Source: Cladochytrium replicatum (Eukaryota; Chytridiomycota; Chytridiomycetes; Cladochytriales; Cladochytriaceae). From it: a stretch of DNA of 64,000 nucleotides. Of this stretch, positions 1 through 64,000 are shown one piece after another (position 1 is the first letter of the stretch; each line of letters starts with the position of its first letter). The notes beneath the pieces are model-generated. The model was given only the letters and a program-made list of their open reading frames with translations. It ran no database searches and was not told the origin of the DNA. A program made the position numbers and the translations under genes. The DNA is taken from the NCBI GenBank assembly GCA_025526935.1, contig JAHLKD010000073.1, positions 1-64,000 of the forward strand. Direction: 5' to 3'.

Positions 1-2
1 AT

Positions 3-3000
3 GCTGCAAATCCGAATGCTCCGCGACCATTCCACCAAAAGCCAACGCATTACTTCGAAACAGTGTCAAATATCTTGACCGACCTCAACCAATTGGTCCA
101 ACTCAACGTCACCATGGATGCCGGTGGGCCGAATGGGACAAAGAAGGCCATGAAGGCAAAGGCGAAGAAAGCGAAGGCGAAAGCGAAAGCCAAGGTTGCG
201 AAGTCGGAGGATATTTGTACCTTGCATCCGAACTCATCTCACACCAATGCTCAATGCCGTAAGCAGGGTGCCTCGGGTGGCTCAGGCAGTAGCGGTGGGA
301 GTAGCAGTTCCACTCGGACCAGGCAGTCGCAGGACTCCAGGTCGTCCACATCTTCTTCTGCAAAGAAGACAGATCTCACATGCAATTTCTGTGGCAAACG
401 AGGACACAAGCAGTCGGCGTGTAAACGCTATCTCACTGCAAAGAGTCTTTGTTTAGACACGGATTTTCGTGCATTCATTGCCAGCCGTGGCGATGCAGGT
501 GATGATTCGTCGGAGGACGAATCTACCGCCAAACCGGTGTTGACCAAGAAGGTAATCTTTGACCTTACCCAACCTACTTCTGTTGATAAAGATGCTGACA
601 CATACATCGGAAATATGTTTTCGATAGTGAACGCACACTCGGCACAGAAGGTTGTCCGTGTACATGTTCAAGCAAAGGATCGTGTGGGTTTGCTTGATAC
701 AGGCGCAACTGTTTGGATGACACCTAATCGTCATGCCTTTAGTTCGCTGACGTATACGAATGACGAGGACGTGGTGGAACTAGCGGATAGTCATACAATT
801 CCAGTTTGTGGTTTTGGAGATGTATCTGTAGTTTTACCCAATGGGCGAATTAAGATAATACACAACGCACTTTATGTTCCTGATCTCGAAGACACACTTG
901 CATCAGTGTGTAGTATCATTGGAGACTCCGGGGACATTGTGAGTTTCACCAAAGACAAGGTTATCCTCACGCATGGTGATACGGATGAACACGTTATTAT
1001 TGGGCGACGGGAAAGAGATTTGTACTATCTCTATGCTGATGTTAGTACCGTCGGAACTCACCAACCGCGGCATGTGATTGCTCAACGAGCTAAAGCAGTA
1101 GCGGTATCCGCAGAAGGTCTCGATCAGTCGATGGACTTTACGTCCGGTGTACGATCTTCTCACGCGATGGGTCTCGATGTAATGTCAGACAACAACATTC
1201 GTCAAACGAACGATGATGAATGTCAACGAGCATCTCAAGATACAGTTGGAGTGAGCACCAACTTATCGCCAGTGACAGTACACGAACTTGCAAAGTTACA
1301 CCAGCAGTTTGGTCACATCCACTTACGGACAATCTTTCGAACGGCAGAGAAGCTCAACATCAAAATGCCCAAGGTTGAACCGGATGCATTCAATCTTGTC
1401 AACAAATCAATTATGCAGAATTGTTTGGTCTGTAGTCGCACGAAGCTGAAGCAGAAGCCGATTTATTCTACAATAAGTCGAGCTCCGAGGAAACTTTTCC
1501 GTCTGTTTTCCGATGTCGTACGTTTAATCTACGACGGACAGAAGAAGAGATATTGGCAGATCATTGTCGACGAACAACCTCGTTTCATCACAATCTACTT
1601 CCTGAATCGAAAGAGTGATGCGGTGGATAGTATGATTCGACATATCGCTGATGTGGAAAATCGCAATCACCCATTACACGTTGCTGAACTACGTTCCGAT
1701 TCAGGAGAATTGATTACTAAACGGTTGATCCAATGGTGCAATACCAAGATTCCTCGCATCCGCGTCCACCCAGCTCCTCCGTCAGTAAAGGAACTCGATG
1801 GTCTATCAGAGCGGAATATACAATCGATCAAGTATATGTCGGACGCGATGCTGCTACAAGCTGGACTACCACGAACACTTCAATTCGTGCAACTCTCCAT
1901 CCTATACGCTGCGGTCGTCAAGAACGCTACTTTCCATTCAGCTGTGAATGCGATTCCGTACTGTGCTTACCTTGACAAGCGGATAGATTTGGCAACTATC
2001 CACGCCTTTGGAACACTCGTTAGTTTGTGGATCTCACACGAACAAAGGTTGGCGCGCAGAATCCGAGACAAGTCTGAACTAGGTCTGTTTCTCGGATACA
2101 AGGGTGAAGACCTGAAGATCGTCATAGCACTCAATTTTCGGACAAACACAATAGGCGAATACTTCCATGTTACGTTCCACGAGGGAGTTTTTGTTGGTTA
2201 TAATCCTACCCGACAGTTACTCGACGATCTTACGGTACAATATCCACTGAAGGCCGGGACATATTTCGATGTTGATCAAATACCAACCGGGGATCAGGGG
2301 GTGCAAGAGACGACTGTTGAGTTTGTCTCAGACAATTTCCCGATTTCTACCGTTGCAGACGAAGAAATCGATGAGGATATAAACGACGACCCCATATATT
2401 ACCGCTTAGAAGAAGCCGGTGACATGCATGTTGTTGAACATTTACATGGACTAGACGATGATGACCCAGACGATGCTGATTATGATCCAAATGCTGATTT
2501 ATCGACTCCACAATCCATTACTGAAGAATCTCCGAATTTGTCTTCCGTATCTCCTGTAGAGGAATATGATGCACAACTCGAAAGTGATCTTCAATTCATT
2601 GGAGAAGATGTCGACGAAGCGTATGCAGCAAGAAAACGAAAACGTCAAGCAAGTGCAAATTTGTCGAACGCCAAAAGGAAACAAAATTCCTTGTTTACCC
2701 GGTCCGTTCCTAATATCGATTGGACCCTGAAGGCCGATTCCTCATATCCAACACAACCAATTGCGAATGGAAATATACGGACTGCACCAAAGACTCTTCG
2801 TGAGGCTTTATCACGATCCGATGAGGCTCCATTCTGGTTAGCGGCGATGAAGGAGGAAGTTACACAACTAGTCGGCAACAATACTTGGGCCGAAACGTTT
2901 TTACCTGATGGACGGAATTTATTATCGGGCAAATGGGTTTTCACATATAAGCTTGACGAACATGGCAATATTACTCGATTCAAAGCACGTTGGGTCGTAC

Positions 3001-3815
3001 GAGGATTTTCACAGATTGAAGGATTGGATTTCGATGAAACCTATTCTCCAGTTACGAAAACGTCCACGATCCGTTTTCTGATTGCATTAGCAGCATTAGT
3101 CGGCATGATCATATTCCAGTTTGATATCAAGGGTGCATATCTCAATGCGATACTGGAAGAAGAGAACTACGTCGAACTCCCTCATGGTTTCGGACGAGTA
3201 GATTTCCAGAATCGACCCATCGTCTGCAGACTTATCAAAAGTCTGTACGGTCTACACCAGGCAGCTCGAGAATGGTACAAAACTCTTTGGAAACAATATC
3301 TCAGTGTTGGTTTCGTGCGGAATATTGCAGACATCTGTCATTTCTGGCGATACAATCCAACAAATAATACCCGCGAACACACTACCGTTCATGTCGATGA
3401 TATACTACATTTTTCCACAGATCCAAACGCATATCATCGGTTTCAGACCGATTTGGAAACTTCGTTCACAGTAGGCAGTACTTCGAAGGCGAAATGGATT
3501 CTGAAAATGGAGTTATTGCAGACAACGGAAGGATATTTCCTTAGCAATGCATTGTACGTAAAGAAGATTCTCGAAGAAGCGAATTTATGGGGTACCAACA
3601 TCAAACCGACCAAAACACCGATGTCAAAATCATATATCTTTGATGAGACCACACCAACACTGTCCGATGCCGAGGCAACACAATTTCGATCAATGTTAAT
3701 GAAGATATCGTACGTGGCGACTAAGACACGACCGGATATTTCATACGCAGTCAATATTTTGGCACAACATCAGATTGATCCTCGACAGTCAGAATCAAAG
3801 GCTCTCTATCGATAA
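3..3815 (+). pseudogene. Ty1/copia Gag-Pol, family A copy A0, truncated both ends
   Basis: The frame is already open at the window edge, so the Gag N-terminus lies to the left. What is present is the Gag C-terminal half with a lysine/alanine-rich tract, two zinc knuckles (a C-X2-H-X4-H-X4-C variant near 220-260 and a CX2CX4HX4C knuckle near 385-425), the protease with an LDTGAT active site near 695, an integrase with HHCC and D-D-E residues, and a reverse transcriptase with the VHVDD motif near 3,395. Protease-integrase-RT order is that of Ty1/copia. The frame is undamaged until 3,812, where it stops against a tandem repeat, so the RNase H, 3' non-coding part and LTR are lost. The break lies at CTCTCTATC, a string also present in the repeat units, which suggests microhomology-mediated joining. 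Nearly identical to A3 at 28,533-33,716. Confidence 0.93.
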
Positions 3816-4666
3816 CTCTACCCAATACAACTAACCTCTCTATCAATGTTACTAGCAATAAGATTCTGTCCACCCGGACACTTTCTTAACTCATTGACGG
3901 TACTTGAGTGATCTCTATCAAGTACAACTAACATCTCTATCAATGTTACTAGCAATAAAATTCTGTCCACCCGGACACTTTCTCAACTCATTGACGGTAC
4001 TTCAGTGATCTCTATCAAGTACAGCTAACCTCTCTATCAATGTTACTAGCAATAAGATTCTGTCCACCCGGACACTTTCTTAACTCATTGACGGTACTTG
4101 AGTGATCTCTATCAAGTACAACTAACATCTCTATCAATGTTACTAGCAATAAAATTCTGTCCACCCGGACACTTTCTCAACTCATTGACGGTACTTCAGT
4201 GATCTCTATCAAGTACAGCTAACCTCTCTATCAATGTTACTAGCAATAAGATTCTGTCCACCCGGACACTTTCTTAACTCATTGACGGTACTTGAGTGAT
4301 CTCTATCAAGTACAAACTAACATCTCTATCAATGTTACTAGCAATAAGATTCTGTCCACCCGGACACTTTCACAACTCATTGACGTACTTCAGTTATCTC
4401 TACCCAATACAGCTAACCTCTCTATCAATGTTACTAGCAATAGGATTCTGTCCACCCGGACACTTTCTCAACTCATTGACGTACTTCAGTTATCTCTACC
4501 CAATACAGCTAACCTCTCTATCAATGTTACTAGCAATAGGATTCTGTCCACCCGGACACTTTCTCAACTCATTGACGTACTTCAGTTATCTCTACCCAGT
4601 ACAACTAACCTCTATCAATGTTACTAGCAATACGATTCTGTCCACCCGGACACTTTCCAAGAAGTC
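3816..4666 (+). repeat. 97-bp minisatellite array, copy 1
   Basis: About nine tandem units, spaced 97 bp at the left and 94-98 bp at the right (the TATCAATG landmark falls at 3841, 3938, 4035, 4132, 4229, 4327, 4423, 4519 and 4613). Each unit carries TGTCCACCCGGACA, a near-palindrome with 5-bp arms. The array matches, with unit variants in the same order, the array inside the hAT element at about 12,318-13,168 at a constant offset of 8,502 bp. I found one base difference while reading. Confidence 0.93.
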
Positions 4667-4777
4667 ACAACGGAAGTTCTGTAACAAACAATTTCTACCA
4701 CGACAGACCTCGAGAGCTGTGCTTTCTGTGCACCTGGACATTAGAGTCGGTAACGTTCCAGCCACACCACAGCAAAA

Positions 4778-5560
4778 ATGGACGCCACCTTTGTTAAACC
4801 AAAGCGTAAGGCAGCGTCCGACGCAAGCCAAAGACTGGTGGACAGTCATCCGCTTGACACACGGAAGCGAAGTCTGCCAGCCCCCCAAATTTCAGAGGCG
4901 TCCAGCGAGGGGAACATCATGCAGGACAAACGCAGACGTGTATCAGGACACAGTGGCAACAACAGCGCTCGAGAGCCGAGCTCCACATCTTCTTCCAATG
5001 ACTCCAGCGAGTTGGGCCCGGCTTCTCAGCATGCACCACAGCTTCCTGCCGACGTTAGTTTTGCTGACTCTTCAGTGCGACAGGAGCCTGCAGCTGGATC
5101 AGTTCAACCATCAATGCTTTCATCAGACGCAGATGTTGATAGCATGTCGGACTGTAGAGGTAGTCGAGGCGGCATAGCGAAGGATTACTATAAGGTTGAT
5201 AATGGTCTGAGAACATGTTTGGTTGCGAAATGCAAGTGGAGCCAGAAGGTCGATAAGACGGGATCAACAAAAAACTTCCTCCGGCATCTGAAAAACCACC
5301 ATGGAAGTATTGCCAGGTCGCTTGGACTGTTGGACATCGTCCCCAAGGGACAACAGACATTGAATTTCGGCTCGCAGGAGAAGGAGCAAAACTTTGTGTT
5401 CAATCCAGACGTAGCGTGGCGGTCGATTTTGGACTGGATTGCTGCAGACAATCAGGCTTTTACTGTTGTGGAGAACGAGTTCTTTGTCAGCATGCTGAAG
5501 ACTTTTCAGCCAAACTATACACCAAAGACGGCAAAAGCAGTGAAGCAAAAGGAGTGTTAA
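4778..5560 (+). pseudogene. hAT transposase N-terminal fragment, copy 1
   Basis: Encodes the first 259 residues of the transposase that is more complete at 13,280-16,320. It has a basic, serine-rich N-terminus and then a BED-type zinc finger (Cys pair near residues 146-151, His pair near 172-177). Coding stops where a family A copia LTR begins at 5,555, preceded by the 5-bp target site AGGAG at 5,550-5,554. The C-terminal half is absent from this copy: after the A element comes unrelated family B sequence. Sequence from 3,819 to 5,554 duplicates 12,321-14,056. The upstream stretch 4,667-4,777 is non-coding leader also shared with copy 2. Confidence 0.9.
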
Positions 5561-6152
5561 GTATTTCGATTGATGGACTTGGCCAATCCAGTCATTGATA
5601 GTACAAAAACACAAACGCCCGATATACAGAAATGTCACTCTTCACTGAGCAACATTTCTAACTATTGAACTAAAGCATATAGATGATGATCTATTACGAG
5701 TTTGGATACCTCCAGTTATTTCTTCATGGGTTATATTTATTGCGGCCATAGGTATAGTAAACTGTCATTACTTTTCTATCATCCACTTGTAGAAGTGAAG
5801 CCCGGATCAGATCACAGCAAAGGTTTACATATGATTAACGCGTTCGTGGGAATCATGTGTGAGAACAATCCTGTTGAGGAGAGCTAGATCTCACGCACAG
5901 CTTAGCATGATTATGCTTCGCTACGCCTGTGAGAAGAAGAGTCAAACCTTATCGCTTCGATCCAGATCTTCCGGAAGGAAAAGCCAAAACGACAGTACAC
6001 TTATTTAAGAGCCTGTGGCGATACACACAAGGAGCATTCTCTTGCGCTAGTACTTGTGACTCGCAATCTTCTTTATTCATCTCTTAGAAACATTAACCCG
6101 TGAATTAGCAACACACACAACCTGAGGATCCAGACCACAGCTTTGTTCAACA
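5555..6152 (+). repeat. 5' LTR of A1
   Basis: Runs from TGTTAAG to TTCAACA and is about 598 bp long. The internal sequence begins CAATAGTTA directly after it, as in every A and B element here. Shares the CCTCCAGTT variant with the solo LTR at 14,057-14,656. Confidence 0.9.
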
Positions 6153-6203
6153 CAATAGTTACGAATCGTTGCTTAACACATTTCTTTGGACAACAACGAC
6201 AAG

Positions 6204-9200
6204 ATGGGTTCAGGATCGAATGACGCCACATCTTCGCGGCCGAAGCCATTCACCGGTAAAACGCTGCAGGATTTCGATCTGTACATGGAACAAGTGCAGA
6301 CTTACGCAAACTTACGTGGCGGCGCTGGCACTATGCTTCTCCAAGAACCAATGGCTCTTCCTGATAATCCGAATTACGAGGCGGAAGGAAATCGCCCACA
6401 GCGTCCGATAGTCATCGCCGGAGCTGCTGGCGGAGCTGCTAACGAAGCACGAGCACAATGGGAAGCAGAACTACGTGAACATTTGGCGATCGTCACACAC
6501 AACATTCACTTACGTACGCAATATCGTGCTGAGATGCAAGATTACCGTGCACAACAAGCGGACAATAACGTCGCAGTTGGAATTCTATGCGAATGTTTCC
6601 CAAAACGCGACATGAATCGAGTCAGAGCTTATGCGTTAGCAAAAGGCAAAGTCGATGGACTTCGCTGAATTTTCAGTGCTGGCGGACAAGCTCCGATCGA
6701 ATCGTCTATGTGGGAGCAACGGCTGGTAGATCTGAAATGTACGAACGGTCAGTCGGCAGAAAGCGTTCAGCAGTTTGTGACCGACCTCACTGAGTTATTC
6801 GAACTCAAACTGAACTCTTTACCGGACGAACTCGTAATCAAGGATCTACTAAACCGGTTAGTCGCAAAAATCACGATGCAGACAATTGAACTACGGACCC
6901 TCGTACCTTTTCTCGGAAAAATGATCACTTCTGCGTATGCCGAATGGGAACCGGCGTTAATACAAGATCCAATTGATGCTGCAAATCCGAATGCTCCGCG
7001 ACCATTCCACCAAAAGCCAACGCATTACTTCGAAACAGTGTCAAATATCTTGACCGACCTCAACCAATTGGTCCAACTCAACGTCACCATGGATGCCGGT
7101 GGGCCGAATGGGACAAAGAAGGCCATGAAGGCAAAGGCGAAGAAAGCGAAGGCGAAAGCGAAAGCCAAGGTTGCGAAGTCGGAGGATATTTGTACCTTGC
7201 ATCCGAACTCATCTCACACCAATGCTCAATGCCGTAAGCAGGGTGCCTCGGGTGGGCTCAGGCAGTAGCGGTGGGAGTAGCAGTTCCACTCGGACCAGGC
7301 AGTCGCAGGACTCCAGGTCGTCCACATCTTCTTCTGCAAAGAAGACAGATCTCACATGCAATTTCTGTGGCAAACGAGGACACAAGCAGTCGGCGTGTAA
7401 ACGCTATCTCACTGCAAAGAGTCTTTGTTTAGACACGGATTTTCGTGCATTCATTGCCAGCCGTGGCGATGCAGGTGATGATTCGTCGGAGGACGAATCT
7501 ACCGCCAAACCGGTGTTGACCAAGAAGGTAATCTTTGACCTTACCCAACCTACTTCTGTTGATAAAGATGCTGACACATACATCGGAAATATGTTTTCGA
7601 TAGTGAACGCACACTCGGCACAGAAGGTTGTCCGTGTACATGTTCAAGCAAAGGATCGTGTGGGTTTGCTTGATACAGGCGCAACTGTTTGGATGACACC
7701 TAATCGTCATGCCTTTAGTTCGCTGACGTATACGAATGACGAGGACGTGGTGGAACTAGCGGATAGTCATACAATTCCAGTTTGTGGTTTTGGAGATGTA
7801 TCTGTAGTTTTACCCAATGGGCGAATTAAGATAATACACAACGCACTTTATGTTCCTGATCTCGAAGACACACTTGCATCAGTGTGTAGTATCATTGGAG
7901 ACTCCGGGGACATTGTGAGTTTCACCAAAGACAAGGTTATCCTCACGCATGGTGATACGGATGAACACGTTATTATTGGGCGACGGGAAAGAGATTTGTA
8001 CTATCTCTATGCTGATGTTAGTACCGTCGGAACTCACCAACCGCGGCATGTGATTGCTCAACGAGCTAAAGCAGTAGCGGTATCCGCAGAAGGTCTCGAT
8101 CAGTCGATGGACTTTACGTCCGGTGTACGATCTTCTCACGCGATGGGTCTCGATGTAATGTCAGACAACAACATTCGTCAAACGAACGATGATGAATGTC
8201 AACGAGCATCTCAAGATACAGTTGGAGTGAGCACCAACTTATCGCCAGTGACAGTACACGAACTTGCAAAGTTACACCAGCAGTTTGGTCACATCCACTT
8301 ACGGACAATCTTTCGAACGGCAGAGAAGCTCAACATCAAAATGCCCAAGGTTGAACCGGATGCATTCAATCTTGTCAACAAATCAATTATGCAGAATTGT
8401 TTGGTCTGTAGTCGCACGAAGCTGAAGCAGAAGCCGATTTATTCTACAATAAGTCGAGCTCCGAGGAAACTTTTCCGTCTGTTTTCCGATGTCGTACGTT
8501 TAATCTACGACGGACAGAAGAAGAGATATTGGCAGATCATTGTCGACGAACAACCTCGTTTCATCACAATCTACTTCCTGAATCGAAAGAGTGATGCGGT
8601 GGATAGTATGATTCGACATATCGCTGATGTGGAAAATCGCAATCACCCATTACACGTTGCTGAACTACGTTCCGATTCAGGAGAATTGATTACTAAACGG
8701 TTGATCCAATGGTGCAATACCAAGATTCCTCGCATCCGCGTCCACCCAGCTCCTCCGTCAGTAAAGGAACTCGATGGTCTATCAGAGCGGAATATACAAT
8801 CGATCAAGTATATGTCGGACGCGATGCTACTACAAGCTGGACTACCACGAACACTTCAATTCGTGCAACTCTCCATCCTATACGCTGCGGTCGTCAAGAA
8901 CGCTACTTTCCATTCAGCTGTGAATGCGATTCCGTACTGTGCTTACCTTGACAAGCGGATAGATTTGGCAACTATCCACGCCTTTGGAACACTCGTTAGT
9001 TTGTGGATCTCACACGAACAAAGGTTGGCGCGCAGAATCCGAGACAAGTCTGAACTAGGTCTGTTTCTCGGATACAAGGGTGAAGACCTGAAGATCGTCA
9101 TAGCACTCAATTTTCGGACAAACACAATAGGCGAATACTTCCATGTTACGTTCCACGAGGGAGTTTTTGTTGGTTATAATCCTACCCGACAGTTACTCGA

Positions 9201-11391
9201 CGATCTTACGGTACAATATCCACTGAAGGCCGGGACATATTTCGATGTTGATCAAATACCAACCGGGGATCAGGGGGTGCAAGAGACGACTGTTGAGTTT
9301 GTCTCAGACAATTTCCCGATTTCTACCGTTGCAGACGAAGAAATCGATGAGGATATGAACGACGACCCCATATATTACCGCTTAGAAGAAGCCGGTGACA
9401 TGCATGTTGTTGAACATTTACATGGACTAGACGATGATGACCCAGACGATGCTGATTATGATCCAAATGCTGATTTATCGACTCCACAATCCATTACTGA
9501 AGAATCTCCGAATTTGTCTTCCGTATCTCCTGTAGAGGAATATGATGCACAACTCGAAAGTGATCTTCAATTCATTGGAGAAGATGTCGACGAAGCGTAT
9601 GCAGCAAGAAAACGAAAACGTCAAGCAAGTGCAAATTTGTCGAACGCCAAAAGGAAACAAAATTCCTTGTTTACCCGATCTGTTCCTAATATCGATTGGA
9701 CCCTGAAGGCCGATTCCTCATATCCAACACAACCAATTGCGAATGGAAATATACAGGACTGCACCAAAGACTCTTCGTGAGGCTTTATCACGATCCGATG
9801 AGGCTCCATTCTGGTTAGCGGCGATGAAGGAGGAAGTTCACACAACTAGTCGGCAACAATACTTGGGCCGAAACGTTTTTACCTGATGGACGGAATTTAT
9901 TATCGGGCAAATGGGTTTTCACATATAAGCTTGACGAACATGGCAATATTACTCGATTCAAAGCACGTTGGGTCGTACGAGGATTTTCACAGATTGAAGG
10001 ATTGGATTTCGATGAAACCTATTCTCCAGTTACGAAAACGTCCACGATCCGTTTTCTGATTGCATTAGCAGCATTAGTCGGCATGATCATATTCCAGTTT
10101 GATATCAAGGGTGCATATCTCAATGCGATACTGGAAGAAGAGAACTACGTCAAACTCCCTCATGGTTTCGGACGAGTAGATTTCCGGAATCGACCCATCG
10201 TCTGCAGACTTATCAAAAGTCTGTACGGTCTACACCAGGCAGCTCGAGAATGGTACAAAACTCTTTGGAAACAATATCTCAGTGTTGGTTTCGTGAGGAA
10301 TATTGCAGACATCTGTCATTTCTGGCGATACAATCCAACAAATAATACCCTGCGAACACACTACCGTTCATGTCGATGATATACTACATTTTTCCACAGA
10401 TCCAAACGCATATCATCGGTTTCAGACCGATTTGGAAACTTCGTTCACAGTAGGCAGTACTTCGAAAGGCGAAATGGATTCTGAAAATGGAGTTATTGCA
10501 GACAACGGAAGGATATTTCCTTAGCAATGCATTGTACGTAAAGAAGATTCTCGAAGAAGCGAATTTATGGGGTACCAACATCAAACCGACCAAAACACCG
10601 ATGTCAAAATCATATACCTCTGATGAGACCACACCAACACTGTCCGATGCCGAGGCAACACAATTTCGATCAATGTTAATGAAGATATCGTACGTGGCGA
10701 CTAAGACACGACCAAATATTTCATACGCAGTCAATATTTTGGCACAACATCAGATTGATCCTCGACAGTCAGAATCAAAGGCTCTCTATCGATTACAACG
10801 ATATTTACTCGGTACTTGGGATTACGGTATACACTATACACGGACTGGTATCACGTCTCTGATGCTGAGACCCGACGGTCTCTACACGTTTGATTCGGCT
10901 AACAACCCACAAGGTTATGCCGATGCAGACTGGGCAGGCGATGCAGATAGATACTCACGAACCGGTTACGTGGTACTGTTTGCTAATGCGGCAATCAGTT
11001 GGCAGTCGATTCGACAACAGACTATTGCAGCCTCATCGTCGGAAGCCGACCTGTATGCGCTGAACGAACTATCACGTGAGATGAAGTGGATGAAAATCTT
11101 ATGACGGGTATTGGAATTACGTCGTTCAATCCGCTCCGTTTATGGCAAGACAATCAATCCACCGAATCTATCGCAAACAATCTGTTCAACAACAAACGGA
11201 CTAAACACATGGACGCTCGTGAGAGATTTGTGAATCTCCAAGTTGAACAGAAACATCAGGGGTTACACCATATGGATACTTCTGACATGATCGCGGACAT
11301 CTTAACTAAACCTCTTGGAAGTAAATTATACCTTAAACACAGGGGCTCGTTGGGGCTAGTCAGTCAGTCTTCACTTAATATACTATCTTGA
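6204..11391 (+). pseudogene. Gag-Pol of A1, multiply frameshifted
   Basis: Compared with the intact A3 frame there is a CGA-to-TGA nonsense codon at 6,666-6,668. Single-base insertions lie near 7,255 (GGTGGGCTC), 9,755, 9,838, 10,350 and 10,467, and one base is missing from an A run near 11,095. Domains are otherwise all recognisable: zinc knuckle, protease DTG, integrase, RT with VHVDD and RNase H. The ATG at 6,204 matches the A3 start; an upstream TTG is in frame but is an unlikely start. Confidence 0.9.
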
Positions 11392-11518
11392 ACGACCGAC
11401 TTGCGATGTCCATACAACTCACCTTTATTTCAATGGAATATCAACTTCAGCATTTACAGAAAGTTATGATCGGTTGAGTGATACTCTCGGTTGTACCTAT
11501 CTAATGACTGAGGGGGTG

Positions 11519-11712
11519 TGTTAAGTATTTCGATTGATGGACTTGGCCAATCCAGTCATTGATAGTACAAACACACAAACGCCCGATATACAGAAATGTC
11601 ACTCTTCACCGAGCAACATTTCTAACTATTGAACTAGAGCATATAGATGATGATCTATTACCAACTTTGGACACCTCCGGTTATTTCTTCATGGGTTATA
11701 TTTATTCCGGCC
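11519..11712 (+). repeat. Truncated 3' LTR of A1
   Basis: Starts TGTTAAG after the purine tract and breaks off within the LTR at TTTATTCCGGCC, where inverted family B integrase sequence starts. Confidence 0.85.
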
Positions 11713-11963
11713 TGTAAAGTATGTGGAAGACCAGCTGTTTCCAGCATAGACTTGTACATCTCTTTCATTGAACGGACATTCCGTTCAGCAAGGCCATTCA
11801 GCTCTTTGACTGATGCAGGTGAAGGATGGGCATGTATGCATGGTACCTTGTTACTACACCAAGTCAAGAATTGGTTTGACAATAGTTCTCCAGAATCGGA
11901 TCTCACTTCATAGACGTGAAGTGGCAGAAATCTATTTTCAACATCTGCGATGTGTCTTAGCAT
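11713..11963 (-). pseudogene. Family B integrase fragment, left of the hAT
   Basis: Reads on the minus strand as the family B integrase catalytic core, including the second Asp and the Glu of the D-D-E triad (RSDSGE and LNGLAERN). It matches family B at about 22,372-22,622. The hAT at 11,964-20,075 interrupts it, and the rest resumes at 20,084. Confidence 0.9.
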
Positions 11964-12140
11964 TAAGGATCGGCGGGTTTTAGGGTCTTTCGGGTCGGGT
12001 CCGGGTCCGGGTCCATTGACTAAATGTACCCGACCCGAGTGCCGGGTTTTCATGGAAAATTTTCGGGTCGGATCCGGGTCGGGTATCGGGTCCAGTAGGA
12101 AAACCCTTCTCGGGTCAAAAGTCAGACCCGAGTAAAACCC
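11956..12140. repeat. hAT left end: target duplication, TIR and CGGGT-rich subterminal DNA
   Basis: The 8-bp target copy (11,956-11,963) is followed by the TIR and then many CGGGT or ACCCG pentamers in both orientations. Clusters of this kind often act as subterminal transposase-binding sites in hAT elements; that role is inferred here. Confidence 0.85.
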
Positions 12141-12170
12141 GATGTGATAGAGAATCTAAAACGAAGCTAT

Positions 12171-13168
12171 TGTTCTTTCTGTCCACGCGGACACTTTCCA
12201 AGAAGACGCAATATAAGTTTTGTATGTATCAAACAATTTTGCATCACAACGGACATCAAGGCATGTATTTTCTGTCCACCCGGACACTTTCTCAACTCAT
12301 TGACGTACTTCAGTTATCTCTACCCAATACAACTAACCTCTCTATCAATGTTACTAGCAATAAGATTCTGTCCACCCGGACACTTTCTTAACTCATTGAC
12401 GGTACTTGAGTGATCTCTATCAAGTACAACTAACATCTCTATCAATGTTACTAGCAATAAAATTCTGTCCACCCGGACACTTTCTCAACTCATTGACGGT
12501 ACTTCAGTGATCTCTATCAAGTACAGCTAACCTCTCTATCAATGTTACTAGCAATAAGATTCTGTCCACCCGGACACTTTCTTAACTCATTGACGGTACT
12601 TGAGTGATCTCTATCAAGTACAACTAACATCTCTATCAATGTTACTAGCAATAAAATTCTGTCCACCCGGACACTTTCTCAACTCATTGACGGTACTTCA
12701 GTGATCTCTATCAAGTACAGCTAACCTCTCTATCAATGTTACTAGCAATAAGATTCTGTCCACCCGGACACTTTCTTAACTCATTGACGGTACTTGAGTG
12801 ATCTCTATCAAGTACAAACTAACATCTCTATCAATGTTACTAGCAATAAGATTCTGTCCACCCGGACACTTTCACAACTCATTGACGTACTTCAGTTATC
12901 TCTACCCAATACAGCTAACCTCTCTATCAATGTTACTAGCAATAGGATTCTGTCCACCCGGAGACTTTCTCAACTCATTGACGTACTTCAGTTATCTCTA
13001 CCCAATACAGCTAACCTCTCTATCAATGTTACTAGCAATAGGATTCTGTCCACCCGGACACTTTCTCAACTCATTGACGTACTTCAGTTATCTCTACCCA
13101 GTACAACTAACCTCTATCAATGTTACTAGCAATACGATTCTGTCCACCCGGACACTTTCCAAGAAGTC
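12171..13168 (+). repeat. 97-bp minisatellite array, left array of the hAT
   Basis: About ten units in the same orientation as the array at 3,816. The outermost unit (12,175 onward) is divergent: CCACGCGGACA replaces CCACCCGGACA, and the linker differs. The innermost unit runs into the transposase leader at 13,169-13,279. Confidence 0.92.
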
Positions 13169-13279
13169 ACAACGGAAGTTCTGTAACAAACAATTTCTAC
13201 CACGACAGACCTCGAGAGCTGTGCTTTCTGTGCACCTGGACATTAGAGTCGGTAACGTTCCAGCCACACCACAGCAAAA

Positions 13280-16200
13280 ATGGACGCCACCTTTGTTAAA
13301 CCAAAGCGTAAGGCAGCGTCCGACGCAAGCCAAAGACTGGTGGACAGTCATCCGCTTGACACACGGAAGCGAAGTCTGCCAGCCCCCCAAATTTCAGAGG
13401 CGTCCAGCGAGGGGAACATCATGCAGGACAAACGCAGACGTGTATCAGGACACAGTGGCAACAACAGCGCTCGAGAGCCGAGCTCCACATCTTCTTCCAA
13501 TGACTCCAGCGAGTTGGGCCCGGCTTCTCAGCATGCACCACAGCTTCCTGCCGACGTTAGTTTTGCTGACTCTTCAGTGCGACAGGAGCCTGCAGCTGGA
13601 TCAGTTCAACCATCAATGCTTTCATCAGACGCAGATGTTGATAGCATGTCGGACTGTAGAGGTAGTCGAGGCGGCATAGCGAAGGATTACTATAAGGTTG
13701 ATAATGGTCTGAGAACATGTTTGGTTGCGAAATGCAAGTGGAGCCAGAAGGTCGATAAGACGGGATCAACAAAAAACTTCCTCCGGCATCTGAAAAACCA
13801 CCATGGAAGTATTGCCAGGTCGCTTGGACTGTTGGACATCGTCCCCAAGGGACAACAGACATTGAATTTCGGCTCGCAGGAGAAGGAGCAAAACTTTGTG
13901 TTCAATCCAGACGTAGCGTGGCGGTCGATTTTGGACTGGATTGCTGCAGACAATCAGGCTTTTACTGTTGTGGAGAACGAGTTCTTTGTCAGCATGCTGA
14001 AGACTTTTCAGCCAAACTATACACCAAAGACGGCAAAAGCAGTGAAGCAAAAGGAGTGTTAAGTATTTCGATTGATGGACTTGGCCAATCCAGTCATTGA
14101 TAGTACAAAAACACAAACGCCCGATATACAGAAATGTCACTCTTCACTGAGCAACATTTCTAACTATTGAACTAAAGCATATAGATGATGATCTATTACG
14201 AGTTTGGATACCTCCAGTTATTTCTTCATGGGTTATATTTATTGCGGCCATAGGTATAGTAAACTGTCATTACTTTTCTATCATCCACTTGTAGAAGTGA
14301 AGCCCGGATCAGATCACAGCAAAGGTTTACATATGATTAACGCGTTCGTGGGAATCATGTGTGAGAACAATCCTGTTGAGGAGAGCTAGATCTCACGCAC
14401 AGCTTAGCATGATTATGCTTCGCTACGCCTGTGAGAAGAAGAGTCAAAACCTTATCGCTTCGATCCAGATCTTCCGGAAGGAAAAGCCAAAACGACAGTA
14501 CACTTATTTAAGGAGCCTGTGGCGATACACACAAGGAGCATTCTCTTGCGCTAGTACTTGTGACTCGCAATCTTCTTTATTCATCTCTTAGAAACATTAA
14601 CCCGTGAATTAGCAACACACACAACCTGAGGATCCAGACCACAGCTTTGTTCAACAAGGAGATGGATCTTTACGATAGGCAGAAGGAGCTCATTAAAGGT
14701 CTGATTGTTGGTTCGCCTTCAAAAGTATCAATAACAGCTGACTGTTGGACATCGAAGAACCAGATTTCTTTTCTTGGAATTACTGCCCACTTCATCACGA
14801 AAGAATGGGAGCCGCAGGACTTGCTGCTGCAGATGATTCCGATGGTTGGAAAGCATGAAGGCGTCGCCATGGCTAGTCAGCTTGTCAAGTGTCTGGATGA
14901 ATTTGGCATGCTATCGGGTGAACGCTTATTGTGCATTACAACCGACAACGGTTCAAACAACTTTACCATGAGTGCTAAGCTGGAGACGCTCTTGGAAGAT
15001 AGGGATATTGCGTGGTCTGCAGAAACTCAACACATGCGGTGTATGGCACACATTATCAATCTTGAAGCAAAGGATTTTATCGATACATTCGCGCCCGCAG
15101 GGGACACAGTCGCAAATGACGATAACTCCGGCGTTAATGTCATAAACCTTCTTCGACGGCTAGTCAGAGGAATCCGGTCTTCCCCAAAACGACGAAGCTC
15201 ATTTATTGATTCGTGCCGATTTGTGAAACTGGTTCCTCTATTACCAATTATCGATGTGACAACTCGCTGGAATAGCACGTTCTATATGGTCAAACGAGCC
15301 TTACAGCTACGAGAGGCAATGGACAAAATATGCTGGATTGAAGATTCTTTGAAAGATTGGTCAATAAATCCAAAGCAATGGGAGGTCCTACAGAAGATCC
15401 GGGATGGTTTGAGTGTTTTCGAGGTTATATCAAAGGCAATCGAGGGGTCTAGATATCCAACACTTCCGCTTGTTATTCCATTTTACAACGATCTTATCGA
15501 TCAACTGGAGGACCTAGAGGATGCAGAATTAGATGAAACTTTCACCAAAGCATTTCGAAATGCACTAGATAAGCTGAGAATATATTACTCAATCGCTAAG
15601 AGCCCGTGTTTAGCAGTTGCTACGGTACTCGATCCTCGTTTTAAGGATCAATATTATCGATTTTCAAAGGCTTGGGAGAAAGATGTAGGAAGGGATCAGG
15701 TCACCCTAGTGCGGAAAGTCTGGGAGGAATCGTATAAGTCACGGAAAATCAAGAACAGTGGTGCCGATGTTTTTGGAAACACGCCAGAACGTCGACACGA
15801 TTCGAGCGGAGCTTCCGGTGATAGACAGAAAAAAACGGACGCTGAACGCTTGAGAGCCATTAGATCCGTTTTCATCTGGCAAGAAGAGATTCCTGAGGAA
15901 AAAGATGAGCTGGATCGCTATCTTGGCGATCAGGTACTCCGCGGTATTGATTCTGATGGGAAGCCAATCAATATTATGGACTGGTGGAAGACCGTTGGAA
16001 GTGTGAACTTTCCAGCCCTAAGCCAGATGGCAATGGACTATTTAGGAATACCAGCAACAAGCGCTCCAGTCGAACGAAAGTTTTCAGCCGGGGTTAATTT
16101 GGTGCCTGCAACTCGCAACCGCCTTGCTCCAAGAACAATAAATGCGTTGATGTGCCGTCATGACTGGTTGCATCAATTGAGTGCTGAAGAACCGTTCAAA

Positions 16201-16320
16201 AATGATTCCCTAGATTCAAAAAGTGATGTTAGTGAGGATTTTGTAAAGGTGCATAATTTTGGCGAGGATTTTGATGTGGTATTAGAGTTGGAAGCAACTG
16301 ATGATAACCCACTCTTTTAA
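13280..16320 (+). pseudogene. hAT transposase, split by a solo LTR
   Basis: The first part (13,280-14,056) encodes 259 residues with a BED zinc finger. The second part (14,662-16,320) continues in the same frame once the LTR and one AGGAG copy are discounted, for a total of about 811 aa. The catalytic residues expected for hAT are visible: Asp in TADCWTS, Asp in TTDNGSN and Glu in APVERKFSAG. Also present are the Cys/His of CMAHIINL, the motifs TRWNSTF and LDPRFK, and a C-terminal hATC dimerisation region ending near MCRHDWL. I see no other lesion. As it stands the LTR ends the first frame one codon after the junction, so the gene cannot make full-length protein. Transposases of this family cut and paste DNA in the nucleus. 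Confidence 0.93.
14057..14656 (+). repeat. Solo family A LTR inside the transposase
   Basis: Exactly 600 bp, TGTTAAG to TTCAACA, flanked by AGGAG at 14,052-14,056 and 14,657-14,661. The matching duplication shows a clean insertion followed by LTR-LTR recombination. The same site carries the 5' LTR of A1 in hAT copy 1. Confidence 0.95.
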
Positions 16321-16340
16321 ATATAAATTGTTGTTTAGAC

Positions 16341-17690
16341 TGTTCATCTGTTGAAGTACCGTCCAGGAGTTGAGAAAGCGACCGCCTGGACAGAATCCTA
16401 TTACAAGTAGTAGTTGTAGAGAGGTTGGTTGTACTTGATCGAGATCAGTGAAGTATCAGTGAAGTACCGTCAATGAGTTGAGAAAGTGTCCGGGTGGACA
16501 GAATCTTATTGCTAGTAACATTATTAGAGAGGTTAGCTGTACTTGATAGAGATCACTGAAGTACCGTCAATGAGTTGAGAAAGTGTCCGGGTGGACAGAA
16601 TCCTATTGCTAGTAGTATTTGTAGAGAGGTTAGCTGTACCTGATAGAGATTACTGAAGTACCGTCAATGAGTTGAGAAAGTGTCCGGGTGGACAGAATCC
16701 TATTGCTAGTAGTATTTGTAGAGAGGTTAGCTGTACCTGATAGAGATCACTGAAGTACCGTCAATGAGTTGAGAAAGTGTCCGGGTGGACAGAATCGTAT
16801 TGCTAGTAACATTGATAGAGAGGTTAGTTGTATTGGATAGAGATCACTGAAGTACCGTCAATGAGTTGAGAAAGTGTCCGGGTGGACAGAATCGTATTGC
16901 TAGTAACATTGATAGAGAGGTTAGTTGTATTGGATAGAGATCACTGAAGTACCGTCAATGAGTTGAGAAAGTGTCCGGGTGGACAGAATCCTATTGCTAG
17001 TAACATTGATAGAGAGGTTAGTTGTATTGGATAGAGATCACTGAAGTACCGTCAATGAGTTGAGAAAGTGTCCGGGTGGACAGAATCGTATTGCTAGTAA
17101 CATTGATAGAGAGGTTAGTTGTATTGGATAGAGATCACTGAAGTACCGTCAATGAGTTGAGAAAGTGTCCGGGTGGACAGAATCGTATTGCTAGTAACAT
17201 TGATAGAGAGGTTAGTTGTATTGGGTAGAGATCACTGAAGTACCGTCAATGAGTTGAGAAAGTGTCCGGGTGGACAGAATCGTATTGCTAGTAACATTGA
17301 TAGAGAGGTTAGTTGTATTGGATAGAGATCACTGAAGTACCGTCAATGAGTTGAGAAAGTGTCCGGGTGGACAGAATCGTATTGCTAGTAACATTGATAG
17401 AGAGGTTAGTTGTATTGGATAGAGATCACTGAAGTACCGTCAATGAGTTGAGAAAGTGTCCGGGTGGACAGAATCCTATTGCTAGTAGTATTTGTAGAGA
17501 GGTTAGCTGTACCTGATAGAGATTACTGAAGTACCGTCAATGAGTTGAGAAAGTGTCCGGGTGGACAGAATCCTATTGCTAGTAGTATTTGTAGAGAGGT
17601 TAGCTGTACCTGATAGAGATTACTGAAGTACCGTCAATGAGTTGAGAAAGTGTCCGGGTGGACAGAAATCTGGGAGACTGAGTGTCACTG
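16341..17690 (-). repeat. 97-bp minisatellite array, right inverted array of the hAT
   Basis: About fourteen units in reverse orientation to the left array, with GTACCG landmarks at 16,464, 16,561, 16,658, 16,755, 16,852 and 16,949, an exact 97-bp period. The unit beside the transposase stop (16,345-16,400) is divergent and lacks most of the palindrome. Linker subtypes (TGTATTGG, TGTACCTG) occur in blocks, as expected from local unit amplification. Confidence 0.93.
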
Positions 17691-17703
17691 TGTCTGTCTG
17701 GGT

Positions 17704-17955
17704 AGAATAGGATTCTGTCCCCCCGGACACTTTCTCAACTCATTGACGGTACTTCAGTAATTTCTATCAGGTACAGCTAACCTCTCTATTAATGTTACTA
17801 GCAATAAGATTCTGTCCACCCGGACACTTTCTCAACTCATTGACGGTACTTCAGTGATCTCTATCAAGTACAGCTAACCTCTCTATCAATTTTACTAGCA
17901 ATAAGATTCTGTCCACCCGGACAGAATCCTCTCTATCAATGTTACTAGCCAGTTT
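17704..17955 (+). repeat. Short third 97-bp array, left-array orientation
   Basis: About two and a half units facing back toward the right array. The junction with that array (17,665-17,704) is unique sequence and would be the loop of a long inverted repeat. Confidence 0.88.
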
Positions 17956-18090
17956 CTTCCCTAGCTTATTATTATTTTCAGATCGGGTAGAAAACTATAG
18001 TGTCAGGGAAGTATTATAGCATACATTCCTGTAACATTCCGGCTAAGAACACCGGGCCAGTATCTTCCCACGACAAACAGTACAAACACC

Positions 18091-19751
18091 ATGCCTCGAA
18101 CTACAAAGAAGCGAGCGTTAAAACAATCCAGACCATCATCTGAAAGAGAATCAAGTGCAGAACCTGTGACTGCACCTGAAACATCTCTGGCATCGGGTTC
18201 TGAAGTGGAAGAAGCAGAAGTTGGCCTTGATGTCAAATCGACAGATGTCAAATCGACAGCTCCTTCAAAGAAACCGGCGCGACGTGGTACTAAAGGGGAT
18301 GCTGACTATTTGCTCATCGACGGACTCTGTCCTGCTTCAGACATACGACTTTGGTATCGAAAATTCAAAGCGAGCGGCCACAGCTACGACTCGGAGGACT
18401 TCATCAGCAACTGTCAAACAAATCGTGATGAATGCGGCCCAAGATTTGTTCTTCAAGGGTTGATCGACCGACTTAACTCTGACAGCAAGCTAGTTCGTCA
18501 AGCCCTGAACGAAATTCACGATGAATGCAGTGGACGAACGGAGTTCATAACAGCAGCAAACGCCTATCGTATGGAGTGCTTGAAAAGCTCTTCCTTTCAG
18601 AAGGAAACAACATTTCTGGACTTTTACAGGCGGCAGGGACACAAGTACGGCATTTACAGAGGAATGCCCGTCACTGCAAAGGTTGACGAGTTCCAAGCGA
18701 CCATCAAACGAGCAGATGAGGACCGTGAAAGGACAAAACAGGTCCTCAAACAGTCAGAACGACTGTTGAACATGACAAAAGATCTTGAAGAGACTGCAAT
18801 GAACGAGAGAAGGACCCGCATCGCAGCAGAAGTGCGAGAGAAGGCTCTCATTGATGAATTGGGCAGGGCGGGTGCATTGATTCAGCACGGCGAGCACGAA
18901 GAGCTAGCAAGATTCAGGGAGATCACCGCTGCAATGGAAAGGGAGAAGCAGGCAACTTCCCAGGAGATTTCACAATGGAAATCACGTGTGACCGCCCTGG
19001 AGGGAGAGCTTGCTGCTCTGAAACGACAGGCTGGTCATTCAGAAGCTGCAGCACCTGCGGCGCCAACATCAACAGGCGGCCTAATAAGCATATCGTCGGC
19101 TATCAAGGGGATTGGTAGAATTCCGAAGGTACATCGAACCAGTTCTCCAACGAGTTCCCTTGCATTGCTTAGCCTGCAGCAGCATCGTCGTACGGCTATA
19201 TCCTTTTGGTGAAAGAGGTCATCCAGGGTATCTGCTTCCAGATGCATAAGATCAATGAGGTTATTTATGACCTTAAATTGCCGTCTCTTCCACCATCAAT
19301 CAAGTACGTCAATGTAAACTACAAAGTCCTCTCCCGAAATGAGTTTTTACGGCCCATATTTGTTGAATCAGACGACCGCTCAAGCCGAATATCAACTTCA
19401 AGTAGCAGTTCTCGGAGCAGCCTTACTCTTCTTAGGGTGCACATTTTGCTCGGAAACTGGATACGGCACAATAATTCGCTAAGTACGTCTGCCACTATCT
19501 ATCGCATGTTCAGGGCATTAGTGGATGCATATCCTTCTGAGTGGCTAAGGTTCTGGACGGCATACATCGGGCATCTTTCGTCCATAACGCTCCCTGAGGT
19601 GGATTGGAAACCTTGGAAGACAGGTTTAGCCAAGGATTTCATGCTTTCAAATGACGACATTGATCGGTTCATCAGGACTGGGTTGGCGAAGGACGTAACC
19701 AGTGGTGGATGGGACTCTGACGATATGAACCAGATACAGAAGCTGATTTAG
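18091..19751 (+). CDS. Unknown coiled-coil protein encoded within the hAT
   Basis: The first exon starts at ATG 18,091 with a basic, Ser/Pro-rich region that holds a 15-bp tandem duplication (DVKST twice). A folded region follows (residues 70-190, with LLIDGLCPASD and WYRKFKASG), then a long, highly charged heptad-like segment (about 205-320) suited to a coiled coil. The second exon, to TAA-class stop 19,751, ends in a tryptophan-rich domain. The frames join by a GT-AG intron, either 19,115-19,179 (65 bp) or 19,129-19,172 (44 bp); both keep frame and I prefer the 65-bp one. No signal peptide or membrane segment is seen. I do not recognise the family. It lies between the inverted arrays and the right TIR, so it is either an element-encoded accessory protein or a captured host gene. 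Confidence 0.65.
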
Positions 19752-19904
19752 GCTGTTCCACCTATCAACTTGTGATTGCTCAGTGGAGTTTTGTTTCTTT
19801 TAACGATAGTGTTTCTAAAATACACACTGTCCACACAGACACAAAGTGTTCATGTAAATATCCGTGGTCTAACTCAAAATTCAATCAATCCTCTCCTGGG
19901 CAGC

Positions 19905-20083
19905 AAAAACCCGGCGGGTCAGGGTCGGGTACGGGTTTCAACCACTTCGGGTCCGGGTATTCCCTTTGTACCCGTCAGTGACCCTGCGGGTCCCCAGACA
20001 AACACGACCCGACCCAAAGGGTTTGGTGCGGGTCGCCACTGAAACCCGGACCCGACCCGGACCCGCCGAACCTTACTTAGCAT
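19905..20083. repeat. hAT right end: CGGGT-rich subterminal DNA, TIR and target duplication
   Basis: Clustered CGGGT/ACCCG pentamers mirror the left end. The element ends at 20,075 and CTTAGCAT follows. The stretch 19,752-19,904 is AT-rich and shows nothing I can name. Confidence 0.85.
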
Positions 20084-20272
20084 ACTATCAGAGGCTTCGC
20101 TCTTTCGTTGCAAGAAGTAGATTGTGATGTGAGAACTGTATTCATCTACGATAATCTGCCAGTGACCTATTGTTTTGCCATTTCGGACAATTGGTACTGC
20201 ATCAGTATGTAGGCGATATAATTTCCTCAGTGCTGGACTTAGCGTTGAGTAAATTGGAGTTTGTACAGCCTT
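20084..20272 (-). pseudogene. Family B integrase fragment, right of the hAT
   Basis: Continues the minus-strand integrase interrupted at 11,963, with the first catalytic Asp in a VDEY context, and extends to the equivalent of about 22,185 in the forward B copy. It breaks off at GTACAGCCTT, where an inverted, truncated B LTR begins. Confidence 0.88.
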
Positions 20273-20757
20273 TACTGTCGTTTCGGCTTTTATAATTAAC
20301 CTGTGGCTATAGATATATGGAAATATCTAATATAAACATTATTCTCTCGAATAGAGAGATATAGATCCCAGTGATCGTTCACAATAACCATTGTGAGCAG
20401 AACATGAAGATTAGCTATAATCTTGTCCACAATGACATGTTCTCTATGAGAAATGAATATGTAGTACCTTGCATTAGTATCATACGAGATGTACTCGAGT
20501 ATGATATAACTGTCAGCAGCAAACTGATTAGCATCACATTCTTTCTCAAACGCGTGATCACTCGCAGAACTCTACTAGATTCCAATGAGTAAAGGAGGAT
20601 GTCTTCATGACCAATAGTTAGAAATGCCAGTTCTTTCATGTAATGTATGATTACGCATGAACTTGTCCCAGACGTCTCTGGTAAGGCTATTTCCCCTCAG
20701 TGTCGGTAGTGGATGAAGACTGGAGTAGCTAGTTCCATATATGTGCATGCATCAACA
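20273..20757 (-). repeat. Family B LTR, inverted and truncated
   Basis: Its 5' end (TGTTGATG on the minus strand) is intact at 20,757 and abuts forward B gag sequence, starting with GAGAG. About 200 bp of the LTR 3' end are missing. The intact junction recurs in inverted form at 42,180, where the GAGAG/CTCTC target duplication is complete. Confidence 0.88.
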
Positions 20758-23700
20758 GAGAGAAATCATTCAAATGGATGTAACTCGCGATTACACTCCT
20801 TCAGATTCACCTCAAATCAAAGGCAAAGCCATGCGAGCAAAGACCAAAAGACTACCGAAAGCTCATGCTGCTCATGAGGTTTGTGTTTTACATCCCAACT
20901 CTTCTCATTCTTCTGCAGAGTGTAAACAACTCAAATATTTGATTGAGAAACATGCTTCCTCACATAAAGGAAATGCCAACAGTAAGACTGCAAACAATCG
21001 TGCCGCATCAAAAGCAAAGGATGCGAAGAACAACAAATTCTCTTGCGATTTCTGTGGCAAATCTGGCCACACGCAGAATTTCTGCAGGAAACGCAAACTA
21101 GCCAAAAGTTTGAATGATGAGGAATGGAAACAGATAAAAGCATCTCGTGCTTCCTCCTCAACATCCCAGAACATGGATATCGATTCTCAGGAATCAGAAC
21201 CTTCCAGCAAGGTACAATCCATCAAATCCTTCTCTTCAATATTCAAAGCTAATAATATTGTGGATTTTACACATCCCTCTATTATCACAGCATTGAAGAG
21301 TACCAACTGCAATCTACACGTAAATGCCAAACCTCTCGGTTTGATTGACTCTGGTGCTACTGCTTGGATGACTCCAGACAGACATGCATTCAAGAATTTA
21401 TTTTACGTTAATGATGCAGGAGATGTTTACTTGGCAGACAATCATCCCATTCCTATTAAAGGCTATGGAGATATTGCACTTGTTTTGTCAAATGGTTCAA
21501 TAAAACACGTTCAAAATGCACTTTTTGTTCCCGATTTAGAGGATACACTTATATCTGTCTATAGCATCATCGGGGATGAAGGTGATATAGTCAGTTTCAC
21601 CAAAGACAAAGTCTATTTGTCGAACAAAGGAACTGAACAATGTGTTACCATTGGTTTAAGACGTGGAGGTTTATATTATCTTCATGGAAGTTTGGATACC
21701 ACTAATCCATTTCTTAAACACTCTTCCAAAATAGGTGCAGCTATTTTGACGAATCTTTCTAATTCTGCACTCTCTGTTGGCAAACAGAATGTTTTACCTG
21801 GTACCACTACAAACACTGCCCAAGAGCAGCAGACAACCACCTCTGGTGTAAGGTTTGACACAGTGAAGGACAACAATGTTTTCCCAAAAGATTCTAACAA
21901 AACTAGAAATTACGGGGGTGAAGTTTTAGACGGAGCTTCATCTGCAACATTAAGTCTATACTCCCAAACAATGGCTGATAATGGAGTAAACAACGTTTCA
22001 GCTGTGACCATCAACAAATTAGCTAGATTACACCGGCAATTTGGTCACATACATTTGCGGAAAATCCTGCAAACTTTACATTCTCTGGGAAAGAAACTGC
22101 CCAAAGTCAGGAGTGATGCACTTGATTTTGTTAACTCGTCTATTTTACAGAACTGCATAATTTGCAATCAGACCAAGGCTGTACAAACTCCAATTTACTC
22201 AACGCTAAGTCCAGCACTGAGGAAATTATATCGCCTACATACTGATGCAGTACCAATTGTCAGAAATGGCAAAACAATAGGTCACTGGCAGATTATCGTA
22301 GATGAATACAGTTCTCACATCACAATCTACTTCTTGCAACGGAAGAGCGAAGCCTCTGATAGTATGCTAAGACACATCGCAGATGTTGAAAATAGATTTC
22401 TGCCACTTCACGTCTATGAAGTGAGATCCGATTCTGGAGAACTATTGTCAAACCAATTCTTGACTTGGTGTAGTAACAAGGTACCACGCATACATGCGCA
22501 TCCTTCACCTGCATCAGTCAAAGAGCTGAATGGTCTTGCTGAACGGAATGTCCGTTCAATGAAAGAGATGTACAAGTCTATGCTGAAAACAGCTGGTCTT
22601 CCACATACTTTACAGTTCATCAAATTTGCCATCCTTTATGCTGCGACTGTCAAAAATTGTGTTTACCATTCTAGAACTAAGAATGTACCACATACTGTTT
22701 ACTTTGACAAGCTGATTGATCCGGCAATCATTCACACCTTTGGTACCCTGGTTAGTCTCTGGATCTCTCCAGAACAAAGGTCTAGTCGCAAAGTATCAGA
22801 GAAGTCAGAGCTAGGACTATTTCTGGGTTATAAGGGTGAAGATATGAAAATCATTCATGCTTTGAATCTTAATACCAAACGCATAAGCGAATATTTTCAT
22901 TTTACTTTTCATGAGGGAGTATTTGTTGGCTTAAACCCAACATCACAAACTTTAAATGACCTCACCAAACACTATCCTATTCCTCAGGGTCAACATTTTG
23001 ATATTTCAAATTTACCTGATATGAATAGCGATAATGACAATACTACAGACTCAGATTCTGATGATAGCGCTAACACCTCATCTGATGAGGAGTTGGATCC
23101 CAACCAACGATTTTATCATCGAATGGATATCTCACAAATGCATGTTACTCCTATGTCCCAACATGATTCAAATGTTGATGACGAGCACGATACCACCAAC
23201 GACTATAACCATTCGTTAAACATGAACGATGACACTTATGTACCACTTTCTGTACAACACGTACAAGAACAAAATGAAGATGATTCCCAAAGTGATTTGG
23301 AAGATTTACAATGGATTGGTGAAGATGATGACAACGATTATGGATTTGTTGCACACAAAGCCAAACGTCGCAAACTTAAAGGCAAACAACCTATGGTTAC
23401 TCCAACAAACAGATTTCATCCCCAGCGAAGACATCCTTTGTTGAGACGTAATGTCAATGTAAATGAGAAAGCAAAATCGAGTACACCCGACATTCCTATA
23501 CCTCAAGGACACTTGAGAAGTATTCCCAAAACAGTCCAGGAAGCTATGTCGCGACCTGATGAATGGCCATACTGGCTTGCAGACATGTGTGAAGAAAATC
23601 AACAACTTATCAATTTGGGAACATGGAACAAACGCATCTTGCCAAGTGGGAACAACCTTCTCACTGGCAAATGGGTTTATTCATACAAACTTGATGAAGA

Positions 23701-25171
23701 TGGCAACATCATCCGATTCAAGGCACGATGGGTAGTTAGAGGGTTCTCCCAGATACAGGGAATGGATTTCGACAAAACCTATTCTCCTGTGGCGAAAACC
23801 ACTACAATTCGATTACTAGTTGCTCTTGCTGCAATTGTCAAATTACACATTTATCAATTTGACATTACAGGAGCATATCTCAATGCATCACTTGAGGAAG
23901 ATGTTTATGTTGAAATGCCCCATGGATTTACAGAGACTGACGAATCTGGCAATCCATTAGTTTGTAATCTTGTCAAAAGCTTATATTGTTTACATCAAGC
24001 TGCTAGAGAATGGTACAAATGCCTCTGGGCGAAATATGAAGACATGGGATACATCTGTGATCTTTCAGATGCTTGTCATTTCTGGCAAATGAAGTCATCT
24101 ACTCACAGTTCCACTGTGAAAATACGTGAACACACTACTGTTCATGTAGATGATATTCTTCATTTCTCTCCAGACCCAAATGGCTACCAGGACTTCATGG
24201 ATGGCTTGAATTCCTCATTCAAGGTCGGAAGTCACTCTACAGCCAAATGGATTCTGAAAATGCAATTGATCAAAACTACTCACGGCTATTTCATAACCAA
24301 TGCTCAATATGCAAAGGAAATATTGCAGAGATTGAAATTATGGGAATCCAATCTTAAACCAGCCAAAACACCTATTTCTTCTCACTACAAACATGACACA
24401 AGCTTGCCTATTTAATCCAAAAATGATGCAACTATTTTTCGCTCGGAACTCATGAAAATCTCGTACCTAGCTACAAAGACCAGACCTGATTTATCTTATG
24501 CTGTCAATGTCTTGGCACAACATCAGGTTGAACCACGAGTTTGCGAACAAAAGGCACTAGCTCGCCTGCATCGCTACTTATTGGGAACATGGGACTATAG
24601 TTTGCATTACACACGCAACAACATACCCACTCCCAACGTACACTCTGATGGTGTATATGAGTTTGCATCAAATGAACACATCCCTATGGGATATGCTGAT
24701 GCAGACTGGGCAAATGATCCTGCTTGCTATTCCAGGACAGGATATGTTGTAATGTTTGCCAATGCAGCTGTTTGCTGGCAGTCTACAAAGCAACAGGTTA
24801 TAACTTGCTCTTCCACTGAAGCAGAGTTATATGCATTGAATGAATTATCACGTGAGATGAAGTGGATGAAAAACCTCATGGCAACCATTGGTATTTCATC
24901 CAAAAGTAAGCCCATGATCCTCTGGCAAGATAATACCTCTACACAGTCTATTGCCAATGACCTGCTTAATGATCACAGAACTAAACACATGGATGTTCGA
25001 GAAAAGTTTGTGAATCTTCAAATTGAGCAGAAGCAGCAGGAAATCAGAGATATTGATACTGAGAACCAAATTCCTGATATTTTCACAAAACCCTTGACAT
25101 TCAAATTATTTTCAAAATTCACACGCGCACTTGGTCTTACACGTCAATCTGATTTGACCCTTGTTGACTAA
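20758..25171 (+). pseudogene. Ty1/copia Gag-Pol, family B, 5'-truncated
   Basis: Begins within Gag, followed by a CHHC knuckle (CVLHPNSSHSSAEC), a CX2CX4HX4C knuckle, protease DSGAT, integrase, RT with VHVDD and RNase H, in copia order. The frame is open apart from one TAA at 24,413-24,415, between RT and RNase H; reading resumes in the same frame at once. The Gag N-terminus is missing because an inverted LTR sits at its 5' edge. Purine tract and 3' LTR follow at 25,248 and 25,257. Family A and B proteins are clearly homologous but differ throughout. Confidence 0.92.
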
Positions 25172-25256
25172 TACATACATTACCAACAAACAGACGTGCG
25201 ACTCAACGCTCATACCAATATCCTCATTGTCTACCGCAGCTTTGACTGCGGGGGTG

Positions 25257-25939
25257 TGTTGATGCATGCACATATATGGAACTAGCTACTCCAGTCTTCA
25301 TCCACTACCGACACTGAGGGGTAATAGCCTTACCAGAGACGTCTGGGACAAGTTCATGCGTAATCATACATTGCATGAAAGAACTGGCATTTCTAACTAT
25401 TGGTCATGAAGACATCCTCCTTTACTCATTGGAATCTAGTAGAGTTCTGAGAGTGATCACGCGTTTGAGAAAGAATGTGATGCTAATCAGTTTGCTGCTG
25501 ACAGTTATATCATACTCGAGTACATCTCGTATGATATTAATGCAAGGTACTACATACATATTTCTCATAGAGAACATGTCATTGTAGACAAGATTATAGC
25601 TAATCTTCATGTTCTGCTCACAATGGTTATTGTGAACGATCACTGGGATCTATATCTCTCTATTCGAGAGAATAATGTTTATATCAGATATTTCCATATA
25701 TCTATAGCCACAGGTTAATTATAAAAGCCAAAACGACAGTATATTTGAATTGTTTGCACAATTCAAAGAGCCTGTGGCGATATGAGATTTCGGGTGGCTG
25801 TGGCGCGAGAGGGTGATTGGAGAAACACGAAACTCTGCACACTCACAGATCAACCTGAGGACTATCTCTGCGCAAGTACCAGATCAGCAGCACTAAAACT
25901 GATCAAAGCACATCATCGCCCTCAAACCAAACTTCGACA
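25257..25939 (+). repeat. Family B LTR, full length
   Basis: 683 bp, TGTTGATG to TTCGACA. It is the 3' LTR of the B copy to its left and simultaneously the 5' LTR of B gag to its right, an LTR-internal-LTR-internal arrangement typical of unequal recombination. A TATAAA-like box lies at 25,721 and a perfect 10-bp stem hairpin at 25,744-25,767. Confidence 0.92.
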
Positions 25940-25999
25940 CAATAGTTATTGCCACAAGGCGCTTCCCCCGATCAACACCAGATCTCCAACGCTTACAGT

Positions 26000-26680
26000 A
26001 TGCCTAAGAACGACACCCGCGACGGAAAACCAAGGCCGTTTGCTGGGCAAACGCTTGGGGAGTTCGATAAATACATGAAGATCGTTCAGAATTATGCGAA
26101 CTCGAAAGGAGAAGCTGGAACTTTGCTCACAAAGTCGCCCTACCCAAAGCCGGAAGACTTTGTGAAAGAAGAGGAACCTGAACGGCCTGAACGACCATCT
26201 GCACTCGAAGAATACGACACAACAAATGACTTTGATTATGCCGTTAAAGAGTACGACGTAGCGTTGAAAGAGTACAACGCAATTGTGAACGACAATCATC
26301 GACGATTGCAATCATATCGCGCTGAATTACAGATGTACGAACGATCTCAAGGACACAACAACATTGCAAACAGTTGTCTTGCCGATTGTTTTCCGGAGGT
26401 CGACATCAATTTAGTACAAAAACATCAGAATGCCGTTGATCGAGTTGCTGCTTTACGCGGAATTTACGCAGCTAAACGGCAGAAGACTTTTGAGAGCCGC
26501 CATTGGGAAGACCGTTTCAAAGCTCTAGCTTGCTCCAACGGTGAAGATGCACTTGAAGCCAAATCATTCATTGCTGAGCTGATTCAACTCACCGAGGAAA
26601 AGCTTTCAACCCAACCTGCTGAAGCTGCTATTCACGAACTTCTCACTCGAGTTTGCTCAAAGATCAGTGAACCTGATATC
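26000..26680 (+). pseudogene. Family B Gag N-terminal part, cut by A2
   Basis: Starts at ATG 26,000 and encodes about 227 residues of an alpha-helical, charged Gag, with a GQTLGEFDKYM segment matching GKTLQDFDLYM of family A. The frame is interrupted at 26,681 by the 5' LTR of A2. The missing downstream Gag piece can be seen in inverted form at 42,866-42,960. Confidence 0.88.
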
Positions 26681-27279
26681 TGTTAAGTATTTCGATTGAT
26701 GGACTTGGCCAATCCAGTCATTGATAGTACAAAAACACAAACGCCCGATATACAGAAATGTCACTCTTCACTGAGCAACATTTCTAACTATTGAACTAAA
26801 GCATATAGATGATGATCTATTACGAGTTTGGATACCTCCGGTTATTTCTTTATGGGTTATATTTATTGCGGCCATAGGTATAGTAAACTGTCATTACTTT
26901 TCTATCATCCACTTGTAGAAGTGAAGCCCGGATCAGATCACAGCAAAGGTTTACATATGATTAACGCGTTCGTGGGAATCATGTGTGAGAGCAATCCTGT
27001 TGAGGAGAGCTAGATCTCACGCACAGCTTAGCATGAATATGCTTCGCTACGCCTGTGAGAAGAAGAGTCAAACCTTATCGCTTCGATCCAGATCTTCCGG
27101 AAGGAAAAGCCAAAACGACAGTACACTTATTTAAGGAGCCTGTGGCGATACACACAAGGAGCATTCTCTTGCGCTAGTACTTGTGACTCACAATCTTCTT
27201 TATTCATCTCTTAGAAACATTAACCCGTGAATTAGCAACACACACAACCTGAGGATCCAGACCACAGCTTTGTTCAACA
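26681..27279 (+). repeat. 5' LTR of A2
   Basis: 599 bp, TGTTAAG to TTCAACA, inserted in family B gag after ATATC. The other end of A2 is not in the window in normal context, so the target duplication cannot be tested. Confidence 0.9.
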
Positions 27280-27330
27280 CAATAGTTACGAATTGTTGCT
27301 TAACACATTTCTTTGGACAACAACGACAAG

Positions 27331-27881
27331 ATGGGTTCAGGATTGAATGACGCCACATCTTCGCGGCCGAAGCCATTCACCGGTAAAACGCTGCAGGATT
27401 TCGATCTGTACATGGAACAAGTGCAGACTTACGCAAACTTACGTGGCGGCGCTGGCACTATGCTTCTCCAAGAACCAATGGCTCTTCCTGATAGTCCGAA
27501 TTACGAGGCGGAAGGAAATCGCCCACAGCGTCCGATAGTCATCGCCGGAGCTGCTGGCGGAGCTGCTAACGAAGCACGAGCACAATGGGAAGCAGAACTA
27601 CGTGAACATTTGGCGATCGTCACACACAACAGTCACTTACGTACGCAATATCGTGCTGAGATGCAAGATTACCGTGCACAACAAGCGGACAATAACGTCG
27701 CAGTTGGAATTCTATGCGAATGTTTCCCAAAACGCGACATGAATCGAGTCAGAGCTTATGCGTCAGCAAAAGGCAAAGTCGATGGACTTCGCCGAATTTT
27801 CAGTGCTGGCGGACAAGCTCCGATCGAATCGTCTATGTGGGAGCAACGGCTGGTAGATCTGAAATGTACGAACGGTCAGTC
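27331..27881 (+). pseudogene. Gag of A2, 5' part, interrupted by A3
   Basis: Family A Gag from ATG 27,331 to the CAGTC target site of A3. The remainder continues at 34,445. Confidence 0.92.
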
Positions 27882-28481
27882 TGTTAAGTATTTCGATTGA
27901 TGGACTTGGCCAATCCAGTCATTGATAGTACAAAAACACAAACGCCCGATATACAGAAATGTCACTCTTCACTGAGCAACATTTCTAACTATTGAACTAA
28001 AGCATATAGATGATGATCTATTACGAGTTTGGATACCTCCGGTTATTTCTTCATGGGTTATATTTATTGCAGCCATAGGTATAGTAAACTGTCATTACTT
28101 TTCTATCATCCACTTGTAGAAGTGAAGCCCGGATCAGATCACAGCAAAGGTTTACATATGATTAACGCGTTCGTGGGAATCATGTGTGAGAACAATCCTG
28201 TTGAGGAGAGCTAGATCTACGCACAGCTTAGCATGATTATGCTTCGCTACGCCTGTGAGAAGAAGAGTCAAACCTTATCGCTTCGATCCAGATCTTCCGG
28301 AAGGAAAAGCCAAAACGACAGTACACTTATTTAAGGAGCCTGTGGCGATACACACAAGGAGCATTCTCTTGCGCTAGTACTTGTGACTCGCAATCTTCTT
28401 TATTCATCTCTTAGAAACATTAACCCGTGAATCAGCAACACACACACAACCTGAGGATCCAGACCACAGCTTTGTTCAACA
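27882..28481 (+). repeat. 5' LTR of A3
   Basis: Contains a TATA-like TTATTTAA at 28,327-28,334 between two motifs shared with the family B LTR (28,306-28,323 and 28,336-28,350), so transcription probably starts just downstream. The internal sequence starts CAATAGTTACG. I could not assign the primer tRNA. Confidence 0.9.
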
Positions 28482-28532
28482 CAATAGTTACGAATCGTTG
28501 CTTAACACATTTCTTTGGACAACAACGACAAG

Positions 28533-31500
28533 ATGGGTTCAGGATCGAATGACACCACATCTTCGCGGCCGAAGCCATTCACCGGTAAAACGCTGCAGGA
28601 TTTCGATCTGTACATGGAACAAGTGCAGACTTACGCAAACTTACGTGGCGGCGCTGGCACTATGCTTCTCCAAGAACCAATGGCTCTTCCTGATAATCCG
28701 AATTACGAGGCGGAAGGAAATCGCCCACAGCGTCCGATAGTCATCGCCGGAGCTGCTGGCGGAGCTGCTAACGAAGCACGAGCACAATGGGAAGCAGAAC
28801 TACGTGAACATTTGGCGATCGTCACACACAACAGTCACTTACGTACGCAATATCGTGCTGAGATGCAAGATTACCGTGCACAACAAGCGGACAATAACGT
28901 CGCAGTTGGAATTCTATGCGAATGTTTCCCAAAACGCGACATGAATCGAGTCAGAGCTTATGCGTCAGCAAAAGGCAAAGTCGATGGACTTCGCCGAATT
29001 TTCAGTGCTGGCGGTCAAGCTCCGATCGAATCGTCTATGTGGGAGCAACGGCTGGTAGATCTGAAATGTACGAACGGTCAGTCGGCAGAAAGCGTTCAGC
29101 AGTTTGTGACCGACCTCACTGAGTTATTCGAACTCAAACTGAACTCTTTACCGGACGAACTCGTAATCAAGGATCTACTAAACCGGTTAGTCGCAAAAAT
29201 CACGATGCAGACAATTGAACTACGGACCCTCGTACCTTTTCTCGGAAAAATGATCACTTCTGCGTATGCCGAATGGGAACCGGCGTTAATACAAGATCCA
29301 ATTGATGCTGCAAATCCGAATGCTCCGCGACCATTCCACCAAAAGCCAACGCATTACTTCGAAACAGTGTCAAATATCTTGACCGACCTCAACCAATTGG
29401 TCCAACTCAACGTCACCATGGATGCCGGTGGGCCGAATGGGACAAAGAAGGCCATGAAGGCAAAGGCGAAGAAAGCGAAGGCGAAAGCGAAAGCCAAGGT
29501 TGCGAAGTCGGAGGATATTTGTACCTTGCATCCGAACTCATCTCACACCAATGCTCAATGCCGTAAGCAGGGTGCCTCGAGTGGCTCAGGCAGTAGCGGT
29601 GGGAGTAGCAGTTCCACTCGGACCAGGCAGTCGCAGGACTCCAGGTCGTCCACATCTTCTTCTGCAAAGAAGACAGATCTCACATGCAATTTCTGTGGCA
29701 AACGAGGACACAAGCAGTCGGCGTGTAAACGCTATCTCACTGCAAAGAGTCTTTGTTTAGACACGGATTTTCGTGCATTCATTGCCAGCCGTGGCGATGC
29801 AGGTGATGATTCGTCGGAGGACGAATCTACCGCCAAACCGGTGTTGACCAAGAAGGTAATCTTTGACCTTACCCAACCTACTTCTGTTGATAAAGATGCT
29901 GACACATACATCGGAAATATGTTTTCGATAGTGAACGCACACTCGGCACAGAAGGTTGTCCGTGTACATGTTCAAGCAAAGGATCGTGTGGGTTTGCTTG
30001 ATACAGGCGCAACTGTTTGGATGACACCTAATCGTCATGCCTTTAGTTCGCTGACGTATACGAATGACGAGGACGTGGTGGAACTAGCGGATAGTCATAC
30101 AATTCCAGTTTGTGGTTTTGGAGATGTATCTGTAGTTTTACCCAATGGGCGAATTAAGATAATACACAACGCACTTTATGTTCCTGATCTCGAAGACACA
30201 CTTGCATCAGTGTGTAGTATCATTGGAGACTCCGGGGACATTGTGAGTTTCACCAAAGACAAGGTTATCCTCACGCATGGTGATACGGATGAACACGTTA
30301 TTATTGGGCGACGGGAAAGAGATTTGTACTATCTCTATGCTGATGTTAGTACCGTCGGAACTCACCAACCGCGGCATGCGATTGCTCAACGAGCTAAAGC
30401 AGTAGCGGTATCCGCAGAAGGTCTCGATCAGTCGATGGACTTTACGTCCGGTGTACGATCTTCTCACGCGATGGGTCTCGATGTAATGTCAGACAACAAC
30501 ATTCGTCAAACGAACGATGATGAATGTCAACGAGCATCTCAAGATACAGTTGGAGTGAGCACCAACTTATCGCCAGTGACAGTACACGAACTTGCAAAGT
30601 TACACCAGCAGTTTGGTCACATCCACTTACGGACGATCTTTCGAACGGCAGAGAAGCTCAACATCAAAATGCCCAAGGTTGAACCGGATGCATTCAATCT
30701 TGTCAACAAATCAATTATGCAGAATTGTTTGGTCTGTAGTCGCACAAAGCTGAAGCAGAAGCCGATTTATTCTACAATAAGTCGAGCTCCGAGGAAACTT
30801 TTCCGTCTGTTTTCCGATGTCGTACGTTTAATCTACGACAGACAGAAGAAGAGATATTGGCAGATCATTGTCGACGAACAACCTCGTTTCATCACAATCT
30901 ACTTCCTGAATCGAAAGAGTGATGCGGTGGATAGTATGATTCGACATATCGCTGATGTGGAAAATCGCAATCACCCATTACACGTTGCTGAACTACGTTC
31001 CGATTCAGGAGAATTGATTACTAAACGGTTGATCCAATGGTGCAATACCAAGATTCCTCGCATCCGCGTCCACCCAGCTCCTCCGTCAGTAAAGGAACTC
31101 GATGGTCTATCAGAGCGGAATATACAATCGATCAAGTATATGTCGGACGCGATGCTGCTACAAGCTGGACTACCACGAACACTTCAATTCGTGCAACTCT
31201 CCATCCTATACGCTGCGGTCGTCAAGAACGCTACTTTCCATTCAGCTGTGAATGCGATTCCGTACTGTGCTTACCTTGACAAGCGGATAGATTTGGCAAC
31301 TATCCACGCCTTTGGAACACTTGTTAGTTTGTGGATCTCACACGAACAAAGGTTGGCGCGCAGAATCCGAGACAAGTCTGAACTAGGTCTGTTTCTCGGA
31401 TACAAGGGTGAAGACCTGAAGATCGTCATAGCACTCAATTTTCGGACAAACACAATAGGCGAATACTTCCATGTTACGTTCCACGAGGGAGTTTTTGTTG

Positions 31501-33716
31501 GTTATAATCCTACCCGACAGTTACTCGACGATCTTACGGTACAATATCCACTGAAGGCCGGGACATATTTCGATGTTGATCAAATACCAACCGGGGATCA
31601 GGGGGTGCAAGAGACGACTGTTGAGTTTGTCTCAGACAATTTCCCGATTTCTACCGTTGCAGACGAAGAAATCGATGAGGATATAAACGACGACCCCATA
31701 TATTACCGCTTAGAAGAAGCCGGTGACATGCATGTTGTTGAACATTTACATGGACTAGACGATGATGACCCAGACGATGCTGATTATGATCCAAATGCTG
31801 ATTTATCGACTCCACAATCCATTACTGAAGAATCTCCGAATTTGTCTTCCGTATCTCCTGTAGAGGAATATGATGCACAACTCGAAAGTGATCTTCAATT
31901 CATTGGAGAAGATGTCGACGAAGCATATGCAGCAAGAAAACGAAAACGTCAAGCAAGTGCAAATTTGTCGAACGCCAAAAGGAAACAAAATTCCTTGTTT
32001 ACCCGGTCCGTTCCTAATATCGATTGGACCCTGAAGGCCGATTCCTCATATCCAACACAACCAATTGCGAATGGAAATATACGGACTGCACCAAAGACTC
32101 TTCGTGAGGCTTTATCACGATCCGATGAGGCTCCATTCTGGTTAGCGGCGATGAAGGAGGAAGTTACACAACTAGTCGGCAACAATACTTGGGCTGAAAC
32201 GTTTTTACCTGATGGACGGAATTTATTATCGGGCAAATGGGTGTTCACATATAAGCTTGACGAACATGGCAATGTTACTCGATTCAAAGCACGTTGGGTC
32301 GTACGAGGATTTTCACAGATTGAAGGATTGGATTTCGATGAAACCTATTCTCCAGTTACGAAAACGTCCACGATCCGTTTTCTGATTGCATTAGCAGCAT
32401 TAGTCGGCATGATCATATTCCAGTTTGATATCAAGGGTGCATATCTCAATGCGATACTGGAAGAAGAGAACTACGTCGAACTCCCTCATGGTTTCGGACG
32501 AGTAGATTTCCAGAATCGACCCATCGTCTGCAGACTTATCAAAAGTCTGTACGGTCTACACCAGGCAGCTCGAGAATGGTACAAAACTCTTTGGAAACAA
32601 TATCTCAGTGTTGGTTTCGTGCGGAATATTGCAGACATCTGTCATTTCTGGCGATACAATCCAACAAATAATACCCGCGAACACACTACCGTTCATGTCG
32701 ATGATATACTACATTTTTCCACAGATCCAAACGCATATCATCGGTTTCAGACCGATTTGGAAACTTCGTTCACAGTAGGCAGTACTTCGAAGGCGAAATG
32801 GATTCTGAAAATGGAGTTATTGCAGACAACGGAAGGATATTTCCTTAGCAATGCATTGTACGTAAAGAAGATTCTCGAAGAAGCGAATTTATGGGGTACC
32901 AACATCAAACCGACCAAAACACCGATGTCAAAATCATATATCTTTGATGAGACCACACCAACACTGTCCGATGCCGAGGCAACACAATTTCGATCAATGT
33001 TAATGAAGATATCGTACGTGGCGACTAAGACACGACCGGATATTTCATACGCAGTCAATATTTTGGCACAACATCAGATTGATCCTCGACAGTCAGAATC
33101 AAAGGCTCTCTATCGATTACAACGATATTTACTCGGTACTTGGGATTACGGTTTACACTATACACGGACTGGTATCACGTCTCCGATGCTAAGACCCGAC
33201 GGTCTCTACATGTTTGATTCGGCTAACAACCCACAAGGTTATGCCGATGCAGACTGGGCGGGCGATGCAGATAGATACTCACGAACCGGTTACGTGGTAA
33301 TGTTCGCTAATGCGGCAATCAGTTGGCAGTCGATTCGACAACAGACTATTGCAGCCTCGTCGTCGGAAGCCGAACTGTATGCGCTGAACGAACTATCGCG
33401 TGAGATGAAGTGGATGAAAAATCTTATGACGGGTATTGGAATTACGTCGTTCAATCCGCTCCGTTTATGGCAAGACAATCAATCCACCGAGTCTATCGCA
33501 AACAATCTGTTCAACAACAAACGGACCAAACACATGGACGTTCGCGAGAGATTTGTGAATCTCCAAGTTGAACAGAAACATCAGGAGTTACACCATATGG
33601 ATACTTCTGATATGATCGCGGACATCTTAACTAAACCTCTTGGAAGTAAATTATACCTTAAACACAGGGGCTCGTTGGGGCTAGTCAGTCAGTCTTCACT
33701 TAATATACTATCTTGA
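28533..33716 (+). CDS. Family A Gag-Pol polyprotein, intact
   Basis: 1,727 aa in one frame, counted from the first ATG. In order: helical Gag; a K/A-rich tract near residues 300-320; a CHHC knuckle near 328; a CX2CX4HX4C knuckle at 385-398; protease LDTGAT near 489; integrase HHCC near 690 and D-D-E (VDE, RSDSGE, LSERN); a linker rich in acid residues; RT from about 1,245 with the catalytic pair in VHVDD near 1,388; RNase H to about 1,690 with ADADWAG and SSSEAELYAL. This is the copia order Gag-PR-IN-RT-RH. His replaces the usual Tyr of YVDD, as it does in family B. A single frame implies that Gag excess must come from splicing or processing; a candidate intron lies at 29,856-29,931. Confidence 0.95.
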   Translation: MGSGSNDTTSSRPKPFTGKTLQDFDLYMEQVQTYANLRGGAGTMLLQEPMALPDNPNYEAEGNRPQRPIVIAGAAGGAANEARAQWEAELREHLAIVTHNSHLRTQYRAEMQDYRAQQADNNVAVGILCECFPKRDMNRVRAYASAKGKVDGLRRIFSAGGQAPIESSMWEQRLVDLKCTNGQSAESVQQFVTDLTELFELKLNSLPDELVIKDLLNRLVAKITMQTIELRTLVPFLGKMITSAYAEWEPALIQDPIDAANPNAPRPFHQKPTHYFETVSNILTDLNQLVQLNVTMDAGGPNGTKKAMKAKAKKAKAKAKAKVAKSEDICTLHPNSSHTNAQCRKQGASSGSGSSGGSSSSTRTRQSQDSRSSTSSSAKKTDLTCNFCGKRGHKQSACKRYLTAKSLCLDTDFRAFIASRGDAGDDSSEDESTAKPVLTKKVIFDLTQPTSVDKDADTYIGNMFSIVNAHSAQKVVRVHVQAKDRVGLLDTGATVWMTPNRHAFSSLTYTNDEDVVELADSHTIPVCGFGDVSVVLPNGRIKIIHNALYVPDLEDTLASVCSIIGDSGDIVSFTKDKVILTHGDTDEHVIIGRRERDLYYLYADVSTVGTHQPRHAIAQRAKAVAVSAEGLDQSMDFTSGVRSSHAMGLDVMSDNNIRQTNDDECQRASQDTVGVSTNLSPVTVHELAKLHQQFGHIHLRTIFRTAEKLNIKMPKVEPDAFNLVNKSIMQNCLVCSRTKLKQKPIYSTISRAPRKLFRLFSDVVRLIYDRQKKRYWQIIVDEQPRFITIYFLNRKSDAVDSMIRHIADVENRNHPLHVAELRSDSGELITKRLIQWCNTKIPRIRVHPAPPSVKELDGLSERNIQSIKYMSDAMLLQAGLPRTLQFVQLSILYAAVVKNATFHSAVNAIPYCAYLDKRIDLATIHAFGTLVSLWISHEQRLARRIRDKSELGLFLGYKGEDLKIVIALNFRTNTIGEYFHVTFHEGVFVGYNPTRQLLDDLTVQYPLKAGTYFDVDQIPTGDQGVQETTVEFVSDNFPISTVADEEIDEDINDDPIYYRLEEAGDMHVVEHLHGLDDDDPDDADYDPNADLSTPQSITEESPNLSSVSPVEEYDAQLESDLQFIGEDVDEAYAARKRKRQASANLSNAKRKQNSLFTRSVPNIDWTLKADSSYPTQPIANGNIRTAPKTLREALSRSDEAPFWLAAMKEEVTQLVGNNTWAETFLPDGRNLLSGKWVFTYKLDEHGNVTRFKARWVVRGFSQIEGLDFDETYSPVTKTSTIRFLIALAALVGMIIFQFDIKGAYLNAILEEENYVELPHGFGRVDFQNRPIVCRLIKSLYGLHQAAREWYKTLWKQYLSVGFVRNIADICHFWRYNPTNNTREHTTVHVDDILHFSTDPNAYHRFQTDLETSFTVGSTSKAKWILKMELLQTTEGYFLSNALYVKKILEEANLWGTNIKPTKTPMSKSYIFDETTPTLSDAEATQFRSMLMKISYVATKTRPDISYAVNILAQHQIDPRQSESKALYRLQRYLLGTWDYGLHYTRTGITSPMLRPDGLYMFDSANNPQGYADADWAGDADRYSRTGYVVMFANAAISWQSIRQQTIAASSSEAELYALNELSREMKWMKNLMTGIGITSFNPLRLWQDNQSTESIANNLFNNKRTKHMDVRERFVNLQVEQKHQELHHMDTSDMIADILTKPLGSKLYLKHRGSLGLVSQSSLNILS
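29856..29931 (+). other. Candidate alternative intron between Gag and protease
   Basis: 76 bp, starting GTAATC, with TGCTGAC 29 bases before a terminal ATAG. Joining the ends gives AAG-AAG-TGA, so the spliced message would encode Gag with both knuckles (441 aa) and stop. The inverted element at 35,430-41,913 lacks exactly this segment; the other four copies with the region keep it. Confidence 0.72.
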
Positions 33717-33833
33717 ACGACCGGCTGGCGATGTCCATACAACTCACCTTTATTTCAATAGAATATCAACTTCAGCATTTACAGAAAGTTATGATCGGTT
33801 GAGTGATACTCTCGGTTGTACCTATCTAATGAC

Positions 33834-33843
33834 TGAGGGGGTG
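33834..33843 (+). other. Polypurine tract of A3
   Basis: GAGGGGGTG immediately before the 3' LTR; the equivalent in family B is GCGGGGGTG at 25,248-25,256. Expected site of plus-strand priming. Confidence 0.8.
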
Positions 33844-34444
33844 TGTTAAGTATTTCGATTGATGGACTTGGCCAATCCAGTCATTGATAGTACAAAAACA
33901 CAAACGCCCGATATACAGAAATGTCACTCTTCACTGAGCAACATTTCTAACTATTGAACTAAAGCATATAGATGATGATCTATTACGAGTTTGGATACCT
34001 CCGGTTATTTCTTCATGGGTTATATTTATTGCAGCCATAGGTATAGTAAACTGTCATTACTTTTCTATCATCCACTTGTAGAAGTGAAGCCCGGATCAGA
34101 TCACAGCAAAGGTTTACATATGATTAACGCGTTCGTGGGAATCATGTGTGAGAACAATCCTGTTGAGGAGAGCTAGATCTCACGCACAGCTTAGCATGAT
34201 TATGCTTCGCTACGCCTGTGAGAAGAAGAGTCAAACCTTATCGCTTCGATCCAGATCTTCCGGAAGGAAAAGCCAAAACGACAGTACACTTATTTAAGGA
34301 GCCTGTGGCGATACACACAAGGAGCATTCTCTTGCGCTAGTACTTGTGACTCGCAATCTTCTTTATTCATCTCTTAGAAACATTAACCCGTGAATTAGCA
34401 ACACACACACAACCTGAGGATCCAGACCACAGCTTTGTTCAACA
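33844..34444 (+). repeat. 3' LTR of A3
   Basis: 601 bp. It differs from the 5' LTR by one base present at GATCTCACG and by T for C at GTGAATTAG. Confidence 0.93.
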
Positions 34445-35429
34445 CAGTCGGCAGAAAGCGTTCAGCAGTTTGTGACCGACCTCACTGAGTTATTCGAACT
34501 CAAACTGAACTCTTTACCGGACGAACTCGTAATCAAGGATCTACTAAACCGGTTAGTCGCAAAAATCACGATGCAGACAATTGAACTACGGACCCTCGTA
34601 CCTTTTCTCGGAAAAATGATCACTTCTGCGTATGCCGAATGGGAACCGGCGTTAATACAAGATCCAATTGATGCTGCAAATCCGAATGCTCCGCGACCAT
34701 TCCACCAAAAGCCAACGCATTACTTCGAAACAGTGTCAAATATCTTGACCGACCTCAACCAATTGGTCCAACTCAACGTCACCATGGATGCCGGTGGGCC
34801 GAATGGGACAAAGAAGGCCATGAAGGCAAAGGCGAAGAAAGCAAAGGCGAAAGCGAAAGCCAAGGTTGCGAAGTCGGAGGATATTTGTACCTTGCATCCG
34901 AACTCATCTCACACCAATGCTCAATGCCGTAAGCAGGGTGCCTCGGGTGGCTCAGGCAGTAGCGGTGGGAGTAGCAGTTCCACTCGGACCAGGCAGTCGC
35001 AGGACTCCAGGTCGTCCACATCTTCTTCTGCAAAGAAGACAGATCTCACATGCAATTTCTGTGGCAAACGAGGACACAAGCAGTCGGCGTGTAAACGCTA
35101 TCTCACTGCAAAGAGTCTTTGTTTAGACACGGATTTTCGTGCATTCATTGCCAGCCGTGGCGATGCAGGTGATGATTCGTCGGAGGACGAATCTACCGCC
35201 AAACCGGTGTTGACCAAGAAGGTAATCTTTGACCTTACCCAACCTACTTCTGTTGATAAAGATGCTGACACATACATCGGAAATATGTTTTCGATAGTGA
35301 ACGCACACTCGGCACAGAAGGTTGTCCGTGTACATGTTCAAGCAAAGGATCGTGTGGGTTTGCTTGATACAGGCGCAACTGTTTGGATGACACCTAATCG
35401 TCATGCCTTTAGTTCGCTGACGTATACGA
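34445..35429 (+). pseudogene. Gag-protease of A2, 3' part, truncated
   Basis: Resumes A2 Gag after the A3 insertion and runs through both knuckles and the protease LDTGAT, retaining the 76-bp candidate intron. It ends at CGTATACGA, where an inverted A LTR begins. The open frame continues into the LTR to 35,509 but that tail is not element protein. Confidence 0.9.
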
Positions 35430-36029
35430 TGTTGAACAAAGCTGTGGTCTGGATCCTCAGGTTGTGTGTGTTGCTAATTCACGGGTTAATGTTTCTAAGA
35501 GATGAATAAAGAAGATTGCGAGTCACAAGTACTAGCGCAAGAGAATGCTCCTTGTGTGTATCGCCACAGGCTCCTTAAATAAGTGTACTGTCGTTTTGGC
35601 TTTTCCTTCCGGAAGATCTGGATCGAAGCGATAAGGTTTTGACTCTTCTTCTCACAGGCGTAGCGAAGCATAATCATGCTAAGCTGTGCGTGAGATCTAG
35701 CTCTCCTCAACAGGATTGTTCTCACACATGATTCCCACGAACGCGTTAATCATATGTAAACCTTTGCTGTGATCTGATCCGGGCTTCACTTCTACAAGTG
35801 GATGATAGAAAAGTAATGACAGTTTACTATACCTATGGCCGCAATAAATATAACCCATGAAGAAATAACTGGAGGTATCCAAACTCGTAATAGATCATCA
35901 TCTATATGCTTTAGTTCAATAGTTAGAAATGTTGCTCAGTGAAGAGTGACATTTCTGTATATCGGGCGTTTGTGTTTTTGTACTATCAATGACTGGATTG
36001 GCCAAGTCCATCAATCGAAATACTTAACA
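35430..36029 (-). repeat. 3' LTR of the inverted A element
   Basis: 600 bp, carrying the CCTCCAGTT variant also seen in A1 and the solo LTR, unlike A2 and A3, which have CCTCCGGTT. Confidence 0.92.
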
Positions 36030-36156
36030 CACCCCCTCAGTCATTAGATAGGTACAACCGAGAGTATCACTCAACCGATCATAACTTTCTGTAAATGCTG
36101 AAGTTGATATTCTATTGAAATAAAGGTGAGTTGTATGGACATCGCCAGCCGGTCGT

Positions 36157-39100
36157 TCAAGATAGTATATTAAGTGAAGACTGACTGACTAGCCCCAACG
36201 AGCCCCTGTGTTTAAGGTATAATTTACTTCCAAGAGGTTTAGTTAAGATGTCCGCGATCATATCAGAAGTATCCATATGGTGTAACTCCTGATGTTTCTG
36301 TTCAACTTGGAGATTCACAAATCTCTCGCGAACGTCCATGTGTTTGGTCCGTTTGTTGTTGAACAGATTGTTTGCGATAGACTCGGTGGATTGATTGTCT
36401 TGCCATAAACGGAGCGGATTGAACGACGTAATTCCAATACCCGTCATAAGATTTTTCATCCACTTCATCTCACGCGATAGTTCGTTCAGCGCATACAGTT
36501 CGGCTTCCGACGACGAGGCTGCAATAGTCTGTTGTCGAATCGACTGCCAACTGATTGCCGCATTAGCGAACATTACCACGTAACCGGTTCGTGAGTATCT
36601 ATCTGCATCGCCCGCCCAGTCTGCATCGGCATAACCTTGTGGGTTGTTAGCCGAATCAAACATGTAGAGACCGTCGGGTCTTAGCATCGGAGACGTGATA
36701 CCAGTCCGTGTATAGTGTAAACCGTAATCCCAAGTACCGAGTAAATATCGTTGTAATCGATAGAGAGCCTTTGATTCTGACTGTCGAGGATCAATCTGAT
36801 GTTGTGCCAAAATATTGACTGCGTATGAAATATCCGGTCGTGTCTTAGTCGCCACGTACGATATCTTCATTAACATTGATCGAAATTGTGTTGCCTCGGC
36901 ATCGGACAGTGTTGGTGTGGTCTCATCAAAGATATATGATTTTGACATCGGTGTTTTGGTCGGTTTGATGTTGGTACCCCATAAATTCGCTTCTTCGAGA
37001 ATCTTCTTTACGTACAATGCATTGCTAAGGAAATATCCTTCCGTTGTCTGCAATAACTCCATTTTCAGAATCCATTTCGCCTTCGAAGTACTGCCTACTG
37101 TGAACGAAGTTTCCAAATCGGTCTGAAACCGATGATATGCGTTTGGATCTGTGGAAAAATGTAGTATATCATCGACATGAACGGTAGTGTGTTCGCGGGT
37201 ATTATTTGTTGGATTGTATCGCCAGAAATGACAGATGTCTGCAATATTCCGCACGAAACCAACACTGAGATATTGTTTCCAAAGAGTTTTGTACCATTCT
37301 CGAGCTGCCTGGTGTAGACCGTACAGACTTTTGATAAGTCTGCAGACGATGGGTCGATTCTGGAAATCTACTCGTCCGAAACCATGAGGGAGTTCGACGT
37401 AGTTCTCTTCTTCCAGTATCGCATTGAGATATGCACCCTTGATATCAAACTGGAATATGATCATGCCGACTAATGCTGCTAATGCAATCAGAAAACGGAT
37501 CGTGGACGTTTTCGTAACTGGAGAATAGGTTTCATCGAAATCCAATCCTTCAATCTGTGAAAATCCTCGTACGACCCAACGTGCTTTGAATCGAGTAATA
37601 TTGCCATGTTCGTCAAGCTTATATGTGAAAACCCATTTGCCCGATAATAAATTCCGTCCATCAGGTAAAAACGTTTCGGCCCAAGTATTGTTGCCGACTA
37701 GTTGTGTAACTTCCTCCTTCATCGCCGCTAACCAGAATGGAGCCTCATCGGATCGTGATAAAGCCTCACGAAGAGTCTTTGGTGCAGTCCGTATATTTCC
37801 ATTCGCAATTGGTTGTGTTGGATATGAGGAATCGGCCTTCAGGGTCCAATCGATATTAGGAACGGACCGGGTAAACAAGGAATTTTGTTTCCTTTTGGCG
37901 TTCGACAAATTTGCACTTGCTTGACGTTTTCGTTTTCTTGCTGCATACGCTTCGTCGACATCTTCTCCAATGAATTGAAGATCATTTTCGAGTTGTGCAT
38001 CATATTCCTCTACAGGAGATACGGAAGACAAATTCGGAGATTCTTCAGTAATGGATTGTGGAGTCGATAAATCAGCATTTGGATCATAATCAGCATCGTC
38101 TGGGTCATCATCGTCTAGTCCATGTAAATGTTCAACAACATGCATGTCACCGGCTTCTTCTAAGCGGTAATATATGGGGTCGTCGTTTATATCCTCATCG
38201 ATTTCTTCGTCTGCAACGGTAGAAATCGGGAAATTGTCTGAGACAAACTCAACAGTCGTCTCTTGCACCCCCTGATCCCCGGTTGGTATTTGATCAACAT
38301 CGAAATATGTCCCGGCCTTCAGTGGATATTGTACCGTAAGATCGTCGAGTAACTGTCGGGTAGGATTATAACCAACAAAAACTCCCTCGTGGAACGTAAC
38401 ATGGAAGTATTCGCCTATTGTGTTTGTCCGAAAATTGAGTGCTATGACGATCTTCAGGTCTTCACCCTTGTATCCGAGAAACAGACCTAGTTCAGACTTG
38501 TCTCGGATTCTGCGCGCCAACCTTTGTTCGTGTGAGATCCACAAACTAACGAGTGTTCCAAAGGCGTGGATAGTTGCCAAATCTATCCGCTTGTCAAGGT
38601 AAGCACAGTACGGAATCGCATTCACAGCTGAATGGAAAGTAGCGTTCTTGACGACCGCAGCGTATAGGATGGAGAGTTGCACGAATTGAAGTGTTCGTGG
38701 TAGTCCAGCTTGTAGCAGCATCGCGTCCGACATATACTTGATCGATTGTATATTCCGCTCTGATAGACCATCGAGTTCCTTTACTGACGGAGGAGCTGGG
38801 TGGACGCGGATGCGAGGAATCTTGGTATTGCACCATTGGATCAACCGTTTAGTAATCAATTCTCCTGAATCGGAACGTAGTTCAGCAACGTGTAATGGGT
38901 GATTGCGATTTTCCACATCAGCGATATGTCGAATCATACTATCCACCGCATCACTCTTTCGATTCAGGAAGTAGATTGTGATGAAACGAGGTTGTTCGTC
39001 GACAATGATCTGCCAATATCTCTTCTTCTGTCTGTCGTAGATTAAACGTACGACATCGGAAAACAGACGGAAAAGTTTCCTCGGAGCTCGACTTATTGTA

Positions 39101-41263
39101 GAATAAATCGGCTTCTGCTTCAGCTTCGTGCGACTACAGACCAAACAATTCTGCATAATTGATTTGTTGACAAGATTGAATGCATCCGGTTCAACCTTGG
39201 GCATTTTGATGTTGAGCTTCTCTGCCGTTCGAAAGATTGTCCGTAAGTGGATGTGACCAAACTGCTGGTGTAACTTTGCAAGTTCGTGTACTGTCACTGG
39301 CGATAAGTTGGTGCTCACTCCAACTGTATCTTGAGATGCTCGTTGACATTCATCATCGTTCGTTTGACGAATGTTGTTGTCTGACATTACATCGAGACCC
39401 ATCGCGTGAGAAGATCGTACACCGGACGTAAAGTCCATCGACTGATCGAGACCTTCTGCGGATACCGCTACTGCTTTAGCTCGTTGAGCAATCACATGCC
39501 GCGGTTGGTGAGTTCCGACGGTACTAACATCAGCATAGAGATAGTACAAATCTCTTTCCCGTCGCCCAATAATAACGTGTTCATCCGTATCACCATGCGT
39601 GAGGATAACCTTGTCTTTGGTGAAACTCACAATGTCCCCGGAGTCTCCAATGATACTACACACTGATGCAAGTGTGTCTTCGAGATCAGGAACATAAAGT
39701 GCGTTGTGTATTATCTTAATTCGCCCATTGGGTAAAACTACAGATACATCTCCAAAACCACAAACTGGAATTGTATGACTATCCGCTAGTTCCACCACGT
39801 CCTCGTCATTCGTATACGTCAGTGAACTAAAGGCATGACGATTAGGTGTCATCCAAACAGTTGCGCCTGTATCAAGGAAACCCACACGATCCTTTGCTTG
39901 AACATGTACACGGACAACCTTCTGTGCCGAGTGTGCGTTCACTTCTTGGTCAACACCGGTTTGGCGGTAGATTCGTCCTCCGACGAATCATCACCTGCAT
40001 CGCCACGGCTGGCAATGAATGCACGAAAATCCGTGTCTAAACAAAGACTCTTTGCAGTGAGATAGCGTTTACACGCCGACTGCTTGTGTCCTCGTTTGCC
40101 ACAGAAATTGCATGTGAGATCTGTCTTCTTTGCAGAAGAAGATGTGGACGACCTGGAGTCCTGCGACTGCCTGGTCCGAGTGGAACTGCTACTCCCACCG
40201 CTACTGCCTGAGCCACCCGAGGCACCCTGCTTACGGCATTGAGCATTGGTGTGAGATGAGTTCGGATGCAAGGTACAAATATCCTCCGACTTCGCAACCT
40301 TGGCTTTCGCTTTCGCCTTCGCTTTCTTCGCCTTTGCCTTCATGGCCTTCTTTGTCCCATTCGGCCCACCGGCATCCATGGTGACGTTGAGTTGGACCAA
40401 TTGGTTGAGGTCGGTCAAGATATTTGACACTGTTTCGAAGTAATGCGTTGGCTTTTGGTGGAATGGTCGCGGAGCATTCGGATTTGCAGCATCAATTGGA
40501 TCTTGTATTAACGCCGGTTCCCATTCGGCATACGCAGAAGTGATCATTTTTCCGAGAAAAGGTACGAGGGTCCGTAGTTCAATTGTCTGCATCGTGATTT
40601 TTGCGACTAACCGGTTTAGTAGATCCTTGATTACGAGTTCGTCCGGTAAAGAGTTCAGTTTGAGTTCGAATAACTCAGTGAGGTCGGTCACAAACTGCTG
40701 AACGCTTTCTGCCGACTGACCGTTCGTACATTTCAGATCTACCAGCCGTTGCTCCCACATAGACGATTCGATCGGAGCTTGTCCGCCAGCACTGAAAATT
40801 CGGCGAAGTCCATCGACTTTGCCTTTTGCTGACGCATAAGCTCTGACTCGATTCATGTCGCGTTTTGGGAAACATTCGCATAGAATTCCAACTGCGACGT
40901 TATTGTCCGCTTGTTGTGCACGGTAATCTTGCATCTCAGCACGATATTGCGTACGTAAGTGTTGTTGTGTGTGACGATCGCCAAATGTTCACGTAGTTCT
41001 GCTTCCCATTGTGCTCGTGCTTCGTTCGCAGCTCCGCCAGCAGCTCCGGCGATGACTATCGGACGCTGTGGGCGATTTCCTTCCGCCTCGTAATTCGGAT
41101 TATCAGGAAGAGCCATTGGTTCTTGGAGAAGCATAGTGCCAGCGCCGCCACGTAAGTTTGCGTAAGTCTGCACTTGTTCCATGTACAGATCGAAATCCTG
41201 CAGCGTTTTACCGGTGAATGGCTTCGGCCGCGAAGATGTGGCGTCATTCGATCCTGAACCCAT
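36157..41263 (-). pseudogene. Gag-Pol of the inverted A element, spliced form
   Basis: Gag starts at ATG 41,263. A one-base loss near 40,955 (ACAACAACAC where A3 has ACAACAGTCAC) breaks the frame within Gag. Gag then reads cleanly to a TGA at 39,939-39,941, created where 76 bp are missing. Pol resumes in another frame from the protease (LDTGAT) through integrase, RT (VHVDD) and RNase H to 36,157 with no further lesion. Apart from these two changes it tracks A3 almost residue for residue. Confidence 0.92.
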
Positions 41264-41314
41264 CTTGTCGTTGTTGTCCAAAGAAATGTGTTAAGCAACG
41301 ATTCGTAACTATTG

Positions 41315-41913
41315 TGTTGAACAAAGCTGTGGTCTGGATCCTCAGGTTGTGTGTGTTGCTAATTCACGGGTTAATGTTTCTAAGAGATGAATAAAGAAGA
41401 TTGCGAGTCACAAGTACTAGCGCAAGAGAATGCTCCTTGTGTGTATCGCCACAGGCTCCTTAAATAAGTGTACTGTCGTTTTGGCTTTTCCTTCCGGAAG
41501 ATCTGGATCGAAGCGATAAGGTTTGACTCTTCTTCTCACAGGCGTAGCGAAGCATAATCATGCTAAGCTGTGCGTGAGATCTAGCTCTCCTCAACAGGAT
41601 TGTTCTCACACATGATTCCCACGAACGCGTTAATCATATGTAAACCTTTGCTGTGATCTGATCCGGGCTTCACTTCTACAAGTGGATGATAGAAAAGTAA
41701 TGACAGTTTACTATACCTATGGCCGCAATAAATATAACCCATGAAGAAATAACTGGAGGTATCCAAACTCGTAATAGATCATCATCTATATGCTTTAGTT
41801 CAATAGTTAGAAATGTTGCTCAGTGAAGAGTGACATTTCTGTATATCGGGCGTTTGTGTTTTTGTACTATCAATGACTGGATTGGCCAAGTCCATCAATC
41901 GAAATACTTAACA
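41315..41913 (-). repeat. 5' LTR of the inverted A element
   Basis: 599 bp. Its outer edge sits in family B gag after GGATG (minus-strand sense). Confidence 0.92.
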
Positions 41914-42174
41914 CATCCTTTGCTTTTGATGCGGCACGATTGTTTGCAGTCTTACTGTTGGCATTTCCTTTATGTGAGGAAGCATGTTTCTCAATCAAAT
42001 ATTTGAGTTGTTTACACTCTGCAGAAGAATGAGAAGAGTTGGGATGTAAAACACAAACCTCATGAGCAGCATGAGCTTTCGGTAGTCTTTTGGTCTTTGC
42101 TCGCATGGCTTTGCCTTTGATTTGAGGTGAATCTGAAGGAGTGTAATCGCGAGTTACATCCATTTGAATGATTT
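41914..42174 (-). pseudogene. Family B Gag C-terminal fragment, inverted
   Basis: Matches the start of the forward B copy (20,763-21,023): basic region and CHHC knuckle, interrupted after SKAKD by the A LTR. It carries the same antisense B LTR junction as the forward copy. Confidence 0.9.
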
Positions 42175-42179
42175 CTCTC

Positions 42180-42860
42180 TGTTGATGCATGCACATATAT
42201 GGAACTAGCTACTCCAGTCTTCATCCACTACCGACACTGAGGGGAAATAGCCTTACCAGAGACGTCTGGGACAAGTTCATGCGTAATCATACATTACATG
42301 AAAGAACTGGCATTTCTAACTATTGGTCATGAAGACATCCTCCTTTACTCATTGGAATCTAGTAGAGTTCTGCGAGTGATCACGCGTTTGAGAAAGAATG
42401 TGATGCTAATCAGTTTGCTGCTGACAGTTATATCATACTCGAGTACATCTCGTATGATATTAATGCAAGGTACTACATACATATTTCTCATAGAGAACAT
42501 GTCATTGTAGACAAGATTATAGCTAATCTTCATGTTCTACTCACAATGGTTATTGTGAACGATCACTGGGATCTATATCTCTCTATTCGAGAGAATAATG
42601 TTTATATCAGATATTTCCATATATCTATAGCCACAGGTTAATTATAAAAGCCGAAACGACAGTATATTTGAATTGTTTGCACAATTCAAAGAGCCTGTGG
42701 CGATATGAGATTTCGGGTGGCTGTGGCGCAAGAGCGTGATTGGAGAAACACGAAACTCTGCACATACACAGATCAACCTGAGGACTATCTCTAGCGCAAG
42801 TCCCAGATCAGCAGCACTAAAACTGATCAAATCACATCGCCCTCAAACCAAACTTCGACA
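42180..42860 (+). repeat. Solo family B LTR in inverted B gag
   Basis: 681 bp, TGTTGATG to TTCGACA, flanked by CTCTC at 42,175-42,179 and 42,861-42,865. Removing it and one CTCTC restores an open Gag frame across the junction (residues AEMR then EIIQMD). Confidence 0.92.
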
Positions 42861-42865
42861 CTCTC

Positions 42866-43201
42866 ATCTCAGCAAGTAAGTTCTGCATTGTTCTCAGGTA
42901 ATGGTGTTCTGATTGTATCTTCTGACCAGAATCATCCTCATCATCAAGCAGATCAGGACGGCATAATCAAAGTCATTTGTTGTGTCGTATTCTTCGAGTG
43001 CAGATGGTCGTTCAGGCTGTTCAGGCTCCTCTTCTTTCACAAAGTCTTCCGGCTTCGGGTAGGGCGGCTTTGTGAGCAAAGTTCCAGCTTCTCCTTTCGA
43101 GTTCGCATAATTCTGAACGATTTCATGTATTTATCGAACTCCCCAAGCGTTTGCCCAGCGAACGGCCTTGGTTTTCCGTCGCGGGTGTCGTTCTTAGGCA
43201 T
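42866..43201 (-). pseudogene. Family B Gag N-terminal fragment, inverted, internally deleted
   Basis: ATG at 43,201 matches 26,000 in the forward copy. After NDFDYAV a deletion joins to a later Gag part at about 42,960. That part (YLRTMQNLLAEM) aligns with YFETVSNILTDL of family A Gag and supplies the region missing from the forward B fragments. Confidence 0.85.
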
Positions 43202-43261
43202 ACTGTAAGCGTTGGAGATCTGGTGTTGATCGGGGGAAGCGCCTTGTGGCAATAACTATTG

Positions 43262-43942
43262 TGTCGAAGTTTGGTTTGAGGGCGATGTGATTTGATCAGT
43301 TTTAGTGCTGCTGATCTGGGACTTGCGCTAGAGATAGTCCTCAGGTTGATCTGTGAGTGTGCAGAGTTTCGTGTTTCTCCAATCACCCTCTCGCGCCACA
43401 GCCACCCGAAATCTCATATCGCCACAGGCTCTTTGAATTGTGCAAACAATTCAAATATACTGTCGTTTCGGCTTTTATAATTAACCTGTGGCTATAGATA
43501 TATGGAAATATCTAATATAAACATTATTCTCTCGAATAGAGAGATATAGATCCCAGTGATCGTTCACAATAACCATTGTGAGCAGAACATGAAGATTAGC
43601 TATAATCTTGTCTACAATGACATGTTCTCTATGAGAAATAAGTATGTAGTACCTTGCATTAATATCATACGAGATGTACTCGAGTATGATATAACTGTCA
43701 GCAGCAAACTGATTAGCATCACATTCTTTCTCAAACGCGTGATCACTCTCAGAACTCTACTAGATTCCAATGAGTAAAGGAGGATGTCTTCATGACCAAT
43801 AGTTAGAAATGCCAGTTCTTTCATGTAATGTATGATTACGCATGAACTTGTCCCAGACGTCTCTGGTAAGGCTATTACCCCTCAGTGTCGGTAGTGGATG
43901 AAGACTGGAGTAGCTAGTTCCATATATGTGCATGCATCAACA
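43262..43942 (-). repeat. Family B LTR, inverted, right edge of the transposon island
   Basis: 681 bp; the 5' LTR of the inverted B copy. Beyond 43,942 no further LTR or transposon sequence is recognisable until 46,002. The stretch 43,943-44,198 shows nothing beyond the presumed 3' flank of the RCC1-like gene. Confidence 0.92.
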
Positions 43943-44198
43943 ATAGTTGATGTATTCTGTCCAGAACGTTAGCCACCCAGAAGAAGGATACGTGTTGGCT
44001 CGTTTCAAGCACTGCTGGGCTACCACCGCACTCACTGGCTGCCTCTGGGGACTGCATGCAAGTGATTGACACTAAACAGCCTGCCATTCATGCCCTCGAC
44101 GATATCGACGATCACAATTGACATGTTGACGCGAAGGGTGCTTAATTGGTGTTTTAAACCGGTTTTTTTGACATTGTCGCAGAGTAGAATCAATACAT

Positions 44199-45998
44199 TT
44201 AAATCGCCTTCCAATAAACCAAAGTCACATCATCCCCACACACAACTCTCTGTTCCGCCTGCACCTTCACGTCTCCAAACCATCCCTTCCCTACCGTGAC
44301 CTTCGACATTGGTGCAAGCTCCAACCTCCCCGCCGCAACGCCACTTTCTCCATACACGATCCCCTTGACGTTCACCGGCACGTTACTGCCGCCCTTCTTA
44401 CCATCCACTCTCCTCAGCTGCCCGAACCCATTGTGTCCCCACGCGAACACCTCTCTCGCGCTCCTGTCGTCCGCGACCGTCCCCAGCGACGCCGCGCAGT
44501 GCGAGCCAGATACACTTAGATTGTGGATCGGGATGGGAACCACCTTTTGAGCCCTTTCGTCGTACATTTTGAGGTTTGACATGTGGCGGACATCGACGGG
44601 GCGGGATTGGGCGTGGACGTAGGCGCCGTTGTCTAGTTGGCTGTAAAGACCTGCAACAAAGGTTCATAGGTTCGTGAGGGAGAGAAGTTAGAGAGGAGAA
44701 GTTGGGGTTACCAGTTCCACAGCTAAGGAGTTGGGTTTCGCCCGAATCGAGGTCGTCCATAAGGAAGAAGGAGGTGTCCCCGCCAGCTGCGATCTTTTTG
44801 CATGCGGTGCGCTCTGCGGGCGGAGGTTCTTTTGGGGTTGGCTTGTACTGGATGTGGATGGATTTGATCTCGGTTGGTTTGGGTATATGCGCGAGAGATG
44901 CGCTGATGTCCAGATCGATGCCAAGTTGCTAATCAAAGAACGGTGGTTCTTAATTTGTGATCTGGCAGATGCATGGCCATTGAAACAAACTTACGCCAAG
45001 GACATTCGCTCCAAAGCCGAACACTCGTCCTTCAGACGTTCTGATCAGAGTGTGCCTCTTTCCACTTGCAATCTCTTCGGCATGCCAGACCGGATTCCAT
45101 GAAGGTATCTTACGAAGGACCGGTGACTGGGTATCCGAGACAGCAAGAAGTTCACCTTGGATGTAATTGCTACGATCTGTTCTCCGCCTCCAATGGAAAC
45201 AATTCTTTTCACAATTGTAAGAAAATGGTTGTGCAGATTCCTTTGCTTCCCTACCGATCCAACTTCCCATCAAGCTCCAATTGCTCGAAAGTCGCCTTCG
45301 TCAGGTTAGAGGATACTTTTGCTGTGTAGACGGATCCGTTCTGTGCGAGTGCATATATGTGATCTCCGGTGCACACGACCTGGATCAGGATCTTTCCAGC
45401 AAGTGTGACAGATGGAGTCGATTCTGGGGCAATGGGAGATGGGCCCACTGTATCAAGTCACCGTTCTTATCAACCGCAGCGTAGTGCTCGCTAACAACGA
45501 AACATACCGGAGCACCTTCCCTTTGAAATACTGTCAAATACTTAGCTAGCCCAAACGCTATTGGAAGCATGTGCATTTTCATCCACCTTCAGCTCAACTG
45601 GGACCCCCAAATCGTCACGGCCCCACGCAAAAACACTGACATTCTTTTTCGCGTTCTCCACGCTTAGTTCCTGTGCCTTTAGCGACTCTGCAGACCACTC
45701 GTAATTATCACCGGAGACAGGCTGTTGGTGGTCATTGTGAACCCTTGGAAATACCAATGATCCCGGATTTGCAGCAACAGCTATAGTAATGAGAGCAACG
45801 CCGGCACAGATCAGGAATCCGCGGGACCTCCACTTTGGGTCGTAAGGGTTATCTGGCCTGGGATTGACGTTTCTCTTGTTGTTGTTATGATTTTGAGACT
45901 GAGAGTTTATGTTTTTTCAGCGAATCTGACTGGGAGCCGAATGAGCGGATGAGCAGCGAGCGATTGACGGAGCGATTTGATCGAAATCTGAGGAGCAT
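44199..45998 (-). pseudogene. Mitochondrial RCC1-like protein (Fmp25/RCC1L type), frame-broken
   Basis: ATG at 45,998 opens an Arg/Ser-rich, acid-free leader typical of a mitochondrial presequence. One membrane segment follows (FLICAGVALITIAVAA), then RCC1 propeller blades (VFAWGRDDLG, GDLIQW, FGFGANVLG, VFAWGHNGFGQL). This layout fits the fungal Fmp25 and animal RCC1L family, linked to mitochondrial respiratory assembly or translation. Clear introns are 44,929-44,994 and 44,651-44,711; a probable one is 45,858-45,930. Within 44,995-45,857 four single-base frame changes are needed (near 45,573 an extra A; near 45,436, 45,266 and 45,157 a missing G), all in short homopolymers. Either the gene is decaying or the assembly has errors here. 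A chromovirus abuts the ATG. The last two exons are clean. Confidence 0.78.
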
Positions 45999-46001
45999 TT
46001 G

Positions 46002-46356
46002 TGTAAGAGTTTGGTCCACACGTGTCACCTGACAAAATTGATTATTACCTTTTTTGGATAATGTTTCAGGATTCGAAACATCTTGTTTTACTTCTTTGTC
46101 TACCTTTTTGCCACGACTTCTTATTTGGAAATATTTGTTTTGAGAAACGTTTTAAGAATGTTTTACTTGATTACTTACCGCTTCTTTTCTTCCGAATTTT
46201 TCCACTTGTTCTTTATAAGTTTGAATGTTTCCTCTTATTCTGTTTAGTTTCTGTTATCTCAATAATTTATGTGATATTTCTTCACAACTTACCTTGAACA
46301 ATCTCGACCCAAACGCGAGTGCACCGATCTGTCCATGTGGCGAAGTATCCCTTTCA
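46002..46356 (+). repeat. 5' LTR of the chromovirus
   Basis: 355 bp, AT-rich. The internal sequence starts GCAGAACAGAAACTCC; I could not identify a primer binding site with confidence. Confidence 0.92.
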
Positions 46357-46473
46357 GCAGAACAGAAACTCCTGATCTCTGCACTCCTCCGCGAAACGTT
46401 TGGTTTTGTGACCCTCTGTGAACTCTTGTTACTCTTGAATCTCTCGAACTCTTCTGAACTTACCTGATTTGCC

Positions 46474-47466
46474 ATGGCAACCCCTATGGACATGGGCAAC
46501 ACTTCCAGAGCACCGTTGGACACTCAGCAACAAATCGTCACGGATGCTACCCAAGAACCTCAGCCAACTATGGAAGCGTACATTCTCTCACTCGAAAAAC
46601 GCATCTCCGAACTTGAAAACACCAAGATTGCGACCTCTTCCAAGGTCAAGATCAAGGATCCCGAATCTTTCTCGGGTCATCGAAACAAGACTCGACTCTT
46701 CTTGACGCAGATCGACGACAAGTTCGCCGCGGAACCGTTACAGTACCCTACGGACGAAATCAAGATCATTGCGGTTAAAGCTTGGACTATTGGAAATGCC
46801 CGTGATTGGATTTACTCTTACTGTGAACAATGACGCAACGCAGGCTTTGGACTCTCATGGGCCATGCTTCGATACGAAATCTTGCAAGTCTTTGGTGAAG
46901 ACAATCGAAAGCTTAATGCCCAGCGAAAGCTTGAAACTCTCCGCCAGACTGGCTCGACTTCTGCATATCTCTCCGAATTCTCGAAACTCGCCGCTGAATC
47001 TGGATACAACGAGGACGCTCTGTACCGCCTGTTCAAAGCTGGGTTAAAAGACAAAGTTCGCGAATTACTGATGCCCTTCCCTCGCTCTCACTTTAAAAAT
47101 CTTGCCGACTACCAAGCTCGTGCTGTTGAAATCGATCAAGATTTGTTTGACCATAGCAAGGGCAGACAACCAACTCGCGATACGAATTCCAACTCCAGAT
47201 CTCGACAGAATCCTCAATCTTCTTATTCTTCTGGCCCTACTCCGATGGATTTAGACAACATGCAAACTCAATCCCGAAAACTTACCGCTACCGAACGCGA
47301 AGAGCGCCGCAAAGCCAGCAAGTGCTTCTACTGCCGCGAATCTGGTCACCTCGTCCACGAATGCCCTAAGCGCCCGAAACGTCGCGACGGTGATTCCTCT
47401 GGTAGTTCACAAACGACTACGACCGCTGCATCTTCTTTGTCGTTGGGAAACGCGAAGCGCCAGTGA
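46474..47466 (+). pseudogene. Gypsy Gag, one nonsense codon
   Basis: From ATG 46,474, with a coiled-coil-like start, a capsid-like region (residues 60-230) and a CX2CX4HX4C knuckle (CFYCRESGHLVHEC) near residue 284. An in-frame TGA at 46,831-46,833 interrupts it and reading resumes at once. Gag ends at TGA 47,464-47,466, overlapping the pol frame, with a slippery heptamer just upstream. Confidence 0.9.
47445..47451 (+). promoter_or_regulatory. Candidate -1 ribosomal frameshift heptamer G GGA AAC
   Basis: GGGAAAC is phased to the Gag frame as X-XXY-YYZ and a -1 slip enters the pol frame, open from there. It lies 12 bases before the Gag stop. Downstream, GCGCCAG (47,457-47,463) can pair with CTGGTGC (47,481-47,487), a possible stimulatory stem. 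Confidence 0.6.
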
Positions 47467-50400
47467 ACGAGTCTGGCTCTCTGGTGCAAATCAAATCGGA
47501 CAAAGATATTCAGATCAGTATTCTTTCCCTGCATCCCCAGAAACATTTTACTTTCACTGTTACCTTGTTTTCAGAGAACTCTCGAACCAATCTTGTTGCT
47601 TTCCTTGATACTGGCTGCACCGATTATCTTCTTCATCCTCGAATCGTTGAAAAACTTCTTTTGAATCCTCAACCCACCGAATCTCCTCTCAAAGTTCGAC
47701 TTGGTGATGGCACCTATGTTGCTAATCCTGTTGAGTTCGAAACTGAACCCCTTATGCTTGCTTTTGGTACTCACATTGAGAAAAAGACTTTCCGCATTTT
47801 CGAATCAAAACACGATCTCGTTCTCCCTCTCGCCTGGCTCGAAGAACATAACCCGCAAATCAACTGGGTTACAAAGCAAATTTTCTTCAACGGCGATTTC
47901 TGCAAATTGCATTGTGTTTCTTCCACACCTCTTCCTTCTTCTGTTGACTCCGATCTCGACTCCCTCTTCTTTGAACACTTCTTCAACGACCCCCTTCTTG
48001 ATGTTTATGTTCGAGATGCAATTCCGTTAAATTCGTCTACGATCGCTGTTCCGCTCTCTTTTGCTACCGTTGTTCTTACGAAGGACCATGCTTCAACGAC
48101 CGTTCCTGTTGACGATCGTGGTGTCCCTCTGATTCTCGCCAGCTTCTCTGATGTTTTTGCTACGAAAGACGAACTTTCAGCAAATCCTACAATTCTGTTA
48201 CATCGTACCTACGATTGCCCTGTCGACCTTGAACCGGGGAAACCTCTTCCTCCATTGTCTCCCATCTACACTTTGAACGATCACGAACACGAAGAGCTAC
48301 GAAAGTATATTGATGATGCTCTCCGCCGTGGTTGGATTCGACCCTCGACTTCTCCGATGGCTGCCCCTATTTTCTTCGTTCCGAAAGAGAATGGTGGAAT
48401 TTGGCCCGCTGTTGACTATCGCCGTTTAAATACAATAACGATCTAGAATCGGTATCCCATACCTTTGTTTTCTGACATGGTTAACTGTTTGCGTTATGCC
48501 CGTTGGTTCACACAGCTTGATCTCCCGAATGCCTACCATCTTCTTCGCATCCGTCAAGGCGATGAGTGGAAAACTGCCTTCCGCTGTCGTTGTGGGTTAT
48601 TCGAGTACCTTGTTGTTCCCTATGGACTTACCAACGCTCCCGCTGCATTCCAGCACTTCATGAACGATATCTTGAAAGATCACCTCGACCGCTACGTTGT
48701 TGTTTATTTAGACAACATCCTGATCTACTCCGAAGATTTCGATACTCACGTTGATCACGTCAGAGCCGTTCTTACTTCTCTGCATAAGCATGCCGTCCCC
48801 GTCAATCCGAAGAAATGCTCTTTCTTTGTTGAAGAGATTGACTTCCTTGGCCACTGGTTCTCTGCCCAAGGTGTTAAAATGGATAATCGCAAACTTGCCG
48901 CTGTTCGCGACTGGCCTACACCTACCTCAGTTAAGCAACTTCAATCGTTCCTTGGATTCTGCAATTATTATCGCCGTTTCATTCGCAACTTCGCTCATGT
49001 TGCTCGCCCGCTCACTACGCTCCTTCGCAAATCAGTTTCCTTTGAATGGACCGATCCTTGACAGAATGCTTTTAATCTACTGAAGGCCCTCTTTACCTCT
49101 GCTCCCTTTCTCCGTCATTTTGATCCCGCTCTGCCGACCATTGTCGATACCGATGCTAGTGACTTCGCTCTTGCTGGTGTCGTTTCGCAACTTCATGACG
49201 ATGGTCTTCATCATCCGGTTGGCTTTCATTCTCGTCAGTTCACTCCTGCCGAAGCCAACTACGATACGCACGATAAGGAATTATTAGCGATTGTTGATTC
49301 TTTGGATCATTTCCGCGCTCTTTTACTTCCACTCACCTCATTCACTGTTCGCTCGGACCATAACAATCTTCGATATTTTGCCACGAAGCGTGTCCTCAAT
49401 CGCCGACAAGCTCGTTGGGCTTCTCTTCTTGCCGACTCTCGTTTCGAAATTCAGTATCGTCCAGGCACTTCTAACGGCAACGCTGACGCTTTAAGTCGCC
49501 GGAGCGACTTCTCGTTAGGAGGGGATAGTTTCACAACTGAACTAACCAAACAGCTCTTACCTTCTGTTCCAGTCGATTTCGCCGACCTCGAAATTTCTGA
49601 CGATTCCGATTCCGTTGATCCTCAACCCCCGAAACCAAAACTTATTGATGACATAGTCGAAGCTTGGAGCTCCCCCGACAGTGCCGAACTGAAGGAAACT
49701 CTCCTTAAGAAAACAAACTTCACACAGAAGAACAATCTTGTACTTACCAAGGATGGACTATTGTTGTCCCTACCGATACTCTTCGATTCTGTATTCTCGA
49801 ATACCGACACGATTCTCCCTTGGCTGGCCATTTCGGATCCGCTAAGACTCTCGAACTAATTCTACGTGACTTCTATTGGCCTGGCATTACAAAATGGGTT
49901 CGACGCTATACACGTACCTGCGAAGTATGCCAATGACAAAAACTTGCTCGACAAGCTCCTGCCGGTCTTCTCCAGCCTATTCCGTCCGATCCACCATTTG
50001 GAACTTGGACTATGGATTTAGTTACCGCTCTTCCTCCTATTGGCACTTACGATGCCATTGCGGTATTTGTAGAAAAGGCTACTAAGTTCCTAGTTATTGC
50101 CCCCTGTAGCTCGAAGATTGATGCCGAATTCTCTGCTTACCTCTTTCTCGATAACGTCTTTAAGAACCATGGTCTCCCTAGAAAGATCATCACCGATCGA
50201 GGCCCTCAGTTCCAGTCAAAATTCTGGAAACGCTTCTTCGAACTTCTTGGTGTGAAACGTGCACTCTCTACTGTGTTCCACCCTCAGACCGATGGACAAT
50301 CCGAGAACCTGAATAAAACCGTTCAGCAATATCTTCGATGTTTCGCAAGCGCCCAACCTACCCTCTGGCTTCAATATCTTCCTCTCGCTGCGTTCGCTTA

Positions 50401-51084
50401 CAACAACTCCGTCAATGCGACTACTGGCTTCTCTCCGTTCTTTGCAATATACGGTCGTAATCTCTCGTTTGATCCCGAACTTCCCACGATCTCCTTTGTT
50501 CCTAAAGCCGAAGCGAAAGCCGAACAGATCAAGGCTATCCACGAGGAACTTCTCGCTCAGATCCGATTCTCACAACAGTCCCAGAAACTTTATGCCGATC
50601 GACACCGACGTTCCGCTCCGAAATACGAAATCGGAAATAAAGTCTGGCTCATCGCAACCAATGTAAAGACCACTGCAAACAAGAAGTTAGCTGACAAGAA
50701 ACTCGGACCTTTCAAGATCATCGGAAAGATCAACGATCTCGCTTTCAAGCTTGACTCACCTTCAACCCTGAAGATTCATCCTGTTTTCCACGTCAGTCTC
50801 CTCGACCCTGTCGAAACTTGGGACTTGCGCGAAAAAGTTGGTTTGACACCTCCAACTCCCGATCATGCCGAAGTCATTTCTGACTCTCCCGAACCGAATC
50901 GATCATCCACGTTCATAGATCCACAGATTCCCCGACTCGCTATCTCATCAAATGGAAAGATCGCCCCGAATCCGAGAACTCCTGGGAATTCGCCTCCGAT
51001 GTTCCTGATCTTGATAGACTCCTCGAAGATTATTTCGTTCGACATCCCGGCGCTCCTGCTCTCAATTCCCCCTCCGAATCTTGA
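47451..51084 (+). pseudogene. Gypsy Pol with C-terminal chromodomain, broken
   Basis: Protease FLDTGCTDYLL near 47,605; RT with FTQLDLPNAY and VVYLDN at 48,705-48,716 (the second catalytic Asp of YxDD is Asn); RNase H with VDTDASDFALAGV and ADALSRR; integrase CEVCQ, MDLV, ITDRGPQF and GQSENLN; then a chromodomain (TRYLIKWKDRPESENSWE) ending at TGA 51,084. Lesions: TAG 48,444, TGA 49,059, a frame change near 49,800, TGA 49,934 and a frame change near 50,900-50,930 just before the chromodomain. In living chromoviruses the chromodomain directs insertion to marked chromatin. Confidence 0.92.
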
Positions 51085-51125
51085 TATAAGGTGAATATGG
51101 AACTTCACCGCTAAGGGGAGAATGA

Positions 51126-51473
51126 TGTAAGAGTTTGGTCCACACGTGTCACCTGACAAAATTGATTATTACCTTTTTTGGATAATGTTTCAGCATTCGA
51201 AACATCTTGTTTTACTTCTCTTTGTCTACCTTTTTGCCATGATTTCTTATTTGGAAATATTTTTTTTGAGAAACGTTTTAAGAATGTTTTACTTGATTAC
51301 TTACCGCTTCTTTTCTTCCGAATTTTTCCACTTGTTCTTGATAAGTTTGAATGTTTCCTCTTATTCTGTTTAGTTTCTGTTATCTCAATAATCTATGTGA
51401 TATTTCTTCACAACTTACCTTGAACAATCTCGACCCAAACGCGATCTGTCCACGTGGCGAAGTATCCCTTTCA
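51126..51473 (+). repeat. 3' LTR of the chromovirus
   Basis: 348 bp. It lacks 8 bases present near the end of the 5' LTR (GTGCACCG, at 46,319-46,326). Between it and VPS20 (51,479-51,956) I see no gene; the stretch presumably includes the displaced 5' flank of the RCC1-like gene and the VPS20 3' flank. Confidence 0.92.
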
Positions 51474-51956
51474 ATTTGCATGCTGTGCCAGGGTGGCTTA
51501 TGATGGGAAGGTGTTAAAGCCACAGGGGAAATGCTAGAAATCGGGACTAGCAATTGGAGGTATTGCTAGCACACTGCGAGAGTGAGCCTTGGACGAATCG
51601 TAATTGCTGAAGCAATGCGGTGTTGATGCAAAAAACATTATTTAGGAATTCCTCGTTCGGAAGGGCTTTGAGCTTCACTATCTCTTGCTGCCTTTCTGAC
51701 TGTATGACGCTTTCTAATCATGTCTTCTCTTGTATTACAGCCCTGAGAAAAGCGGACATTCGCTATAGTAATGTGCATTTCAGTATTTTGTTTTACTGAA
51801 CTGGGGTACAATACATCATCACTGAATCCGTCAACTATTCCCTTCCTCCTGTTAACGATACTACAACACGAGTCTTTCCGAATGTACACAGCAGTTGATG
51901 CAGGGAAAGACAATGGTCCAGGGAGCTGAAAGTGTCGATGCGGGCAGTCCGGTGGA

Positions 51957-52841
51957 CTATGCAAATATAGGCTCTTCCAATCTTGCTTTGCTTTTCTCCT
52001 TTGCTGGCTTTCCGACTTTTGTTGGTTGTTCCGTCTCTGCATCAACTTCTGGTAGGGCTGTATTGGGTGCGGAAGGCAACGACGCTTCAATCGCTTGTTG
52101 CTGCAAAAAAGGTCCAAGCTCAATCGCCATTCTTGCACTGTACGTTTCCGTTACCTCTTCCCCAAGAAGCCTATCCAACTCCTCCTGGATCGCCTCCTCG
52201 TCTTCCTCTGTGATCTTGCCTCCAAGTACCTCTTCGACTTCCTACAAAATTTGTAAACGTCGAGCATCTCATTTCGCACCGTCAGATGACGAACCCTCTG
52301 ATAAGCTATGGCGTCTGCTGTCTCATCCATGAGCTTCTCAGCTTCTTCGAGCGACATCGCCTTATTGATTTCCTTCAACACCTCCGTTCCTTTCTGCAAT
52401 CCCTTAACAATGTCCTGCTCCACCAATGCATACTCAATAGAAGACGTCTAGTTCAATGAACATAAATTTGAATGTTTTAGTACAGTGATTTTGTTAATAC
52501 GTTCATATCGTTGACCCACCAATTGCTCGAGGTTCAACAACTGCTGGTCAGTCTGCAATAGAAGCTGTTCCTGGTACTTTTTCTTCTTCAATGCAATAAG
52601 CGCTCTCTGTCTATCTCCATTGCGCTGATGCTTCTTCGCTTCCTCCAGCGCCTTGTCATGAACGGTTTGAAGCTATACACAAAATTACATATTTCAGTGT
52701 TGTCCAACAGCCATGCAGCTCTAAAATCCCGCACACCTTCTTCTGATATTGTCTCATTTTATCCCTCTGTATCTTCAGGTCCAGTATTGCCTTGTCCTTT
52801 GCGGTGACTTTGTTGGTTTGTTTCGACCCGGACGACCCCAT
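51957..52841 (-). CDS. VPS20: ESCRT-III subunit Vps20/CHMP6
   Basis: Four exons (52,841-52,737; 52,672-52,520; 52,447-52,295; 52,241-51,957) separated by GT-AG introns of 64, 72 and 53 bp give 231 aa, close to yeast Vps20 and human CHMP6. The start MGSSGSK provides Gly2 for N-myristoylation, which anchors this subunit to endosomal membrane. The basic helical core follows (DKAILDLKIQRDKM, then NLEQLTSSIEYALVEQDIVKGLQKGTEVL written in two parts here: NLEQLTSSIEYA and LVEQDIVKGL), and an acidic C-terminal half (EVEEVLGG, ITEEDEEAIQEELDRLL). Vps20 receives ESCRT-II and nucleates Snf7 polymers for multivesicular body sorting. Its ATG is 43 bp from that of NIT2 on the other strand. Confidence 0.94.
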
Positions 52842-52884
52842 CGCCCGTCAAGAATCAACGCGTGTGACATCGACCTCGAACAAC
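52842..52884. promoter_or_regulatory. 43-bp divergent interval between VPS20 and NIT2 starts
   Basis: The two start codons face away from each other across 43 bp, so each gene's promoter or leader must overlap its neighbour or be very compact. No TATA-like box is evident in the interval. Confidence 0.7.
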
Positions 52885-53948
52885 ATGAGCACCACGGCAA
52901 AGACCATCCGTTTGGCACTCATACAGCTGCTGGTCGGGAAGAACAAGGAGGCTAACATCTTGGCTGCGAAGAAGAGAGTTCTTGATGCCGCAAAGGCCGG
53001 TGCACAGGTGGTCGTTTTGCCAGGTAGGCGACATTGTGCCTCCAAGATGCTATAATCAACGTATTTTGCGTATATCTCATGAATGGTTGAAAAGAATGTT
53101 TCAACTCCCCGTAAGTCCTTGCGCGATTACTTCTTATCAAGTACACGAACTTGCTGCTTGTTCTCTCCTTCCAGCTATGGCACAAAATACTTCCCCGAAT
53201 ATGCCGAAGAAATCCCCAACGGGCCAACGACCAAAGCCCTCTCCGAAATCGCAAAAGAAGCCAAAGTCTGGCTCGTCGGCGGCTCCATCCCCGAGAAAAT
53301 CTCCACCTCGTCCTCAACAAAGTTCTACAACACTTGCACGGTCTACGACCCCACCGGGGCCATCGTGACAAAGTACTCCAAATGCCACCTGTTCGACATC
53401 GACATCCCTGGCAAGATCCGATTCCAGGAATCCGAGATCCTAAGCCCGGGGAACTCGTGGTGCGACTTCGAGACCCCGTACGGGAAGATTGGCGTCGGGA
53501 TATGCTATGATATCCGCTTCCCGGAACTGGCAATGGTGCATGCGAGGAAAGGTTGCGTTGCAGTGCTGTACCCCGGCGCGTTCAACATGACCACGGGTCC
53601 GCTTCACGTATGGCTAAAATCACAGAAAACGTTCTTTGATTAATGACAGCCGCTTTATTGGTGCAGTGGGAGCTGCTTCAGCGTGCGAGGGCCGTGGATA
53701 ACCAGATCTACGTCGCGGCGTGCTCGCCTGCGCGTGATACGTCGGCGGATTATGTTGCATGGGGACATTCGACGGCGGTAGGACCGATGGGACAGATCCT
53801 TGCAAAGGCGGGGGAAGGAGACGAAACTGTGTTTGCGGACATTGACGTCGACGCGATGCACGAGGCTCGAGCTGGTATCCCGGTTTACTCGCAGAGGCGA
53901 TTTGATCTCTATCCTGATGTGACTGCTGGGGCGAAAGATGCTGTTTAA
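52885..53948 (+). CDS. NIT2: Omega-amidase Nit2 (nitrilase superfamily)
   Basis: Exons 52,885-53,023, 53,095-53,110 (16 nt), 53,175-53,607 and 53,667-53,948 give 289 aa; human NIT2 has 276. The enzyme hydrolyses alpha-ketoglutaramate and alpha-ketosuccinamate to the 2-oxo acid and ammonia in cytosol or mitochondria. The nitrilase Glu-Lys-Cys triad is visible: Glu in LPECFNSPYG, Lys in [13 protein letters not shown] and Cys in [13 protein letters not shown]. The Glu codon is split, with G on exon 1 and AA on the micro-exon. All junctions are GT-AG (introns of 71, 64 and 59 bp). I chose the ATG at 52,885 because residues from [13 protein letters not shown] onward fit the family; frame is open upstream but enters VPS20. 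Confidence 0.94.
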
Positions 53949-55947
53949 GTGCGTTTTTAGCGGAGAGTGCGCAATATTAAGTGCCTCGTCATGTAGCTCA
54001 TTGCTTTGTCAAAAATCTCCTTGTAGTAGTGCTTTATAACCCGATGAGGGACTGCATGCTCACAAGTTCGATACACACTGATAGAGAGAAAAAGTGATTC
54101 TACCTACAGCTGCATAGCTATTGCAGATGTAATTCATCCAGAAACACATCAAGCAGATTGGTTGGAACATGTTTGCTGATAATGGTGTAATGAGAAAGTG
54201 AAACAGTAGTTGCCAATGGAGTATCTGACATTTCAAACTGATAGTTGGTTTCACATCAATGGGTGACTGCAATCCAATTTTCCTTATCATCTCAGTAGAT
54301 GACTGAGATATTTTAGATCAGAGAATTTGCTAAATGAGAGGATGCTTTGAGCAACATATTGTTGCGGGAATCATTAACGAGTGATACTTCAGTGCAATAC
54401 TAGACTTTCTCATGCCTCCTGGCACAGCAGTTGAATGACTGATCTATGATCAACAAACAAGCTGTCTTTGAATTACTCCAAAACTTCTTGGTGGCTAATA
54501 AAATGCTTTGATGGATGAGGCATGGTGATTGAGATATCTGTGAACATAGTTCAGCATAGGGAATGTTCTGACGAAAGCTTGAAAACACCTCCAGAGCTCT
54601 CTGGCAGAGGTTCTACCAAGTCGGCAATGGTGTAAATTGCCTCATACAGCATTTCTGCTGTGGGAGTGGGTTTCAAGTATTCGGTATTTGAACATTTATG
54701 CCTGATGCCCATGAACTCCATCGACAAAAGCGTCTGAACTGAAAACACTACCTAACTGATCCTGTGAGAACTGCTTTGAGGCCTCATCAAGCTTGGGGAG
54801 TTCGCTGAAATGTAACAAATCTCCTGATGCAGTTGACAAGGACAGGGTAAAGACAAACATTGGGCAACTTTGTAGCGAGCTCAAGATCTATTTCAGTTTC
54901 AGATAGCACATTATCCTCTTTCCTGCAAAATATTGACATTTCATTCGGCACGGCAACGATTCGGTATAAGTAGAAACAAAATGGCAGAGCTCTGCTTTAA
55001 CCCGTTGATGAATCACTCTTTCCAGTCCTGCGCATCATTGAGACAGCGCTGATCCCTGAACACGTCGACGCTACTTTCTAAACGACGCTTCCCAATCTTC
55101 TCACGGTCTGGCACCAGCATCGCGACGAGATCCTTTTTCGCTCTTTGCTCGATACGAGATGAAAAACTGATGATGTGCGACCGTATGTTTATGGCCGAGT
55201 CCATTTTTCAGCTGGAGCAGCCCCGGGCTGATTCAGTACTTTTGACCCCGAGCAGCCTTACAAAAGACTGTGGGTTAGAGATGTCCAGATTTGTGTTCAG
55301 CTTACCGGGGGGGTTCAATTCTTTCCATGTCACCGAGATTCAAGAACCGCATTCCAACGCCTCTTCGATATCACTGTCATCGGAAATTACGCAGGATCGA
55401 CCATCGTCCGACTAGGAAACCTTTGCGCAGTATCCATCAATGCTGTGACCAGCAATCTCGAGCTTCTTCAAGGAACTCTCGCCAAAGGTGGAATAGAAGA
55501 TATCCCTAGAGGAATCTCAGGCGAATGAAAATGTATGGCCGTCGTGCGGGTCGGACAGCTAGATTTCAACCGAGGACCTTGCATCACTCACTGGAGAGAC
55601 CTTGAATTACACTCGATTATGAAATCGTGTACTATAACATCATTAAAAAAGCATTGCAACGGTGTAAGGCATTGAAGAGCGCAAAAGGACACATATCTAA
55701 CACATAAAAAAGATTGAAAAGTGAATAGGGAACAAACATCACACTGGGCCACAAAAAGAACCCCGAAACAAGGAAACCAAACTCTTACCCCAATAACTCG
55801 GTGGATGAAAACAAACACTTCCCACCACTAGAGAATTAAAAGCTAATAAAACAACACAAAGGGGTTGGTATAGAGGGGGTTCTCGACATAACGATCAAAA
55901 ACTCGACGCTTTTCCCGACTGGCACAGAATGGGAACATTTCCTCACT
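53949..55947. other. Intergenic DNA with decayed coding traces
   Basis: No complete gene is supported. On the minus strand 54,900-54,550 shows protein-like stretches in shifting frames (ETEIDLELATKLPNV; YLKPTPTAEMLYEAIYTIADL), suggesting an old, frameshifted coding sequence of unknown family. On the plus strand 55,323-55,529 reads RLFDITVIGNYAGSTIVRLG and ends at TGA, which could be a terminal exon. The rest (53,949-54,050; 55,540-55,947) is 3' flank of NIT2 and WC-2 with nothing recognisable. Confidence 0.4.
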
Positions 55948-58900
55948 TCAGTCTGTCATTTTCTCCTTCTTGTCAGGCCACTCCATCTCTCCAAAGCCCT
56001 GCCCATCGTCCAGCATCTCAAATGTCCCTTCATCTTCTTCCCGGCACTCCCCGCCAAAACGCTGCTGCTGGCTTGAGTAGTCCAGACGCCTTGGGCCTCG
56101 CTGGATCTCGCCGCCGGATCGTGGTGGAATATGCATTGGCCAGTCAGCGAACCCGAAAGCATTGTAGTAAACTGATGCGGATTGTGGGGACGCAACGGGT
56201 TGTGCTTGGACCGAGTCGCCCGGGTAAGTCGAGACGTTTGGTGGCGGGAAGTAGGGTATTGGCTGTGCAATGTTACTGGTGTTGGTGCTGGAGGAGGTCG
56301 TAGAAGTTACTGCTGAACGTGTGTCGCCTGCTGATTGTCGACGTTGGCGCTTTGAGAAAGCGAGCCCACAAGCGTTGCAAAGCCTAATAAGACATGTGGT
56401 TAGATTCGTGGGAATGCGACGACATCAGCGCTAGAGGGAGGGCCATACGTTTTGGGTCCATCAGGGCCTTTACGCCATTCTGGCGAAGTTGTGGTCCCGC
56501 ACTGTCTGCAGAAGAGCTCCTCTTGCGGTATCTGGCGTTTTTTCTGTAGTGGTTACAATATGTAAAATGCCATCGGAGTAATTGCTTGTCACTGCTCACC
56601 TTGCGCTTGTGGGAATCATCACCAGCGCCTCCGTCGTGTCCTCCTCCGCCTGCCTCGCCAAGCTCCCCACCAGTACCCGAATACCCGTCTCTAGGAGCGC
56701 TCCGCCGACTCGCCGTTGTTCCAACTCCAGCACGTTTAGGCGGTCTCCCGCGGCCCCGTTTCGGAGGAACGACGACCGGATGGGGCAATACCGTCATCTC
56801 GTCGTCTCCGCTTTCTTCAACATGAGTTTGCTGTGATGGTGGTGGCAGTAGTAGTGGATATGGCTGTCGTCCAATTTGAGCAGGAGCTGCAGTGGTTGCC
56901 ATCGTTCTCGCGGAATTCAGGGCTGTCGACCGTTCATTCCATGGCGCCAGATTATTTGCGTCCACCCGAGCATCTTGATTTGTTTCCTGTGGTGTCATCT
57001 GTCTTCTTGCAGTCTCTTCCTGTCTCTGCCCCTGCCCGTGCGACGCCCGCTTCTCGTTCGCAACTCTTTCCTCCCCTTCCATCCATGTCAAGAAGTCATC
57101 GCTCTGCACAACCTCCAATCCTTCAGCCTCATCTCCTTCTCCGCTCTCAAACCCAGCGAGCAAATGGTGCGACGATGGATCGACACCCTGCGAAACCAGC
57201 ACCTGCGAAAGCTTCTTGCTGAGCCTGAGCTGCTCCAGCCTCAGATCCATCACGGAATCGATCGCCGACGCCGCGGTTTTCGGCGGGGCCGTTGAACCTG
57301 CGATGGTGGGGTGACAGTGCCTGCATGTCAGCACGAGGATCGGTCCACGTCTGAGCGGCGTCAGCGCCATCCCTCCGCCATCAAACTGCGACGACTCGGC
57401 TTGGGAATCAGACATGGGCGTGTCGGCTGCGTGGTTTGCTTCGGTCACAAGTGACGGGAATGCACTCACATGGCCGAGTGCCTCGAGCAACACGTACGGG
57501 GACGGTGTGGGAAGCTTCCTACCATCCTCATCGGGGTCCCCAACTCCCACCCCGGGATCTAAATTCTCACGATGACCCCGTCGCCACCGCAGAAAGAGCC
57601 CAAACTGGCTCGCCTCGCCGCTCCCACTAACATTCGCACCGCCTAAGGCGACGCTTATACATTCCTGTAAATTCAACCAGTCGTCTGCATGAAGGAACTC
57701 GTCGACACGGTGTCCGATGATCGAGTCTGGAGGGAGACCGACTTCGGTGACTATGGAGGTCGCTGGCCCAGCATAGAGGACCGTGCCGTCGGCGGTGAGG
57801 GTCATGACCATGTCGTCAAGCTCGTTGATGAGGCGCTGGAATCCGAGGGTGGAATTTGTAAAATGGTTCATTACAGCATTGACGTGGCGTGACATTAGGA
57901 AGGCTTTGGAAACGTCGCGGGAGGAGGAGTGGGGTGAGGAGGGTGTGGATATGGCAGACGGGGTTGCAGGAGCTCCAGTTCTTGTTGCCCCTGAATAATG
58001 ACTCATTTAGTTTACTCGAAATGTTTGAGCGGTTCAAAAAGCTTACCGGGATCAGTCTTCGAAGCAAACTCTTGCAGACCCATTTGAGCAAGCCAAGCCT
58101 GATGCTGCTGCTTCTGAAGCTGCACGGACGAAAAAATCATTGCTGGTGTAGCTACAGCCGATAAAACAGATGACGAGCTCGTCGTGGACAATCCTGCATT
58201 TTGTTCCGCCTCAGTCCCAGATCCGTGCACAGGTGAGCTCGAATCCGATAGTGATGTCGAATACGCATCTGGCGTAGTTTGAGCGATCTCAGTTGGCGTC
58301 ACAACGGACGGAACCTTTGCACGTCGTCGTGCAGGCATCAAAAAAACTCCGTCCATCACACGCTGAAACTCTGGTTCTGGCGACATGGAAAATGTTGCAG
58401 AAGGAGACGTGTAAGTTCGTGATTCTGACGTCGAGGGTGTCACACTCGATTCGGTTGTTTGCTGGCGAGCTGGATGTGATAGCGCCGACGTTCTTAGTTT
58501 CGTTGGCGCAATCGTCGTAGCAGAAACTTTCGGCGGCGTTCCTCCAAGCCGCGGCTGTACATCCCACCAAGCCGACTCCATCTGCCTTCGAATCGTAGGC
58601 GGGAAGGTGGACTGCACCGATGTCGGCGAGGTCTGTGTCTCAGCACCTGACTGATCGTTAGCCGTTCCGCTATCCCTAAGCAACGGCGACGACGGAACCC
58701 CGGCTTTAGTCATACCCGCGACACCACCAGCTAATGCATCCTTCATGGCGCGCGCAACGTGCTGCTGCCGGCTAAATTCCTCCATGTACGCAGCCTGCTG
58801 CGACGCCTCCGTGTACCCCATGCTCATCAAGATCCTCCCGATCGCCGGATCGATCGCGGACATTTTAGCTCCCCCGGCGTCCATAGTCGCACCGGTCATT

Positions 58901-60318
58901 CTCTCCGCCGGGAACAGCTGTGCGGCGCTGTAAGGCATCGAGGATATCAATGGCGACCTATTGAACGCTGCTGTTCTCGTTAAATCGGCCGGAGGGTTGT
59001 CAGCGGTGTCGGCGGCTATGGTGGAGTGTGTACTGGAACCTCTGCTCATGGGGACCCACGAGTGATGTGAGTCTGAAAGCGGGGACTGAATATCGATGAT
59101 GGACGAGCCGCTGGCCTGCCTGGGATTCTCGTAGGTTTGGATCTGGATTGGGAGCGCGGGAGTCTGTGGAATCATATACGAACGCTGATCTATTTGCGCT
59201 TCTGCGGGATGATGTTGGTGCATCTGCCGCCTTTCCAGCTGTTCCTGCATACCCTACAAGATGGGTTGGAAAAATTAGAGTTTCATTGAAGGGCTTTTCA
59301 TAAATACCTCGAGGTACTTGTTGATCATAGAGCCACGTTGTTCCTGTTCGAACCTCTTGATCCTGGTCTGCTCCGCTTGTTGGTTCTGCTGCTGCTCCAA
59401 CTGCATCAGCCTCATCGAATCGACTTGCTGCTGAAGCATCCGGATGTGTTCATTCTGCTCATGGATCTGTTGCTGCTGCTCTAGCTGCTGCATGCGCTGA
59501 ATGTAGTACAGATCCTGCCAGGGAAAGTCTTCTTCCTTCCCATTGCTCCCCCTCCTCCCCTGCCGCTGAATGGAGGGGTGACTGGGAAAGAAAGAGGGCG
59601 GCGTGCGGTTGACTGCGGATGCGTCGGTGGACTCTGCGCGAGGGTAAGGTTGTGTGGCGGACGTGGATGAGGATGCAGTTGGTGTGCGAGTTGGGTGTTT
59701 TTCTGCTGCGATGGTGTCACCTAACAATGGTGCCCAGTCCATCTCTGCATTGTATGGCGTCCAATCTGCCGTTGGAAGCACACTTTCAGGGTATTGCTGC
59801 TGAGCTTTCGGGTCCACCGACGGCTGTTGGTATACCAATCCTCTCGGATTCTTGATTTCAGCCATGGTGTTGACAGTCACCGTCATTGATCGCTCTGCCG
59901 CAGCGGTGGACATGGAGTTGAGCTGACTAAACAGTTCCGATGGGATCCCATAGTTGAATTCGTTGCTCTGCGCATACAACCCTGCAGCCTGAGCCGGGAT
60001 GGTACTTGCTACCATCGACATCGATGACGAAAACGCTCTGGTCCAATTTGAAGGATCTTGCGCGCCATATAAAATTGTAAGAGCGTCCGACTGTGAACGT
60101 GTGAGCTCATTCCCTGTGCACGCTGCTCCTCCCGTCAGATCGCCTTCCCGCGTTTTCTGCGATGCTGGCAAGTCCATGTACGGTGGGACAAAATCGATAT
60201 TGCCGGCATCCAGCGAATCGCCAGGAAACTGCTGTTTCTGCTGCTGGCGTTGGTGACGGTACGAGTTTCCCGAATATTCCTGCTGCTGCTCTCCGCGTTG
60301 CGGTTGATTCCGCTGCAT
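55948..60318 (-). CDS. wc-2: White collar-2-like PAS/GATA transcription factor
   Basis: Five exons (60,318-59,308; 59,253-58,047; 57,990-56,600; 56,543-56,449; 56,383-55,948), with GT-AG introns of 54, 56, 56 and 65 bp, give 1,379 aa. The N-terminal half is Gln/Ser/Pro-rich with a Gln-rich coiled coil near residues 275-335. A PAS domain lies near 795-930 ([27 protein letters not shown]). An AT-hook-like RGRGRPPKR lies near 1,150. The GATA finger near 1,215-1,238 is CRQCG-X17-CNAC, i.e. CX2CX18CX2C, with [13 protein letters not shown]; its codons span the last intron. In fungi WC-2 pairs through PAS with the flavin photoreceptor WC-1 and binds light-responsive promoters in the nucleus. Neurospora WC-2 is about 530 aa, so this one is far longer at the N-terminus. 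No LOV motif is seen. I start at the first ATG of the open frame; an upstream exon cannot be excluded. Confidence 0.9.
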
Positions 60319-61109
60319 AATATAGTGAAGTGGACAAAAGAGTACTTTTTCCAACCCTGGTGGAGCGGCAGATAAGTCGACGAGGATTTCCGCGTTCTGA
60401 TCAGGAAAGCGTCAAAAATCGTTTCTGCGAGTTGGGAGGTGTGAAAACAGGTGGTAGTTGGCTGAGCGATATAGGAAGTGATGTAAGTGCAGGCGAGAGA
60501 GCCTAAGGTACTTTCTGTAATGTTTTAGTAAAGTAGATGCTGTTCTCCGACCGTTGCGACGACGGTGTCGCTCTGTCAGGCTGTTGTTCGGATGTGGGCT
60601 GAACCGTGGTTTTACGCACACGTGACTATGGATCGGCAGGGATGAGCTACATAAATGTGGGGATCACGCGGTGTGGGAACGGGCTCTTGTTGACTTATCA
60701 CTACTGCTGTACATCTCGGGGCTGACTTTCGCCTACTGCCACACCCATTAGTCACTGGGATCGAACGCTGATCCAAATGCGCTGTCACGTGTGCATGCAC
60801 AGCACCACGCCCACCATGTCACCGAGACACCACGTTGCTCTTCTTGGGTCCACGGAGAGATGCCAATCGTACCTTTGCTCGAGCCAAAGCATCTGAAAAG
60901 TATGTTCGAGTTTCAGCTGAGGAATATCCAACGACCATTTTCGTACCTGTCAACATGGTCAAGTGTTCTCGTCTGTTTTTTGGACCATTCGCGTCAGTAA
61001 ACAATGAGGAATGTCTCGTATGCAACATACTGGTCTATTTTCGAAGGTGGGGGACTATTAGAGAGGAAGGACAGTTCAGTGCGAGAAGGCTAAATTGCAT
61101 GCCTGGGAA
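60319..61109. promoter_or_regulatory. Intergenic region upstream of wc-2
   Basis: 790 bp between the wc-2 start and the MKS1 stop. GCACACGTGAC at 60,616-60,626 recurs as its exact reverse complement at 60,784-60,794; each holds an E-box CACGTG. No other feature is supported; short frames on both strands here look spurious. Confidence 0.45.
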
Positions 61110-62868
61110 TTACCATATTCGGGTGGCGACCTGATATCGAATTCGGACCCATCCCGTACTCTCCGTCTTCCATCCAAACCTACTCCCCTGTATCATCCGC
61201 ACACAAAAAACCAATTCAAAAATCTGAATAACTGCACTATGATTCACTTACATTGGCTCCTGTGCTGCTAACCCCATCCAAATGCTCAAGCTCCGGTGCT
61301 CCACCAATAAAAAACGCTCGAAGGTCCGACTGTGCCCTTTTTAATCCCGGCATATGAACGGGTCTCCAAAGCGGAACGCTCCTGTCATAAACGCCAGGGT
61401 CCAAGACTATTGCTAACGTTCCGTACCCCTCCACATTCACAATGTTGGGTGGGGTGCTCGACCTGACGCAAATCTCAAATCGTGGGGGTGGATTTGGAAC
61501 GTCAGCTTTTTTTTTTTGGTTTAAAACGCTGGTTTTCGATCGGGGGTAGAACATTTATACCTTTGAACCCCATTTCCAATATAAGCTCGGACAAGTAACC
61601 GAAATGGGAAACCGTGCAGCCATGATCGCTATCAAAAGCCCCGAAACATGACTGCGTGGTGATTTGCGAGATCTCTGGATCAACTAGCTTCACCGGCCCG
61701 TCTGCACGGAACTGGAATGTGGAGTGCAGGTTGGATGAAAACGGGTCGCTAATGGCCGCTGAAACAAGTTCAAAGTGAACATGGATCCACATTCCTGGTG
61801 GACTTGGTGCGGATGGCTCGAGCGAGGGAGGCAACGTAAATGCGTATCGCCGGCTTGAAATGATCAAGTCAGTTGACAAAGAAGTTGTATCACGATAGAC
61901 TCGCCTTGAATAAATCGCTTTGTACAGTTCATACTCAAATTTTTCGCTCTCGTCAGACGGAACAGCTGATGTGTTGGTGATGGTGAACGAATATGAAGAT
62001 TTCCCCACGTTGAAGTGGTGTGTGCCAAGGGCAGGCTGTTTTTTAAAATAAGAAGTTAAATTTCTGGAGCATGATGAAACATCTGTGTCCACGCACAGCG
62101 ATGGAAACGAGGCCTTCGTTCGAGATGCAGATTCTGCAAAGGCTTCGTTCAACGTAGTTTCGAGGTGCAATCGAATCCATCTGTTGAGACCCGGCCGTCC
62201 TTTTCGCTTTGTTGCTGAAGGAATTTCGATGAGAAATCCACAATCATCTTGCAAAGTCGAATCACTTACGCAACGCGAGTTGTGGTCTCGTCAAGCGGTA
62301 TATACACCATGATCGCCATTGTTTCTGTTTGTTTGCTGGATCGAGTTGCGATTCTTGATTGATTTACCTTCGGAACTGCAAGGGAGAGTGATAAGGTTGA
62401 AAACACAAATCCTGATCACAAACATTATGGTGCTGCCCAACCTGAGAGCTTCAAAAGCGCCTTTTCTGCTTGCGGAGCCGTGTGAGCGATCCACGGATCA
62501 GTCCCTCCCTCTTCACACAGCGCAGAGTCTAGATCATACCCATCCGACGCTATGTACGTAAAAATCCTTGGACGACTCCAATCTTCAAGAATGATGGCTC
62601 CCCCATTCTTGATCGCCTCCTCTCTACGCGCCAGAATCATATTACAAACGCGTACTTTGGCATGCGCAAAACAGATGTTTTATTACATTGGGCTCAAGAT
62701 CTTGTGTTGCCAGTTGATCACGACCTCGTCGATCAGTTCAGTTGATAGTGAAGCGGAGATAGCAGCGTTGAGCGGGAGCGGTCTTTCAGAGATCTTGTCC
62801 AGCCGCACTGCGAGTTTGAAGTGCGCGGGATGGTCGAAAGTCCAGTGATAGACAGTGGTAGCTGTCAT
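61110..62868 (-). CDS. MKS1: MKS1, B9-domain ciliary transition-zone protein
   Basis: Six exons (62,868-62,687; 62,623-62,442; 62,375-62,270; 62,180-61,561; 61,505-61,252; 61,187-61,110) sum to 1,422 nt, i.e. 473 aa (human MKS1 is 559), with GT-AG introns of 63, 66, 89, 55 and 64 bp. Family landmarks in order: EVVINWQHKILS, RIFTYIASDGYDLD, ETMAIMVYI, then a B9 domain with WIHVHFELVSA, ITTQSCF, VEGYGTLAI, WRPVHMPG, DLRAFFIGGAPELEHL and RFGWKTESTG. MKS1 works with B9D1, B9D2 and tectonics as the diffusion barrier at the ciliary base. The third intron is the least certain boundary: a nearer acceptor at 62,215 exists but does not keep frame. The C-terminal tail after the B9 domain is shorter than in animals. 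Confidence 0.86.
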
Positions 62869-63613
62869 TATTCGCGCCGAGCGAGAGGGAGAGATGGTCG
62901 GTGTTCTTATTTGAATTTGAATTCTTATTGAGTTTGGTGTGGCTTCTGAGCAACAAGTGGTAGTATTCTTAATAGCAGCATGTCTCGAGATGGACTCGCT
63001 GCTGAAAAGCACAAGTTCAGCTGAGGATGGACAACTCGACTCTGTTCATTGTAAAGAACGATCCTTCTCATCTTGTGGAATCATTCACCTTCGAAACTGA
63101 GTTTGCTTCTTGACCACAGATCGGAATCATCACATAGCGAGGCAGCACTGGAGGTTGTGTACGCGCGGGCACCGAACCCGCAGGCTGCACGGAACCCGCA
63201 AGCCGTACCAAAGGCATTATTGAAAACACTCTATGCAGTCCAACTTTTGCTGTTCATAAATCGCACAGATACATCTGGTGCCATTAGTAAATCGAACATT
63301 CTCAGTTCCTTTCTCTATGGCTGGACTTGTCCGCAGCTCAAAATCAAGAAGTTTTTGACATTTCCACTCGGCTAAAGAGACGACGAGGGTATCTACAAAC
63401 TTTCCCGCTTCGCTTAAGCAGCCCGTTGCTGATCAAATTCCCTCTAGCTCACGCCACCCACCGGTCCCCCCACCAGGCCCACACCAGTCCCTTTGTTTTC
63501 GGCAAATTTGGAGGCGTGCACGAGCGTGGACGTCACTACAAACTCCTCCCTTACCCGGAGTCTGACAAACTATTGGAGGTAGCAATTGCGTTTGAACACC
63601 CACATTTCGTGCC
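62869..63613. other. Intergenic region between MKS1 and the proline-rich gene
   Basis: Divergent promoter space of about 745 bp. I see no gene, repeat or RNA signature in it. Confidence 0.5.
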
Positions 63614-64000
63614 ATGGACACATATCAGCGTCAGGGTTACGTCGTAAGGACGGCAGACAGACCTGGGATCACTTTTGCACCGCACATGGATCCGGCGATG
63701 ATAGCAGGACTTCCACCTGGAGGAGTGCTAATTCAAGGCCCACCGCCTGGTTCAACCGCTACATTTCCTCGCCAAGGGCTGCCCCCCGGCGCTGTCCTCC
63801 TACCACCTGGCGCATCACTCCCGCCCGGCGCGCAACTCATACAGGGTCCTGGGCCTGTTGTGGTTGCACAAGCACCACCGCCCCCTCCAAATCAACCTCC
63901 TCCACCTGGAACAACGTGGGTTTATGCACAGGGACTGCCAGTCCAACCGCCTGCACCGACATTTATACAGCAACCACCGCCTCCGGGCGTCATGCAATTT
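63614..64000 (+). CDS. Proline-rich protein, N-terminal part, runs off window
   Basis: From ATG 63,614 the frame stays open to the last base (129 codons). After about 25 ordinary residues it becomes Pro/Gly-rich with repeated LPPGxxLxxGPPPG-like units and PPPPP runs, which suggests a disordered or SH3/WW-binding region. A GTAAGG lies in frame at 63,643, so an early intron is possible. Family unknown; the rest of the gene is outside the window. Confidence 0.55.
   Translation, partial: MDTYQRQGYVVRTADRPGITFAPHMDPAMIAGLPPGGVLIQGPPPGSTATFPRQGLPPGAVLLPPGASLPPGAQLIQGPGPVVVAQAPPPPPNQPPPPGTTWVYAQGLPVQPPAPTFIQQPPPPGVMQF

Follow-up and report, generated by a model that had tools for sequence, protein, structure and literature searches.

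The abstract of the barley BARE1 study (PMC3735527) counts among the major questions on LTR elements how one RNA is divided between the roles of message and genome. BARE1 carries a GT-AG intron of 104 nt at the gag/pr boundary, the removal of which shifts the frame and leads to a stop three residues beyond Gag; according to its authors, in the part of the text available, the element must avoid replicating spliced RNA (PMC3735527). A spliced Gag-only RNA (shGAG) is also known from the Copia element EVD of Arabidopsis, for which PMC8892269 cites Oberlin et al. 2017, and the excerpted text of that paper describes splicing as coupled to premature polyadenylation. Drosophila copia was the comparison chosen in the preliminary description of the DNA analyzed here. 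Copia does make Gag from a spliced RNA, but splicing there takes out almost the whole of pol, about 2950 nt (PMC3735527, in excerpt), whereas the introns described below comprise 76 and 79 nt; BARE1 and EVD are the closer precedents.

We analyzed a stretch of 64,000 nucleotides from the chytrid Cladochytrium replicatum (the window) and searched the 50.5-Mb assembly to which it belongs (198 contigs). The window contains two related Copia families, A and B, in both of which a facultative spliceosomal intron, homologous between the two, would lie between the zinc knuckle of Gag and the protease. Their splicing layout appears to be that of BARE1: a small facultative intron at the end of gag, a single gag-pol frame when it is retained (PMC3735527, in excerpt) and, as in BARE1 and EVD, a stop just after the join. 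Most likely, RNA splicing gives these elements a message for Gag alone, as it does in BARE1 and EVD. They differ from BARE1 in their host, which there is a plant, and in their genomic footprint, since intronless DNA copies could not be amplified from barley according to the same partial text, whereas both chytrid families contain them. In place of an exclusion of spliced RNA from replication of the BARE1 type, we found intronless genomic copies at three places in A and three in B. Furthermore, Arabidopsis Copia introns are longer than gene introns in the part of PMC8892269 available, whereas those of A and B have about the size of the host introns in the window. Taking the sequence evidence as a whole, we consider it very probable that both families possess a facultative Gag intron and that their spliced RNA has been reverse-transcribed into the genome.

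Both families have the Ty1/Copia order (PR, IN, RT) with a reverse transcriptase of the RVT_2 type. In family A, copy A2 (element 27882-34444, with the target duplication CAGTC on both sides) carries a single gag-pol frame at 28533-33716 on the plus strand, in which Pol_BBD is followed by SH3_retrovirus (26.8 bits, just below the cut-off of 27) and RVT_2 (E 4.7e-50). A 5-bp duplication, GGGAA, also stands on both sides of an LTR insertion in loci L018 and L034. No match to the integrase core (rve) was obtained in the pieces of families A and B scanned, and no homologues were detected at E 0.001 for the piece of A Gag (7997 candidates scored) or for a 540-aa open reading frame (7992 candidates scored). 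At least three further Copia families with different linkers occur among the Pol_BBD matches listed (C11:155488, C96:182372 and C4:382657; loci L083, L084 and L085).

Unspliced, the A2 frame comprises 1733-1736 codons and remains open through a segment of 76 nt at 29856-29931, which begins with GTAATC and ends with CGATAG. The same segment was located on the plus strand in A0 (552-627), A1 (7528-7603) and A3 (35222-35297). A branch-site-like TGCTGAC lies at 29897-29903, with 29 nt after the A of CTGAC up to the intron end; the splice-like ends and the position of this motif had been described correctly. The segment has a G+C content of 37% as compared to 53% in its flanks. A usual splice donor has G at position +5, which the family A donor GTAATC lacks. 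Without the segment, the frame reads VLTKK and then stops at the join. The preliminary description had placed this stop immediately after the zinc knuckles; the junction does create it, but A2 Gag has, by motif, a single CCHC knuckle (29685-29726, plus strand), and the stop follows 43 residues past its last cysteine.

A host gene in the window served as a yardstick for intron size. The omega-amidase/NIT2-like gene at 52885-53948 (plus strand) contains GT-AG introns of 71, 64 and 59 nt. Its product, spliced by hand, was 100% identical over the whole length to a carbon-nitrogen hydrolase of C. replicatum (a database protein of 289 aa); this protein matches the exon joins, and introns of 59-71 nt are thus used in host gene models. 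The earlier statement that the length of the family A intron equals that of host introns is approximately right, but at 76 and 79 nt the Copia introns slightly exceed those of the host gene.

The segment is exactly absent from the inverted family A element at 35430-41913 on the minus strand, as had been claimed. The splice-like join AAG|TGA lies at 39939-39942; the 76 nt are missing between 39941 and 39942, and 39939-39941 form the new in-frame TGA. The pol frame is still open over 1261 codons (36157-39942), which fits a recent origin. The 5' LTR (41315-41913) and the 3' LTR (35430-36029), both on the minus strand, are complete and identical in 601 of 602 aligned columns. In gag, a further base is lost near 40962, a change found in none of the 59 other rows of a 60-row comparison, and over its last 556 bases gag shows no difference from several fetched copies that carry the intron. 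On one side the element adjoins A3 pol, and on the other it borders on sequence without a match to family A.

It had also been proposed that the spliced copy was inserted after reverse transcription. The element ends, however, show no matching 5-bp target duplication (TACGA versus CATCC). The present form of the element would hence go back to a later exchange or to a join made during assembly; besides such a join, the missing duplication could be explained by an exchange between copies or by the cDNA having recombined with a resident copy.

The assembly was searched with a 30-base pattern of the family A join, allowing up to three mismatches. The join was found at three places, namely in the window copy (contig C73) and on contigs C57 and C143. 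Thus, the loss is not peculiar to the window copy, and the expectation of further family A copies lacking the same 76 bp at other sites was borne out by two of them. At the same mismatch level, the donor-intact pattern occurred at 242 places; genome-wide, the acceptor pattern was likewise found at 242 and the upstream gag anchor at 234 places, all of these being counts that miss badly decayed copies.

The distance between gag and PR was then taken from 78 paired family A rows, which represent fetched DNA only, count overlapping loci more than once and are limited to rows having both a complete gag piece and a PR piece within 200 nt. The gap amounted to 76 nt in 69 rows and to 0 in seven rows (three distinct places), while one row each showed 74 nt, by a loss of 2 nt near the donor, and 65 nt, by a loss of 11 nt inside the intron. 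Deletions of similar size with scattered ends, which had been named as evidence against splicing, were not observed in these rows. Outside this count, L067 is cut inside the intron, its match starting only at 29896 in mid-intron, L048 lacks a partner downstream, and L066 and L069 carry two single-base gaps each in the intron. GT and AG showed no substitution in 81 BLAST hits covering the intron and short flanks (overlapping loci, one hit partial). As the donor pattern had been used to fetch many of these loci, the invariant GT says little about the donor, and we take the intact ends as weak support for splicing.

An independent test was provided by family B, whose gag-pol frame lies at 20741-24415 on the plus strand and contains a CCHC motif, Pol_BBD, SH3_retrovirus (31.4 bits) and RVT_2 (E 2.4e-44). 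A 79-nt GT-AG intron (GTACAA...TCACAG, 21212-21290, plus strand) was picked from the sequence of the linker between knuckle and protease before the genome was searched. Its exact loss is predicted to give AAG|CAT TGA, that is, a stop one codon after the join; the G+C content is 32% in the intron and 45% in the flanks. The search used exact flanking anchors with a gap of 0-30, so that all losses of 68-98 nt fall within its reach. It yielded three places (C77, C95 and C145), and all three had exactly the predicted join, which supports the earlier proposal of reverse transcription of spliced RNA. Three is a lower bound, since no mismatch was allowed in the anchors. The donor-intact B pattern occurred at 80 places (up to three mismatches), and the 79 nt were kept in ten fetched intron-bearing copies as well as in L087 and the window copy, except for 80 nt in L093.

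In matched pieces of 300 bases, families A and B share about 64-66% identity. With the knuckle's first cysteine as the starting point, the donor comes after codon 57 in A and after codon 56 in B, and the acceptor lies at 82.33 codons in both; the spliced tails run for 57 residues each from the knuckle start to the stop. GT-AG pairs spaced by 55-100 nt that bring a stop within two codons amount to 5 of 23 in A, the observed intron among them, and to 1 of 13 in B, which is the observed intron itself. The linkers are poorly conserved, and a gapped protein alignment did not line up the two donors; homology of the introns rests on distances and phase.

The sequence around the joins bears on the number of spliced RNAs copied back, which had been given as one. 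The C57 copy differs from the nearest fetched intron-bearing copy at 10 of 556 positions and the C143 copy at 26 of 523; apart from itself, the C143 gag stretch found nothing closer than 92% among 40 matches scored genome-wide. Over the stretches compared, no allele was common to two intronless A copies and confined to intronless copies. A single loss common to the window and C143 copies, suggested by 30050A, was weakened as a candidate when exact matches with this allele turned up at 14 places, including at least one with the intron (L070); likewise, 29831T, which had linked C57 and C143, occurs at three donor-intact places. In family B, too, no variant was common to two intronless copies and confined to them over the stretches compared. 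The C95 copy has 20985G and 21169C in common with the intron-bearing L091, and the other two intronless B copies lack both. In family A the backgrounds thus favour separate losses; recombination among hundreds of copies could nevertheless move one loss around, so that the strict minimum for this family is one event. That spliced RNA was copied agrees with the earlier reading, but each family would have contributed one such RNA or more, several being favoured by the backgrounds.

Apart from the window copy, four of the five intronless copies (C57, C143, C77 and C145) are truncated or rearranged close to the join, which counts against the splicing interpretation. The C143 copy (L043 5750-7547) additionally shows an untidy loss of 59-61 bp just after the join and, inside the PR region, a stretch about 66% similar to family A RT. 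As this loss begins with GT, a second spliced intron was considered; this candidate was dropped because the right end does not form a clean AG join.

Exact joins might also have arisen by deletion of DNA, by chance or guided by microhomology, or by skipping of the reverse transcriptase, the GT-AG ends then being a coincidence. Such a deletion is formally possible because AG is present at both segment ends in A as well as in B, and both the unrelated untidy deletion in C143 and the truncated L067 speak for it. On the other hand, the same base-exact loss recurs at three A and three B loci in different backgrounds, the open search in B yielded the predicted join only, and the losses of 11 and 2 nt are the sole other length changes in the 78 paired A rows; we therefore regard a deletion as exceedingly improbable. 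The opposite order of events, with an ancestral intronless state and later insertion of the 76- and 79-nt segments, draws on nothing beyond the existence of both states, and its probability appears practically negligible: intronless copies account for 3 of about 245 places in A and 3 of about 83 in B and are nested among intron-bearing ones, the 3' part of gag in the window copy does not differ from that of intron-bearing copies, without the segment there is no single gag-pol frame, and A and B agree in intron distance and phase.

Two further readings accept a spliced RNA but differ in the machinery that copied it or in whether splicing serves the element. Copying by LINE-type machinery, in the fashion of a processed pseudogene, would give an intron loss that looks alike. 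A transcript starting inside the LTR yields no whole 5' LTR without LTR-type strand transfer. The near-identical LTR pair of the window copy and the alignment of C143 to a whole 5' LTR (two of the six intronless copies) point to LTR-type reverse transcription and make the LINE route very improbable. Alternatively, splicing may be real but purposeless, with a cryptic intron in a linker of low G+C content being tolerated by the element. The weak donor of family A is in line with this idea, which we consider unlikely, since A and B agree in intron distance and phase and both have their stop no more than one codon past the join, and BARE1 and EVD have the same layout for Gag.

The preferred reading is thus a Gag intron whose spliced RNA re-entered the genome. 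With the intron retained, the segment would be coding and the single frame would be read through, which links Gag to Pol. Upon its removal the frame would shift and end 57 residues from the knuckle start, so that only Gag is made; in analogy to BARE1 and EVD, such a message would provide Gag in excess. Apart from the intron, the spliced message would be of full length and keep both ends of the element, and could for this reason serve as a template for reverse transcription. A prematurely ended RNA, as described for EVD, would presumably not yield a complete element like the window copy. In living cells, spliced RNA would occasionally be packaged and reverse-transcribed, and the cDNA would either insert into the genome or recombine with a resident copy, giving rise to intronless copies such as that at 35430-41913.

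Intronless copies make up about 1% of family A and about 4% or more of family B. On balance, we lean towards the view that the spliced Gag-only message is not kept apart from replication in these elements and that it has been packaged and reverse-transcribed at a rate that can be read from the genome, with several independent events per family. The mechanism itself is known; the host group is apparently new, and the genomic footprint appears unusual. No prior report of genomic copies that lack a Copia Gag intron, or of a chytrid with an intron of this kind, was found among the titles and abstract beginnings of open-licence PMC papers on splicing of Copia and LTR elements, a collection outside which subscription journals mostly lie.

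In one fungus, two families thus appear to let spliced RNA leak back into the DNA, with joins precisely at the splice sites, and such a leak can therefore be counted without RNA. If this is true, a genome keeps a lasting account of the degree to which an LTR element holds its Gag message and its genome apart, and the base-exact scan can be applied to any genome with young Copia families. Gag splicing by a short intron in a chytrid, far from the plant cases, suggests that this strategy is older or has been invented more often than the plant elements reveal.

Several other elements were observed in and around the window. A hAT transposase reading frame is located at 14647-16320 on the plus strand (Dimer_Tnp_hAT, E 3.3e-21), and a broken-up Gypsy-type element at 46864-51094, also on the plus strand, has Retrotrans_gag with CCHC, RVT_1, RT_RNaseH, rve and a Tf2-1-like SH3 domain in separate open reading frames. 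Scans of the window with Rfam (gathering threshold) and for tRNAs found nothing. Beside Copia copies there are three arrays of a 96-97-base tandem unit (3716-4709, 12218-13211 and 16358-18058), the first two of which are nearly identical over about a kilobase. In many contigs family A is densely clustered; C64:262540-286568, for instance, contains six copies. Dense clusters are also described for CoLT, a Copia-like transposon of Phytophthora centromeres, the host being an oomycete (PMC7082073, in excerpt); the stem "splic" does not occur in the main text of that paper. Together, the tandem arrays and the dense family A clusters may indicate a centromere-like region.
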